The translations under genes and the position numbers were made by a program. A stretch of 64,000 nucleotides of DNA from Favolaschia claudopus (Eukaryota; Basidiomycota; Agaricomycetes; Agaricales; Mycenaceae). Shown piece by piece: positions 1-64,000 of the stretch (its first letter is position 1; every line of letters begins with the position of its first letter). The DNA is taken from NCBI GenBank assembly GCA_037176885.1, contig JAWWNJ010000008.1, forward strand, positions 248,001 to 312,000. Direction: 5' to 3'. The notes under the pieces were generated by a model. That model ran no database searches. It was given only the letters and a program-made list of their open reading frames with translations, and was not told the DNA's origin.

Positions 1-2
1 AG

Positions 3-1160
3 CGGGATCCTTTGGACCTAAATAAGCGGTACTATGCCCGCTTCAGCTCCATACCTTTGAATGAACGGGAGTCGAGGTATTCTCAGCCCAAGCGGGAATT
101 GTTTGGCTTGAAGAGGGCGCTAGACCACATGCAATACTGGCTGTTGGGCTGCCGCAAGCTGGTCGTCGAGACCGACGCTCAGTACCTCAAAGGCATGTTG
201 GATCACCCGGGAATGGGACCCAACACTACGATCAACCGCTGGATCGAGGAGATCTTAATGTTTCATTTCACTCTGAAGCATGTACCGGGCAAGACTTTCG
301 GGCCAGATGGACTCTCCCGCCGGCGTATTCAGCCGGGGGATCCAGAGTATGATCACCCAGAAGACGAGTTCGATAATAACGAGCCGCCGGGTCTTCATCC
401 TGAAAGTAGTGCTTGGCCGCCTCTCAAGAATTTCGAGGATTTCAAGCACGATATTGACACCCGAGGTGGATATATGGTAGCTGAATTGGCGGGAGATGAG
501 GCTCAGTCAGCCTCTGACTTCGAAAACGACGCTGAACAGGCGTGGGCTTACACCCGCCTTAGTAAAGAATACATTTTCGAGGTCTTCTCTCAGTCAAAGG
601 GGGACGACAAGCCAGCAGGCGAGCCGCTGATCCCTGACCTCGAATTGAAGTACGACCCGACGAAGCGGGAACCGTATTCTGAAGACCAACGATCGGTAGC
701 GGCGAAGCTAGCGGACGAGCGGCTGCTCCTCATGAAGGAATGGCGGCGGAACACCCTGGCTCGCCCGGATGGCATGAACGACAAAGAGTATAAAGCCTTC
801 CTGCGATTCGCCACCGGCTTCTTCGAGGATGCAGATGGAAAACTCTATCATAAATCCACGACGGGGAGCGCACATCAGTTGGTGGTGGACAAAGAACACC
901 GAATGTATATGATGCGAGCGGCTCATGATAGCCTAGCTCATCGCGGCGTCTTTGCTACCAAATCCTTGATAGAAATGCGCTTCTGGTGGCCTGAGATGGA
1001 GCGGGATGTCACTTGGTACATTAAGACTTGCGAATTGTGTCAATTGAGGCAAAGGACTTTATTGAAGATCCCGCCCGTTGTCACCTCATACCCCTTCGCT
1101 CTTCCAGGTGGTACACGTCGACGTGATGGTCGTTGGTACTCCTTCCAACGGCTTCAATAA
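3..1160 (+). CDS. Ty3/gypsy pol fragment: RNase H and integrase zinc-binding (H2C2) domain, 5'-partial
   Basis: This is the C-terminal part of a Ty3/gypsy polyprotein, open at the window edge. RNase H sequence comes first (residues around 'LFGLKRALDHMQYWL', then 'VETDAQYLKGML' and the 'HVPGKTFGPDGLSRR' tail typical of Ty3 RNase H). A linker of roughly 170 residues follows, then the integrase HHCC zinc finger (H...H in 'HRMYMMRAAHDSLAHRG', C-x2-C in 'CELC'). The meaningful homology ends at about 1080-1090, where the integrase core continues in the next frame; the last codons to 1160 are probably not translated in this frame in an active element. The product would degrade RNA in RNA:DNA hybrids and begin the integrase domain. 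It is truncated only by the window edge on the left. Confidence 0.85.
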   Translation, partial: RDPLDLNKRYYARFSSIPLNERESRYSQPKRELFGLKRALDHMQYWLLGCRKLVVETDAQYLKGMLDHPGMGPNTTINRWIEEILMFHFTLKHVPGKTFGPDGLSRRRIQPGDPEYDHPEDEFDNNEPPGLHPESSAWPPLKNFEDFKHDIDTRGGYMVAELAGDEAQSASDFENDAEQAWAYTRLSKEYIFEVFSQSKGDDKPAGEPLIPDLELKYDPTKREPYSEDQRSVAAKLADERLLLMKEWRRNTLARPDGMNDKEYKAFLRFATGFFEDADGKLYHKSTTGSAHQLVVDKEHRMYMMRAAHDSLAHRGVFATKSLIEMRFWWPEMERDVTWYIKTCELCQLRQRTLLKIPPVVTSYPFALPGGTRRRDGRWYSFQRLQ

Positions 1161-2244
1161 AATTGTCGACGCCCGCTGCTCTCTCAGCAGCTACATAGAA
1201 GCGCGGCCGATAAAGAACGAGAATGCCAGAACGTTGGCCTTGTTCTTACTGGAAGATGTGATTTGTAGGTGGGGTTGCCCGGAGGAACTGGTGACAGATA
1301 ATGCGCCGGCCTTCCTAGCGGCCGTAGCCTACCTTGAGTCTAAATACGGCATAAGGAATATTAGAGTTTCGCCGTATAATTCTCAAGCCAACGGGAAAGT
1401 CGAAAATGGGCACTTCTCGATGAGGCAATCCTTATGGAAAGCTACTGGCGGGAATCCCAGCAAGTGGTACTGGTTCTTCCCGCAGATGTTGTGGGCTGAC
1501 CGGGTCACTATTCGACGAGGAACGGGCTGTTCACCCTACTTTATGGTAACGGGCGCACATCCAATCCTCCCGCTGGATATAGAAGAAGCGACTTGGCTAG
1601 TGCATCTGCCCGGCAGGACTCTAACGACCGCTGAGTTAATCGGCTATCGAGCCCAGGCTCTGGCTAAGCACGCCACTCACGTCGAACAGATGAGGGAGCG
1701 GGTCACCGACGAGAAACGAGCGAATCTGCGCCGGTATGAGATAGCACATAAACATACTATCGAAGATTACCATTTCGAGCCGGGAGACTTGGTGCTCATC
1801 AGGAATACGACCGTCGAGAAGTCGCTGAATACGAAGATGGCCGCCAGATACCTGGGACCAGTAATTATCATCCGGCGTACGAAAGGTGGAAGTTATATCG
1901 TAGCGGAGATGGACGGCTCTGTCTTTCAATCGAAGATTGCTCAGTTCAGAGTGGTCCCCTTCGAGCAGCGGCGCTCTATCAAGCTGCCCGCTGACATTCA
2001 CGACTTAATCGACCTCTCGGCAGAGACGCTAGAAAAGATGGTCCAGGAGGAAGACGGTTATTCTGGAGATGACTTCCAATTCGGGAATGTGAGGTTAACC
2101 CCCAGCGGGACGGCTGACGAAGAGCCGGCTCTGCAGGAGGCCTTGCCCGAGGAAGAAGAAGAGGAAGAGGAACCTGACACGGATGAGCCGCTGCCTTTCA
2201 AACGGAAGACTCGTTCTGCCACGAAAGCCGCTGCGCGGAAATGA
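1078..2244 (+). CDS. Ty3/gypsy integrase catalytic core and GPY/F-like C-terminal domain, shifted +1 relative to upstream pol
   Basis: This is the DDE integrase core of the same retroelement. The three catalytic acids are visible in 'HVDVM', 'VTDNAP' and 'GKVENGH', with family-typical spacing. A GPY/F-type module follows ('ARYLGPVIIIRRTKGG'), then a long acidic tail with an eight-glutamate run (about 2153-2176) and a basic end 'FKRKTRSATKAAARK'. No chromodomain is visible. The frame lies one base after that of the RNase H/zinc-finger part, so pol is split near 1080-1090. Either an indel has inactivated the copy or the element uses a frameshift. The annotated start is only the first open codon, not a real start. 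Confidence 0.85.
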   Translation: MSPHTPSLFQVVHVDVMVVGTPSNGFNKIVDARCSLSSYIEARPIKNENARTLALFLLEDVICRWGCPEELVTDNAPAFLAAVAYLESKYGIRNIRVSPYNSQANGKVENGHFSMRQSLWKATGGNPSKWYWFFPQMLWADRVTIRRGTGCSPYFMVTGAHPILPLDIEEATWLVHLPGRTLTTAELIGYRAQALAKHATHVEQMRERVTDEKRANLRRYEIAHKHTIEDYHFEPGDLVLIRNTTVEKSLNTKMAARYLGPVIIIRRTKGGSYIVAEMDGSVFQSKIAQFRVVPFEQRRSIKLPADIHDLIDLSAETLEKMVQEEDGYSGDDFQFGNVRLTPSGTADEEPALQEALPEEEEEEEEPDTDEPLPFKRKTRSATKAAARK

Positions 2245-2466
2245 ATTACTGCTACGATATCTACGTTACATTTTGAAACGGGATTCGAAGTCCTTGAGTA
2301 ATTGTATTGTCTGCATCTCCCGCCAGTGCGCTGCGAACAGGTTGCGCACCCGGGGAGTGTGTGGCGGCCAGCAGAAGGATGAGCCGTGAGGTGTCCGAAA
2401 CGATTGAGCCAGTACCGAGGATTCTGAAGAAAGGGGGACCCGCTGGGGGAGCTCTTTAGGAACGAG

Positions 2467-3708
2467 TCAGGGAACATGAGCATCGACGCCGGCAGAGGAG
2501 GACTCGGGGAAGTCGCGAAGGCGAGCCGAGATCTTCTCTCCTTCGTCGAGGAGCTGCTCGCGCCGGGCCAGAGAGCTACGAAGGTTCTCGTGGATGACCG
2601 CCAGCTCGACCATGATGAAATACATCCGCTTGCGCAAGGCAAGGTGGTTGCTCATGAACTCGGTACCCATCTCGACGACGCTAGCGGCCTCATCGACAAC
2701 AGCACCTGAAGCGGGTGCCGAAGCGTAAAACTCAGCCGTTGCTGTAATAACATTCAGCGGGAAACCACTGACAATGGACGGGAAACTCACCGTTGGTGAG
2801 GAAGGAGTCCTCGTGGAACGGGACGTTGTCGATGCGAGCGCGCTTGTTGCCTTTGCCCTTCTTAGCGGGGGCCGGGCTATGCTGAAAGATTGAAATGAAC
2901 GACAGAAGCTAAAGCAGAAATAACGTGCGACTTACAGCGCGCGCACCCTTCTTGCCCGCCATGGCTGATTTAGCCTTGGGACCGGTAGGGGGAGCCTTGG
3001 GAGCGGGGAGATGCTCATCGTCAACGAGCATCTGGGTAAACAAACACCCAACGGCGATGATAGAAGTGTCAATCGTCAGCTCTACACAGGCCAGCTGTTA
3101 AACTGAAAGAACGAACCTCGTCAGCACCGATGGTGGTGAGAGCGGGCGATGGAGCACGAACGGTGCCTTCGTCCTCGTCCTCAGACTCAGGTTCACCCTG
3201 GGACCGCCCGCGAGTACTCTTCTAGCGGGGGATGGTTGTGAGTCAATGGTGAGCACGACAATAAAAGTCAGTGAAACCGACCCGGGTCCCCTTGGAAGAA
3301 GAAACGGTGGAGACGGGCGGGATCGCCTTCTTGGAACGGTCTTCGTGAATGGCCTTGGTGATCCGCCGCAGGGCATCGTACCCAGCGGGGAAGGTCACGT
3401 CCCGTTTACCATCCGGGTCGTACAAGGAGTGGTAATATTCACGCGAGGTGAAGATTGCCTCACGAAGAACCGCGCTCTTGTCTTCCAAAATGAAAGGCAT
3501 GAGCGGGGGAAGGCGCGCCTACGAACGAAAGAATAATGTTAACAAAACGAGACTGGTCAATGTAGCCGGCGGCTCTTACGAGAATCTCGGCGACGTCCTT
3601 GAGCTGGTTTTTACGAGACTCGGGCGGCGAATACTTGACGAGGTTGGCGGCAACGTCCATAGCCTTGAGGAAATCGGCTTTGGCGGTGTTGTAATCGTTT
3701 TGAGACAT
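2467..3708 (-). CDS. Antisense cassette gene A: 310-residue acidic/basic coiled protein of unknown function
   Basis: I did not recognise a named family. Six exons join in phase: 3708-3580, 3518-3282, 3221-3117, 3031-2936, 2881-2791 and 2741-2467, all GT-AG, ending in TGA. The N-terminal part is helical ('NTAKADFLKAMDVAANLV'). The middle carries an acidic stretch ('EPESEDEDEG') and a lysine/arginine-rich nuclear-signal-like stretch ('KKGKGNKRARIDN'). The C-terminal ~70 residues look like a coiled coil ('LALRKRMYFIMVELAVIHENL', then 'RREQLLDEGEKISARL'). It is the last gene of the antisense cassette and lies tail-to-tail with the integrase 222 bases away. It has no zinc cluster, unlike its four neighbours. 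A nuclear structural or partner role is only inference. The reading frame is uninterrupted, although the adjacent pol is frame-shifted. Confidence 0.6.
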
Positions 3709-4128
3709 TTTGGAGGAAGCAGAGTAAAGACAGTAGACGAGGCTGGGGGTATACCCGTCCGCCCGCTGCTTCTTATACTCGAGCGGCCGTAATTAACGCC
3801 GTAAGGATAATTTGGACGAAATCTGGTCAACGGCCGAACTTGGATTACCATTTATGGTAGATGCACCCGCCGGTGGCGCAGAAATTTATTTCAAACGCAC
3901 CCTGATCGTTCCGTGGCACGAAAATTTGCTGCCGGGGAACCTGAATTTCCTCTGATCGATCAACTGGGGACAGTTGAGATTTCTGAAAGGGGGAGAGGTG
4001 GGTCACCTAGCACGTCATTTGAGGGCAGCGGGCACATCTTTACCAAGAAATAAATGTTTCCAAGGCCTCACATGGGGCGGGAGCGTGTGTTATCGGAACG
4101 AACTATCCGAAAGTACATGTGCCTGTAT
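3709..4128. other. Intergenic stretch of the antisense cassette with purine-rich tract
   Basis: No coding region is visible. The stretch holds a 'TGAAAGGGGGAGAG' purine tract near 3981-3994 that resembles a retroelement polypurine tract, and AGCGGG-type words at 3762 and 4027. It should contain the promoter of cassette gene A and the 3' end of gene B. Confidence 0.5.
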
Positions 4129-4757
4129 CTACACTGCCCGCATCCTAGCCGGAAGATCCAGGAAAAGATTATTGGCGAGAACGTCTAACCGCTCGCGGAT
4201 AACAGCAACATACGCAGCCGGGAGATTAGCCGTTTTGGCCTCCTGAAGAAGATGGAAAACCAAGCGGGCCTCGAAGTAAAAAGACAGCCGTTGAGCTGCC
4301 TCTGCGACGTTCCGCCCGACGATTACAGAATGGTATTGCTGCCAGAATGGGAACTGCGCCAGGGTCCCCTCATGAAGGACGTCCCAAGCAGCTAGCTGTT
4401 CCTTCGTAGCCGCTAGAAGCGAGCGGGGAATCAGTTGTGGCGCAACAGATAAGAAAGAAGTCGTCACTTACGATCGGGACCCTCTTTGAAACGGTGCCGG
4501 CGGGCAGCAATTTCATCGGCCAGCTCAGCGGTCTGGGTGTACGAGCAGTTGTGCTTCAGCAAGTAACAGCGGGTGCACGGCGCTCCCCACTCAGTAAACT
4601 CGCAATGAGAACGGGCGTTGAGGCACGCAGAGCATACCCGGCCAGGCTGCCGAATGATGAGGAATTACCCGAGGCAAAATGTTCAGGAACGTACATAGTA
4701 CTCCCTGAGCGGGCCGACGGGGTCATTCGGGAAGAGTGGATGTTCCAGCAAAGACAT
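4129..4757 (-). CDS. Antisense cassette gene B: compact Zn(II)2Cys6 protein (173 aa)
   Basis: Three exons join in phase: 4757-4695 (21 codons), 4646-4472 and 4412-4129. Exon 2 opens with proline and carries a textbook binuclear zinc cluster of the Gal4 class, C-x2-C-x6-C-x8-C-x2-C-x6-C ('CSACLNARSHC' then 'CTRCYLLKHNC'), with an 'EFTEWG' linker between the halves. Known Zn2Cys6 domains bind DNA, usually CGG/CCG-type half sites. The remaining ~95 residues are helical, but I see no fungal-specific transcription factor middle-homology region, and the protein is far shorter than typical Zn2Cys6 regulators (500-900 aa). The start was chosen because it gives the same exon layout as genes C and D; an AT-rich TATA-like 'ATATTTAA' lies about 50 bases upstream. 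A regulator of the element itself is inference. Confidence 0.7.
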
Positions 4758-5040
4758 GAGTAGACGACTGAAGCAAATGGGACCTTCCCGCCAGCTTAAA
4801 TATCTCTCTGAGACCTGGCGGGAGACCCAAAAACAGAGAGATCGACAGCGGGACTCATTGCACCCGATGCTCCCGGAAGATCCGCAATACATGTGGAATA
4901 TCCAACGAGGTGCTGAGCTCCCGCTGGGCAAAAACACGAGGAAGCTTTGGTTTCTAAGAAGCCTTCCTAATCGGGCAGCTTGAAACAGAGTTTTAAAGAT
5001 GCAAGTTCGTTTGACAGTGGGAATATATTTCCTACTACGC

Positions 5041-5712
5041 TTACGGCCCGATGAACATGACGGGCGGGAGCCTTGCGCCGGACTGGAGGGCTACAGCGTC
5101 TAACCTATCCCGGAGGAGATCTACAATTTCCTTTCGTACGCCCGCCCCCTTCGCGTCAAACCACAGTCCGTACAAGAAGCGTAGCTGGCCAAACCCAAGG
5201 GTGCCGAGCATGGACCTGGCGGCGAGGATGGTGCAAGTACGCACGTCAATGTACCTCTTCTCGTCGAGTCGGGCACCGGCAGCCCGGGCGTACCAGTCAA
5301 ACTGAGCGATCCGTCCGGCGGAGGGAGCTAAAATTCACTAAGGCCCCCGCTGGGAGGTATAAAGATAGAAAGCAGACTTACCTGGCCGAGAGGCTAGGAG
5401 AGTGTCGCGACGACGACTGTTCTCGGCCTGCCAGACGGACTTCTTAGTGTAGCAGCACAAGGCGGCGCGGCCTATGAACATGCAGCTGAGGCAGGCTTCA
5501 CCCCACTGAATCCAGATGCAATGGCGGTAGTTCTTGAGGCAGCACTGGCATTCGTACTCCGGCTAAGAAGAGGCACCCGTCAGCGGGAGAGCACTGAGAA
5601 AGAACGAAAGACCCACAAACTGAGCTTGAAGTACGAGCTGGTACTCTGAGGGACCGGTGAGGCTCCTAAAGCGTTCTGAGTAAAAAGTCGCTGCCAAAGA
5701 AAAGGCGGGCAT
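5041..5712 (-). CDS. Antisense cassette gene C: compact Zn(II)2Cys6 protein (187 aa)
   Basis: Exons 5712-5617, 5562-5382 and 5327-5041 join in phase and end in TAA. Exon 1 (32 codons) is followed by exon 2, starting with proline and carrying the cluster C-x2-C-x6-C-x8-C-x2-C-x8-C ('CQCCLKNYRHC', linker 'IWIQWG', then 'CLSC' and 'LCC'). The intron order, the position of the cluster and the W-G linker match genes B and D, so these are paralogues. A C-terminal helical part contains 'RKEIVDLLRDRLDAVAL'. A TATAA on the minus strand lies about 35 bases before the ATG. Both introns contain the AGCGGG/CCCGCT word. The first intron uses a GTGGGT donor, the only in-phase choice. DNA binding is inferred from the cluster. 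Confidence 0.65.
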
Positions 5713-5884
5713 CGCTCGAAGGACTCGCTGGGCACCGGCCGCTATAAGTAAATCCTATAGCCGACGGGTGAGTACCACCGGCTACCGGACCAAAAGCTCA
5801 GAAGGAATCAGACATCACGATAACGGCTTGCGACCGGGCAAAGAGATTTATTTGACCCTAACGGGGAAAAGCTACTAGCCTGGG

Positions 5885-6627
5885 TTACCGCTCGAAGGTC
5901 TGGCGGCGCGTGCCTTGGGCCAAGGGCACGACGGTCGGAACATTAGAGTCCCGTCGCCTGATATCATGGAGCAGGATAGCTGCGTCGACGTCGCACTGGG
6001 CATGGATCGAGCGATCCTGGGTACGCCACTCGCGTAAAACTCGAGATAGGATGTTGTAGAAATACAGCCGCCGGCTGGAGTGAGCGGCGTGGTTTAGGTC
6101 GTGAGCAATGTCCCAGTCACGAAGGTCACCAGCAAATTCCTCCCGCCGACGCAAGAAGTCAGCGGGCTCACCGTCCACCGAGCCTATAAACATATCGGGG
6201 CTTAAGCCGCCGAGGCGCAAGTGGTACCAGAGTTCGAGGAATGCAAGGTCGTACAAAGTGCCGCCTGAATGGAATAAGAAAGATGAGAATTCGAAGAGCG
6301 GCAGGACTTACCGCTGCGATAGATGAAAAGTGTCGGAAAGGTTGAAGACGGATAGGTATACTTGAACCAATCCACCCCGGCGAACAAGCATTTGGGGACC
6401 TTCGCCTCCCTGCACCGAGTGCACTTTGAGCCCCAGTGAAGAAATTCACAGTCTTCGCCGGCGTCACTACAAGGCGTGCAGACGAGATTTGGCTAGCGGC
6501 TGGTTGGACTTGACGCAGAAATGTGTTGAGGACAGCCTACCACAGTATAGATCTTGCGCACAAAGTCTTGACTGACCACCGGGAAGAAATGGTAGTCGAT
6601 TAAGACTTCACCTACGGGCTGGGGCAT
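5885..6627 (-). CDS. Antisense cassette gene D: compact Zn(II)2Cys6 protein (215 aa)
   Basis: Exons 6627-6541 (29 codons), 6492-6312 and 6264-5885 join in phase and end in TAA. Exon 2 again starts with proline and holds C-x2-C-x6-C-x8-C-x2-C-x7-C ('CTPCSDAGEDC', linker 'EFLHWG', 'CTRC', final Cys in 'VPKC'). The C-terminal ~125 residues are rich in helix-forming and charged residues ('RRREEFAGDLRDWDIAHDL'). The three-exon layout is shared with genes B and C. The protein lacks the long effector part of classical Zn2Cys6 activators, so it may act as a DNA-binding adaptor or repressor; this is inference. Confidence 0.7.
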
Positions 6628-7418
6628 GATAATGAAGGAAAGAGATGATTTGATTGGCCATCTACCCCTATCGACTACAAGTACGGTAGCGGGCAGCTCG
6701 GGCCGCCGGGCCAGTCCTACTCTACGTTATCACTCTTACGAGGCCAGCGGGAGAAATAAGGAACGAGCCACCCGGTGGAGCCCGAGGACAGCCGCTGTCA
6801 GCTGGATGAGATGCCGCGGGCAATCCCCGCCATCTGATGACCCCGGTGATAAGCACCGTTGCCGCTCGGCATGTTGAAAAAACTCAGAAGTTCAATGTCC
6901 AGCTCGCTCTTTAAGACGTACTCGGCCGACGGGCGCAGCACTTAGCCAGATTCTCTCGCTTCAGACTCTTACAAATCACATAGAGGCTCTAGCCGGGGAC
7001 TCTGACTTTGGAACTCAGACAGAACTTAGAAGTTGGATCACACATGAAAAGAGAGCATCGTAAAAGCTTTTATTTTTAGTTTCATCGGCTCTTTGGCCGG
7101 TACACGATGCTCTACTACTACTATGGGGCATTTGATTTTTATTGGGGGTCATGGCGGGTGGAATTCCACCAGGCCATGACAAGTTCGCATCTAGCGGGAT
7201 TATGGGACCCGTACCCGTAGCTTTTGATGATATTGGGGGCCGCTCGGCCCCCGCGATTGTGAATACAGAAAAATTTCTAGAAAGAAGTCAGCAAGAAGTC
7301 GAAGACAGCGGGAGGTCGGGCGAATTGCTTACTTGCCGCCCGCCCACCCACGAGGAAAGGCTGTAAGATGGTCAGCGGGAAGATAAAGACTCAAGAAAGG
7401 GGGAGTGTGCTTACCCGC
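6628..7418. other. Non-coding stretch with several perfect hairpins
   Basis: No convincing coding region. Visible structure: arms AGAGCATCG/CGATGCTCT at 7052-7060 and 7105-7113; a long palindromic hairpin at 7148-7180 (8-bp outer arms around a perfect 14-bp GGTGGAATTCCACC palindrome); and an 8-bp GC-rich hairpin with a two-base loop at 7235-7252. AGCGGG words occur at 6688, 6746, 7193, 7307 and 7374, and a purine tract AAGAAAGGGGGAG near 7393. Confidence 0.6.
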
Positions 7419-10400
7419 TCAGCTCTCGACCGCGTCGTCGCCCGAAGGAGCAGGATGATCGGGAAGATGGACATCCACATCTTCCTCGCCCACTGCATCG
7501 TCTTCTGGCCCAAGGTCCTCCTCGCCGCTGGCTGCGAAATCGGCAGTCCCGGGGATTTGGACTTCCTCGAGATCGCTGTCGTCTTCCTCGTCGGCTTCAC
7601 CCTGGACGCTGCCGCGTACCTCGGCCTCGCTGGACTCCTCGCCGCTGGACTCGTCCTGTGCAAACGACTCAGCTAAGAAGTCGTCGAAAGCGGGTGCACC
7701 CACCTCGCCGGACTCTCCTTCCTCTTCGTCGCTAGACGAAGGGATGGGCGGATCGACTGCCCGCTGTTTGCCCTTCGGGCGCTTTTCAGGAGTCGGCGGG
7801 CGGGAGATGTCCATGGCTAGCGGGGAAGATTGACTTTAGCAATGAATACAGAAAGAAGAAATAAAAATTTTGGACGTACGGTCGTCCGGGGCCTCGCCCA
7901 TGTCTTCCTCTTGGGAAGTGGGGTCGGGCTTGAACTCGTCGTCGGCGTCGTCGTGAACCACGGAAGATGATTTCACCTTCCCGCTGGACTTGCCTTTGCG
8001 CTTCGGCTCTGGTGGCGGCGGGTCGGGGATCTCGAAGAACGTGCCCTTGCGGTACAACATCTTGAAGAAGCCGGGAACGCTCTTGTGCTCCCAGCTGTAA
8101 GGCAAGGTGTTGCCGTCCTCGTCGTTCGGGTCGAGATTGACCGGGCCTTTGCCGTCTGTGAAAAGGCGTTGACGGACCTTCGAGCCGTCGGGGATTTCTT
8201 CAGCGGCGTCCTCTCCCTTCAAGTCGTGGAAGAGGTCCACGCAGTCCTCCGGCTAGGGAATAAGGAGGGTCAGCGGCCCAGAAAGAAAATAAAGTAAAGG
8301 AAGAAAACTCACCTGCACTTCGACCCACTGTGTCGGCATCGAGAGCTCAGGCTCGGCCGGGATGAGGTAGAAGGCGAGCGGGACGTTCTGGTCCTGGCGG
8401 TCCTTGGCTTCGTAGAAGGCGTAGGCGTCCGTGAAGCCGGGGATGGGGACTTCGTCGATGACCTCAGAAGGGTAGTATTGCCAGCAGCGGTTCGACGTGA
8501 TCGTCGAGGCGGCGGTCAGCCCCTGGGTCATGGCGATGCGCAAGACCTGGTCCATATTCTGCTCCTGCTCCTCGGGGGTCTCGCCGGCGAAGCGTTTGAT
8601 GAAATCCTCCCGCTGGATCTCCCGGCGGGTGACCAAGACCGAGTGAAGCATCTTGAAGGATTTTTGGTTCAAATTCCAGCGTGCCTTTTCGAAGGCTCCT
8701 TGGATAGCGAAGCAGGTGGCGGCGGCGGCGTTGACATCGGCGTTCAAGTCGAACCACTCTGTTGAAACGGTCAGCGGGCCTAAACAGGAAAGTAGTGGTT
8801 GGCTTACCGGGCCGGGTCATCGAGGCCCACTGCTTCAGCCCGGAGCCCATGGAGCTGAGCTTTTCGCCGTCGAGGAGGAAAGTGCAGTCCTTGGTGGACT
8901 TGCGGCTGGCGCAGGCCGTGCACTCGCCAGGGACGCCGGTAGACTCGCACTTGCTACCGCAGGCAATACACCGCAAGCAGCGGGGGCCGTTCTAGACAGA
9001 AAAAGTTGAAAAAGATAAGAAAAAGAGAAAGAAACCGCCTTACATTGGCGACGTTCAGCTCGAGGTTGCCGATGAGGCTTGGGGCGGCCAAAGCGAACTG
9101 CTCCCTCTCGGCGTCGTACGGGAGGTCCTGGCGGCGGGCGGCTTGAGGATAGTTGGTGAACAGCTTGTTCACGACATCCTTGTTCGGCACCTTGAACTCG
9201 CCCTCGGGGCGGGGCTTGTTCTTCTTCTTGGTCGGCTCCATTGACCTGATGGGCTGCTCGGGGAGCTGGAGCGAAAATGTTAGTGGATGAATCCCCCGCT
9301 GATAACAACTCACCGGCTTGGCTGGCTTGATACCAACGCCCTCCAAGGCAGCGATTTGGGCGGCGCGGGTGCCCAACCCTTTGAGGGAAGGCACCGTGTC
9401 GACGGTGGCGGGCTTGGTCTTCTTGCTCTTTCGAGCAGCGGGCGGCTTGGTCTCTATCACTAAGAAAGACTTCAGCATAAGAATTTCTAAAGCGGGAGGC
9501 GGCTTCGACTCACGAATTTCGAAGTCGGGGACGGGAACGCGCTCGTCGCCGGAGCTTTGGACACTGATGACGGACTACGAAAAGTTTATTGTTAACTCTA
9601 TGTCGGCCTTACATTGGGGGCAACAGCGGGCCACAACTACCTGACTACGAGACGGGGCCTTGGCCGCTTTGCTCTTGGCCGCTTTATCCTCCTTCACCTT
9701 CTTGGAGGGAGACGACTCGGCGCCGCCCGAGGCCTTGCGCTTGGTGCCGCTGCCGCTGGCGGCTGGGGTATCGGCGGGGACCTTGATGGTCTTGGTGACT
9801 ACCTTGACCCGCTCGGGCTTTGGCTTGTCGGTGGTGGAGGCGGTGGTCTGAGTAAGATCGATCAGCCGGAAGGATGAACTTGGAAAAAGAGAGGCTTACC
9901 GTCTTTTTGAAATCCGGGAGCTTCTTGGGGCGGGGCGTCTCCTCTCCCTATAAGAAAGAATCAGAAAGGAAGAGTCGGCGGCAATGGTCACTGACCTTAG
10001 CGGAGGCCTTTCCGCTGACTTTTCCCGACTCAGCGGCCGCGGTGGCGGCTTTGCCGCTGACTTTTCCAGAGTCGCTGGGGGCCGTCGCGGCCTTGCCGCT
10101 AACTTTGCCAGATGAAGACGCAGACTAAAAGAGCGTCTAGTCAGAGTGGCCCGGGAGAGAAAAATGTCAACAAAACTCACCTGGGCGGCTTTGGTCTTTC
10201 GGTCGACGAAGAACTGAGTCGTCGGCGGCGGCGGTATGGGAAAAGCTTCCATGGTCTTGGACGGGACCGGGGGCAGGTATAGCTGAATAAACGTTCAGCG
10301 GGGGTGCGACCAAGAGGCCATATTGGCGGGACGCACCTTCTTTTGCTTGAGCTCCGTCTTGCGATAGCGGAGGGCCTGAACGTCGGGCAGGTGTTCGTCC

Positions 10401-10876
10401 GGGTCGTACGTCTGGATAGCCTTCTGGAGGTGAACGCTGATGGCGAGGGCCATCGGGGGCGGCTCGAGGCCTTTTTGCGCAACCCCCAAGATCGCCCGGT
10501 GCTCTCTCTAGAAAGAAATTAAAAAAACTGAAAGAATAGCTGAACGGTGGAAACTCACCAGCGGCTCTTGGATGGCACGCAGCATCTTGCCGATTCCAGC
10601 CTGGGAGTAGTTCGCGAGCTTCGACGGGACGAGCAGTTCTTGCAGAGTCTTCCATTCCTCCGGCTTGTCGCGCCATACGGCGAACCAGTCGACACTAGAA
10701 GGCTCCAGCGGCGGTGGAGGAAGCTTGGCCGGTTTCGAAGACGATGCGGCGGGCGGCTGACCAGGACCAGAAAGCGGTTTGCGACGAACCGGCGGGGGAG
10801 AAGAAGCTGCCGGGGCGCGCTGGGAAGAACGAGACTCTGGACGAGAGGCAGAGCTGCCGCTGGGTTTGGGAGGCAT
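7419..10876 (-). CDS. Antisense cassette gene E: large 13-exon Zn(II)2Cys6-cluster protein (934 aa)
   Basis: Thirteen exons join in phase without a stop: 10876-10559, 10507-10337, 10282-10181, 10124-9996, 9947-9900, 9847-9641, 9574-9514, 9459-9314, 9265-9044, 8991-8808, 8758-8313, 8252-7880 and 7816-7419. Residues 1-390 are low-complexity, rich in S, P and K, and include three SGKVSGKA-type repeats (exon 4). At about 473-504 sits a Zn2Cys6-type cluster C-x2-C-x6-C-x8-C-x2-C-x8-C ('CLRCIACGSKC', then 'CTAC'). A helical central domain follows (around 'KMLHSVLVTRREIQREDF'), then a very acidic C-terminus with a 'KRPKGKQRAVDPP' motif common in mushroom hypothetical proteins. Acidic tails of this kind can act as activation domains; that is inference. 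A TATAAA on the minus strand lies near 11053-11048. The gene is intact, unlike the pol gene of the same element. Confidence 0.7.
9996..10124 (-). repeat. Three SGKVSGKA-type protein repeats in gene E
   Basis: Exon 4 of gene E encodes three spaced copies of an 'SGKVSGKA' unit separated by alanine/threonine-rich linkers. At DNA level the units keep a common core of about 18-20 bases (GGMAAAGTYAGCGGMAAGGC type), so the exon looks like a recent internal expansion. Confidence 0.75.
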
Positions 10877-11553
10877 GCCGCGGGTGTAGCGTCAAAGAAT
10901 GAGCAAATAAGAAAGAGCTCCCCGGTGCAAAGCGCCAGAAATCCGGTTGGCGGGCGAAAGACAGAAAGATTAAATGAGGGGAAGAGAGGGCAAGGGGGTA
11001 CCCAATCGGGGAATCGGTGGGGAATCCACCCAGAAACCTCTCGACTCTTTATACCCTGAGGAGTCGGAGTTTGAATGTTTGATGGGATTCTCGAGAAAAT
11101 TTCCGAGAAAAACATTTGAATGAAGAAGCGGGGGGTCCCCGCGGCTTCTTTGATCCCAAACATTCCAAACTGCGGATGAATAGGACGGCTTTAGAGAGCG
11201 CAGGGTTAGAGTTTGATTCGAGCGCTTCTCTAATTTGATGTACTTCCGAAAAAGGCAGGAATGACGCCTCATAATGAAAGTGACGGCATCGCCGGCCGCG
11301 GCGAGGAGTTGAGTCCAGAAACTGTCAACGGAGGTAGAGTGGGATCTAAAATTAGGTCGCCACGAGTCCTTCGTTAAGGTTTTTCTCATGAAATACCAAA
11401 GGGGACGAGCGGGAACCGGGCCTCACTGGCGGCCCGCTCGTTGTCTAAAATTATTCCAAGACAGAAGTTTGTCTTGAAGTCCCCTTCCCCGGGAAGATGG
11501 ATAAGACCTCTAGCGGGCGATCACAAGTCGTCAACTCGGGAGAGTTGAAATCT
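10877..11553. promoter_or_regulatory. Upstream region of gene E
   Basis: No coding region is supported. A TATAAA on the minus strand lies near 11053-11048, about 170 bases before the gene E start. A GC-rich hairpin (GAAGC...GCTTC arms, about 11126-11150) and AGCGGG words at 11127, 11408, 11433 and 11512 are present. Long minus-strand open frames here have no recognisable content. Confidence 0.5.
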
Positions 11554-11566
11554 AGAAAGGGGGAGA
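11554..11566 (+). other. Putative retroelement polypurine tract
   Basis: The sequence AGAAAGGGGGAGA is followed directly by TGATAG. In gypsy elements a purine tract of this form primes plus-strand synthesis and abuts a 3' LTR that begins with TG. It is a family-knowledge inference; similar tracts near 3985 and 7393 show that the form alone is not decisive. Confidence 0.45.
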
Positions 11567-13378
11567 TGATAGGGCCGCTCAGCGGCTAGGCATGAAATGC
11601 CCGGAATTTATCGATTTTCGAGACCTATCAGCGGGAGAAGTGAGGCTAGGATACTAGAAGATATGTCCGTCCTCGCGGGCAGTATCTTATTGCTGTGGAT
11701 AGCCGACAAGCTGGTGGGACACCAACGGGTAGCAGCGGCTTAGCGACGTTTCCCTAAACATGGGTGCGAGACTCTGCCGCTGACTATTTCTAAACTGCCG
11801 GGCCAAGAGACTTAGTGGGAAACTACTATCTCAAGGTGCTGAAGGCGACTAAGAGGAACTACCAACCTCCCTGAGGTTAGGCGCTCACCCGCCGACCAAC
11901 ATGAAGAAGATCTAGCGGGGGACCATACTGAGTTCAACTTCGAACTCAGGACGGCCACCACTCTACCGACGAACAGGATCACCGGCAGGCTCTACCCGAG
12001 CACGCCGGCTGATTACGGACAGCCGGGACTTAACCGACTGCCAGCGGGAGCACCGCGGAGCCAGCGGCTATCCAGCCAACGGCTCTGTCAGAATGATGAG
12101 AAGGACATGGCGAGTTGCCGGGGGCATTTCCCGCTGATTGCGGACAACTCGAACGGCGAGTGGCGAGCCGCTAACGCGACTCGGCTCTCCCTATTTTCCC
12201 TGGAACTTAGACTGTTCTGAAGATAGAAGACGAGACGAACTTGACCGCTGTCGAGCCGTTGACTAACTACTCAGCGGGAAGCCTTTTCGACTTCAACTCG
12301 ACCAGCGGCAAGACCATATTATGAAGGAAGAATTTCGTGTCCCCTCCCGGGGACATGGCAACCAGCACGCCATTGCACTGCAATAAGGCGCAATACCCAC
12401 CCGCCCGCATGGACTTTCTCCGGGAGGCAGTCCTTTCACTCACGACTTGCAATCCTGAATATACCATTGGTTCCCAGCGGGCGCGGCATCAAACTTGGAC
12501 ACTCTCTCATCATGATTTTATTTGGTTGCTTCTGCTCCCGCTGCATGTATTTAATCTCCCGGTGTACTTTTTGTTACTCAGTCAATTACCTACCCGTAGA
12601 CAAGGGCAGTTTGTAGCGGACTCTAGAATTTGAATTGAACTTTGAAAGAGACTAGACTTGATATCTGAGAGAGATTCGAGTGATACGGAAAGACTTGTGG
12701 CATACCGAGCCGCCAGAACTTTGAGAGCCCCGCCAGCCTTTGAGCCCGAGCCCTCCTGAAATACGAAGCCCCGTTTCTTGCTGTTCCGCGGTATAACCAA
12801 GACCCCCGTTCGAGCTTGATTCCGCGCCGTCGACGCCCCGTGTGCCAGTCGTTCCGCGGTATAACCAAGACCCCCGTTCGAGCTCGCCGCCGCGTAGTGG
12901 TGTAACTGCCCGGGTCACTGTTAGTGTCCGCGCCATCGACATAAGAGCCCCGCTTCTCGCCAGAGCCGCGCCGGTCGTATAAGAACCCCGTCCCGCTGAG
13001 CCGCGCCTTCTGCCCGCCGGTTGTCATCCAGAAAGCTTCTTGCCGGTTGACGATCCACTACCGGGCGACGCTTTTCTATTGGCACGGAGACCCTCCCCGC
13101 TAGACTCAGAATTTCTCATTTCGAAGTCTCAGAAAGAGTGACTCTTCGCTTCTCCCGCTGCGAATCGTTGTGCCCGCTACGTTCTCGCTAGACAATCTAG
13201 TAGTTCGTCCCGCTCAAACGTAGCGACCTTGATTGATTGAAGCTTGCACAAGTATTCTGAGGGACGATACGTGCTCCCGCCACCCCGAACACACACACAC
13301 ACACACGTCGTATTGGATTAGATTTTGTGATTTTATATTTCGGTATATTTCACGCCTACACCTACACGCACCGTTTCA
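11567..13378 (+). repeat. Putative 3' long terminal repeat of the gypsy element
   Basis: The proposed LTR begins with TG immediately after the purine tract and ends with CA at 13,377-13,378, where the KDZ transposase frame resumes. It holds no convincing gene, carries many AGCGGG words up to 13,209-13,214, a degenerate tandem repeat region (12.7-13.0 kb) and an AC microsatellite (about 13,291-13,307). Its 5' partner LTR is outside the window, so length and ends are unproven. Confidence 0.35.
12783..12884. repeat. 34-bp direct repeat, 68-bp period, inside the putative LTR
   Basis: A 34-base unit starting GTTCCGCGGTATAACC and ending GTTCGAGCT occurs at 12783-12816 and again at 12851-12884. Shorter decayed relatives ('AAGCCCCG', 'AAGAGCCCCG', 'AAGAACCCCG') lie on both sides to about 13,000. 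No protein function is implied. Confidence 0.8.
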
Positions 13379-16300
13379 GCGAGTCCCCTGTTGCGCGGTG
13401 GAGATGGGTATCCTTCCTCCATGTATCTGACGCAGTGAGAAGGCGGTAAGGCGTGTCAGAGCCGTGGTCTTGATATCCAAGGTGGACGAGCGCTGTCCGC
13501 GCTCTGTTGTACATAGTGATCTCGAAAGTTTTGAGAAGTTCTGCTTTTTGCAAATTGCGCTTCGTGCGGGTTATTCCGGCTTGACCTCGGTAGTCTTGAT
13601 CTCGAGCTTTTTTCACAGCGGACAAGCCAAGCGAGGCTTGCTGTACTTGTAAGATCCCACTATTAGCCTGCCCGCATCGCAACTGAATCTCGGCTGCACG
13701 TAGCTGTTGATCCTCAGCAGTGCCACCCTCGTTGCTTGCTTCACGCTGCCCGTGTTTAATTCTGTATGATGGGAGCTGAATCGCCGTTAGCTCAGGCTCA
13801 TCAGGATCTAGAGCACTGAGCTTGAGACGTGGATACACCAGACGCTGCTGCTCTCTGAATTTCTTGAGATTAGCGTTGGTAGATTCCCGTAATTTGACGA
13901 TCGCATCCCAGGTATCTTGCAGAGGATGGGAACGGTAATTCCCCACCATCGCAACCGTAAGAAGTCTGCCAGATGTAAGTAAAAACCTAGCGTGTGCGGA
14001 ATTATGTATTGAATCTACTTACTGTTCTCGCTCAATCATTATTCCTTTGTGAATCCACTGTGCCACCGGTGTTCGTGGCTGTCTTTCATCAACTTGTGAC
14101 AGTGTCTGTTCTTCTTCGGCCACCAATGTCGACAATATGCTCTCAATCGTTACAACTAAAAAGACTCAGCCGAATCACAGCACAGAAAATTGAGGACATA
14201 CCTGTCTTTGACTCGTGCTGATATACACTGTGCCACTGCCCGTCCGGTGTCTTGGTGGCAATGCGTGAAAGCCTAGACCATTCAACAACATCATCCAGAT
14301 GCTGTCGACTTAAATCTTCTAACACAGCCATGTGTAGTTCAAACAGACGTAAAGCATCACGACGCTCGTCTGCCAGAAGCCGAGCTTCAAGAAAGTCAAT
14401 ATTGTTTTCGCCTCACAGACAGAATCATACCTGCGTGAAGCATCTTCCAGGTATTCCAAGCATCGATGACAAAATTCATGATGTCGTGCCGAGCAGCCCC
14501 AGTGCTTTGACGTGTTGACGAACCGAGCGGGTTCAAGAACGCCCAAATCACCTCTGCCGTCTCGCCGTAGAAGTGGGCCCTGCATGCGAAATAGACAGCT
14601 TGCCATATCGTTCGACACTCTTCGCCGTGCCCATTGATATGATCCGCTGGAATCTGACCTTCAATTTTAGCCAGTAAATCGTGGAGCCACGTCTCTTCCG
14701 GAAACATCTCAATTGCTCGTCGACGCAATTTTACAACGAACGAGCACCAGCTGTCGTAACTGAAAACCTCCGGAGTTGTAGACTCTTTATCATGAGGCGG
14801 AGAATTAGTTTTCAAGCTCTCGCGCAACGCAAGCGTGCCCAATGCAAACCTGTGATCAGAGAAACTTGGTCAGTATATTGCTGTCAAACATTCAATGTGA
14901 AAGAGAGCGCTTACGCTTCGCCCACAAGCATGTCGACTAGTGATCCAACAACGGCGTGATCGCATGCACAAGCTACTACCCCACTTATTGCCGTGTTTCC
15001 CCACTTCACGGAACCCTGGTGTCGGATAGAGCCTATGTGCGCTCCGCACGGTACCTCCTGAGTTACATTAGCCATATGGTTTGCCACAGCGTCAAATTTA
15101 CTTACCTTGTCCTCCTCCACGACTATAAACTTATCTTTCATTTCTTCAAACTCTTGCTGGAGAGGAAAGTACATTCTCCCGTCAGTCAAGCTTATGTCGG
15201 TCCCGTTGTCACGTTTGGTGAACTGATTAGCTTTGAAATTGCCGTCCAATGTTTTGAAGGCCGAAATAGTATGGCTGAGATGAACAGATGAGAAAAGTAT
15301 GTAAAGAAGACCTGTGTCACCCACCGTAGATAGTTCGGGACGTTTACAATGCGTGGCATATTTACACCGCGTTCCGGACAAGCAACACACTGAAGCCCTA
15401 AATAACCGATCGGCCGGTTAGGATATGGACGCTCAGTCTCCCCGTCAAGTGGAGTATCGACATCATGGGCATAACCCCGACGCATGATGATATCGAGGGT
15501 TTGGTGGAAACGTGTGATTGCCAGAAAATTGGTATAGATGTCCTGAAAACATTGAGCCGTCTCGTTTACTCACAATTGGCGAGGAATGTGCTTACCGGAA
15601 CTGCATCAGAAAACCAGGGATCAGCTAGACGCTGCAGAACTAGGATAAAGCTGTAGGCTGAAATCTTGGACTGATTGCGAAGTTCGCGATAATGTTCCAG
15701 TAGATTCAGGGTATAACCCGTCTTGGGTTGCTTTACTGTGGCGGGGAAGATGCCTGCGCATAACAATTGTTCGAACTCTGGTTTGGGGCCCTGCCCCTCG
15801 CCAGTCTTGCAACGACAAAACGATATCGCGGTGGCATGAATGCCGTTAGTGTCGACGAGGGTAAAGGATTTGGCAGCGTCTGCTGCGGGACAACGTCGAC
15901 CGTTATGTCCGAGTGCAACGGACGCGCTTCCGAGCACGCGGCAGAAGTCATGACGTTCGAAATACCGCTCGTTGGTGTTCCAGACGAGAGCCCAATGTGT
16001 TGGATTGGCTCTATGCGCATCGACCCAACACTGCGGACAAAGCACCACACCGTGTAAACAGTCAGCACATTTGACTTTGCGGGCAAGTCCCCGTCCGCAG
16101 GCACATGGAGTGAGAACGTCGGGATTGTGATGTGAAGCAAGGAGACAGTCAAGGAATACAGATTCTTGACTCTTGAGCTCTGCCATATGGGCCACGGTCT
16201 GCGAGAAGGCAATTAGTTTTATTTCTCTCAGATGCGCAATAGAAAACGGATTCACCTGTCGCATCTTTTCTCCGGTCTTCTCGTCCCCGGGCGTAGTGTT

Positions 16301-16602
16301 GTATGCAGGGAGCGGACCAGAATCCTCTTCGGCAGCGAAAAAGTCATCTTCCTCGGTCACCGGTGGGGGCGGGATTGGGGCTGAGGTGCTGGGTTTCTGT
16401 GTCGATTCCAACGGGTCGTCGAGTATGTGGCTTTCTTTTCGCGGAGAAGGGCCTGGGTATAACTTAGCATACAAATTTCGGAAGCAGATTGACTCATACC
16501 TGAGTGATAAGTTATTTCATAGCTGTCTTGAAGAGTGGCATTGAGGTGTTTTGAAGTCTTCTTCGCTTTGTTCTTCCCAACGCGCTTCAGCATGACGAGC
16601 AA
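13362..16602 (-). CDS. KDZ-type transposase with CxC2-like cysteine cluster, C-terminally truncated
   Basis: This is a DNA transposase of the Kyakuja-Dileera-Zisupton class. Exon 1 starts at 16602 or 16593, followed by an exon encoding the KDZ-associated cysteine cluster ('CACGRG', 'CADC', 'CPQCWVDAH', then 'LGHNGRRCP'). The catalytic part follows: 'LDGNFKANQF' (first acid), 'YDSWC' (second acid), 'GHGEEC' and 'GETAEVIWAFLN' (glutamate), then 'TRQSTGAARHDIMNFVIDAWN'. All three expected acids are present. Introns are short GT-AG; one lies after 'EKMRQ'. The frame reaches '...THLHRATGDS' and then runs into unrelated codons and a TAG at 13362, whereas full-length relatives as I remember them continue well beyond that point. 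The break coincides with the proposed gypsy boundary. Exon borders are approximate. Confidence 0.8.
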
Positions 16603-16810
16603 TGGTGAGTGTGGTCAGTGGCAAAGCAGAGTTGCCTTAATTGGTTGTACCTGTGTTTGTTGTCAGTATCCTGGACGCGAAGACAGATGGACCACATACC
16701 AGTAATCCTGTCGCCAGACGTGTACGTGAACAAAACTGCTTCAAGTCACGCTGATTATTTTGTGTTACTCTGTGGTATTCTACATATATACAAATGTCGG
16801 AATGTCACTA

Positions 16811-19508
16811 TTACTTGAAAACACTCGACGGGAAATCATCGTCGACAAATACATTGCGAGACAGGCAAAGGTGGCATGCATGAAAAAACCCCGCCTCCCG
16901 CCCACCTTCAAAGACTACAGCGACGATCTCCGGCCCTAGGCCGTGATCGACTTCAGGCATGGTCTCTGCGTACATTCCCCTCCGCGACGCATCCCCCCAC
17001 ACATCTGGTCCCAGAACCACCACACGCTCCCGGATTTCCCACAGCCGCTCGCCTACATCGTTCTCCCGCCGTGGGATGATACACTGTTTGGGGACGCTGG
17101 GACGAATCGAGCTTGGACCTACTCCATAGACAACAACCTTGTCGTCAAGAGCATCGATAGGAACTTCGAGGAGAAGGTGACCGAATTGTCCCTTGCACCG
17201 TTTGAGTTTCTTTGACGCGTTCTTGAGGTTGTCGGTACCAACAATCTGGACGTCAAGGCGTTTCATGTTGAGCTCGGCGATGCTGAGCCAAGAGCCATCT
17301 CTCTCTTCAAATCAAAGGTAAGATACGACAAGTCTTTGTGGCGAAAATACTTACCGTTAAAAGTCGGGAGACATGGCTCCTCCGCCGACTCAATGTTGGA
17401 CGACGTATGAGGAGTGGACGGACGCGGAGGGGGGACTTCAGCAGGGAATCCGTAAAGTTGACTTGGAGCTTGACGAGCATTGAGAATGGCTCGTGGCAAT
17501 GCGAGGGCCTGTATTAAGGGTAGCATGGTTCTGACAATTCATTAGTCCATGTTTTCCGTAGGATGAAAAGAGTCTTACTGTTCATGCACGACGTCCTCAA
17601 TTCGAATGTCCTGCACCAGCTCGTTTGTTCCATCCTTACGTATTGTCAGCAAAATGCCCTCCATATTCAGCTTCTCAAGTCCGTATTCCGGGTTGCCTAA
17701 ACCCTCCGCATCACGCGCCTCCGCGTCACGCAGTCGAGCAGTCCGCTGTCCATCGTTATGATCGGCGACGATCATGCCACGTATCCCTTTGTAGAAGTGT
17801 TTCCCAGTGATTTGCACTTGCAGATGGCGAAGACGATTTTTACCACCTTGCATGTCCCCCGTCTCCACCCAAGGAGTTTCTCTTTGCGGAGCCGTCGAGG
17901 AGAGCGAGTCGTCTTCATACTTGTCGAAATCAACGTCTGCCGCGCGCACTCGAAACTGTAGTAAAGGCTAATGTTAACCGATATTCTTCAAATCTACATC
18001 CGACTTGCCTTGTTCTCCTCCGACCACTGATTAGGCTCCGATAAAACTGGGAAGTGCGGCTGTAGAACATGTTAGAATACGCAAGAGCAAGAAAGCATGA
18101 AACCTACGTCAAATACGTCCAGAAATCCCCCGCGCACGACATTAACAATGAAACCTGCGCGAAGGAAGAATTCCCCCCAACGAACACGGACACAGTCTCC
18201 CGGCTCCCACATCCTGACCGCCTCGTCAATGCCCACTTTGAATCTCGACCCATTTTCTCGCGCCACATAAACAAGCAAATTTTGATAATCTACCTCAGCG
18301 ACGCGGCCTGTTGCGCCACTGGAAACGCTTTGAACGCGATCGTTGTTTTCGAAAGCATACGAGAAGTCGAGGGCGTGCCGACGGAGGTGGCTCAACTTCA
18401 CCATGAGCGTCTCACTGTCGGGAGTAGCGTCGAGACAATACCCGCCGTCCCGCATGGGAGCAAGGTAAGCGTACCGCTCACCGCTGGCCGCGTCCTTGCG
18501 CACCCGGGCAATGAATCCGTCCCGTCCCTTGTGAGTGCCTGCCACCGCCACGACTCTATCCCCTTCGGCGAGAGCGGGAGAGTCAGCGTGGTGCGTGAGC
18601 GAAAGTAGCGCGGGGTGAGGGTCACGCAAAAATGGTGTCAGCTCCTCGAACGAAACACATTCCAGTAGACTCTGGTGCGGGAGGCGCTGTCGCGGTGCCA
18701 ACTCGTACCACGCGGGAGGAACGATGGGAGAGACTTTTGAGGGGTCGAGGATTCGAAGCGACTGAAGGTGAGACGGGTTGGTGGCTTTGTGGTGAATGGC
18801 AGGAAACACGTCGGAAGTAGCTTTGAAAGAATTGCGCGCACGGTCGGCCTTTGCGGGAGTTGGGCAAGTTTTCTGATTAGAAACGAGAAAAGTGTCGGGG
18901 TCGATGGTAAAACCGAGAAGGCGATGATGCCCGCCCGTCCGAATGCGAACCCAGTCACCGAGACGTGCCTTTACAGCCAATGCGGCGGAAGCACCTGTGA
19001 TGAATTCGGCGAGCGGAGGTGGCGTGCATTGCCGCAATACCCATGGCGGGGTAGCACCACGCTCCGTATTCTGGTGACGGGTTTCCCCGACTTCCTGAGC
19101 GATGCCAGCTGCATAGGCAGCCGCTCTTCGTCGAAACGAGGAAGCGGGGCTCAAATCACTCGTAGAATCTTCGTTGTGACCTGTGTAGACGGAGGAGGCA
19201 TTGTATTGAAGGGAATCATCAACGAATTCTGTAGCGTTGTGAAATTGGATAAATAGAAAGATGATAGAGAACAGAAAAACACGCGCACCTCTGTCAGAAA
19301 GACGCTCTTCATCGTCACTACTCTCATCCCTGTTCCTGACCTTCCCTCCCTCGCCATCGCTCTCATCGGCTGAAACGTCTAAAAATCTGTTTCTGAATTT
19401 CTTACGCTGTTTGTGTTTCTCATCCTTGTGATTCTGATTGATTTCACTTGTTTCGTCTTTATCCCTGTCAAGACTGCCGTTCGAAGGTAAGGATTCATTT
19501 GCATTCCA
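16811..19508 (-). CDS. Spt5-like KOW-domain protein, 5' end unresolved
   Basis: Several exons read on the minus strand. The first one I can place begins at 19508 and encodes a charged segment ('FRNRFLDVSADESDGEGG'). The central exon (about 19200-18112) contains KOW-like modules: 'ALAEGDRVVAVAGTHKGRDG', 'DRVQSVSSGATGRVAEVDYQ' and 'EPGDCVRVRWGEFFLRAGFI'. Later exons include 'FRVRAADVDFDKYEDDS' and 'LQVQITGKHFYKGIRGMIVADHNDG', another KOW-type strand pattern, ending at a TAA at 16811. KOW motifs bind RNA or RNA polymerase in Spt5/NusG. Such Spt5-like proteins are expanded in mushrooms, often among transposons. It ends about 200 bases from the KDZ gene, in the same direction. The start codon is uncertain. 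It is more likely a lineage-specific paralogue than the essential Spt5, because the NGN domain is not recognisable. Confidence 0.6.
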
Positions 19509-20082
19509 CTGCTTATTGTTATTAGAAAAGCATCGGGGGAATACGAGCCAGCGAAACGGACCATCGAGATCAAGCCATCAGCTCCCCTTTCGACGTTTTC
19601 GGACCCAAATCTTGAAGGAGGGCACCATGGAGTCGGTTCACGCGAGGCGGGTAAGAATAGTGGTGTTGGTTGGCGGGGTGAGCGAGCTCCGAGTTGTGTG
19701 GCGGGATGATCTGTAACCAGATTTAATCGTGATTTCGGCTGGGATACATAGATAATGAGTGCACCTTCCATTTTTCCAGTACTCAGAAGAACAAGATTGT
19801 CGAGTTATGTAGCATAGACACTAGAGATATCCGCTCACTGTTAGTCGCGTGTGGGAGACGGCCACGTCGAGAGCCAATCCGAGTCTGAGTCTTTCAAGTC
19901 CGTCATTTTCCGCGGGCAGCGCCAAGGTCGGTATTCATCGTCTCACACGGCCGGCTCAACAGCAAATGACTTGTATTCCGCTACTTGACGCTACGCTAAC
20001 GCGGACTTACCTGGAGGACATGGTGGTGAAGAACAGAAAAGTGAAAGGTGCCGTCATAGACAACGCGTCGCTGAAGTCGGAG

Positions 20083-20152
20083 GGCGGGACAGCTCAAGTC
20101 GCGGAGATATCAAACTCGTTTTTGATATCTCCGCGACTTGAGCTGTCCCGCC
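20083..20152. repeat. Perfect 32-bp-arm inverted repeat with a 6-base loop
   Basis: Bases 20083-20114 are the exact reverse complement of 20121-20152, with CTCGTT between. The arms start GGCGGGACAGCTC. Such a tight perfect fold-back could be a cruciform, a source of hairpin RNA, or a scar from transposon or replication repair. Confidence 0.95.
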
Positions 20153-20900
20153 GCCCGGAAATCGGCCGCGGCTTGCTGCACAGCTATTTTCTCTCTTGCT
20201 CTTTTCCACCATGCTCCCGACTCTCCGCCACGCCGCCGTGTCCTCCTCCGCTGCCTATCCTTTCCCAAGACTACATATGAACACGGACGATAATGGGGTG
20301 AACGCCGCAGAAGTCAAGCGTGCGTCTTCATCTCATTCCTTTTGTCTCTCATTTATACGCAAAAGCAGTACACCGCCGACCCACCTACTTGCGAATTCCA
20401 CCTCCCGATTCGTTGCTGTCAGTGCACGCAGCCGTCGCCTCGTCCGCTTGGATGGAATCAAGGTGCGTTGCCCCCACCTCTCCTTCTTTTCTGTACTGAA
20501 TATTTGTTCCTCGTCTTCGGTAAAGTGGCTCACCTGCGAATTGACCCACCATTCTCGAGCCCAAACGCCGCCCGCTACTGCACGCCCTTGCCACCACATT
20601 CCCTCTGACTCCCACATCAAGCGCCGCTCTCTCGCCTTCCTGAAGCCACCGACGTGCACGCATAACTCCCCTGCTTCAGCATCGACACACTGTGTAGACC
20701 TACCGCCGTCGTTGTACTGCCAGTCAAGCGGAACTCTGCGTGATCTGTGGCAGCACTGAGGCTACAAAGTCAGTGCTTTGTATCGGTTGGCACATATTCG
20801 CTGATTCTCTTCTTTCTTTCTTTTGACCAGACAACATGCGCAAAGTCGTCGTCCTGCTCGCTGCTACCATAACTGCAAACCCAGCCGCACGCTATGTGTA

Positions 20901-20909
20901 CCCAATTAA
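20901..20909. repeat. Left 9-bp target-site duplication of the MULE
   Basis: CCCAATTAA flanks the left terminal inverted repeat and is repeated exactly at 24589-24597. Nine-base duplications are characteristic of Mutator insertions. Confidence 0.9.
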
Positions 20910-20941
20910 GGATTTTAAACTGGCGCCGGGAACTTTGTGAC
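20910..20941 (+). repeat. Left terminal inverted repeat of the MULE
   Basis: It begins GGATTTTAAACTGG and continues GCGCCGGGAACTTTGTGAC. It matches the reverse complement of 24558-24588 with a few mismatches and one length difference in the T run. A 10-bp palindrome TGACGCGTCA overlaps its inner end (about 20939-20948). Confidence 0.88.
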
Positions 20942-21079
20942 GCGTCACGTATGTAACGTAGATAGTCACAGCTGTCACCTACGTCATTGTCACGAACACG
21001 ATCACGTTCTGCTTGCCCTCCTTCCTTCTGCTTCCTTTTCCCGGCGCCGCGTCTCAATCTTGGCCTCAGTCCTTCCTCC

Positions 21080-24050
21080 ATGGCCTCTGAAACTGTGGAT
21101 GTTGCAGAACAAATGGCTTTTGTGCCCCCCCTCACTGCAAAATCTGTCACTGCTGCTTCAATTCTGAAAAAACTGCGTTTATCTGCGAATGACCGAAAAG
21201 CGGCAGAAGACCACGCAAATATCGTCGGACTGGACTCTTACAGATTCTCTAACAGTGCCGAGGATCAAGGTATTGTCTCAAACTCACCTCCACTTGTCAA
21301 CGAATCAAAACGGCCACGATAGTCAGAGCCTGCGAAACCTTTGCTGATCTTGGTCTATACATCCCCCCCGACCGTGATGTGCGCTCTAAACTCGCGATAA
21401 TCACCACCGACAGCGAAAAATGTCGATCCCTGGCGACAGAACCCACCAAAATACGAGTATTCACCCGAATTCGTCGCCTTTTTCAATGTTTATGCGGTTC
21501 CGACCATGAAGATGGACGTCACGCCTCCGGGAAGCGACAAATGGGATGGGAGAATGTCGGCTGTGGTGCCTGGTTCCGTTTGACATCCACACACGACGTA
21601 ACGGATAAAGAAAGTACGAGTTGATCCAAATTTTCCTGTTGAATTTGTCGTCACGCCGCAACACAGATCCTATCTTGCTCACTATAGATCATATTCTGGG
21701 CGATTTCACCCATTCTCCTCAATGCCTGGAGACAGACACGATGTCCCGTAACCCTCGCATTGCCCTGGAACCTGCCTTGCGCGAGTTTGCGCTCTCATTG
21801 CTCCGCAAAAATACTCCGCTTCCTCAACTCCGCCAGCAGTGTCGAGAATTCTCCCGCGCCCGATGGGGTACTCTACCCGGCAATGAGCTCTATCGCTTCA
21901 CTCTGTCGCCTTACGAGACAAGTTCCCTGTACCGTACTATTGCTCAAGAGTCTGGAATCCCCCAACGATCAACTCCCGAGAACAACCTTCATCTTTGGTT
22001 CCGTGACGAAAACCCTAGCCCTCCTGATCCTCGACTCGCCGCCTCTTGTCTCTCATACACACCCCTGATTCCCGGCCAGTCCGACCGCTTCAGCCTGATC
22101 TTGTCAACTCCGGAGCAGCGCTTGCTCGCTTGGAAATACGGACATCAAAAACAATTACTGATGGACCTCACTTTCGGTGTCTGCAACGGCCGAGCCCTAC
22201 TGGCGATTCTCATGGTTCTCGACGATCAACAGAAGGGCCTGCCCGTTGCCTTTATGCTTTTTACTGCGAAGAAAGATGCTAAAGCAGTACACGCAGACTA
22301 TAACAAGGAGCTTTTGAAGGATTTGCTGTGCAAATGGAAGAGCGGCATGGGCGTGAACGAGAAGGGAGAGAGCTTTGATGCGAGAGTTGCTGCAACAGAT
22401 AATGATGCCCGCGAGCGCTTCGGCTTGCGAGAAAATTGGGAAGAGGTTTGGCTCCTTCTCTGTATATTTCACGTTTGGCAGGCATGGCGAAACGGCCTCA
22501 ACAAATACCTCCGTGCCATACCCAAGGGACCGGACCGCAAATCAATCCGCACCCGGCTAGCAAAATTCTTGATGCGTCTGCTGAAGGAAATCAACATTTA
22601 CGAAGATGCGATCACCGCGTACAACATCGAACTCGATGAATTCAAGAGAATAGGTCGTACTCGAAGCGAAATTGCAAAGACACAGAGCAAAGCGGCCATT
22701 GGATTTCTCACCTATTTGCAGGGATACCTGAAAGTCCGCGAGATATGGCAATGTTGGTCACTGGCTGGTGCAGAGAAGGCCGCAGAGCTCATGGGGATCC
22801 CGGTCTCACATGTGGCTAGGACAACCAATGCTCTGGAGTCATTCAACGGCAGGTTGAAGGGTGTTTATTTTGCGCAGTATCAGCATTCTGGACGGCTGCC
22901 GCGCATTGACGTTTGGGTTTTAACGATGATTACCAAGGTGCGTTGTTCAATCTACTCATTTTACTTCGATGCCGTCATAAACAATGTACATCGCTCACAC
23001 AATTAAAAGGTTATACCCGACTTTTTAGATTCTTGGGCGGAAAAGCGCCAGCTCAACACCCATTATCAGAACATGCGGAAAGTTGCCCCCAAAACAATCA
23101 AATCAACCTCCACGCCATCTTCTCCCCCTCTTTCCCGCATAGTTCTCAACGACCCCGTTCCAAAATCAATGTCCTCTCAAGAGTTCGACGCCCGCGCTCG
23201 CACCTGGCTAAATTCCGTCCTCGCAACACCCACTAGCGCGGTTGATTCCCGATATGTCGCAAATCAGAATGCCCAGGAACGTGCAGATAAACTGGAGTCG
23301 GCTTTGCTGGATCAGATTGCTGCCGATGACACCGACGACGTTGACAGCAACGAAGGCTTGCCCTCGGACGATGCCGAACTTGAATTGATGGCGGATTTCG
23401 GAACGGCACTTGTGGTTGAACCGAATGGCAACACGAGCATCAGTGTAGGTGGCGGCCCTGAACTCGAGTTTAACAGCGACGAGCACACAGGATACCTGAC
23501 TCACGACATCTACGACACCTCTGTTTCCGATGCTCCGATGGTGGATGTGATGGAAGACATGTCGGCGGCCGCATCCTCATCCGACTTCTTCGACGAAATT
23601 GCACTTGAATACTCCGAGATCATCCGAGACCTGCCTTCCGACGTATCACTGCCATTCCCCTTCACAAGCGGTCAACCTAATTACAACCTCTCTGGCTCTT
23701 TCCATCACTCTGCCGAAAACCCGCCATCAAGCCCATCTTCTAACTCCAATTTATCCTTTAACCCGCACACCAACCCTTCTATCAGGTCAGCAGCACAGCT
23801 TCGCAGCGACATCGAAATATTGGAGAAGCAGCTTGCTTTCAAACTTCACTGCTTGTTGGATCTCGGGACAGAGAAGGAATTCTTACAACATCACATCAGT
23901 CCCAGCATTTCAACTCGGCTTGAACAGCTTGCAGAGGAATCCGAGTTTGCGGCAGAAGATGACAGGGAGCCGGCAGAAGGAACATCAAATTTGGCTCCAT
24001 TCGAGACGGAGAGGAAGAGGAAACGGATACAATCGCGAAACGTGTGGTAA
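21080..24050 (+). CDS. MULE transposase (923 aa), intact
   Basis: Exons 21080-21269, 21323-21613, 21688-22937 and 23010-24050 join in phase and end in TAA. The N-terminal part carries a compact Cys/His-containing segment ('CLCGSDHEDGRHASG', 'NVGCGAWFRLTSTHD') resembling the FAR1/WRKY-GCM1 DNA-binding region of MULE transposases. The MULE catalytic domain follows: 'LLMDLTFGVCNGRALLAIL' (first Asp), 'VAATDNDARERFG' (second Asp), the typical C-x2-H in 'LLLCIFHVWQAW', and 'TTNALESFNGRLKG' (Glu). The C-terminal ~330 residues are acidic and serine-rich with a predicted coiled coil ('RSDIEILEKQLAFKLHCLL'); I recognise no domain there. It should cut and reinsert the element by recognising its inverted repeats. 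It is the only gene in the element. Confidence 0.88.
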
Positions 24051-24557
24051 TTGTGTACCGACTGCGTGAGATTAATTTTGTATCTTGCAATTGTAGTCAA
24101 TTCAACTCGAATCTGATTATTAAACTATACATTCTACAAAGCTATAAGCAAGGCCGACAAAATAAACTTTTTTCGAGCTCCGGCACGCAGAAACAGCGAG
24201 CTGTCTGACCCGGCGCGCGGAAGCACCACAAGGTGGTGCTCCGCAATTAGCCGACGGGTCAGCCAGCGAGATGGTTCAAGTGCCGGAGGGAAGAAAAAAG
24301 AAAAAAAAAACAAGAATAAAAATAAAACAAAGGCCCCGCGCCAGCGCAGCGAAAAGGCCCCGCGCTAGCGGAAAAAGCAGCGCCAGCGAAAGGGCCCCGC
24401 GCCAGCGGAAAAGGTAGCGCCAGCGAAAAGGCCAGCGCTAGCGAATGGGAGGGGGTTTTCCGCCAAAAGGCCCGCGCTAGCGGATTGCCGTCTCTGAAAA
24501 AACAGCTGGCTTTGGCCAACGCTCTTGATCGAGCCGTGTGAATGTGTGACTGTCACG
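24051..24557 (+). other. 3' non-coding part of the MULE: folded palindrome and GC-rich repeats
   Basis: At 24178-24288 three stems nest: CTCCGGCAC (24178-24186) pairs with 24280-24288; TGACCCG (24206-24212) with 24255-24261; and CGG-A-AGCACCAC (24218-24229) with 24233-24243. From about 24335 to 24485 units of the type GCGCCAGCGAAAAGGCC or GCGCTAGCGGAAAA recur seven or eight times. An A-rich stretch separates the two. Confidence 0.85.
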
Positions 24558-24588
24558 GTCACAAGTTCCCGGCGCGGGTTTAATGTCC
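24558..24588 (-). repeat. Right terminal inverted repeat of the MULE
   Basis: Read on the minus strand it begins GGACATTAAACCC and continues GCGCCGGGAACTTGTGAC, mirroring 20910-20941. Confidence 0.88.
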
Positions 24589-24597
24589 CCCAATTAA
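24589..24597. repeat. Right 9-bp target-site duplication of the MULE
   Basis: CCCAATTAA, identical to 20901-20909. Confidence 0.9.
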
Positions 24598-24935
24598 TCT
24601 CCGTTCTACTGTAGGTACAGCACAGTCTCGGATGTATATACACTAGGCTAGTAATATGATATAATTATCTGGTGTATTTCTCTTACTATTCCCTCATTTA
24701 CTGTACGATACCGAAAAACTGTCCACCGTGGACAGTTTTCAGCGCGTCAGGTCACTGACACGTGACTTGTGACATGCTCAAATTTTGTAGATTATAGCGT
24801 GTTATAATCGCGTTTTTTCGCGTTTTTTCACGCATCTTCAATGCTTGAATGTCAGGTAAAGTCGATATTCCTTGGAACTTGTACATGCTCGCTAATAATG
24901 TACATTAATTCAGAAAAAAATCAGAAATCTATCAT
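24598..24935. other. Intergenic stretch with a 12-bp-arm palindrome
   Basis: No gene is seen. A near-perfect palindrome (AAAACTGTCCAC, one C, GTGGACAGTTTT) occupies 24715-24739. It is followed by clustered GTCA/TGAC words and by GATTATAGCGTGTTATAATC, another short inverted repeat. Confidence 0.7.
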
Positions 24936-25891
24936 CTATATCGTCAAGTCCACAAAACCAAGAAATCTATGCTTCTTGGTACGTGGTTGCTCATCTTCAT
25001 CGTTAGAAATGTCAATCACATCGTCAGGATATCTTCTTTTCAGCTCCACCCTCGACGTCGCTCGGGATTCCAGAGCTACGACGCCATCTTCATCGTCTGA
25101 ATCAGGAATGTCAATGATTTCACGTTGAGCGCGTGATGGCCCCGCCACCGAGGAAGCGGGTGGGACAGGTAGAGATCGAGCTGGCGGTGGAGGGGGAGTG
25201 GCTCGCGCCGGTGATGTCAGTGGTGATGGGAGGAAAGAGTGACGAGGTGGAGGGGTACGCTGGGCGCGAAGCGGAATTGAGCGAAGTGGCAGAGGAGCAA
25301 TACGCCGGGTGGGCACGTTGGCTACGCGTACTTGTTGGAACCCAGGCAGTGGTTCCAACGTCCATTGGGGACGGGGTCCGTGGGTGCTGAGCGAAATGTA
25401 ATCGTGGAATGCTTGCTCCGCGCTTTGAAGGGCTTGCTTGTCTCCGCCTCGACGCTCAGTGTATCCGTTTCCGTGTTTCATGTAATACCCGTCGTATTGG
25501 TTGCGGTAAGCTTCCAGTTGGCCCCGCTGTTCCACGCTGAGCAAACGAGTTCGTCGAAAAGAAACCAGCCGTCTCTCATCCTTGACAACGATAAATGTTG
25601 GTGGCAAGATATATAGAACTTCCAGGTAAGACGTACCTTTTCTGTGTAAAGTACACCGAATTCTTGCTGACGATTTCCAGTGCCCATTACAAGTCGCAGT
25701 CCGGTGATGCTTCCTCGTCCGAAAACGCGTTCAAGGTAGTCGGCGCCATGAAGCTCGATGGCCTTTCGCGTCAAGGCACGGTGGCGAACATTGGCGTCGG
25801 AGGCTGGGGAGTATACGGTGCCAAAGAGGCGGGTTGTTTCTTGGACAGGGATGGAGACTCGTGCCATGGGTGTAGAAGGTAAGGTTTTCAC
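24936..25891 (-). CDS. Hypothetical protein with tandem SUMO-interaction-like motifs
   Basis: Two exons (25891 or 25867 to 25637, and 25580-24936) join in phase. I do not recognise the family. The N-terminal half has a folded look ('RKAIELHGADYLERVFGRGS', 'GLRLVMGTGNRQQEFGVLYTEK'). The second half is proline/serine-rich and ends with two hydrophobic-acidic stretches, 'EIIDIPDSDDED' and 'DVIDISNDEDE', with the look of SUMO-interacting motifs (a small hydrophobic core followed by acidic residues), then 'RTKKHRFLGFVDLTI'. A nuclear or chromatin role is inference. It is head-to-head with the gene starting at 26098, 206 bases apart, so a shared promoter is possible. Confidence 0.55.
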
Positions 25892-26097
25892 TCCGCAAAA
25901 TGGATCGTGGACTTATAAATCAAAGCAGAGCAGACGTCTTATCCATTTTGATTACAAAATGTGGCCAACGCTTTGCCATTGACAATGTCCTTATTTAGAC
26001 TGTCGATTGTGACCTGTTTTTATTCATTCATTGACGCTTCAATAACTCTACCCTCAACTGCCACCACCACCATCTTGCTTTCCATTCTGCCACCGCC

Positions 26098-28398
26098 ATG
26101 CCACCGACCAAGGAGAAGAAATCCAAGGACAACTTCGACACATACATCGAAGCCGACGTTCCGCCCTCCATGCCCTTCCCCTCTCTTGCCGTTGTTATCA
26201 CTACTAAGAACGACGAGTACGCAGTACCTGTCTTGAACAACCATCAACGCGCCTACCTTCACGATGTCGCACTTCGCGACGTGGATCTCCTCACCGGAAA
26301 CAAAAAAGAGAATGCGGAAACAAATGAGAAGATCAAGACTGCTGCTTTGAAATCCAAGGCTTTTCAGCACGTACCGCAGGAAGGCGACGAGACTGAAGAG
26401 CGTGATCTTCCTGCTCTCATCTCCGCCTGGAAAGAAAACGAACAAAAGAAGAAAGCACAACGCAAAGCAAAGAAGAACGGAGTGGCCATTGATACCAGCG
26501 ATGCTTCCGCAACGGCCGGTGACGATGCGACTCCTCAGGACGAGGATTCTCGTACCAATCTGTTGCGAGGCTACAGAATTATTGGCTGGGAAAAGGTTAG
26601 TGCCTTGACTAGTTCTTCGTGCGTTCCCAACTGCCACTCACTCTTGCCAGGCGATCCAACGAGTCATCACCAACAAACGTACAGCTCAGACGAATCAACA
26701 ACGCCAACCCTCCTCCTCTTCATCTAACCCACCGGTTCTGGCAACCTCATCGACGCCGCTTGCTCCAGCACCGACACCGACACCGTCTCAGAGCCGGGCT
26801 TTAACCAAGCTCTACCGTCTGGCTGCGTACAAAGGTCGTGACAAATTTCGCGACGAATGTCACGACCGTATCTTTGCGCATTCACAGACCATTCCCGGCT
26901 CTTCGAATCCGGGTGGGAAATTCAATAAGGCGTTGGCAGAGTTGTGGGCGAAGGAAGATCAGGCGGCTTGGGAGGCGAAGGTGGAAACCGGAGAAGAAAA
27001 CGTGAATTGGGCAGAGTGAGTCAATCAATACTTTACCTTATCCTTATCGGAACCAAGACTTATATTTTATGCAGGCGCCAGGAGCTTGTAACGGAGGGTT
27101 TTGCAGACATGGTCGAGACGGTTAATAACAGCCCCCAATTTCGCAATTTCATGGCGGCGATGATCATGATCTGGGTTGATGACGACGGGAAGGTTTCCGT
27201 CGAATGGTAAGTGATGTTTATGCTTGCAAGTAATCTTTCACGAGACTTATGTATGCGGTAGGAGTGAGGGACGTCCCACAGGACTAGAAATGTCAAAGAC
27301 GTTTGACCAACAAGAGCCGGAAGTGTTGAAGCAGCTAACCAATGCATTCCACAGATGGGCCGCAAAGCCGCTCAGAGGTAATGTTTGTTTCCATGGCTCT
27401 TTGAGCGCTCGACTGACAGTTTTTTTGAAGATTACATTGCGGCTCGTCGGCCTACCGCCTCAACACCGACACAATTTTTCCCGCTGAATGCGTCAGACTT
27501 GGAGAAAGGTATCCACCTTGACGACCTGAAATCAACTGTGTTGCGGTTTCTCGGCGAGTCATACAGTAAGTGCCAGTCGATTATCAGCACCACTTGATTC
27601 ATTAAATCAATCCCAACAGAAGCAGCATTCGGTGTGGAGGACATTCCTTGGGCCTCCATTGCCACCGATCCTGCTGCATACTACGACGTCACCAAATTCT
27701 CGCACGGCTTCCCCGTTTCCGGTCCTGCGGAGTGGAAACACGGCGCTTGGTATGAAGTGGCGTTCAGCTTGGCTGAGATTGCAGGGGTTGATACCGACAG
27801 TATCTTCTTCCGCAAACCCTCTCCTTCAGTTCGTGGGAGCTCTCCATTGAAAGAAACTTCCCAGCCGCCACCATCTCCCTCACGAGAACGCACTCCGCCG
27901 CCGCCGCCGCCTCGATCGCGCCAAGCTTCCCCGCTGCAACCACCGCCTCCATCCGATGACGGCTCTCAGCAACCACCCGTTACGCCATCACGGGAAGGCT
28001 CCCCGCTGCAACCACCGCCTCCATCCAATGACGGCTCTCAGCAACCACCCGTTACGCCATCACGGGAAGGCTCCCCGCTGCAACCACCGCCTCCATCCGG
28101 TGACGGCTCTCAGCAACCACCCGTTACGCCATCACGGGAAGGCTCCCCCAAACCACCACCTCCGTCGCCGCCACCATCGCCCCCCCACCCGAAAACTAGA
28201 CGGGTTCCTGTTGTGCGTACACCAACAAGTCCCCTCAAAACGAGGGCCAGAGCAGCTAAGGCAGAGGCCAAAGCTGCCGCTGAGGGCAAAGCTGAAACTG
28301 GGCGAGGGAAGCGGCAGCGGGGTCAGAAGCGAAAGGCACCCGACCAAGCAGAAGATGAAAATCACAATCCGAAGCGCGTGCGGAAAGGGAGGAATTAA
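26098..28398 (+). CDS. Mushroom-lineage hypothetical protein with proline-rich 24-aa repeats
   Basis: The gene has seven or eight exons. Exon 1 is 26098-26595; exon 2 starts 26651 and ends 27015; the last begins about 27620 and ends at TAA 28398. It starts 'MPPTKEKKSKDNFDTYIEADVPP', has a lysine-rich segment and then a conserved-looking helical region ('LYRLAAYKGRDKFRDECHDRI', 'FADMVETVNNSPQFRNFMAAM') and 'AEWKHGAWYEVAFSLAEIAG'. A low-complexity tail follows with three 24-residue proline-rich repeats and a basic end. I have the impression of a lineage-expanded agaricomycete family of unknown function, but cannot name a domain. The basic C-terminus ('KRQRGQKRKAPDQ') suggests nuclear localisation. 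Confidence 0.6.
27931..28146 (+). repeat. Three tandem 72-bp coding repeats
   Basis: Units start at 27931, 28003 and 28075 with an exact 72-bp period (CCGCTGCAACCACCGCCTCC start). They encode a 24-residue unit beginning 'PLQPPPPS' and ending 'PVTPSREGS', differing at the 'DD', 'ND' and 'GD' positions. The third unit diverges at its end. Confidence 0.9.
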
Positions 28399-28886
28399 CC
28401 ATTATCAGTCTTCCGTCGTGGCAGCTTGAGTTCTATCCGGAACTTGAGTTTTGCGGCGGAACTTGAAATCTTCCGAAGTCATCCTCAAAACCTGAAGTTT
28501 TCCTCGAAGACTTGAGTCTCATCGAGAACTCAAGTTTTCTCTTGGAACCTCAAGTTTCTTTGTGAACTTGAGTGTTCTTTGCGAGCTTGAGTTCTTCCCA
28601 GGAACTCAAGCTTTCTTACTATTATCTTTGTATCCCTGATTGCTATTTGTATCCGCTTTGATTCCATGTCAAGTCTTGAGTTTCTCATATTATAACTACA
28701 GTTTTGTCGACTTGAGTTCTGATTGTATTCATTTCAATACATGTTGTTTATTCTACACTGAGGAGAACTCCAGTCCGCGTCTTGGTCTAGAGCACTGAAA
28801 ACTTAAGAAAAGCTAATAAATTATTTGCTTTGCTTTGAAACATCTACACAAACACCTTGCATATGAGTATTTATACCGTGACTGAT
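28399..28886. repeat. Intergenic array of AACTTGAG/CTCAAGTT words
   Basis: Between 28424 and about 28715 the word CTTGAG or its complement occurs about a dozen times in both orientations, often as AACTTGAGTT or AACTCAAGTT, spaced about 15-25 bases. No gene is present. The array follows the stop codon of the preceding gene and may be its 3' UTR. Confidence 0.7.
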
Positions 28887-31385
28887 CTACATCCCCGCCC
28901 TCAACCCACCCGGCAACTGCCCATCCACAATCAAATTCGGATTCGGCACCATATAATTCCCAAAACACCCAAACGCAAAATCGACCTCCTGGATCCGCCG
29001 CTGCATCCCTTTAACAAAGGTATCGAACGCGCAAAGGCCGTCCGGATTCGGCGTGCACCCATTGATACCGGTGAGTGGGACGACGGCGTCGTTGAGGATC
29101 CACCGGATGTGCGTCGCGGGTGATGCGGGGGTGGAACCGTCGCCGGGGATGCTGATTGAGGGAAGGGAAGACGGTGCGCTGGAAGACGCAGACGCGATGG
29201 CCGAGGAAACGGAGGATGCGGAATAAGTAGAGAGAGAAGGACAAGAGAGCACCTGCCCGACCATGTTGGATGCGAAGGGCGAGATTTGGTTGACTATATA
29301 AGACTGAAAATGAAAGAACAAAGCGTCAATCCCTTGTTTCGAAGAGAGGTCTCTTCTGATACCAACCCGATCATTAGGAATATGCGTCCCCGGAAGCGGT
29401 CCCGTCTTCGCGAGACTCGTAAAATTCATAGCCACCACGACTGAACAAACATCAGTGTCACTCCTTTCTCAAGCATTGGAAATGGGTACGAAGAGAAGAA
29501 TCACGCACTAGCAGAAATAACCGTATCATGCGTCGCATCCACGAAAATCGGCTGCTCAAAAGGGAACGTCACATTACTCCCAACAATACTTGCATTGACC
29601 GAAGATGCCGATTCCATGACATTGATGCGAGTCTGCGTCAACCGCGAGACGAGCTCTTGGACCCAGCCGATGCCTTGTGCGGCAACGGCGGGGTTGCCTG
29701 GGCCGTTGTTGTACCAGAAGGATAGGTCTTGTGGGGGTCAGCCGATGAATGATCTGAGATAGAAGGAAAGGAGCGGCTTACCGACGGAATATTCATACCC
29801 TTTCCACTCTTCCTCTGTGAATAGATCGCAGAACGCAGAGTAGCCTAACGCAACGGTCTTGGAGAGAACATTTCATCAGCCACCGAATTCACCACAGATA
29901 AATTAAAGATAGAATGAATATTGAATCGCACACACACCTCATACGCACAAGTCTGCTGCATCGCAAACAACCACGTCGCATTCAACGTCATTCCCGGTGC
30001 CACAAAATGCGGCGCCAGTCTCTTCTGCGCGTCGGCAAGGTAGATGGAGGCCCACTGAGTGGTGAAGTTAGTTGCGGCGGACGCGATGACGTTGTTGGCG
30101 TTGGGGCATTGGTCGTACGGTGCGAGCGTGGCTGTTAGTATATATATAATTGTTAGCGAGAAGAAGAGGAAGAGAAATAAGCAAGGCGAGAATGAGAGAG
30201 AGACATACAATTGAACCCCTGCGCCTCGATCTCAATGAGTTGGTGGTAGTCATTTTGATACTCTTGAACACCGAAGAAACCGGCGGCAAAGTGCAGACTA
30301 CAAGGGGTATGCAACTTCATAAGCAATGAATCCAACGAATAAATAGATGTGTACGCACGCCGAATCCACCATGCGTTCTAGTAATAAGATTAGTTAGATT
30401 GGCGATTATCTTCCGGAGTCTAGAAATACCTTCGGAAGTCGTCCGCCAAACAGGAAGGTCCGTGAATCCCTTCAGCAAATCGCCTTCAGACAAACATAAC
30501 CGAAAATCAGAACTACGTGCTCAACGAGGGAAATTAAATATAGGACGCACCATATTTCACGCGGAACCCCACCCCGAGCTCGAACCTGAAAATAAACCAC
30601 ACCACCATAAATACGTTCGAAAACTGCGAGACGATTATCAGAATAGACGTACAACTGCGCCCGTCCAAAAGGCGTCAAAATCTCCGCCCCGAGCTTATAC
30701 GTCCAAGTATTCAAAAACGCCAGAGGCCCACATGCAGTCAAGTTCCCAGTCCCGGCTGCAGTGTGCAATGCGCCTGCAAAGCTTGCGGGGGCGGAGCCGG
30801 AGGTGGGGTAGCGCGCGCCGTGCCGGTGGAGGAGGTGGACTTGCTGGAGGGTACAGCCAGCGGGGATCTTGGCGGAGGACTTGGAAAGACCGAGGTTGGT
30901 TGACTGAAAGCTGTCGTTGGTATGCCAGTCAGTGAAGTCATCGGGACGGAATGAGGGAAATAGAATGGGAGAGCAGGTGAGAAGGCACAAGACGTACGGT
31001 GAGAGATTTCCCCAGCTGTGAATGACGTCGAATTTTTTCTTGTCTGAGGTCGCTGGTTCGACGAGGGGGAAGATGTTGGTGTAGTCGGGGGATACAGGTG
31101 CGGTCGCGATAGCAAAAGCCTCGTCTCCGGCTGACGGCAGAGAACTCGAATCAGCAGAAACGAATATCAAACTCGAAGAGAGTACCCACTCGGCGTGGGC
31201 CCAAATACGTTGATTTGCGTTGCATCAGGGAAGAAAGATGCATCCGACGTCACCGACACTCCCGGCGGAGGGAATACAGCCGTTGAAGTTGAACCAGCGA
31301 ATGAGGACGCGAATCTGGTTGTCGCTGCAGCGTGAACTGCGGGACCAAGCGCAAAGACAGCAAGGAGTCCTGCAACGGGCGTCAT
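28887..31385 (-). CDS. Secreted histidine acid phosphatase (phytase-like)
   Basis: This is an extracellular phosphomonoesterase of the histidine acid phosphatase family, which releases phosphate from phytate and other esters through a phospho-histidine. Many short introns. The N-terminus is a signal peptide ('MTPVAGLLAVFALGPAVHAAA'). The active-site RHGxRxP motif is present as 'LLHRHGARYPTSG' (about 30805-30830). The C-terminal acid/histidine pair appears as 'DATHDTVISAS' near 29520-29550. Downstream 'VAMNFTSLAKTGPLPG' and a cysteine-containing end ('FAFGCFGNY') fit the family. The last exon contains a serine-rich insert. A TATAAA on the minus strand lies about 45 bases before the ATG. Exon borders are not individually proven. 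A role in phosphate acquisition follows from the family. Confidence 0.85.
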
Positions 31386-32798
31386 GGTGGGAGAGGATGC
31401 GGGGGATGCATATCAGGATGTTTATAAAGACCGGGCGCACTTATTCCCGCGCCGCAATTCTACTCCGCATCGCACGTAAAATCGAACGTTCGTTGAAGGT
31501 AATTTTAGCAGGACGTGAGGCTGGACTGGACCTTGGGTGGACGAACAGGACTAGGATCGAGCTTTAGTGGAAAGAGTCTGCGAGGTAGTTAGCCTATGTA
31601 TTTGAACAAGAAATATCACTACAGTTTGAACTGAGCAGCATCATGCTACACTGTCTTCAGAGTCTGAGCAAAGTCTGAGAGTCGTGACTTCGAGGTCGTA
31701 GCCTAGGCCAGGCGGTTGTGATCATCCCGGAAATGAATTGAGCGGAGTGACATCGGTAGTTGCATTCAACGCCCATCGGTCGCAGTCATATCAACGCAAT
31801 ACTGGCCCAGAGAGTACAATCTTCAACGTTCGGGAACAAAGCGACATGGCGGTTCGGGGACAAGAGGTTTCCGGCAATCAAACGTCTTTTCCCGGCTTTT
31901 CCCGCGTGTGTTTCCCACGAGTAAATTCCGCCACAGTTCGGTGAGCAAATCAGTCGATCCCTGACCTTACAGTGAGGTTGAGCGGATTTCAGGATGGAGC
32001 CGCAAGAGGTCTTCGAACCTTGGAAAATAACGACTGGTCATCAAAATTGAATACGACCAGTGTTTGGCCAATGTCGGACGGCATGTTGAACCGCTAAGCA
32101 AAGTTCGGATTCAGAATCACAGTCTCTGGCGTAAATTTCCACCTACGTCAAAAATTAGGAGCATCCTGCATCCGGTACACGAGAAGCCAAAGAATTTGAG
32201 AGACTACCTACTAACACTAGAAATTGCAATCCAAGCAAAATCCAACATTGAAAATCTTCGTCACGACACCCGCCAAACACCCGCTTTTGCATGGATACCC
32301 CCGGGTTTCTGGCCCTGAGGTTCCGACACAGAAAGTTATATATCAATCTGCGTATTCTGCATTACATGCTAGGCGGGATGCGGCGCAAACTTCACCTTTT
32401 GAGGTATAATGCGAGATAGATCGACGAACTTTGGACGATATCGTTGATCATCGTCGCAGTTTCTGTTGTCACGGTATAGAATGAGCTGTAGTAGTCGGTA
32501 TTCAGGGAATACTTTGGCCGCATTCATAACGCGTAGAAATCGCGAAGAAACGGAAACTGTAAGTAAAAGACATCGTAACCGGCAATTCACGGGTCGAGGA
32601 ATGCAAACCGGCGACCAATGGGAGCCAATCGGCTGTCGCCAAGATGACAACCGAAGCCAGGAACAGAACGCTAATCCGCACGTTCGATCGGCCGATCGCG
32701 AGCACTCGAAATAAAAAGGGAACGCTATCTTTTGCTTTGCACACTCACCTTTCTCCCTCCAACCGACGCGACTCGTCCAACTATAACTATTACTGAAC
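31386..32798. other. Intergenic region, nothing supported
   Basis: About 1.4 kb between two divergently read genes. Short open frames exist on both strands, without recognisable domains or in-phase splice partners. A TATA-like ATAAAAAGGG at 32711-32720 probably serves the dienelactone hydrolase gene. Confidence 0.5.
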
Positions 32799-34020
32799 AT
32801 GAGTTTCTGCAAAGACTGCGTTAAAGGTGGCCATCACTTACCATTATTTTCATGAACCGCAATCATTTCTGACCGCTTCACAGGCGTTACCCACGAAGGC
32901 GCCCCGGAAGGTCAGTCATCGACCCCTTGTCCACGCTACTGTCCGAGAGGAATCATCCTCAATGACCACTTCCAGGCAAGATCGAGACAATCGGGGGCGT
33001 CGAATGCTATGTTGCCACGCCCACAGTCGACTACCCCAAGGACAAAGTTGTTCTGTACCTCACTGACGTGTTTGGTTTGAATCTGGTGAACAATAAGGTG
33101 CGGAGGTCTTATCAGCCAATTTTATATCTTAGGGCGGAACTGACGATGATCGGGAACACAGCTGTTGTCGGATGATTTCGCGAAGAATGGGTTCAAGGTA
33201 CGCGTCTCCTCAATTCTATGAAAGGGATCAGCGACTGTTCAATTAAAACGACGCAATGCGTAGGTCATCACCCCAGACCTCTTCAACAACGACACCGTCC
33301 CCCTCGACGCGTTCAACCCTGGCGTAAGTCGCATCTTCCCTTCATGTACCCTACCCATCCACAACACAACACAAAACGCGATAACATAAAACAACTCACA
33401 GGTCAACTTCGACCTCATGGCGTGGTTCGGCAAAGGCCACCACGACCAAGCGCACACCCGCCCCATCATCGACAAAGTCATCTCCGCGCTCAAGGCCGAC
33501 GGAGTCACCTCCATCGGCGCAACGGGGTACTGTTTCGGCGGCCGCTACGTATTCGATCTGGCTTTCGACGGGGTGATCAGTGTGGCTGTTACGGCGCATC
33601 CGAGTATGCTGCAGGTTCCGGCTGATCTCGAGGTGCGCTGCTCGATTTTTCTGTTTGTTATCGATCCGCATAGCCTGTGAGACGCTGATGAGTGTGTGAC
33701 TCACAGAAATACGCCTCGACGGCAAAAGCCCCGCTCCTGATCAACGGCTGCGAGATGGACGACATGTTCCCGGTCGCTGCGCAGGAGAAGGCGGATGAGA
33801 TATTCAAGGGCTTCGCACCCGGCTACAAACGCGAGTATTTTGCGGGATGTCACCATGGGTTTGCGACGAGAGGAGATTTGACTGACCCCAAGGTGAGTTC
33901 TTACTTACCGCTTTCCTGATCGCAGCGATTCATTGAATTGACGGGTGTAACTTTGAGGTCAATGCAGCGAAGGAAGATGCATTCAAGGCGAGCGTGGAGT
34001 GGTTTATCAAGTATATGTGA
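32799..34020 (+). CDS. Dienelactone hydrolase family protein
   Basis: This is an alpha/beta hydrolase of the dienelactone hydrolase family, cytosolic because no signal peptide is seen. Exons begin with ATG at 32799 ('MSFCKDCVK'), then very short exons encoding 'GVTHEGAPEG' and 'KIETIGGVECYVATPTVDYP', 'VVLYLTDVFGLN', and the core. The catalytic triad is visible: nucleophile Cys in 'GYCFGG', Asp in 'GCEMDD', His in 'AGCHHGF'. It ends 'ASVEWFIKYM' with TGA at 34020. Family members cleave cyclic or lactone esters, classically in aromatic catabolism; substrates of fungal paralogues vary. At least seven introns. Confidence 0.88.
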
Positions 34021-34538
34021 TTGTGAAGGCTTCAAGATCCTTTTCGTCTTGATTTTTGGAGCACCGAGTCTGTTGTAACCCGAACATTTATTGTACAATC
34101 TGGATGTTTTCTGGTTGTATGTCATTGAACGAGGGGAAGAAATTCGCTGAGCCATCTCGATCCGGATTGCAGAAAGAAAAATAGTCATCTCGAGCAAATC
34201 TCAAGCAGCAGCTAGAGTGAGTGAACGAGGTATTTGCGCCGACTCAGCAAGCGCGCTTTGATACGTTGTGCATTCAGTAAAGAGTTTGGTGGTACAGAGA
34301 CAAGGTGTACTTACATTTCGATGCGGTGGTGGCGAGTTGGTGGTCACTGGCAAAGCTTGGGTGTGACGTGACGTCACGGTATCTGATATCATCATTCGCA
34401 ACTTCTCACGCGCCGGATGATCCCCCGCAAATCATCCGTTGTTCTCTCGTCGCGGAAGCCACCGGTTATAAGTACTGCGCGAGCGAAGTCTGTATTACAG
34501 ACTCGTTTCTAGAGCCTCACCCCCTGTTGAAACCTTGA
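34021..34538. promoter_or_regulatory. Intergenic region with a CRE-like palindrome and TATA box
   Basis: A perfect TGACGTCA (34369-34376) inside GTGACGTGACGTCACGG, a binding site type for bZIP/CREB factors, stands about 165 bases before the ATG at 34539. GGTTATAAGTAC near 34463 may be its TATA box. Confidence 0.6.
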
Positions 34539-34803
34539 ATGTCCTCTCCGATGTTCGAACGCATCCAACGAGCAGCGACCGCTCAACCAGCGTGGAAACC
34601 ACTTGTTCTCGTCACTGTGGCGCTTTCGGGACTCACCGTCATTCTCTATATCCAGCAAAACACACAGTCGTCCCTAGGAACACATTCTGAACAACTTCTG
34701 GCTCACATCAGCGCCAAGAATCCCGATATTTCTTCGGTGCTAGAAGAATCAAGTGGGCCCGCTCGTGCGCCAGATGTCGACAAGAAGGGGGTGCCATCGT
34801 GAG
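34539..34803 (+). CDS. Small single-span membrane protein, hypothetical
   Basis: An 87-codon frame starts 'MSSPMFERIQRAATAQP', contains one hydrophobic helix ('PLVLVTVALSGLTVILYI') and then a polar C-terminal part. A TATA-like and a CRE-like site lie upstream, which favours a real gene. The frame stops at CCATCGTGA; GTGAG there could instead be an intron donor, so the true C-terminus may be longer. Possibly an organelle membrane protein; I cannot assign a family. Confidence 0.35.
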
Positions 34804-34805
34804 TC

Positions 34806-35893
34806 GACGGAGAGAGAAAATAGCATCCGTTGCACTGGCGGCTATGAGAAAGATAGGTGAGTGAACATACAACCCCCCCTCTCAGATTGACAATATCCGA
34901 CTAAAGTATATACACGTGAAGGTTCGCTTAGAGCGATGTCAATGTCGAAACGTTTGTCACTGTACAAGATTTGAACGGTCCCTTGCAGCTCAATTTACTG
35001 TGAGATTATCTTATCAGAATATTTGACGATTGATATTCTCATATCCCATCCTGTGAATCGTAGAGAGGACGCCGACAAGCGAATGATCACTCCTGATGGT
35101 CTGACGCCGACTTGCCTATGTCTAGTTTCATGAGCCTTTGCGGCCTCGTGGCTGGTTAGAGACAACACTTAACTTGGTCTCAAGCAACTGATTTATCTTT
35201 GTATCTTGGATCTCGCTGCTGCAAAATTTTCGTTCGCCCGCAATTCTATTTCAACGACTAACACGTGCCATTTCCAACCAGAATTGAACCGTGGGAATAC
35301 ATCCAAAATCAGACTTCGCCGCGATCGCCGATGGCTATGCTTTCAAGCGAAAAGCGAGGCTGTCCTTTCGCAACGACGACCAAGGCAACCGACTGAGTGC
35401 ACGAAAGGCACATGCGAAAGCCTCGGTCCAGAGCTTCCATTAATTTTGGCTCCCCATGATTTTCTTCCGGCCCCAAGGTTGGACCGGACCCGACTCACCC
35501 GAGCCACGCGCGTAAGTAATGTTGAAAACAGTCTTATTACATAAGTTCGATTTCGAGTTGGGGCGTTGAAGCCAATCGATGCGATTGGACAATTCACGGA
35601 GCTCCAAAAATCCCTTATTATTACTGTTGTATTTGTATCCTATAGACCTAACACATTTACCTATGGATACAGCGAGAATGGTGTAACGAACGATTTAGTA
35701 GTATACGAGCGGAACGAAGAGGTACCATGATATAGATGTCGAGGGACGGAATGTGTGTATGATCTGGAACGTACATGACGGAAAGAAGGCAGAGCGAATA
35801 AGGAAAAAGCATGTCCATAGAGCAGAAAGTTCGTTTTCGTTTCGTCCCAACAAAGAAATGAATGAATCAGCGATTAGGAGTTGTTGGATAGAG
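34806..35893. other. Intergenic region, nothing supported
   Basis: No coding region is recognised. It contains the 3' side of the small membrane-protein gene and, at its right end, the 3' UTR of the bHLH gene on the opposite strand. Confidence 0.45.
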
Positions 35894-37117
35894 TTACCGC
35901 GTGCCCTTTCGAGAGGCGCGATGGACTTGGGGGCCAGGGCGTAGATGCTCGTGGGACCGAGAATCAAATTGAGTCGACGGGGGATGAGACTCCAATTGAC
36001 TCGAGGCCCCGGTATCGTGTACAATAACGTGGCTGGCTCCATGAACTGGAGGAAGCTGGTGTCCCGCCAGAGGGTCGTAGGAGTACTCGCCCGGGGGGAA
36101 CAGAGGCGACAGCTGCGGCTGATCAGGGTGAGGAGGTGGAACGAAATCAAGATGCTCCGGCGGCTGGACGGAAGGCACGAATGGAGCGGTCGCACGGGGA
36201 ACTTGCGGCGGCGGCGGCTGCAGTCGGGAGATATACGGATGCGTCATGAAGGGTTCGTGCGCAGATCGCGGATGCGGGTGATTGTCGTCGTACCATGAAT
36301 GCGCAGCGGAGTACTGGGAAACGTGATGCTCCGTCATCGGGGAGGGGATGTTATGCGCGAAGGGAGAGTGGAAGTGCCCGGGATGAACTTCGGGCTGCGC
36401 ACCGTACTGCATTTGAATCTGGTGCTGCATTTGCTGTTGTTGCTGCTGATGGTGATAGGCTTGAATGCGCGCCAGATCCTCCTGAGAATACCGTCCGACA
36501 CCCCCGCTCTCCTCATCGACATAATCCTCCTCTTCCCCCTCGCCACTAGGCGGATCGGGACTCTCCAACTCGAATTCCGCCCCAACCAACACAATCTCGA
36601 ACGCCTCGCCCCGAACAGGAGGGGGGAGGAGCATAAGGCCTGCGCGCTCACGCCATTCGTTGGCTTCGCGCCGCAGAGACTCGCACTCGTCGCTCAAAAT
36701 ACGAACCTGCTGCGAGGCGAGGAGTCGGTGGCGACGCGATGCGTGGAGATGCGCGATACAGCTGTTGACGACGCTCGATTTCGTTGGCCGCTTGATGGTA
36801 GCGAGGTTCGGGAGCATACTGGCACATTCCTGCGGTGTCGCGATGAGCAATCGAAAGCAAAATGTCAATCATACCAAGTCACGCACGAGAAAACGAGAGT
36901 TCAGAGCCTCCCTCCGCAGCCTCTCGACGGCATTATGTGAAGCGCGGCGCGCGGCATTGGTGCGTGGCTTCGTTTTGGCAGTTCGGGAGGCGCCGGACGT
37001 GGACGAAGGCGAGGTGGAGGTTGTCGACGACGCGCCACTCGGGTTGGGGACGAATTCGAAATTGATTTGCTGAACGGAAGTCGGGGATGAGCTGGCCATT
37101 TTGTGAGGGACAGTCAT
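35894..37117 (-). CDS. bHLH(-zipper) transcription factor (388 aa)
   Basis: Two exons, 37117-36887 and 36829-35894, join in phase 0. The basic helix-loop-helix spans the intron: basic region and helix 1 in 'RRASHNAVERLRREALNSRF', loop 'NLATIKRPTKSSVV', helix 2 'NSCIAHLHASRRH', continuing into a leucine-zipper-like coil ('LLASQQVRILSDECESLRRE'). The H-x3-E-R basic signature (H, E, R in 'SHNAVERLRR') predicts E-box binding (CANNTG). The rest is low complexity: an acidic stretch, a glutamine run ('HHQQQQQQMQHQ') and a proline-rich tail. The upstream ATG at 37309 was rejected because a palindromic TATA (GGTATATATACC, about 37247-37258) would lie inside that frame. Function in regulation is from family; targets unknown. 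Confidence 0.85.
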
Positions 37118-38687
37118 TTTTTGGTCAAACGAGCGTGAGGTGATGAAGGAGTGGACGGCCGCTAGAGCGACGAGACGGTGGAGGTCATGAGAAGAAACGA
37201 AGAAGGGAGAGGGCTCAAGGCAAATCAATTGCCAATTGTGGCCGCCGGTATATATACCGTCGCCTATTTCATTCTGAGCAACCCGAGTTGCCGCGATCAT
37301 CAACTTCACGGTTGCTTGCCGCTAGTTACCGCCCATCATTGTCGATCAGCACATTTCAAAATGGACGCCGGTGGCGCGCAACGCTGAGCACTCTTCTGAC
37401 CCACAGAGCAACTATCGTGTGGTCAGTAGAGTTACCATCGACGTCACTCAATTTTAGGCTCAGGAAGCTGCAGTTGCATATGTTTCTCATCGGAACTTGA
37501 AGAAAGCGCTCTGTTCGTAACAAGGGAGTGGATTCATCGTACATATGGAAGGGAATGCAGTTGCAAGAATATACACACTTTCAGAAGTCTGGCCTCTACA
37601 GCTTTTGCGTGGACAGAAAACTGCAAGGGCTCGCAAATACCGAGGGCAACGTCCGGCCAGCACATGAATTGCGGCGAGGACGTTCCCAAAAGCGCTGTTT
37701 ACACCGTACACCGTACACAGCTCGGAATAATCGATCAAGCTCGATTCCTCGGACCAGCGTGCTGGGGGCACTGAATCCATGGAAGTCTGAGTCAGAATCG
37801 GTTTGAGTATCAATTTAGACAAGAAAAGAGAGAAACGTTACTCCTGTTAGACAAAGAAAATCAGATTTCAACACTACCAACAAATGCAGGAACACGGAAT
37901 CGGGGCAGAAAGAAAGTTGGCCATCTGCTTCGGACCCTCGACATCCTGTTGAGCCTGGAAGAGACAAAGTCAATCTTCGTTTGAAGGGTCGCCCAGGTAG
38001 AATGATGGACACTGGGGCGACGGCCGGCTAGAAACGAAGACCAGCGGAAAACGAAATCAAGTCGGCGCAAAATGACTTACTAATGCATGAAAATAAATAC
38101 CGTTTTAGATGCAATCCGTCCGTGACTGGCGGCTTCTCAGGACTATGGAGGAGGTATCCATCGAACTATAATTCAAAGCAAACCAGAGGAACAGGGTATG
38201 ATCATCCGAAATCGATTGAAAAAGGAATACTCACCTCAATGAAAGCCAACGGACAACGCGGCCTCTCCGATGGGGTACTACTGCGGTGGAGTATGGGTGT
38301 ATCGATCATAATCTGAATGAAATGAACCACGATCCGAACGCGCACGATACGCACTAGACCACCAAGCAAAATGCACGTCAATCAAAAGGCGACGATACAG
38401 AAGGGGTGAGGAATCATGAGAGCTTGAGTTTCGGGATCCGATATATATTTCTGTTTCGTGTTTGCTGATGGGCTTTTTCGAGTATTGAGGCCGGGGATGG
38501 TGGATGCTTTGAGTAAAGGAATAAGATACGGATAGACGAGAAGATTAGATGAAGTAGTCGTACTCAAGCTTCCATTTAGTTGCTTGGAAAAAGAGTCCCC
38601 GAGAAACCCGAATTCTCGAAACCCTGCGCTCGCTTTCCTTCCATGAAGCAGTGAAAACTTTTGGAAAACCCTGTTACTAATACTTAC
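37118..38687. other. Intergenic region with the bHLH promoter; otherwise nothing supported
   Basis: It holds the TATA palindrome of the bHLH gene near 37247-37258. Further right, several open frames lack recognisable content. Later exons of the small minus-strand gene at 38688-38975 may lie between 38.2 and 38.7 kb. Confidence 0.4.
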
Positions 38688-38975
38688 CAACCATGGACCG
38701 GCGAAAGCAAGCTGAAAGAGGGTGTCAGCTCCGGTGGGCAGTCCTAGGGTCAAAAGCTGCTCTTGAAGAATGTAAGTATGCTCCTCCGGAGGCTGACTCT
38801 GCCGCATAAAGGCATTCCAAAGGTACCTGAAATGTAGAAATGAAATGAGTGGCGTTAACTTGAAGAATGCGTGAAGTGCGTGAAGGTTCAAACTTTGGGT
38901 TTGTTGTGCTGCTGGAGTCTCCGTAGTTTACCTGTTGCGCCACATAAAAGTTCTGGGAGCTTCTCTGGGATGCAT
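38688..38975 (-). CDS. Small protein gene, probably incomplete 3' end, divergent to the F-box gene
   Basis: Two exons (38975-38932 and 38826-38688) join in phase and encode about 61 residues starting 'MHPREAPRTFMWRNRYLWN' and containing 'EEHTYILQEQLLTLGLPTGA'. The second exon ends at a good GTAAGT donor, so at least one more exon should follow; I could not place it. I do not recognise the family. The N-terminus is basic and could be a mitochondrial presequence, which is inference. Confidence 0.35.
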
Positions 38976-39137
38976 GGGAGGCTGGACTCACACTGGTGAA
39001 GGGTGACGAAGGAGGAAAAAGGCAAGAGAGATGGATGCCGTAACTTATCGTGGGAGGCCGATGCCGCATCATCTGGCCAAGCCCGGGCCGGGACACGTTT
39101 CTGCTTTTCACCTCGTCGTAACGGGTTCGTCTGCCCA

Positions 39138-40293
39138 ATGAGCTCCCCGACTCCGCTCGATATTCCAGAACTTTTGGAAAACTGTCTCGCCCCCCTGGCC
39201 GACGATCCTGGCACCCTCCTCGCCTGCTCTCTGGTGGCTCGTTCCTGGGTGGATACCACACAATCACTCCTTTTCCGTGCTCCCCATCGCACAACACACA
39301 CATTTTCGTATTCAGACGATGAAGTACTCAGCTTTTGTGGCGCATTAACGCGCTCACCCCATCTCGTACGATATGTTCGCGAGCTGAGCATCATGGAGCA
39401 CGAAATCCAGGTCTCCACGGCGCAAACGCTCTGCAGCGTCTCTTTTACCCACCTCAAAAAACTCTCACTGGGGGTCAACCTAATAAAATCAGCTGAATTA
39501 TTCCACCCGCTTCTTGCGCTTCCTTCGCTGCAGACTCTTTCTTTGATCACGGGAAGCCGCATTGCACCTTGCCTACGCTTCTTGGCGCTCTGTCCGTCGA
39601 TTCGCCACTTTCGGCTATCTTACGGTGGACCGGACGACGAACCGCCTATTTCTCCCCCACATTCCCATCCCATCCGGCTGAAATCACTGTCTCTTGATTT
39701 TGCGCGTGACGCGAATTACACTCGGGGGCAAAGTTTGCATCCTACGGCTGTTCCCCTCATCGATCTTTCCAATCTAAAAGCGCTCGAAATAGTAGAGGAG
39801 AGTTTCGTTGATTGGGATACCCTACCTCTCAGTGCGAGGCATTCGATCAAGTTCTATGATGTCCACAATTGGGTAAGGATCTTTTCGCAAAGAAATCGAC
39901 GTATAAACAATGTCTGACCGCGACCCTCCAGGACTCCCCCGGCATCAACCTCTCACTGTTTCCAACCTCTCTGTCCTCCGAATTGTGGTCACCGGCGAAA
40001 CCTGGTCCCCCATCATCAGCACGTTGAGCACCCTCTCCGAGGCCGATTCGCCGATACAATCCATACAACTCCTTGTCCTTAACGTTCAATACACGGGCAT
40101 GCAATTCGAAAGGGACAACTGTGCGCCTCTGGACCGTCTTTTATGCTCCCCACCACTCTCACGAGCGGGAATCCAGTTCGAAGTTAATTCAAAACGGAAC
40201 AATGGTTTGGACGAGAGCTTGCGGACATCGTTTCTGGCGGTGGTTGCGCAGAAACGGGTAATGCTTCCTAGTATCCTTAACGGCGATATCTGA
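39138..40293 (+). CDS. F-box/LRR-like protein with a frame problem at the exon junction
   Basis: Exon 1 starts 'MSSPTPLDIPELLENCLAPLADD' with an F-box-like N-terminus ('LLACSLVARSWVDTTQSLLF'), followed by leucine-rich-repeat-like strands ('FTHLKKLSLGVNL', 'LPSLQTLSLITG'). Such proteins recruit targets to SCF ubiquitin ligases; mushrooms have hundreds. A GTAAGG donor lies at 39873 and a CAG acceptor ends at 39931. The downstream exon has LRR-like content ('VSNLSVLRIVVTGETWSPII') only in a frame that this junction does not give. Either a one-base change has broken the gene, a non-standard splice is used, or the real protein is shorter. Confidence 0.65.
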
Positions 40294-40714
40294 AGATGAT
40301 GCCATACAGTTTCAGATGGTTTATCGTTCGTCGGAGATGATACAGAGTTGGCGAACGGTGAGTCAATGCTAGAACCACCACTCAAGTTGTGATTGAAACT
40401 TGTATTAGGATGTCGTTGATAGTCTGTAGCTCCGGTCTTGTACGATGGCAATGGGAGATGTTCTGTTTCAAGTCTTTTGGGCTTGTCTCGGGTTGATTAC
40501 TTTCACTGAGACATGATTGCGCTGGACGGTACGTCATGTTTTCAATTTGTGTTGCGTAGAGCAGTGTTGGGACTCGTTCACAGAATCCAACTCGTCAAGG
40601 TTCGTTTGAAAGTCGTGGATTGGTATTTCGTCATACAAATGTATGCTAGCGGCGGGTATGCTAATATTCTGAAACAAATACACTACTCTAGTTTCAAAGA
40701 GGGCCACCCGCCGT
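40294..40714. other. Intergenic region, nothing supported
   Basis: About 420 bases between two convergent genes; should contain both 3' UTRs. No gene is seen. Confidence 0.5.
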
Positions 40715-41373
40715 TCAACAAATATCAAGTGCCACATCCGCTTGCCACACATCCTCGAACGTATTCTGCAACGATATCAAAATCAAGTGCTCGAATCGCA
40801 CACAGTTGGGAGACACCATCCAGGATCGGTCCGACGGGGTTTCGTATTGCGCTTTCTATTTCCGACGCACAAAACAAAAGTAAGTGCTCGAATCGAAAGC
40901 GAAAGCCAAGGAGAAAGAGGACAAGCCAACTAACCTCAATAAAATGCGCGAAACTCGTAGCGATTTGAACCGCCAATGCCACCCGCGTTATAGGTGCGCC
41001 GTTAGGGGCGACGACTGGTATCGCGCGACACCATTCGATGTGTCCATATCCGGGCCACTGAACCCAAATTCAGCACATCTTCCACGGACGATGATTTTGG
41101 ACATACTATAATCCGAAATATCACCCTCTGTAGTCCCGTATACGCAAGCACCGGATCCCCCGCTCCTTGGATTGGCGCCCCCGTCCCCTGCAACCGCAAA
41201 TCCTTCATCGAGACCCCCTGATGCCGCGGGCGTCCGGTGAGGTCGAAGCAGATGGGTGGGTAGAGGTGTGTGTTGGCGGTAGCGGTCTTCCATTGACCTG
41301 GAGAGTAAATTTCCATTGGGACACGGCGGCGGGTGGGAGAAACAAAGGCAGGTTGCTGGGGGTAGTGAGGCAT
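40715..41373 (-). CDS. Mushroom-lineage protein with 'WPGYGHIEW' motif (176 aa)
   Basis: Exons 41373-41107, 41057-40935 and 40855-40715 join in phase 0. The protein starts 'MPHYPQQPAFVSPTRRR', contains 'HQGVSMKDLRLQGTGAP', then at the first junction 'RVIFRII' + 'WPGYGHIEWCRAIPV', and ends 'VRFEHLILISLQNTFEDVWQ' and 'ADVALDIC'. I recognise this motif order as an abundant uncharacterised agaricomycete family that often starts with a variable N-terminus. The function is unknown. A TATATATA element on the minus strand lies near 41501-41512, about 130 bases upstream. Confidence 0.75.
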
Positions 41374-43251
41374 TTGGGCTGTAGTGTGGGTTGAACGAGG
41401 TATAAAGTGTGGAAATTAAAGTGAGGCGATTGAGGAGGAGAGTTCGGATAGATTGTGTAGCTGGGCGCAATGGATTGAATATTTGCACGTCGAGGAGGAC
41501 GGATATATATATTTTTGGCCATTTCAAAGCGGACAATGGTCAAAGCCACCCGACTCGTTGCAAGAACAAAGCAGGAAGCTCCGTACGACAAAGCGCGATC
41601 GATCACAAAGGGTTTGTGCGTGCAGTGGCAGTCGGGGTGGCCAAAGCATAGTCAATTGAGACGCAGAAAGAGGCTTGGTGATTTTGAGATGAGACATAGC
41701 TCGTTGTGGGCTGCTTGGTCAAAGCGCAGCCTGTTCAAGATTGAATATTTGTTATCAATTGTTCATTGTTTTCGACCGATCGACGCTGGTTGTGTATGAG
41801 GACGGTCAGATTGTTCAAAGCCACTGATGGGTTGACGGAATTCGAAACAGAGAAAGCGACAGTGAGTCCGAAGCACACCAAAGATAATGGTCTTTCGGCT
41901 GACCTGACCGACATTCCGAAAGATTGCCGAGCGTTTTCTATTGGAGCGGAACACCCCGGACCAATGGGAACAATCTCGGCAGTGAGCGTGTTGCGTTGCG
42001 GAATGTCGATAAGTAGCGTGAGCCGAAGGACCATGTAGTCGAGACTGTTGAGTGTTTATTGGAGCGTTTGGTGAGCAAGAAGAGCTAAATTCTTGAAGAA
42101 AACAAACTGATAAGGCCCAAGAGTCTCAGACAAGGTTGAATTTCCAGATCGCTGACTGTGCACTCGGACAAACTCGATCCGAACAAGGGTCATCCTGAGA
42201 CAATGATCGGTGATGCCGGAGGAAGTTCTAAATTTGAACCAGACCAGTTTCAAGGTTGAAACGAAAGCTCGCGGAAAGACAGAGCCATCGCTCCCGCGAC
42301 AACATACAGAAGATGATAAGCTAAAAACGTATGAAACTGTCGTCTAGGGTCAGTCCCGAGTCAGCGTGGAATTCTCAGATGCTGGATTTGTTCAAGCTCA
42401 GGCTCTATTCAATCGTACGCCTTGTTCAACTTGTTCAAGACTCGAAGGAAACCATGGAGCTACAAAGCCAGCCCCAGGATGCGACCTCCCCTTTACCTTG
42501 AATTCAGCTTCGCCACACGCAGACTGTCCACAAAGTTTGCACTCACCGTTGTCCAGTCCTGGAGTCCTGGACTATTAATAGCAGTTCATTCCCGGGCCGT
42601 CATCTGATTAGATTATCGGTTCTCTTATGGCTACCTAGAAGAACTGGGAAGAAAAACGAAGCGCGGGATGACGCAAACACCCACCTAAATTCTCAGAGAG
42701 TACCACGCTGGTGGCTACAGCATAATAGCCTGGTTCTGAACCGTTACCAGGATAACGGGCTAACCAAGCAGATGGATTTGATTATTTCGGGTTTGGCAAG
42801 GGTGGGTAATTGGCACATGGGGGATGTTCGAATTTTGGTAACGGTTGGCGCCGAACAGCTCCGTACATTCGTATCTAAAATGCACGAGAGCGCGGTAAAT
42901 AACTGCTGCTCAAACCTGAAGAGGAGTGTTCGTGAGTTAACGACCTGGACGACGATTTGCGAAGTATCCTTGGATGCGGGAAATTTTGTCTTGAAAAGCG
43001 GTCTAGATCAGTGTACCAATCCAATCCTATACAGCGGATAAAATGACGCGTTGATTGTCCTACCCACGGCAGTGGGGCGTCGTTTATAAATACGACTTTT
43101 CCCATCTCCGCTCCCATGCGAAGTGAGACCGGAGATGTGCAGCTGCGAATAAGAAGTAAAGAATTGGTATCTGATAACAATATAAGAGGGACTCCGTGCC
43201 TTCCTTCCATCTCTTCTCTACGTCCTCCCACCTGACATCGAATTCCCCGCC
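41374..43251. other. Intergenic region, nothing supported
   Basis: About 1.9 kb. It holds the TATA region of the minus-strand gene at its left end, and TTTATAAATA near 43083, probably the TATA box of the 2OG oxygenase gene. Open frames between have no recognisable content. Confidence 0.5.
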
Positions 43252-44591
43252 ATGTCTAACGAAAAACGCCAACTCCCCTCCCTCGACATGACGCTCCTGG
43301 AGAGCGACCGCCCTGCGTTCATCGCCCAGTTGCGCGGAATGCTCATCAACGGCGGATTTCTCTACCTCGAAAACCCACCCGTAAAGCTGGACATCGTTGA
43401 CAAGATGGTCGACGCCACGGAGAAGTTTTTCGCTCTGCCTCCGGAGGTGAAGGACGGCGTGGATATGAGCGGTACGGCGCATTTCAATGGGTATCTGCGC
43501 AAGGGGCCCTTGGAGAATCCCACCCGCGAGCAGTATAATTACGGTGATGAGGACATCAAGCTGGACGAGGGTGCGCCGGAGTACCACAAAATTCACGGAA
43601 CCACACCTGTAAGTCGTTGTCCGTTGCTTTGAGACACACCGCTGACGAAAGTTCCAAGTGGCCGGATGAGGCCGTCTTCCCCGGCTCCCGTGCAGTCATG
43701 GCAGAGTACTACAGGCAGATGAAGCAGCTCAGCCTCGACTTCACGCAGTACGTCGCCGAGGCATTGGGACTCACCCCAGATGCATTCGAGCCCCTCTTCG
43801 AGTCGGACGTCGCCAAACGTCAGCTGCGTTGCAAACTCCTCCGCTACCCCGCCTGTGCACCCTCCACCACCGGATTCGTGCCGCACACTGACTCCAATTT
43901 CCTGACCTACGTGAGTGCGAGTTGCTTGCAGTTTTAACGATTCTATCCTAAACCGTTCAAAAGCTGCTTCAACCCTCGACGGAACTTGGGCTGGAGATGC
44001 ACAGCCCCCAGGGCGAGTGGTACCCAGTTGCTCCGAGGCGAGGAACTTTCATCGTGCTGGTTGGCAGAGGTAAGAAGGAGTCTTTCAATTATACGGGATG
44101 CTGATCAGCTTCTTTTCGCCCCTAGTCTTGGAGAAGATTACGCACAGACTTGTCAAAGCTCCCCTCCACCGTGTTGTCTCGCCCACCCAAGGCACTCGCT
44201 ACTCGGTCGGATTCTTCCAAGGCGTTTCAATGGATACCCGTGTTGCAGACACCAAGTTCGAATGTATGTTCGAGACCCTTTTCCCGATTCGTCCCCGACA
44301 CCTAACGACGATATCAGTCCCTCAACAACTCCTCGACCTGCAACACGAACGTGAGCAGCGTGAAAAAGATACCACCGAATGTAAGCATCGTACTTCTGAT
44401 AGTTTTCCCGTACAAATGCTGAACACGATCCAGTCCGCTTCTCTGAATCCGACCGCATTCCAGCCGGAGAAGCAGTCTTGAACTTCAAGCTTCGAGCCCA
44501 TCCTCTTGTCGCGTACAGGTTTTACCCGGATTTGTTCCCTAAGTTCTTCCCGGATGGGCTGCCTGCGAAATATGCTGGTGCCGTCCACTGA
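43252..44591 (+). CDS. 2-oxoglutarate/Fe(II)-dependent oxygenase, isopenicillin-N-synthase-like
   Basis: This is a non-haem iron oxygenase with an N-terminal DIOX_N-like region ('LRGMLINGGFLYLENPPVK', 'EKFFALPPEVKDG') and a jelly-roll core. The iron ligands are HxD in 'VPHTDSN' and the distal His in 'APLHRVVSP'; the 2-oxoglutarate-binding RxS is in 'TRYSVGFF'. Six or seven exons; starts 'MSNEKRQLPSLDMTLL', ends 'GLPAKYAGAVH' + TGA. The family hydroxylates, desaturates or cyclises small molecules with 2-oxoglutarate and O2. It is not a TET/JBP-type nucleic-acid oxygenase. No signal peptide. Substrate cannot be inferred. Confidence 0.87.
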
Positions 44592-45251
44592 TAGAGTACA
44601 CCATTTCGAGTTCTAAAAGCCCTGAATTTATGCTGTAACAAATGCCCAAGAACTGTGTCGTAGTCGCCAATTGTGATTTCGTGAAAGCCCTCGAGCACGT
44701 CTGGCGCAGCCGTATTAGACAAGAAGATTCGAATGATTTAGAGAGATGGAGTCCGACGTAGCCTTGCTCTATTCCTCTCTAGATGCTGAAAGCCTGAAAG
44801 ATTCGAAATCGGCGAAACCAAACAGATTTCTTTTCTCCAAGAAAACTGTGCGGCTTGAGTTGGGCTTGAGGCAGCCTGGAGATGGGGTTTAGACGCCGTA
44901 GCCCAGATAGAGGAACATGTGAGTGAAGTTTGACACTTCAGATATCGGTTTTCTCCGTCTGACTGAGCGCTCTTCGTGGCAAACGGGAAAGGTAGAGGGT
45001 GACGTATTGATGTGTTTTGTTTGCGCACTCCGGCAGTATGCGGAAATCATTCATCCCGGAATCTTCCGCCGACCAATCGAATTTTGCACCAAAAGTTTGT
45101 TACGCAGATAGAGAAGCGGAATTGCGCGGGGCACAAAGAATACTAAATTTATTCATGCGATAACAACTTTAATAATGAAAGGAAGGAAAGAAGGAAGGAA
45201 GATTACACGAAAGAATGGACTATTTTACTTCGACCCTCGAGTTTCAGCGTT
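44592..45251. other. Intergenic region with a GGAA-type microsatellite
   Basis: No gene is seen. A purine repeat (GGAAGGAAAGAAGGAAGGAAG) occupies about 45,181-45,201, just beyond the 3' end of the minus-strand gene. Confidence 0.6.
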
Positions 45252-46923
45252 TCAATGAGCAACACTCCCATCGCTCACGTTGTACACCGCGCTGGTCCCA
45301 AGCGTTGTTCCATTACTCGCAAGCCCAGCCACCTTCACAAATGCATCGCTCCCCGCCAAGTCTATCTTTGTCTCAAATCCACTCTTCCTGACCCTTGCCA
45401 CCTCCTTCTCCACCGCACTCGCCGACGCCCCCGTCAACAGAACCCACTCCGCCACATGCGTCGCGCCGTTCCAAGACACATAGACCGCTCCCTCTGCCGC
45501 ATCTACGGCAACACTAGGAGGCTCAGTCGGATGCCCCGCAAAGTCGAGCGTGGACATTTGGAAGAAGCGGTAATTGGTTACCGAGTAGATGGGGAGCGTG
45601 GTGTTGGGGCCAATGATGGCGGAGAGCAAAACGGAGCCTGAGGTGGAATCCCGTACGACGAGCCAGGGGTTCTCGCCGAAGCCTGTAACGACGGTTGAGC
45701 CGTAGGGTTCGACGCTGCCTTCCGCGAGACTAAAGCTGCTGTCTGTGAATTGGGTAAGCTAATGTTATAAGGCAATCGCAACGAAGAAGAAGTAGAACAT
45801 ACAAGGAGAAGGAAGGAACCGCGCGACAGCGGAGTAGGTCATCGCTTTCTGGTCGACAGCGAAAAACTTCCCACTCGCGACGGGCTCGTTGACCTGGACC
45901 GTTGTCTCGATGACCGCCGCGGCGTTGTCGAAGAGCGAGATCTGCGTCTCGTCAGCCCGCCACCGCGCATGGTGCTGCCAATGGAACTCGGTGTCGTTCC
46001 CGACGGCTTTGAAGTCGGACATCTTGCCACCGAGACGCCAGGCGATCGTGCCGCTCTTGTCGATTTTGTACAAGGTCTTGCAATTACGAGAGGAGATGAG
46101 GTAGTCGCCTGCGCTGTCCTTCATTCATACAATGAAAGCAATATATAAGGACTAGAAGAACGGGATAAACAGCCGGGAAAGAAAGAGATACCTTATCGAT
46201 CGAGTTGATGTGAACGGGATCCCATGGGAGTTCAGACGTACCCTCACCAGTAAGAGTGAGATTGTTGTACGATTCTGAGAATGCGATATGGTCGAACGAG
46301 GTCCAGTTAAACAGGACAGCGCCGGTAGCGATATCGATTTCTTGAAAGATAGAGTTCAAGTACCAGCCATCAACCGGGCCACCGACGGAAGATAACTCAG
46401 CCTAGCGTGAGTTCGTCGATCAAGAAACATCGGGAGATGAATGCCAACAATACAGTCTCACAGGAATGACATGATACGCAGTGACCAGAGCGCTAGACCC
46501 AACGATGTGGAACTCATGCGCATCCGTATTATCCGGATTAACCGCCGAAACATTCTTCACCACCTCATACCCCTCATCAAGCATAATTTAAGGCAATCCC
46601 ATTCCCCGTCAACTGTCCCGCCCCGGGATCCCCGACGCCGACGTAGTTCTGCCCGTCGTACGCCTGGTAGTTAAAATTCCCGCATGCGCCGAGGCTAGGC
46701 GAGGTTGCCGTGCGAGTCGTAGATGGTTGGGCCTGGCTGTTCGATGATGAGAGGCGAGGAAGAGGGTGGTGTTGTCGGGATCGTAGTCCGCAGAACGTTC
46801 GAGGATGGTGAGCGGGAGGATTGCGAGTGGGGAGGAGCGGTAGGTCACTTCGTATTCAGCGAGAACCGCGCGAGTGGCCAAAGACAAAGAGAGGAAGAGG
46901 AGCGTGCGCCGCATGAGTGCCAT
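45252..46923 (-). pseudogene. Arylsulfotransferase-like (ASST-type) secreted protein, apparently frame-shifted
   Basis: The N-terminus is a signal peptide ('MALMRRTLLFLSLSLATRAVLA'). The body matches the fungal arylsulfotransferase-like beta-propeller family: 'NTDAHEFHIVGSSALVTAYH', 'MNSIFQEIDIATGAVLFNW', 'SAGDYLISSRNCKTLYKIDK', 'IAWRLGGKMSDF' and 'DTEFHWQHHARWR'. Between about 46,580 and 46,770 the homology passes through three frames: 'NTTLFLA', then 'PLIIEQPGPTIYDSHGNLA', then 'SLGACGNFNYQAYDGQNY', then 'LDEGYEVVKNVSAVN'. Each step needs one surplus base, and no GT-AG introns fit. The gene is therefore broken, or the sequence has local errors. Relatives may move sulfate groups between phenols; the fungal function is not established. 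A TATAAA on the minus strand lies near 46,995-47,003. Confidence 0.7.
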
Positions 46924-47619
46924 GGCCAGAAGAAGTCAAGCGAGTGGAACTGTAAGTTGTTTTTTCTTGCATGGATGTGCATGGTGGCTCCGTCTTTATA
47001 CTTTCCTGTGTGTGAGGGAGAGTGAGAGTGCCGTCGGAGGCGAGTCTCGGAAGACTTCCGACAGGCGGGTATAAACCGCACAGAGTCTTGATTTTGCACC
47101 AGCGGTGACCACAAGAAGCCAAGACGGATAAGACGGAAAAGCCGGGCCATGCGATTGGCGGATTTTCGTTGTTTGTCATCATTCGGGACCAACTTCGCGC
47201 ACGAAGTATTATTAAGTAACAAGTTCCAACAACAGGCACCAATGGGAGACAGTCGGGATAAATATTGGGACGAGATAAAAGCTCATAGTCAACTCAGAGA
47301 GACACTCGGCAAGGAAGAAGACGTTGAGCTCGTTGCCGCCGACGTTGAGCGCGAAGTTGCAAGATGGTGGTTTGGTGGAGGAGTGATGCACTGCCACCAA
47401 TCCTTGATTGTTTCGGCCTTCGGCTTGAGTCTTTTGATTTCGGCGCCAATGACCGGACATCAGAACGCGGTCATGTGATTTGTAGATCTGCGCTTTTTTG
47501 TACCTTTCCTCGCCGCGGAAGCGTTTCATTGCCCTTTTTCCTGACATAAAGTAGATAGTGGCTTATAGTGGCATAATGTATAAGTACATTCTGCGCGTTG
47601 CGCCTCGAAAAACAACAGA
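46924..47619. other. Intergenic region, nothing supported
   Basis: Contains the promoter of the ASST-like gene (TATA at about 46,995-47,003). No other feature is supported. Confidence 0.5.
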
Positions 47620-48946
47620 TTAAAAAACAAAATCTTCGCCGATGATCTTCTCCGTCAAACTCCAAAGCTGAGCAGCGGTTTCCTGCGCGTAAGCGACAAC
47701 ATAAGGGTGAGATGCATGAAGTAAATCAAGAGAGCTACGTACCGGATCTGCCGCATGAGGCGCGATCGACTGGTTTGAAATTTTACAGTCGATGAGGTAT
47801 GATCCTGATTTGTCTATCCAACAAGGTGTGATCAATCAAGAGGCAAGAATGGAAGACTGATGCAGACTGGGAGACACACCTGATATAGAAGGATCAAAAG
47901 CGGCCGCGACACTCGTCGCCGCACCCTGCTCGATCGTCTTCCAGGCGTATTTCTCCGTGTTGGGGAGGCCGTCTGGGGTGAGTATTCCGGAAGCTTGCAG
48001 TTCGGGGACGGCACCATCTTTTTGTACGAAGTTGCTGAAGATGACTGCAATTCCGTCATAGGGCTGATTAGACAAGTGGGAAGGTGATAAGAAAGGGACG
48101 TACACCCAGGATGTATGCTAAACGCGTTAATCACACCCCTTCCCCTGCGTGCGAGCTCGCTCGCAGTCAATATATTAGCGCACTTGGCATCCCAGTATGC
48201 GCCGAAATTCGTGTACCCCTCCGCACTTGGGTTGGTGATGCGGGAGAGGGAGATGCCGGGGCTGTAGGCGTGTGCTGCGCCGGAAACAAAGACGACGCGG
48301 GGGGTGAATGATGGCGAGTCCGAGGAACGAAGCTTGTTGAGGAGAAGTTTGGTGAGGAGGAACGGCCCTATGTGGTCTGTGGCCATTTGACTTTCGAGGT
48401 TGTCGACGGTGAGTTTGAAGGGGCCGATGGCGGCGGCAGCGTTGTGGATTAAGACCTAGGTTGGGTTCAGATGTGCTTTTCCTAATAGTGAAATCATGTT
48501 TATTTACGTGTATAGGCTCGGGGTAGGCTTTAACCTCAGCAGCAGCTTTACGAACGCCGTCCAAAGACGACAAATCAAGAGTCAGGCGACGGATGTTTGC
48601 AGCTGGGACGGATTTCTTGATGCCGTCTTCGGAAAGTTTGAGTCTGAAAGTGTCCAATGCCTTAGTCGTCTCAGACAACAATTAATAAATTGGATGACTT
48701 CGAACCTTTCAGCACTGTATCCCGTTATGACCACGAGGTTCGCGTGTCTTGCAATAGCACGGGCGGTTTCGAACCCGATACCATTGAGGGATGTGCCGGT
48801 AATAAGGACTGTTGTTGTATGAGCGTCGATATCATAGAGTGCTTCGGGCTGCACATACCGTTCTTGCCTTTGATTTCGTCGGATAATACGCCGGCGACCT
48901 CCTCTGCGGTGCTTTCAGGTGTGAAGATTTGTGAGGGAGGAGACAT
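47620..48946 (-). CDS. Short-chain dehydrogenase/reductase (retinol-dehydrogenase-like)
   Basis: This is an NAD(P)-dependent oxidoreductase with a Rossmann fold. The start 'MSPPSQIFTPESTAEEVAGV' precedes the cofactor motif 'TVLITGTSLNGIGFETARAIA'. Then come 'RLTLDLSSLDGVRKAAAEV', an NAA-type 'HNAAAAIGPF', the serine strand 'RVVFVSGAAHAYSPG', and the catalytic Y-x3-K in 'AYWDAKCANI'. It continues 'INAFSIHPG'. Several short introns. The 3' end has weaker support: exons encoding 'DGLPNTEKYAWKTIEQGAAT' and 'YVVAYAQETAAQLWSLTEKI' fit the family. No membrane anchor is obvious. Substrate unknown. Confidence 0.83.
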
Positions 48947-49577
48947 GATCGCGGTGCAAGGGAAGCGGAAATGTATGTTGAGAGGAGAAGGAGGGGATTA
49001 AGATTCAAAGGGGAGTCTGACTACTGGCTCTGAGATGAGATGAGATTCAAAAGATATGATGGTTGAGCCAGGCAGCAATGCCCTTTGGTCGGATTACCAC
49101 CCGCAATTTAATTCTATTTGGGGTTCCGAGTCGGCGGAGGTAAGTAGAGTTCAGGCATCAAACACAATGGTTGAACGATGAACCCAAGATGAACCTCATC
49201 TAGATTTTGGCGCGGCTTCCGTGGAGCTCGCCAAATGATTTCGGACAAGAATTGCTTACTTGCTGTTGTGCAACAATACTTACCCGCACTTTCCCGGACT
49301 TGGCAACCTGCTAAGAAAATGAATTCGTGTGAAACGGTGGACCAGAAATTCGTCAACCATCCTGCTTCCAATCGCGTCGCATCTCACGCATTTTGTTTCC
49401 GAAAGGTCCTAGAGAAGTTCAATGTTCAACTGATGAACAAATTTGGTGCTGTCGGGCCGAAGCCGGATCACAGCAGAGTTAACGATGAACCGTATTCTCA
49501 CGATTTTGCTTCTGACTTGTTTTCCATTTCGACATCGGGATGCTGTCAAAGAGCGCCCTCTCAATTTCCGCCCACCA
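48947..49577. other. Divergent promoter region between SDR and MFS genes
   Basis: About 630 bases between two genes read away from each other. No gene is seen. Co-regulation of the pair from this region is possible. Confidence 0.5.
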
Positions 49578-51578
49578 ATGCAGGTTCCCCAAGCAGCGAG
49601 CGGGCGCACGTCCCCCACCATCGTCGACGTTGAGAAGGGTGAAAAATCCGAAAAAGAAGTCATCTACGTCGACTTTGAACCGGGCGACCCACGCAATCCT
49701 GCCACTTGGTCTCATCAACGCAAATGGCTAGTTACCCTCGTCGCCTCGTACTTCACCGGTCTCGCGGGGACCACCGCTTCTGCCTACTCAATGGGCTTTC
49801 CCTCTATGATGCGCGAGCTTAATTGCTCCGAGATGGAGGCTGCCCTGGGCATCGCGATGTTCTGCCTCGGCTTCGCACTCGTGCCCCTCCTCACCTCCGC
49901 ATTCTCAGAGGAATTTGGGCGACGCCCACTCTTCGTCGTCTGCACCATCGTTTTCACTGCGATGTACGTCGTCCAGGCGACCGCCAACAACATCCAGACC
50001 GTGATTGCCGCGCGCTTCATCTGTGGGGCGTTTGGGTCGACGGGCTCGACGATGGTGGGAGGGACGGTCGCGGATGTGTGGGCTCCTGCAGAGTGAGTCA
50101 ATACTGAAAACTTGTTGATATCGACTTTGACGCACCATTTGGACGCAGACGCGGACGTCCAATGGCGGTCTATTCCGTCTTCGCTGTCGCTGTCACAGGG
50201 GCGGGGCCCGTGGTCGCAGGCTACATTGAGATGTCCCTGGGCTGGCGGTGGATACAGTGGATACACACCATGTGCGTCGTTCCCCCTCACATTCTCGCAT
50301 TTTTGGCTCACGTGTACCAGCGCTGGCGGCATTTGCATCGTCCTCACTATCACCATCTTGAAAGAAACTCGTACCGGCATCATCTTGACGCGCAAAGCCA
50401 AAGCCCTCCGCGCCGAGACGGGTGATGACAGGTACCGTGCACGAGTTGAAGATACGAGGGGGCCGTTGAGGACGTTGCTCTGGATTAGTGCGACACGGCC
50501 GTTGAGTGTGTCTCCCTCTTATACTTGCGGTATCACTTTTTTCATTCGAGTTCTCGGGCAGTTCTTTTGTGCACAGAACCGACTGTGCTTTCATTCAGTC
50601 TGTGGATCTCGTTAGCGTGGGGTATCATGTATAGCATGTTTGAGTACGTTGCGATTCATTTCTCCTTATTCTAACCAAAAAACAGTTGACTGACCTGAAT
50701 GATAGATCAGTCTTACCCGTCTTCGAAGGCCTCTATGGCTTCAACCACGGCGAGGCGGGGCTCGCGTTTCTCGGGATGGTGTAAGTGTCCCCGGTCTGTA
50801 GTCGCTGAATCCATCAACTTCATTCACAGTATCGGCTCCCTCCTCGGCTTCGCGACGAATTTCTACCAAGATTCGCTCTATCGGTCTGTGATGTCTCCCT
50901 TCTCATCCTTTGTCTCCCTTTTTTCATTCTTTCAACACCGAACTTAGAAAACACTTCCCCACCCGCGGCCCAGAAGCGCGCCTGTTCACCTCATGCGGCG
51001 CGGCCCTGCTATTCCCTCTAGGCATGTTCATCTATGCATGGGGATCAAATCCGTCCGTCCCGTGGATCGTGCCCATCATTGGTGTTACGGTGCGTGTCGT
51101 CTTGCTTTGCTGGGTTCATCGTCAACCTTGTAATTCATTGACTTGTTTGCAGCTATTCATGTGGGCAACATTCATCATGTACCTCGCTGTCTTCACCTAC
51201 CTCGCGGATTGTTATGGGACGTACGCGTCCTCGGCGTTGGCGGGGCAGTCGCTTTTCCGTGCGTACTGTCTTCCCGCTTGTATTGTCTTCTCTTTCATCC
51301 TGCTCACTACAAAACGCAGGTAATCTCATGGGCGTCGCATTCCCGTTGTTTGAACCGGCGATGTACAAGTCGCTCGGGATCCACTGGGCGTCGACGTTAT
51401 TTGGGTGTATCGCTGTCGCAATGGTGCCGATTCCATATGTGAGTAGTCTTTTTCGCCTTGGCATTTTCCTATTGCTTGTCCCTCATGATAATTCCAGGTT
51501 TTGCTCTTCCTAGGCCCCAAGATCCGTGCCCGCAGTCGCTTTGCGAGTACGGTTGTTCATCACCCGTCTTCGTTATGA
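49578..51578 (+). CDS. MFS drug/polyamine-type exporter
   Basis: This is a 12-helix major facilitator, DHA1-like. It starts 'MQVPQAASGRTSPTIVDVEKG', with a cytosolic tail including 'DFEPGDPRNPATWSHQRKW', a signature of fungal multidrug/polyamine transporters. Helix 1 follows ('LVTLVASYFTGLAGTTASAY'), then motif A in the first inner loop ('SEEFGRRPLF'), 'IAARFICGAFGSTGSTMVGG', and 'RGRPMAVYSVFAVAVTGAGP' (motif C-like, antiporters). Later exons supply the remaining helices; the last one encodes 'VLLFLGPKIRARSR' and TGA at 51578. An in-frame ATG at 49485 would add 31 residues; 49578 fits the family better. The plasma-membrane efflux role is from family. Confidence 0.87.
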
Positions 51579-53733
51579 TATGAACCCTCCTGGACTCCCA
51601 GTTGGCCAGTCGGAGGAAATGACCAGATATTAATCGAAGGAGATGAATCAAAGATTTGGATGAGATACGAACGTGCTGCTAGATTCTCAGTGGTCCATGG
51701 ATACATCTGTACAACAAACATCGAACTAAAAACTAAAGAATTCATTTTTTCCCCCCGAATGGGTCAGGTGATACGTGACGGGCGTGACGGTCACACCTCG
51801 CTTTTTCCCTCTTCCCTCTTGCTTCCCTCGACTCATCTCGACTAAGTAACCGGTGACTAGCACGTACTCAATGGCAAGTTCATACTCTGCATGAGCGCTC
51901 GCTGTCCGCTCTCTACCCGTTCTACGTCTCGTGGCCCGTCTTTCACTGCTCCATTTTTGCTCCATTTGCAAATTGTTAGGCAAATCGCTAAAATCCGGAG
52001 CAGCTCTGATTCCGACGGTAGGAAGGTACTCAGAACCGGTAGCCGACGGTGCAGGCTCTAGTCTACATCTACTCCAAGTATCCGGCAACTTTTTTATCAC
52101 TCGCCGCCGAAACTACGGCCATAATTGCCCTTTGATTGCCCTGCGAGTCGCCGAGCATCGCACCGAACGAACGAACTGCGACAGACTGCGACGGAGCCAG
52201 CGGATAAACGGAGACGTTCTGTACGTTCCCATCGTTGATATCTCGCTCATTTTATTCAATCTGTTTCTGCCGAGGTCTCGATCACGGCGCGATTAGCAGG
52301 CCGCAAGAGTGAGGGCTGAAATAATTTATAAAGAGAAAGCAGTGCTCATTACATTCCCTACTTCGTGCTTTCGACCTTTGATATCTCTTCCTTCCGGAAC
52401 CGTTTTCTTCTCTTATTCGTTGACACCAGTGATCGAAGTGTCTGCTCTCTACAGCGTCCACACAAAGAAGAGTGAGTATAGACTCCGAAATGTACAACTC
52501 CTTTCAATGATTGAATGTCGTTCCCAGCTTGACCTTCGGATAACTCCATGCTCTGCCCCGCCGATCGCTTGTGAGTAGGTGAACATACAGGCCTGGGCTA
52601 TATGGCGTGCCTTGGATACAAGATCGGCATTCACCCCTTTGTGGTCAGTCAAAAAACTTCTTCCACTCAGAACGGAAGCTTTCTCTCATCGGTATCTTCG
52701 TAGACGACAAACCTCGACAAACGCATTGGTTATCTGACAGCCCGGCTATTAATACCTAGGATCAAAATCGTGAAATAAGAAGATCAATGCTGGAATCCTC
52801 GGGCAACGCTGAGATGGAAAAGGCAGGCTGGCCGGTGCAGAATTCACTCTCGCTTGCGAGTCAGACTATCGGTGTCGGTTGGATCCCGACAATCGCCTGC
52901 CCGGGATGGCGCCCCGTTGCAGATGGTTTGAGTTTTGAACTCGAACTCGACGTGATGGAGATCACTCTCGCATCATCGTTTATCTCAAGTTGCTCATACA
53001 GGCAGTCAAAGGCTTATTTCTCGGTATCCAAAATCGAATTGGTATTCACACGTTTTACATCCGAACAGGTCTCGCTGCGCAGTACTTGCCCATATCTTCT
53101 GACGTGTACATCAACTGTAAGAAGCTCTCTCAAACGCCTGGGCCTGGGAAGCCGGGAATTACAACTTAGGGCTGGGGTAAAGGCACGAACGTTATTATCG
53201 ATGACCTCAGATAGCCTCAGATCCCGCTATGGATTCAGCTCCAGTCAGTCGTGACGAACCCGACTGGACAGCATGAAGAGACCACATTCCTTGGGGAAAC
53301 GAGGTGTCGTTCTTTCTCCCTATTCTGTAGCTATCGTTGTCAACACATATTTTAGCGACCAGTGATGCTCCATATATCATGTTGTTGCGGTTTTATCCGC
53401 GGCCGGGCTGGCCGCGGAAGAGTGCCAAGGTGCAATAGAAGGTTCATCGCAAGTTTCTGTTTTCAGCGCATCAGGGTATCATTTTTGCACAATTTACCGC
53501 CCACAGGTTTGGGTGAGAAGAAGGAGATAGATTTGCTTCTGCCACGATGGGTCCAACGAGAAATACGGACGGTGGCCATGGGTGAGATGACGCAACTGAT
53601 GCTCATTATCTTTCGTTTTATTATTTTCGAGACAGGATTCCTAAAATATACCTGCGCAAACACACATGTACAAGTTCACAACCTTCAACGAAACGCACTA
53701 CAACAATTCTCTGCAATTCAGCGCCACTTCACA
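51579..53733. other. Intergenic region, nothing supported
   Basis: About 2.2 kb. The longest open frame (52787-53254, +) shows no domain or splice context and is probably chance. The region should contain the oxidase promoter. Confidence 0.5.
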
Positions 53734-55812
53734 ATGCCCTCCGCGCGCGACCAATATGCCCAATACATACTTCTCGAGCACCAAATTCGACAAGCAAAGT
53801 CCAAAGCGGGGCTCCCACCTCTTCGTCCGCCTCCTCTGCGAAATCGCAACGCGGAGCCAATCCGGATTGGCATTCTTGGTGCAGGGATCGCCGGGCTTTA
53901 TGCTGCGCTGTTAATCGACTACCTTGGACCCGAGAGCGGCATGATCTACGACATCCTCGAAGCCAACCCAAAGCGCATAGGGGGACGCCTATACACACAT
54001 CGCTTCAGCGACTCACCTAATGACTATTTTGTGAGTCCGAACACATCCTCGTTAATGGCCTCTTGCCTCTGACAATCTTTTCTAGGACGCAGGGGCAATG
54101 CGATACCCCAAGATTCCTTGGATGAAGTCAATTTTCTCGTTGTTCGAGTTTCTCAACCTCGACGGACCGAAATCGCTCATCCCTTACTATCTCGGAGATG
54201 TTCGAGGTAACAACATTCGCCACTTCAACAACATATCCATTTCTTCTGCACGCCTCGAGGCCGCTGACGCTCGCGGCAACTTCGATCCCTTCTCTACGGA
54301 GGTCGACGGTTTGAACGACTCTATCAATAATCTCATGGGCCATAAAATCGATCCGTTCAAAAAGATGTTAACGGAGGACTTCCAAACCGGTTGGGATGCG
54401 TTGATGTCCGTCGATAGGTGGTCGATGCGTGACTGGCTGGCCCTCCCGGCGGATGAGTTCCAGCGGACATATCCCGAGCAGGTACGACAATTCTATTCGT
54501 CACTTGGTGTTCCAAAGTGATTCCCTCGTAGCTTATCAAATATCTCGAGACGTTCACCTCGTCGACCGGTATGTAAATTTCATTCTTGGATGTTCGAATA
54601 TTCAGGATACCATGTCCAATTCAGGCCTCTTCGACTGTGCGCTTTCGGAGACTATTCTTGATGCGATGGATTTTGATTACCAACCTGAACCTGAATGGTT
54701 CACTATTCAGTGCGTCTCCGTTTCCTCAGGTCAGATTAATTGTACTCAACTCTGCCGCAGGGGAGGCGGAGATGTTATCGCAACTGCAGTACTTGACCGC
54801 CTCACTCAACCTGTGCAGACTGGTCGCCGCGTCACCGCGATAGCTCCCGTATTCGAATCTAAATCTACCAGTCCATCTGCGCTGAAAGTGACGACCACAT
54901 CGGCAGACGGTCCTACCGACATCGAATACGACCACGTAATCTCTACGATGCCTTTCGGGTGTCTCCGCATGGTCGATACGTCCGCCCTGCGATTCCCGTG
55001 GGAGCTTCAGACAGCGCTTCGAACCCTCCACTACGACTCCGCCATCAAAGTCGCCGTTAAATTCAAAAGGCGATGGTGGGAGAAACTTCCCCGCCCTCAG
55101 ATCGGAGGCGCTTCGACAACCGATCGACCGACACGTACGGTCGTTTATCCTTCGTATGGCATTGGCTCCGAAGATGCGACAATGATAGTGAGTTACACTT
55201 GGGCACAAGATGCGCAGCGCATTGGGGCGTACGTGAAAGGGCACGATTGTGCGAGCGAGCAGGTTCTCATCGAATGCATCAAGCGGGATCTAGCTGATAT
55301 GCACGATATTGAGGATATGAGCATCCTTGATCACCTTGACCATAAGATAGTCAATTGGTACGGTGACGAGTTTTCCAACGGTAAGCTCCTTTCGAGCGGA
55401 TCCAAATGTGCCAGCTGAGACTTGAGATTTCTAGGGGCATTCGCACTTTTCGGCCCTGGACAGTTCTCCAGTATGTACCCGCAGGTCACCCAGCCAATTT
55501 CGGGCATGTTCCATTTTGCCGGAGAAGCAACAAGCGTTCACCATGCGTGGATTATCGGCTCACTCAATAGCGCCTACCGATCGGTACTGGAGATTGTAAG
55601 TCGGTTTAACTCTAATCTTCAAGGGCGTTGTTAAAATCAAGTTGCAGTTGATTCATGAGGACAACCAGGCCATGATCACGAAGCTGATGTCGCCCGATTG
55701 TCCTTTCTCGCGACCGAAAGAGATCGATTGCTTTCTTACTACGGTTCAAGTTGCAATTGGTCAGAGTTACCAGCCATCACAGTCTACCCCCCAAGCTCAC
55801 TACATCGGTTGA
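53734..55812 (+). CDS. Flavin monoamine oxidase family protein, L-amino-acid-oxidase-like
   Basis: This is an FAD-dependent amine or amino-acid oxidase producing an imino/keto acid, ammonia and H2O2. It starts 'MPSARDQYAQYILLEHQIRQ'. The FAD dinucleotide-binding motif G-x-G-x2-G is in 'IGILGAGIAGLYAALL', followed by 'LEANPKRIGGRLYTHRF' (GG-doublet motif) and 'DAGAMRYP'. The C-terminal FAD-contacting 'FHFAGEATSVHHAWIIGSLNSAYRS' is intact. About eight introns; the junctions after 'TYPEQ' (to 'LIKYLETF') and before 'LFDCALSETIL' were checked by phase. It ends at TGA 55812. No signal peptide, so intracellular. Mushroom homologues act on L-amino acids in nitrogen acquisition or defence. Confidence 0.85.
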
Positions 55813-57689
55813 ACCGGGTATATGGTCCTCGGTCATTCGTTAGTACTTAGCATCCGAATTTCCGTACAATATTAATGTAACGAAACGAGCATTCCCGTTT
55901 GTACAGTATTTCCATTTTTTTTTGTACCCGAAAACACGATCAAGATAAGCTGTACACTCGTCCTCTCCTTATTTTATTTTGAAGGATTACCATTTATTTC
56001 TTGTTTATTTGTCCAGATAATATTTTTGTTTATTTGTCCAGATAATATTTCTCACAGTTCCAAATAAGGCAATCTGGAGATGTGACGTACGTGTCCGGTG
56101 TGACGTGACTCTCCTCCTCCTCCTCGCCTTCATGGGCCGAAGACCTTGTTCAGCAAGCATCTTGCCGAGTAAGGCGCATTTTTTTTCTCGTATCCTTCAT
56201 AGAATCGGGTTTTCTACCCAATCCTGTAACCATCAGGCACCATGACAGAAAAAGTCTCAGCCCGTTTTTCCAGCTTCTGCCAAGTTTCGACGAGCGCCGT
56301 CGGCGGCAAAGCGCACATTTGCTTTGATAGCTGCCCGCGCTTGTTTTCTTACAGCTGGGAAGCAGGATACCCATTTGGTGTGTTTGGATCGAGTTCCCTT
56401 GTTGTTTGACTTTTGTTAGAAGATGCGTTGCATGTCAAGTGATTCCACTGGCAATGGTGAGTATGTGGATGGCCGTAATTCACTCGACTCAGACGACCCG
56501 CATATACCCGAAAGGTTTGTCTTTTCGCCCGCCGCCCACAAAACTTCTCAGGAACTGGTTCTATTCTTCGCCATATTCTTCGTGTCGCAGGCGCTCTACA
56601 GATACGAATGACGACAAGGGAAATTGGTCCCGTTTCATGTCGGGAAGCAATCATGACAGTTGGCTTCGATGTCTTCGTAAGTCTACGAGCCATCAACTAT
56701 AATTACCATGCGAGGATACTGATATTGTGGGCGCGTAGCATCCATCTTAATTCACTTCATTGGTCATTCACCGCGGCCGTAATGTAAGCGCATCGGTATC
56801 TTCCCGAGCGTTCACGCAAGCCATATTATTCCCAGTTACTCCCTGGGCCCCAGCGTTCCTCAGTGGTACCGTGCCGTGTAATTTTGCTTCCTTCCTTCCC
56901 ACCCCAGTGTCGCGTGCTAGTGCTCTGACTGTGCTCATCGGATGATGATGAATCTCCATGTGGGTTCTTATCCTTCAATTGGCTGCATCATCTTAAAATT
57001 TTATCGAGTGATTTCGACTGCACCTCAATGTTTTCCTTCCGCTGTCTCCGATAAGCGAGTCGTCACCTTACATTTCGAATCCAATTCTTCAAACCGGCGC
57101 CTATCTTCGTACCCGCTTGCGCCGAAGCGATTCACAGATATTTTTCGTCAAGTGAGCACAACTGCGGAAGTTTTACGTTTCCAGAACAATGGCCTCCTGC
57201 GCGAAAAATCTTCAACCCAGGTAAGTCGATCGGAGGCTCGGGAGAGAAGTTGACTATGCATCGCTCAGGTCTATTCATGTTGGCATTCCTGGCGTATACG
57301 CCAATCCCGGGTCCTCTGTGAGCAGACTCTACTGTGTGTTGCACCGAGCATGGACCTTGTTCAAACGACGATATCTTTGGGAACCGCGGCATCGGGATGC
57401 AATTCTCGCGAGCTCGTTCATCGCATCAATGAACATGGTTATCACTGAGTCACATCGTAACGCTCTGCACTTGCTTCCTTCCATGATGATCCCTCTAGGG
57501 TTGGACTTCAATTCCGCTACCGAACTCCACGGGGCTGCGTCCAGATATTGCTATCTATTATTTGGCCCAAATCTTTCTCCGCCGAGCGAGATCTTTAGTG
57601 ATGATGTGTAGTCTGGATCACAATGATTTAACGGGCATCCTTGACCTCGAACGTCTACATCTTTTGCCCTGAACACACCAAACAACCCT
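55813..57689. other. Intergenic region with a short tandem duplication
   Basis: Contains a perfect 25-bp tandem duplication (56001-56025 and 56026-56050) and, near 56,241, a possible small + strand frame starting 'MTEKVSARFSSFCQ' with one intron, too weak to call. No domain is seen in other frames. The right end is the P450 promoter. Confidence 0.45.
56001..56050. repeat. Perfect 25-bp tandem duplication
   Basis: The unit TTGTTTATTTGTCCAGATAA + TATTT occurs twice without a gap, suggesting a recent slippage or repair event. Confidence 0.95.
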
Positions 57690-60231
57690 ATGATTGACCT
57701 AGCCAGCCTCCCCAACTCTTTGGACTCGCCCTCCGAGTTCACTGCACATTCCATAACACGCTCGCAACTATATTTAGTCGGTGGCACCCTCCTCGTCCTA
57801 TGGGGTCTCTACGCAGCTTGGCGCCGTCATGCAATCAAATGTCTCGTCCCTCTTCGCGGGCCTCCGCCGTCTTCCTTCCTATTGGGTGAGCATTTTATCG
57901 TTATAGATGTGTTTCACTGCTGAAAGTATCGTTGCAGGAAACACTCCGGACCTATATAATGCCCCACGCGGATTCGCCTACCATCATGCGATTTCTGAGA
58001 CGTACGGCCGCGCGTTCAAGATCCACACGTTTGCTGGGGTAGGTCCCTTCATTCATACCCTAGACCCAGGACGACGAAGTCTCGGATTTTTTAGGAGGAA
58101 CAAGTGTGGCTCTCAGACACCCGGGCACTCACCCATGTCCTTGTTCGTGACACGCATGTCTTCGACGAGACGCCCGCCATGACCTCGTGCGTGCCTTTTT
58201 AGGAATCAGCTAATATCCAAGTTCTTACGAATTGTTTATGCCACAGCGAGTTTCATTATTGTTTCGGCCCTGGGCTCATCTCCGTCCGCGGTGACATCCA
58301 CAAAAAGTATGTTTCCACTTCATGCACGGAGATGAGCAAGCAACCTGATCAATGGACATGAAAATTCACTCTAGGCAACGAAAGATGATCCAACCGCTCT
58401 TCGGTGCAGCCCACGTCCGCGCGCTCACCCCGACCTTCTGGGGCATTGCCTCCCAGCTCGCCACCGTCATCCGAGCCCGCGTGAACGCCGGTTTCGCTAG
58501 CGACGCCGCCAAGGGAATCATTAAGAAATCTGAGAACGGGCAACCCGCAGCAGTGATTGATCTCTGGAAGTGGGCCTCGCGCGCGGCGCTTGAAGGTGTC
58601 GGTATTGGATCGCTCGGATACTCTTTTGACGCTCTCAACGATGAGACGGAAGACAATGATTTCATGATTGCTGTTCGGGAACTGCCGTACGTCTTTTCTT
58701 GCTTCCTTCATACTTCTCTTTTTGCTCTTCCTTCGATTTCATCAAATGATCGTCGTTTCTCTTACGTTTATTCTCACCGCTCACGAAATACTTTACACGC
58801 AGATATACCGTCTATCCCCTCCGCAAATTCATGCCAATCTGCATCTGGTGCATGCGCAACCTTCCTCTCTGGCTCCAACACACCCTCGCTAAGATCGTTC
58901 CCGTTCCTCGCGCGCAAAAGGTGCGCCGCGTCGTCGAGACAATCCAGGGCAACTGCGAGAAACTTTACGCGGAGAAGAAGGCTGCGCTGCTTGCTGGTGA
59001 CGCAGAGACGGCTGCGCAGATCGGTGCAGGGAAAGACGTGATGAGTGTGTTGAGTGCGTAATCTAATCTCCCGGGCCTTCCTTCCTTCCTTTCCTCATTC
59101 TTCATCAAAAGAAGAAGGAATCTAATGTTTCTTTTTTGATTAACAGTGAAAGCGAACATGGCTGCTACGGCGAGCGAGAAAGAGAGTTTGACCGATGAGG
59201 AGGTGTTGGGTCAGATGGGGACGTTCATATCAGCGGGGCATGACACCATGTCGTCTGCGCTGGCACGTCTACTCTACTGCCTCGCGCATGACCTTCCGCG
59301 TCAACGCCAGCTGCGCGAGGAACTCGCGAAGGCACGAGCAAACACGGTAGATCAGCTTGATTTCCGTGCTGTTACAGCTCTCCGTACGTCACTCTCCATT
59401 GTGATATTCTTGTTCACGCTTACGTCGAATTGCACCTAGCCTTCCTTGACGCCGTCTACCGCGAGACGCTACGTCTCTACGCACCCGTGCCGTTCCAAAA
59501 TCGGACGTCAGTGTCTCCTAACTACCCTTTTTCTAAAACGAAACCCGTCTAAATCAACTTAACAGCGCAACAGAAGCAATCAGCATCCCTCTCGGTGCCC
59601 CGGTCCAACTCACCAACGGCGACTTTGTCTCTGAGCTTCCCATCGCCAAAGGCCAGACAGTATTGGTGTCCATCGAGGCTGTCAATCGCGACCCGGAGAT
59701 TTGGGGCCCGGACGCAGATAAGTGGAGGCCCGAGCGCTGGATTGAGGGCTTGCCCGAGTCGGTGGACAACGCCGCCGTTCCAGGGGCGTTCGCTCATACG
59801 TGCGTCTATGCTGCTATCCAAACGGACGGTTTACTAATCAAGCTCGTCTTTTCCTTTCATATAGGTTATCATTCTTGGGCGGGAGTCGGTCTTGCATCGG
59901 TGAGCATTTATGTTGTTCATTCGTTGCTTTCACATCCTGACTGTTCCCTCTGCTCATAGGAATGAAATATGCTGAAGTTGAGCTTAGTGCGTCTTCCCTC
60001 CAACCGTTTATTCTCCTCCATATTGACTTGAGCCCTGTAGAAACCGTCCTCATTTCCCTCATTGAGAACTTTGAGTTCTCTCCGGCTCCGGGGCAAGAGA
60101 GCATTGTTTGGCGGCTGTCACTGATGCAAAACCCTGCGTTGCCTGGACGCGAGCACCTCGAGGAGCCGGAGCTTCCGTTGTTGGTTACGGTGGTGAAGCC
60201 GGATGCTGGTGTTGGTAAACGCGCGACCTGA
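57690..60231 (+). CDS. Cytochrome P450 monooxygenase
   Basis: This is a membrane-anchored microsomal P450. The start 'MIDLASLPNSLDSPSEF' is followed by one transmembrane helix ('LYLVGGTLLVLWGLYAAW') and a proline-rich hinge ('LRGPPPSSFLLG'). Catalytic signatures are all present: the I-helix oxygen motif 'FISAGHDTMSSALAR', the K-helix E-x2-R in 'YRETLRLYAP', the 'KWRPERW' PERF region, and the haem-binding 'FLGGSRSCIG' with the cysteine ligand (about 59867-59898). More than ten short introns. It ends 'VVKPDAGVGKRAT' + TGA. Family knowledge: oxidises hydrophobic small molecules with a P450 reductase. The CYP subfamily and substrate cannot be read from sequence by eye. Confidence 0.9.
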
Positions 60232-61098
60232 GCAAAGTACTATGTTGAAGTTGGAAAGTGCAAGGAACTTTCGAATGTGAAGAATTGCGGAGGCTGTGTA
60301 ATTGTCGAATTATGGTGCAGTAGGGCTTCTGTTTACCTTTGACCGCTTGTACCAACTGTGACCTCAAGTGCCTTTGATAGTACGAGGTGGAGGGGTTACT
60401 GGACTACGTAAAGCTTCGAACATTCAATCTGGAGTGCGAAAGATTCAGGATACGTTACCGGATCGATATAATATTAAGAAGACAACAGACAATAAGGTAG
60501 CAGATGTAGTTCACCAACTTAGCCCCTCCACAGGCTTGTTTCAATTTCTTTTCTTTCGCAATTCTCTCCTTTTGAAGTTGGCAGCTTTTTTTTCGGACAC
60601 TCGGAGAAGGAGTCCGATGTTCGGACCAGGGAACCCGACGGAGGATCACAAAGTGAGTCTGTGACCAAACGTGACATCGGACGTATCCTCTCCCTCTACC
60701 AGCATCTAGCCATGTTACATCGTTGGCACCGTTCAGGCTCCTTCATGCAAATACGATTCTTATTTCATGCGAGTTCTCTACTCAGCCCCTGCTTCCACCG
60801 GACCTGGAGCGTACAATCTTCGTTAACGCTTACCCGCAATGTACCACCGTGGCTGCGTGGCTGCTGGTAGTACCAGCAGTACGATAGTAGCAGTATGTAT
60901 CTGCGGAATATAACTGCTGACTATTCCCAATAGCCTTCTCATTCATGGATGGGCCTCTGAGACTGGGGATGGGTCACAACGCAATATCGCAGCTTACTCT
61001 TTGACACACGTCGGAACTGTTGACGGGGAGTTCTCTTAAAACATCTGTTGTTCTATCCATGCTTTACAGATATACTCGCAACGCCGATGAGTACCTAG
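60232..61098. other. Intergenic region, nothing supported
   Basis: About 870 bases between two convergent genes; no supported gene. Confidence 0.5.
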
Positions 61099-61878
61099 CT
61101 ACAAGATACTATCGATCAAACTCGAGAAAGCATGCACCACCGCCATGTACGGCCCCGGACCCATCGAAACTCTCGCCACCCCCAATGCTTGGATCTCCTC
61201 TTTCTTGAGAAATCCCTCCCCGATATGCATACCGACATTCAACATCCCATCAAACTCCTTCACGAGCCTCTTGATCTCCTCCGACGAAGTGCCTCTCCCA
61301 CCGGGACCGCCCCACACGAAGACAGTCGTCGCACCTGCAGCCAGGTACGCCTTTCCCCTCTGAACGACAACGTCCATCCCACCGTCTTTCTCTTGGAACA
61401 GGGCGTCGGTGCGAGCGTTGACGACAAAGTCAGGCACGCCACACGTCGCAGCGGCTTCCTTCGCGAGCTTGATCCTCGCCGCAGCTTCTTCAACCGAATA
61501 CAGTCCGCCCTTCTCCCGGCTGAAATCCTCGATATTACACCCCACCGCGCCCATCTTGATCACCTCCTCGATCGCCTTCGCCAGCTGCGAGCCGTATCCA
61601 TCCTGCAAATCAATCGTTACGGGCTTCCCCTCCTTGAGGCCCGCAGCGACGATGGGTTTCACTCCGCGCAAGTTTTCCTCGAGGGTCAGGGCCTCGTCTT
61701 GGGTGCCGAGGACGAGGGCGACGGCGTAGCTGGCGCTGGCGATGGCCTTTGCGCGAGGGTTGTTGGCGAGGGCCTGAGCGCTGCCGCCGTCGAAGGCGTT
61801 GCAGAGCATGATGAGGTCCTTGGGGTTGTGCATCGCAGCGAATTTCTGCGCGAGGGTGTTTTGGGATGAGCGGTCCAT
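61099..61878 (-). CDS. PEP mutase / isocitrate lyase superfamily enzyme (259 aa), intronless
   Basis: A single-exon TIM-barrel enzyme of the phosphoenolpyruvate mutase/isocitrate lyase superfamily. Visible are 'LCNAFDGGSAQAL', the metal-binding 'TIDLQDGYGSQL' (D-x2-D-G-Y-G), 'GAVGCNIEDFSREKGG', 'VVNARTDALF' and 'TTVFVWGGPGGRG'. The KKCGH-type cysteine loop of true (methyl)isocitrate lyases is not seen, so it is more likely a phosphonomutase-like or oxaloacetate-hydrolase-like member cutting or isomerising a C-C or P-C bond of a 2-oxo acid. It starts 'MDRSSQNTLAQKF'; a TATAAAA on the minus strand lies about 65 bases upstream (about 61,943-61,950). The lack of introns is unusual in this window. 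Confidence 0.82.
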   Translation of the reverse strand: MDRSSQNTLAQKFAAMHNPKDLIMLCNAFDGGSAQALANNPRAKAIASASYAVALVLGTQDEALTLEENLRGVKPIVAAGLKEGKPVTIDLQDGYGSQLAKAIEEVIKMGAVGCNIEDFSREKGGLYSVEEAAARIKLAKEAAATCGVPDFVVNARTDALFQEKDGGMDVVVQRGKAYLAAGATTVFVWGGPGGRGTSSEEIKRLVKEFDGMLNVGMHIGEGFLKKEEIQALGVARVSMGPGPYMAVVHAFSSLIDSIL

Positions 61879-62512
61879 TGTATGAATGTATGCTTTGTGA
61901 GTGAATGAGTTTGTGGATACTGTATGCGCTGCTCAACCGTCCTTTTATATCTTCTCCGACTCAGCTGCGCCTCCGAAATTCTTAATCACTCGAGTCACGG
62001 TAGGTACGATTTTGTGGGGAGGTGCCCCATCCATTGCCGCCTGACGAATCTTCCTCTCACAGCGCACATCCTATTCGTACGTACCCCCGGTTTTCCCCGG
62101 CTTGAAGTAGTGTGAGTGCTACTCTTATGCTAGCACGAGGTCCGTCTCGTAATTGAGTTCGGTTCAGTTGAATTCGTATCCGCATACAATCCTCCGGCTG
62201 ATGTGGAATAGAACTAACAAACACGCGTCGCCAAGCTCCCATTTAATGAGCAATTTTTCACATTGTACCTGCCATGCATTTAGTTGGGGTGACCGGTTTC
62301 AGGGCAGCGTCCGTACTCCACGGCATTCTTTGCAGAACATTTTGGCTAGCAGTGGTTGACACAACGCCGCCGATTTGCGTCTTCGTTTCGCCTTTCTTGG
62401 TGTTTTGGGGCAAGTCAGTTTACTGGGGTGGGTTGGGATCCAGCAAGGATTCGTAAAAAATCGGCTTCCGAAGTACGAGATTATGGCGGTCCAGATGCAC
62501 ATTTATCAAATC
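61879..62512. other. Intergenic region, promoter of the PEP-mutase-like gene
   Basis: A TATAAAA on the minus strand lies near 61,943-61,950. No gene is seen. Confidence 0.5.
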
Positions 62513-62729
62513 CCGCAACATATGTCATTTTTCGGCCGATCCGCAACGTAAACAGCCCTTTTGCCGGAATTGCCGCAAGATATCTCGGAGATAATCACCT
62601 CGTTTATCTTGCGGCATTTCGGTCAAAATCCCGCAACACAAAGTTGCGGACTCGAAAATGCCGCAAGATACAAAGTTCGAAATTTTGTCCCCGCAACTTT
62701 TTTCCAATCTGATTTCAACTTCCCGCAAG
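62513..62729. repeat. Array of CCGCAA/TTGCGG words with inverted copies
   Basis: Nine copies occur in 217 bases: 62513, 62541, 62573, 62631, 62662, 62692 and 62724 in + orientation, 62609 and 62645 inverted. The 11-mer GCCGCAAGATA occurs at 62572-62582 and 62661-62671 and inverted at 62605-62615, so a hairpin can form. No open frame explains it. Confidence 0.85.
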
Positions 62730-64000
62730 TTTTCAGAACCAAGCAGTGTTACCAAGAGGGAGCAGAGATACAATGAGTATGAGTGTATCAACTATGTCCC
62801 ACGTATGTACGGCAGTGTTTAGAGGCTTAAGTGCCAGTTACAGGAAGACTGCCTTTCATTTCAACCTCATGCTCTTACAGTCAATAAATTGCTTCCCTTT
62901 CTTGGCGCTTCCTATGCTTGAAGTCATCCTGATTCCTCATAGCTACGTTCCATTCTCGCTGCCAATGACGCGTGACTGTTCGCTGACCTTCGAGTCTTTT
63001 CAAAATCCGGACTCTGCTTTGATTTCAGCTGAATAGATCCTCAAAATTTCTCACTTGATCCGGACGGTTTGAGATTGTAAATCAGGGCACAGATAGTCTG
63101 GTCTACGGCCATACAAACTCTAGGGCCTTGTGGTTGTGTATTGCATAGTCAGAAGCATTGATTCAATCAGCTGTCGTGTTAAAATATCCAGGTGAGTCGG
63201 CTTGAACTCTATTCCGTCTGAATCTGCCCCAGGTACCGGATTGTCGAAATTGAGGACAAGCCAATAAAATCTGAAGTCCACGAGGTGCTTCAGCGAATCA
63301 CAAAAGCTTTCCTTTGTTTGAGCAGTCTCCATTCGACCGTAGTAAGGCACTCACTAACACAATTCTTCATGGAGTCGAGATTCTGCCTATGAAATTGAAT
63401 CCGTTGAAAAATCAAGTAATTACTCCACGGGGTCGCGCTGTGATTGGCCGGGGTGGACTGCCAGAGTAAGTTGAGCTATATAGGGAAGGATCCTGTTATA
63501 TTTCCACCCGCCCCCAGCCACGGGAGCGAGGAACGAATCGTCGAAAACTGAACTGTCTCCTCGTGATGCGATCACAGACTATTCCCACGGTTCAAGTCGT
63601 TTGCGTCGACCACACCGGTAAAGCCAGATGGATGGAACCTTGACAGGGAAGAACGCGAGGTATTCAAATAATATTGATGCGATTAAACAGAGAGGTTGAT
63701 ATCAGTTCTGATTACCAAGCAAGTGAGACAAGCTGTTCACGTTGAGAGATAGAGAATGCTTGGAGATCTCAATGGATTGAACAAAGCCGGAGTAAAATTA
63801 TGGGATTCTACTCGAGTAGTATTTGAATAGGCTAAGCGGTTTTCAAAACCAGATTCTACTAGCCCATGACAAATCCGAGCTCGGAGTACTTAAGTAGATG
63901 GTGAGCTTTCAAGTACTAAATCTCTCAGCGACGATATGGGGGGTCTCCCCGGCTGCGTAAAGACAGATATCAGTCGTACTGAGCTCGCTTTCAATGAAGT
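62730..64000. other. Terminal region, nothing supported
   Basis: Short open frames (for example 63120-63350, minus) have no recognisable content. A TATA-like GAGCTATATAGGG near 63,473-63,485 may mark a promoter of a gene that lies beyond the window or was not recognised. Confidence 0.4.

Follow-up and report, generated by a model that had tools for sequence, protein, structure and literature searches.

Five genes lie antisense between the integrase and the 3′ long terminal repeat (LTR) of a retrotransposon of Favolaschia claudopus, which raises the questions of whether they belong to the element and what they might do for it. The window (the whole stretch of 64,000 nucleotides analyzed here) contains, at positions 1–13378, the 3′ two-thirds of this 20.4-kb element, which runs leftward beyond the window start to C8:241002.

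An LTR retrotransposon with five antisense genes

The principal features of the element, in window coordinates unless stated otherwise, are as follows.

C8:241002–242813, outside the window: 5′ LTR
1–2244, + strand: 3′ part of pol (RNase H region and integrase), with the catalytic part in ORF 1066–2244
3708–2467, − strand: G1, 6 exons, 310 aa, start at 3708 and stop at 2467; no Cys cluster, a basic stretch
4757–4129, − strand: G2, 3 exons, 173 aa, Zn2Cys6-like cluster
5712–5041, − strand: G3, 3 exons, 187 aa, Zn2Cys6-like cluster
6627–5885, − strand: G4, 3 exons, 215 aa, Zn2Cys6-like cluster
10876–7419, − strand: G5 (type W), 13 exons, 932 aa, Zn2Cys6-like cluster; the variable module of the element
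8808–8991, − strand: G5 exon 10, containing the Zn2Cys6-like cluster
11554–11566, + strand: polypurine tract preceding the 3′ LTR, AGAAAGGGGGAGA, read from the sequence
11567–13378, + strand: 3′ LTR, 1812 bp, TG...CA, with 13 AGCGGG sites

Its LTRs, polypurine tract and target-site duplications mark the element as an LTR retrotransposon, probably of Ty3/gypsy type. The two LTRs are 1,812 bp each, 99.39% identical, and have TG...CA ends. Target-site duplications of 4 bp surround the entire unit in two of the three copies with both ends compared; none was found around the window copy. A gag ORF with a CX2CX4HX4C motif and a long pol ORF, both assigned by reading, lie upstream, and the integrase comes last; the domain scan covered the integrase ORF alone. 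The match of this ORF to rve (E = 1.1e-5, 26 bits) is below the Pfam cut-off of 32.6. As the initial annotation had stated, pol of the window copy is frame-shifted, the integrase frame being broken between its zinc-binding and catalytic parts; all 14 other loci, from 12 distinct copies, have both parts in a single frame.

All five genes are spliced and antisense, and none has an internal stop in the window copy, which agrees with the initial annotation as to place and integrity; the 26 introns or junctions that it had counted were not reproduced, and our models give 23 introns. A Pfam scan of G1–G5 returned a weak Zn_clus match in G2 as its sole hit and no recognized enzyme domain, and TRP28 (PF04195) gave no match to any of the five at E-values up to 1. 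G5 has a basic and probably disordered N-terminal half, followed by the zinc cluster, a C-terminal region and an acidic tail; structure prediction for its exon 11 gave a pLDDT of 37 and was set aside. A bacteriocin, the single solved-structure match to the G2 cluster (E = 0.2), was taken as a chance hit, and a search for G2 in viral contigs found none.

The five genes are part of the element

Insertions into mobile elements are common, and the cassette might have been a separate transposon or a group of host genes that landed by chance in the window copy. This explanation is scarcely credible and was rejected, since the cassette lies inside the LTRs, and in two copies also inside target-site duplications, and since its place, order and strand are the same in the copies read. 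In a distantly related element (C33), with an integrase 69% alike and no recognizable G2–G5, pol is likewise followed by a G1-like antisense gene. The LTR pair encloses the cassette, and in two copies the duplications enclose the whole unit, so that the five genes form an integral part of it. Linkage points the same way: G2 or backbone sequence was found within 7 kb of at least 92 of 105 scored integrase matches, and an integrase match within 7 kb of G2 exon 3 in at least 91 of 123 cases among the matches listed. The cassette therefore does not occur mainly apart from the gypsy element among those matches, and its proposed linkage to pol and LTR is borne out.

The genes are also maintained. 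G1–G4 are open in most of the complete copies read, and their pooled nonsynonymous/synonymous rate ratios are 0.07 (G1), 0.11 (G2), 0.01 (G3) and 0.12 (G4); for exons 10 and 11 of G5 the ratio is 0.08–0.11 within types. G1–G4 are under strong purifying selection, and G5 is under purifying selection within its types; the young family, with at least 123 G2 exon-3 matches listed, carries a conserved set of candidate regulators.

Divergent zinc clusters

Proteins with a Zn(II)2Cys6 binuclear cluster share the spacing CX2CX6CX5-12CX2CX6-8C, have basic residues that contact DNA in the interval from Cys 2 to Cys 3, and usually bind CGG triplets. Four genes of the cassette had been described as encoding such clusters, and the spacing is indeed present, as CX2CX6CX8CX2CX6-8C, in G2–G5, and the general spacing holds for G5 types W, X, Y and Z alike. 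None reaches the Pfam cut-off, and the clusters are divergent: Zn_clus (PF00172) scores 14.1 bits on the whole of G2 and 17.2 bits on a fragment, against a cut-off of 21, and does not match G3, G4 or G5. Read from the sequences, this interval keeps its basic residues in part in G2 and G3 and lacks them in G4, where it is acidic (SDAGED).

A short word in excess

The hexamer AGCGGG is spread over the element as follows.

1–13378, both strands: AGCGGG/CCCGCT, 67 sites in the portion of the element that the window contains

The 64-kb window has 94 sites, against a mean of 33.7 and a maximum of 54 in shuffled sequence, and the 85 sites in 18.6 kb of the element amount to 8.6 times the flank density. 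Per kb, there are 8.6 sites in introns, 7.2 in the LTR, 5.8 in intergenic DNA, 4.5 in pol and 3.3 in antisense exons, compared with 0.53 in the flank, so that the description of the element as peppered with this word holds, above all for its introns and LTR. Two short tandem arrays are present in the 13.4 kb, and the word is otherwise dispersed. AGCGGG contains CGG, the triplet type usual for the Zn2Cys6 class.

Codon usage was rejected as the cause of this enrichment, as coding DNA contains 40 sites against 11.5 by synonymous-codon shuffling (maximum 19, n = 300), and among 2,080 6-mers in gag-pol-IN, CAGCGG ranks first and AGCGGG second (z of 9.3 and 8.6). CpG decay was likewise rejected, since observed/expected CpG ratios are 1.04 for the element and 1.09 for its flank. 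Within single G5 genes the excess is modest (ranks 14, 6, 14 and 57 of ~2,070 for W, X, Y and a partial Z), and the exons of G3 and G4 have no site and one site, respectively. Between diverged G5 types, a similar density is kept at different positions: one comparison has 16 and 13 sites with one position in common, another 26 and 26 with three. Given this, and the excess over codon shuffles, AGCGGG itself seems to be selected as a DNA word, beyond codon use and descent.

Alternatively, the word could be read by a host protein, or serve replication, packaging or recombination, while the cassette proteins perform another task such as integration targeting, particle assembly or nuclear export. 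The density of the word in gag-pol as well, on both strands, the weakness of the zinc clusters by Pfam and the lack of a clear correspondence between motif and G5 type would all fit. An RNA signal, however, should appear on just one strand, and the C33 relative, which lacks recognizable G2–G5, has AGCGGG no more often than background (2 sites in 5 kb and none in the next 2 kb, in a single old, interrupted copy). We regard this explanation as unlikely. TCGTAG, considered as a motif of the C33 element, was discarded as partly a repeated segment and partly, from ~2.5 kb on, other repeats.

CpG transitions were also compared. Their rate ratio varies from 0.48 to 1.81 over 16 pairs of the element, with no consistent rise, and two control pairs (1.47 and 0.96) show no clear rise either. 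No scar of CpG methylation was found in the element, nor clearly in those controls, and hence no sign that the element escapes DNA methylation; escape seen as a lower CpG transition rate was set aside, as there is no clear contrast to the controls.

Ancient types of G5 shared by recombining backbones

On a nearly uniform backbone, G5 falls into types W (the window copy), X, Y and Z, which have diverged deeply. The replaced segment is as follows.

7351–10950: G5 swap block, W versus X identity 0.45–0.70 inside

Identity between W and X is 0.84–0.98 over 6151–7350, climbs from 0.76 to 0.93 over 10951–11550, with a graded stretch at 10951–11250, and is 0.96–0.99 after 11551, including the LTR at 11551–12450; the swapped segment overshoots both the stop and the start of G5 by ~70 bp. 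W, X and Y each occur on both backbone lineages, I and II (support for the split, 100), and are thus older than these lineages: ancient G5 types ride on recombining backbones. dS between W and X is 1.3, far above the 0.10–0.29 between backbones. Within a type, one or two amino-acid changes separate the lineages in the zinc exon (exon 10), which is very different between types. This pattern, a nearly uniform backbone with deeply diverged G5 types recurring on two lineages, is new here.

The types may have no selective meaning, W, X and Y being old sister families in which template switching or gene conversion homogenized gag-pol-G1–G4, with G5 too diverged to recombine. This explanation concerns the G5 types alone and is compatible with any other reading of the cassette. 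It would account for the identity gradient at the right flank of G5, for the grouping of a W copy (L024) with an X copy on the backbone tree (support 98), and for the rise in dS of copies L018 and L015 relative to the window copy, from 0.016 in G2 to 0.04–0.06 in G3 and 0.09–0.12 in G4, as expected under repeated recombination. The presence of relatives of all three types on each backbone lineage and purifying selection on G5 within each type speak against it, though both are compatible with neutrality in such copy number, and we consider it somewhat unlikely.

In lambdoid phages, immunity regions are regulatory modules that are swapped sharply in homologous genomes and coexist in several types. 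G5 resembles them in its sharp swapping and coexisting types, and by analogy the cassette, G5 above all, might repress members of its family in trans in a type-dependent way, allowing a rare G5 type to slip past the repression exerted by resident copies and to spread. The swap in copies 0.84–0.99 identical on most of both sides (10951–11250 aside), the recurrence of types on both lineages, the far greater divergence of W and X than of backbones, and a zinc exon nearly invariant within types would all be expected. Unlike in lambdoid regions, no operator-like partner was found within the swap block: AGCGGG is common to all types, no type-specific operator was found among them, and the X LTR is 0.96–0.99 identical to that of W over 11551–12450. 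Motif composition hardly differs between types (uncorrected p of 0.026 and 0.076), a weak signal on which type-specific motif variants were dismissed; since the motif is nearly alike across types with very different zinc clusters, G5, at least, does not obviously read a type-specific word. The same pattern could also result from slow drift among many copies, and self-limitation of this kind appears quite unlikely. Rather improbable, too, is a heteroimmunity-like system in which G1–G4 would read the shared AGCGG and G5 would tell its own from other types, with rare types favored and at least three ancient types kept across lineages in the manner of mating-type or self-incompatibility alleles.

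Proposed working of the cassette

The reading that we prefer, tentatively and at just short of an even chance, is that the zinc-cluster proteins of the cassette would act at the AGCGG(G/C) sites scattered through the element, thereby controlling its chromatin and expression, most likely against silencing. G1–G4 would be the conserved core and G5 a partner that differs by type, with several ancient forms passed among shared backbones by recombination. From sequence we infer that the proteins enter the nucleus, bind DNA and recognize the motif, and that their effect opposes silencing; sites along 20 kb would fit an effect at the scale of chromatin better than one at a single promoter. The sense genomic RNA would be unspliced at the introns of the cassette, so that antisense genes can keep them, which may be the reason for the antisense layout. 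The initial annotation had proposed that the proteins bind the element's own motif to control expression or silencing. Linkage, purifying selection and motif excess agree with this; its simple version is strained by a motif that does not clearly track G5 type, that lies in coding DNA too and outside tandem repeats, by the absence of a CpG scar and by the divergence of the zinc clusters.

Relationship to known systems

How mobile elements recognize self versus host, and evade or limit silencing, has been detailed for few systems, one of which is VANC, an anti-silencing system whose protein binds the motif and removes methylation. VANC proteins come from VANDAL (MULE-type) DNA transposons of Arabidopsis (PMC5735166, PMC10398659). 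The likeness lies in element-encoded proteins, proposed here to target a short motif that is frequent in the DNA of the element and rare elsewhere, in a motif densest in introns and terminal regions (8.6 per kb in introns and 7.2 in the LTR versus 0.53 in the flank), and in conserved and variable protein parts. The differences are that ours is an LTR retrotransposon, not a MULE, with several antisense genes and Zn2Cys6-like proteins, and that its motif is dispersed and also in coding DNA, tandem repeats being a trait of the VANC system. The analogy drawn by the initial annotation thus stands for motif density in non-coding DNA and not for element class or motif layout; a VANC-like working of the cassette is possible, and membership in VANC/VANDAL fails.

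In the Retand lineage of plant Ty3/gypsy elements, conserved antisense ORFs suspected of DNA binding and regulation lie in an extended segment that separates pol from the 3′ LTR (PMC11963269), the position that the antisense genes also have here. The plant elements differ in having a TRP28 domain, of which no match was found here, where five intron-bearing genes are present; the dispersed self-motif and type switching seen here were not found described for Retand in the portion of that source consulted (PMC11963269). Fungal DNA transposons carry TET/JBP dioxygenase genes, accessory genes thought to counter silencing (PMC12730594); that cargo is a methylcytosine enzyme in DNA transposons, whereas here the carrier is an LTR element and no enzyme domain is recognized. 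No comparable fungal element was apparent in the literature, judged from titles and abstract openings.

The element is a good candidate for self-directed control of silencing by a mobile element, and the family also offers a candidate target word whose excess extends even into codons. With one regulator swapped naturally on a near-uniform backbone, its copies can be compared directly for binding specificity, silencing and interactions between types.

Structure of the element and linkage of the cassette

The genome (264.6 Mb, 460 contigs), probably that of a basidiomycete judging by its introns and TE content, was searched with sequences from the window (C8:248001-312000, on contig JAWWNJ010000008.1), where the Ty3/gypsy-type element and its antisense genes G1-G5 (the cassette) are laid out as follows.

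C8:241002-261378: LTR element; its 3' two-thirds are window 1-13378
C8:241002-242813: 5' LTR, 1,812 bp, TG start, CA end
Upstream of the window: gag, with a CX2CX4HX4C zinc knuckle
Window 1066-2244: integrase
Window 2467-10876, antisense: cassette G1-G5 (gene models)
Window 11567-13378: 3' LTR, 1,812 bp, TG start, CA end

The two LTRs are 99.39% identical, and a long pol frame upstream of the window was read by eye from the sequence as protease-reverse transcriptase-RNase H. The integrase frame is disrupted in the window copy, confirming the frame-shifted pol of the initial annotation; its zinc-binding and catalytic parts share a single frame in all 14 other loci (12 distinct copies, two with a stop shortly downstream of the joined frame).

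The cassette is integral to the element, because target-site duplications enclose the whole unit and because integrase matches are linked to those of G2 and the backbone (the rest of the element). A 4-bp duplication surrounds the entire LTR-to-LTR unit in two of the three copies with both ends compared. When the genome was searched with window 2467-4500, 38 of the best 40 of 147 candidates spanned the full query at 97-100%. At least 92 of the 105 integrase matches scored (the best of 1,299 candidates) lie no more than 7 kb from a match to G2 or the backbone. A search with the G2 protein, scoring the best 150 of 507 candidates, listed at least 123 exon-3 matches, whose identity is 90-100% apart from two intron-crossing ones (83 and 85%); for at least 91 of the 123 listed, integrase matches lie no more than 7 kb away. 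The proposed tie between cassette, gypsy pol and LTR is thus borne out in genomic copies.

No target-site duplication was found at the window copy itself (L010 2998-3001 compared with window 13379-13382) despite the 99.4% LTR identity, as if its ends derive from different insertions. Several G2 matches lie at identical offsets from contig starts (14061 in C19, C66, C121 and C420; 12255 in C64 and C73), as if the element sat in common subtelomeric segments. The LTR includes a short imperfect tandem array with a 34-bp unit (window 12783-12886).

Conservation of the cassette genes

The gene models have six exons in G1, three each in G2, G3 and G4, and 13 in G5, giving 23 introns rather than the 26 junctions counted initially. 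G2, G3 and G4 look like old tandem paralogues, judging from an identical three-exon plan with just 15 invariant columns in common. Intron survival through retrotransposition would be explained by the antisense layout, since genomic RNA would present no splice sites for the cassette introns.

The cassette genes are under selection. With the window models lifted to other loci, the frame stays open at all 14 for G2 (12 copies; one has an altered acceptor), at all 14 for G3 (one has a GC donor) and at all 8 for G4; among 11 G1 loci, seven are open, two are truncated at the locus edge and two (L025, L030) are not open by the lifted model. Three more copies, from a second backbone lineage, have G2 and G4 open in all three and G3 in two, the third (L034) having a shortened, out-of-frame G3 and a G5 (Y'') that loses frame in exon 11. 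G5 of the window type, W, has a single in-frame stop at L012, where the lengths and splice sites of its 13 exons are unchanged, and 1-2-bp length changes in six of 13 exons at L024; both type X copies read are open over 949 and 950 aa on the same 13-exon plan. Pooled nonsynonymous/synonymous rate ratios, for some genes counting two copies twice via two loci each, are 0.07 (G1), 0.11 (G2), 0.01 (G3) and 0.12 (G4).

G2, G3, G4 and the G5 types read retain six cysteines spaced as in Zn(II)2Cys6 clusters. In Pfam, Zn_clus matches G2 alone, under the cut-off, with no other Pfam match in G1-G5 and none in G5 of X and Y. As far as this evidence reaches, the clusters are best called 'Zn2Cys6-like'. 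The G5 protein reads as a long basic N-terminal half, which is probably disordered, and an acidic tail.

Types of G5

The diversity of G5 types is new from this analysis and formed no part of the initial annotation. Identity between W and X is 0.84-0.98 over window 6151-7350, falls to 0.45-0.70 over 7351-10950 (just beyond the G5 stop to just beyond its start), climbs through 0.76-0.93 up to 11550 and is 0.96-0.99 in the LTR part compared. In Y the divergence covers G5 and about 650 bp at the start of the LTR, and Z is a type about 70% like X. Assigned from the matches listed (best 40 candidates per type search), 40 backbone copies comprise 15 W, 10 X, 3 Y, 4 Z, one with a Y match in the LTR part only and seven without a listed match.

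Over G2-G4 the second backbone lineage differs by 5.2-6.5%. Its G5 types are W', X' and Y', whose proteins over exons 10 and 11 are 91-93% like W, X and Y respectively; the figure between W, X and Y is 29-52%. In trees of 11 sequences (ultrafast bootstrap; W copy L024 and Z each present in one tree only), the two backbone lineages separate with support 100, and G5 clusters by type (W 96, X 98, Y 100). G5 dS is 0.34-0.56 within types across backbones and 1.3 for W against X; measured against the window, copies bearing W', X' and Y' have a G2-G4 dS of 0.10-0.29. These groupings, with within-type dS exceeding that of the backbone, indicate that the G5 types predate the backbone lineages and move onto them by recombination. 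Within a type, conservation across exons 10 and 11 is strongest in the Zn exon (dN/dS 0.02-0.04). The pattern resembles long-lived balanced types, and recombination among old families without selection, a fair rival, could produce it as well.

A rearranged element piece at L031 (C140:592001-600000) holds the LTR together with the beginning of a G5 resembling Y, and is CCCGCT-rich.

The AGCGGG motif

The element is, as first noted, peppered with AGCGGG: 85 sites in 18.6 kb, or 4.58 per kb. The remainder of the window has 0.53 per kb, and 51 kb of flanking DNA elsewhere, which may include element remnants in places, has 0.74. The core reads AGCGG(G/C). Density per kb is 8.6 in introns, 7.2 in the LTR, 5.8 in intergenic DNA, 4.5 in pol and 3.3 in antisense exons. 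Coding DNA has 40 sites, against a mean of 11.5 and a maximum of 19 in 300 within-gene synonymous-codon shuffles; of the eight coding pieces shuffled, G3 (no site) and G4 (one) have no excess. As the motif had been picked after looking, all 2,080 6-mers were ranked by the same shuffle. CAGCGG (z 9.3) and AGCGGG (z 8.6) rank first and second in gag-pol-IN, the next unrelated word reaching 4.9; in G1-G5 they take second and third place. The excess is weaker in single G5 types, AGCGGG ranking 14 (W), 6 (X), 14 (Y) and 57 (partial Z). The sites are not built of tandem repeats and are spaced a little more evenly than chance would give (p 0.04). CpG decay was ruled out as the cause of the enrichment.

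The G5 blocks of W and X, 56% identical, have 16 and 13 sites with one in common; the right-hand parts of W and Y have 26 each with three in common, and X and Z 13 each with one. Density held while positions shift is the pattern expected of selection on the DNA word, not of descent. Close copies retain AGCGGG slightly more than other words (34/44 against a background of 66-70%; 21/21 against 81-86%), and second-lineage copies carry it at 2.5-5.6 per kb. The motif does not clearly follow G5 type, so if a cassette protein reads it, as initially suggested, the conserved G1-G4 would be better candidates than G5.

Direct repeats at window 27868-28155, spaced by 72 nt, have one minus-strand AGCGGG site each.

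Possible function, relatives and precedents

The word in excess along 20 kb, even in codons, and the conserved nuclear-looking proteins on the same element suggest a candidate system that would act on the element's own chromatin. Anti-silencing would be our first choice of direction, as it benefits the element and has a precedent with similar motif layout in VANC (PMC5735166). The main rival is self-limitation by the cassette, which fits the G5 types better. A version of the system based on methylation is opposed by the CpG transition rates, which show no consistent rise in the element (ratio 0.48-1.81, 16 pairs) and no clear one in the controls (KDZ transposon pair 1.47, other paralogous pair 0.96). 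Silencing, if present here, need not therefore be DNA methylation.

An old related element on C33 (integrase 69% alike) has an antisense G1-like gene directly after pol (39% over 54 aa, 27% over 62 aa), no recognizable G2-G5, and AGCGGG at background (two sites within 5 kb and none over the 2 kb that follow). It fits an association of the Zn genes with the motif, although it is a single copy into which other repeats have come.

Antisense genes between pol and the 3' LTR, as in our element, are already known from plant Retand elements (PMC11963269), and carriage of silencing-countering genes has been proposed for fungal DNA transposons (PMC12730594). A search of open-licence full texts turned up no fungal LTR element described as having antisense Zn-cluster genes with introns, a motif of its own under selection, or gene types that can be swapped.

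Adjoining the 3' LTR, window 13362-16620 is a KDZ transposase gene region that includes a CxC2 cysteine cluster, KDZ and CxC2 both passing the Pfam cut-off; the genome has few similar copies.
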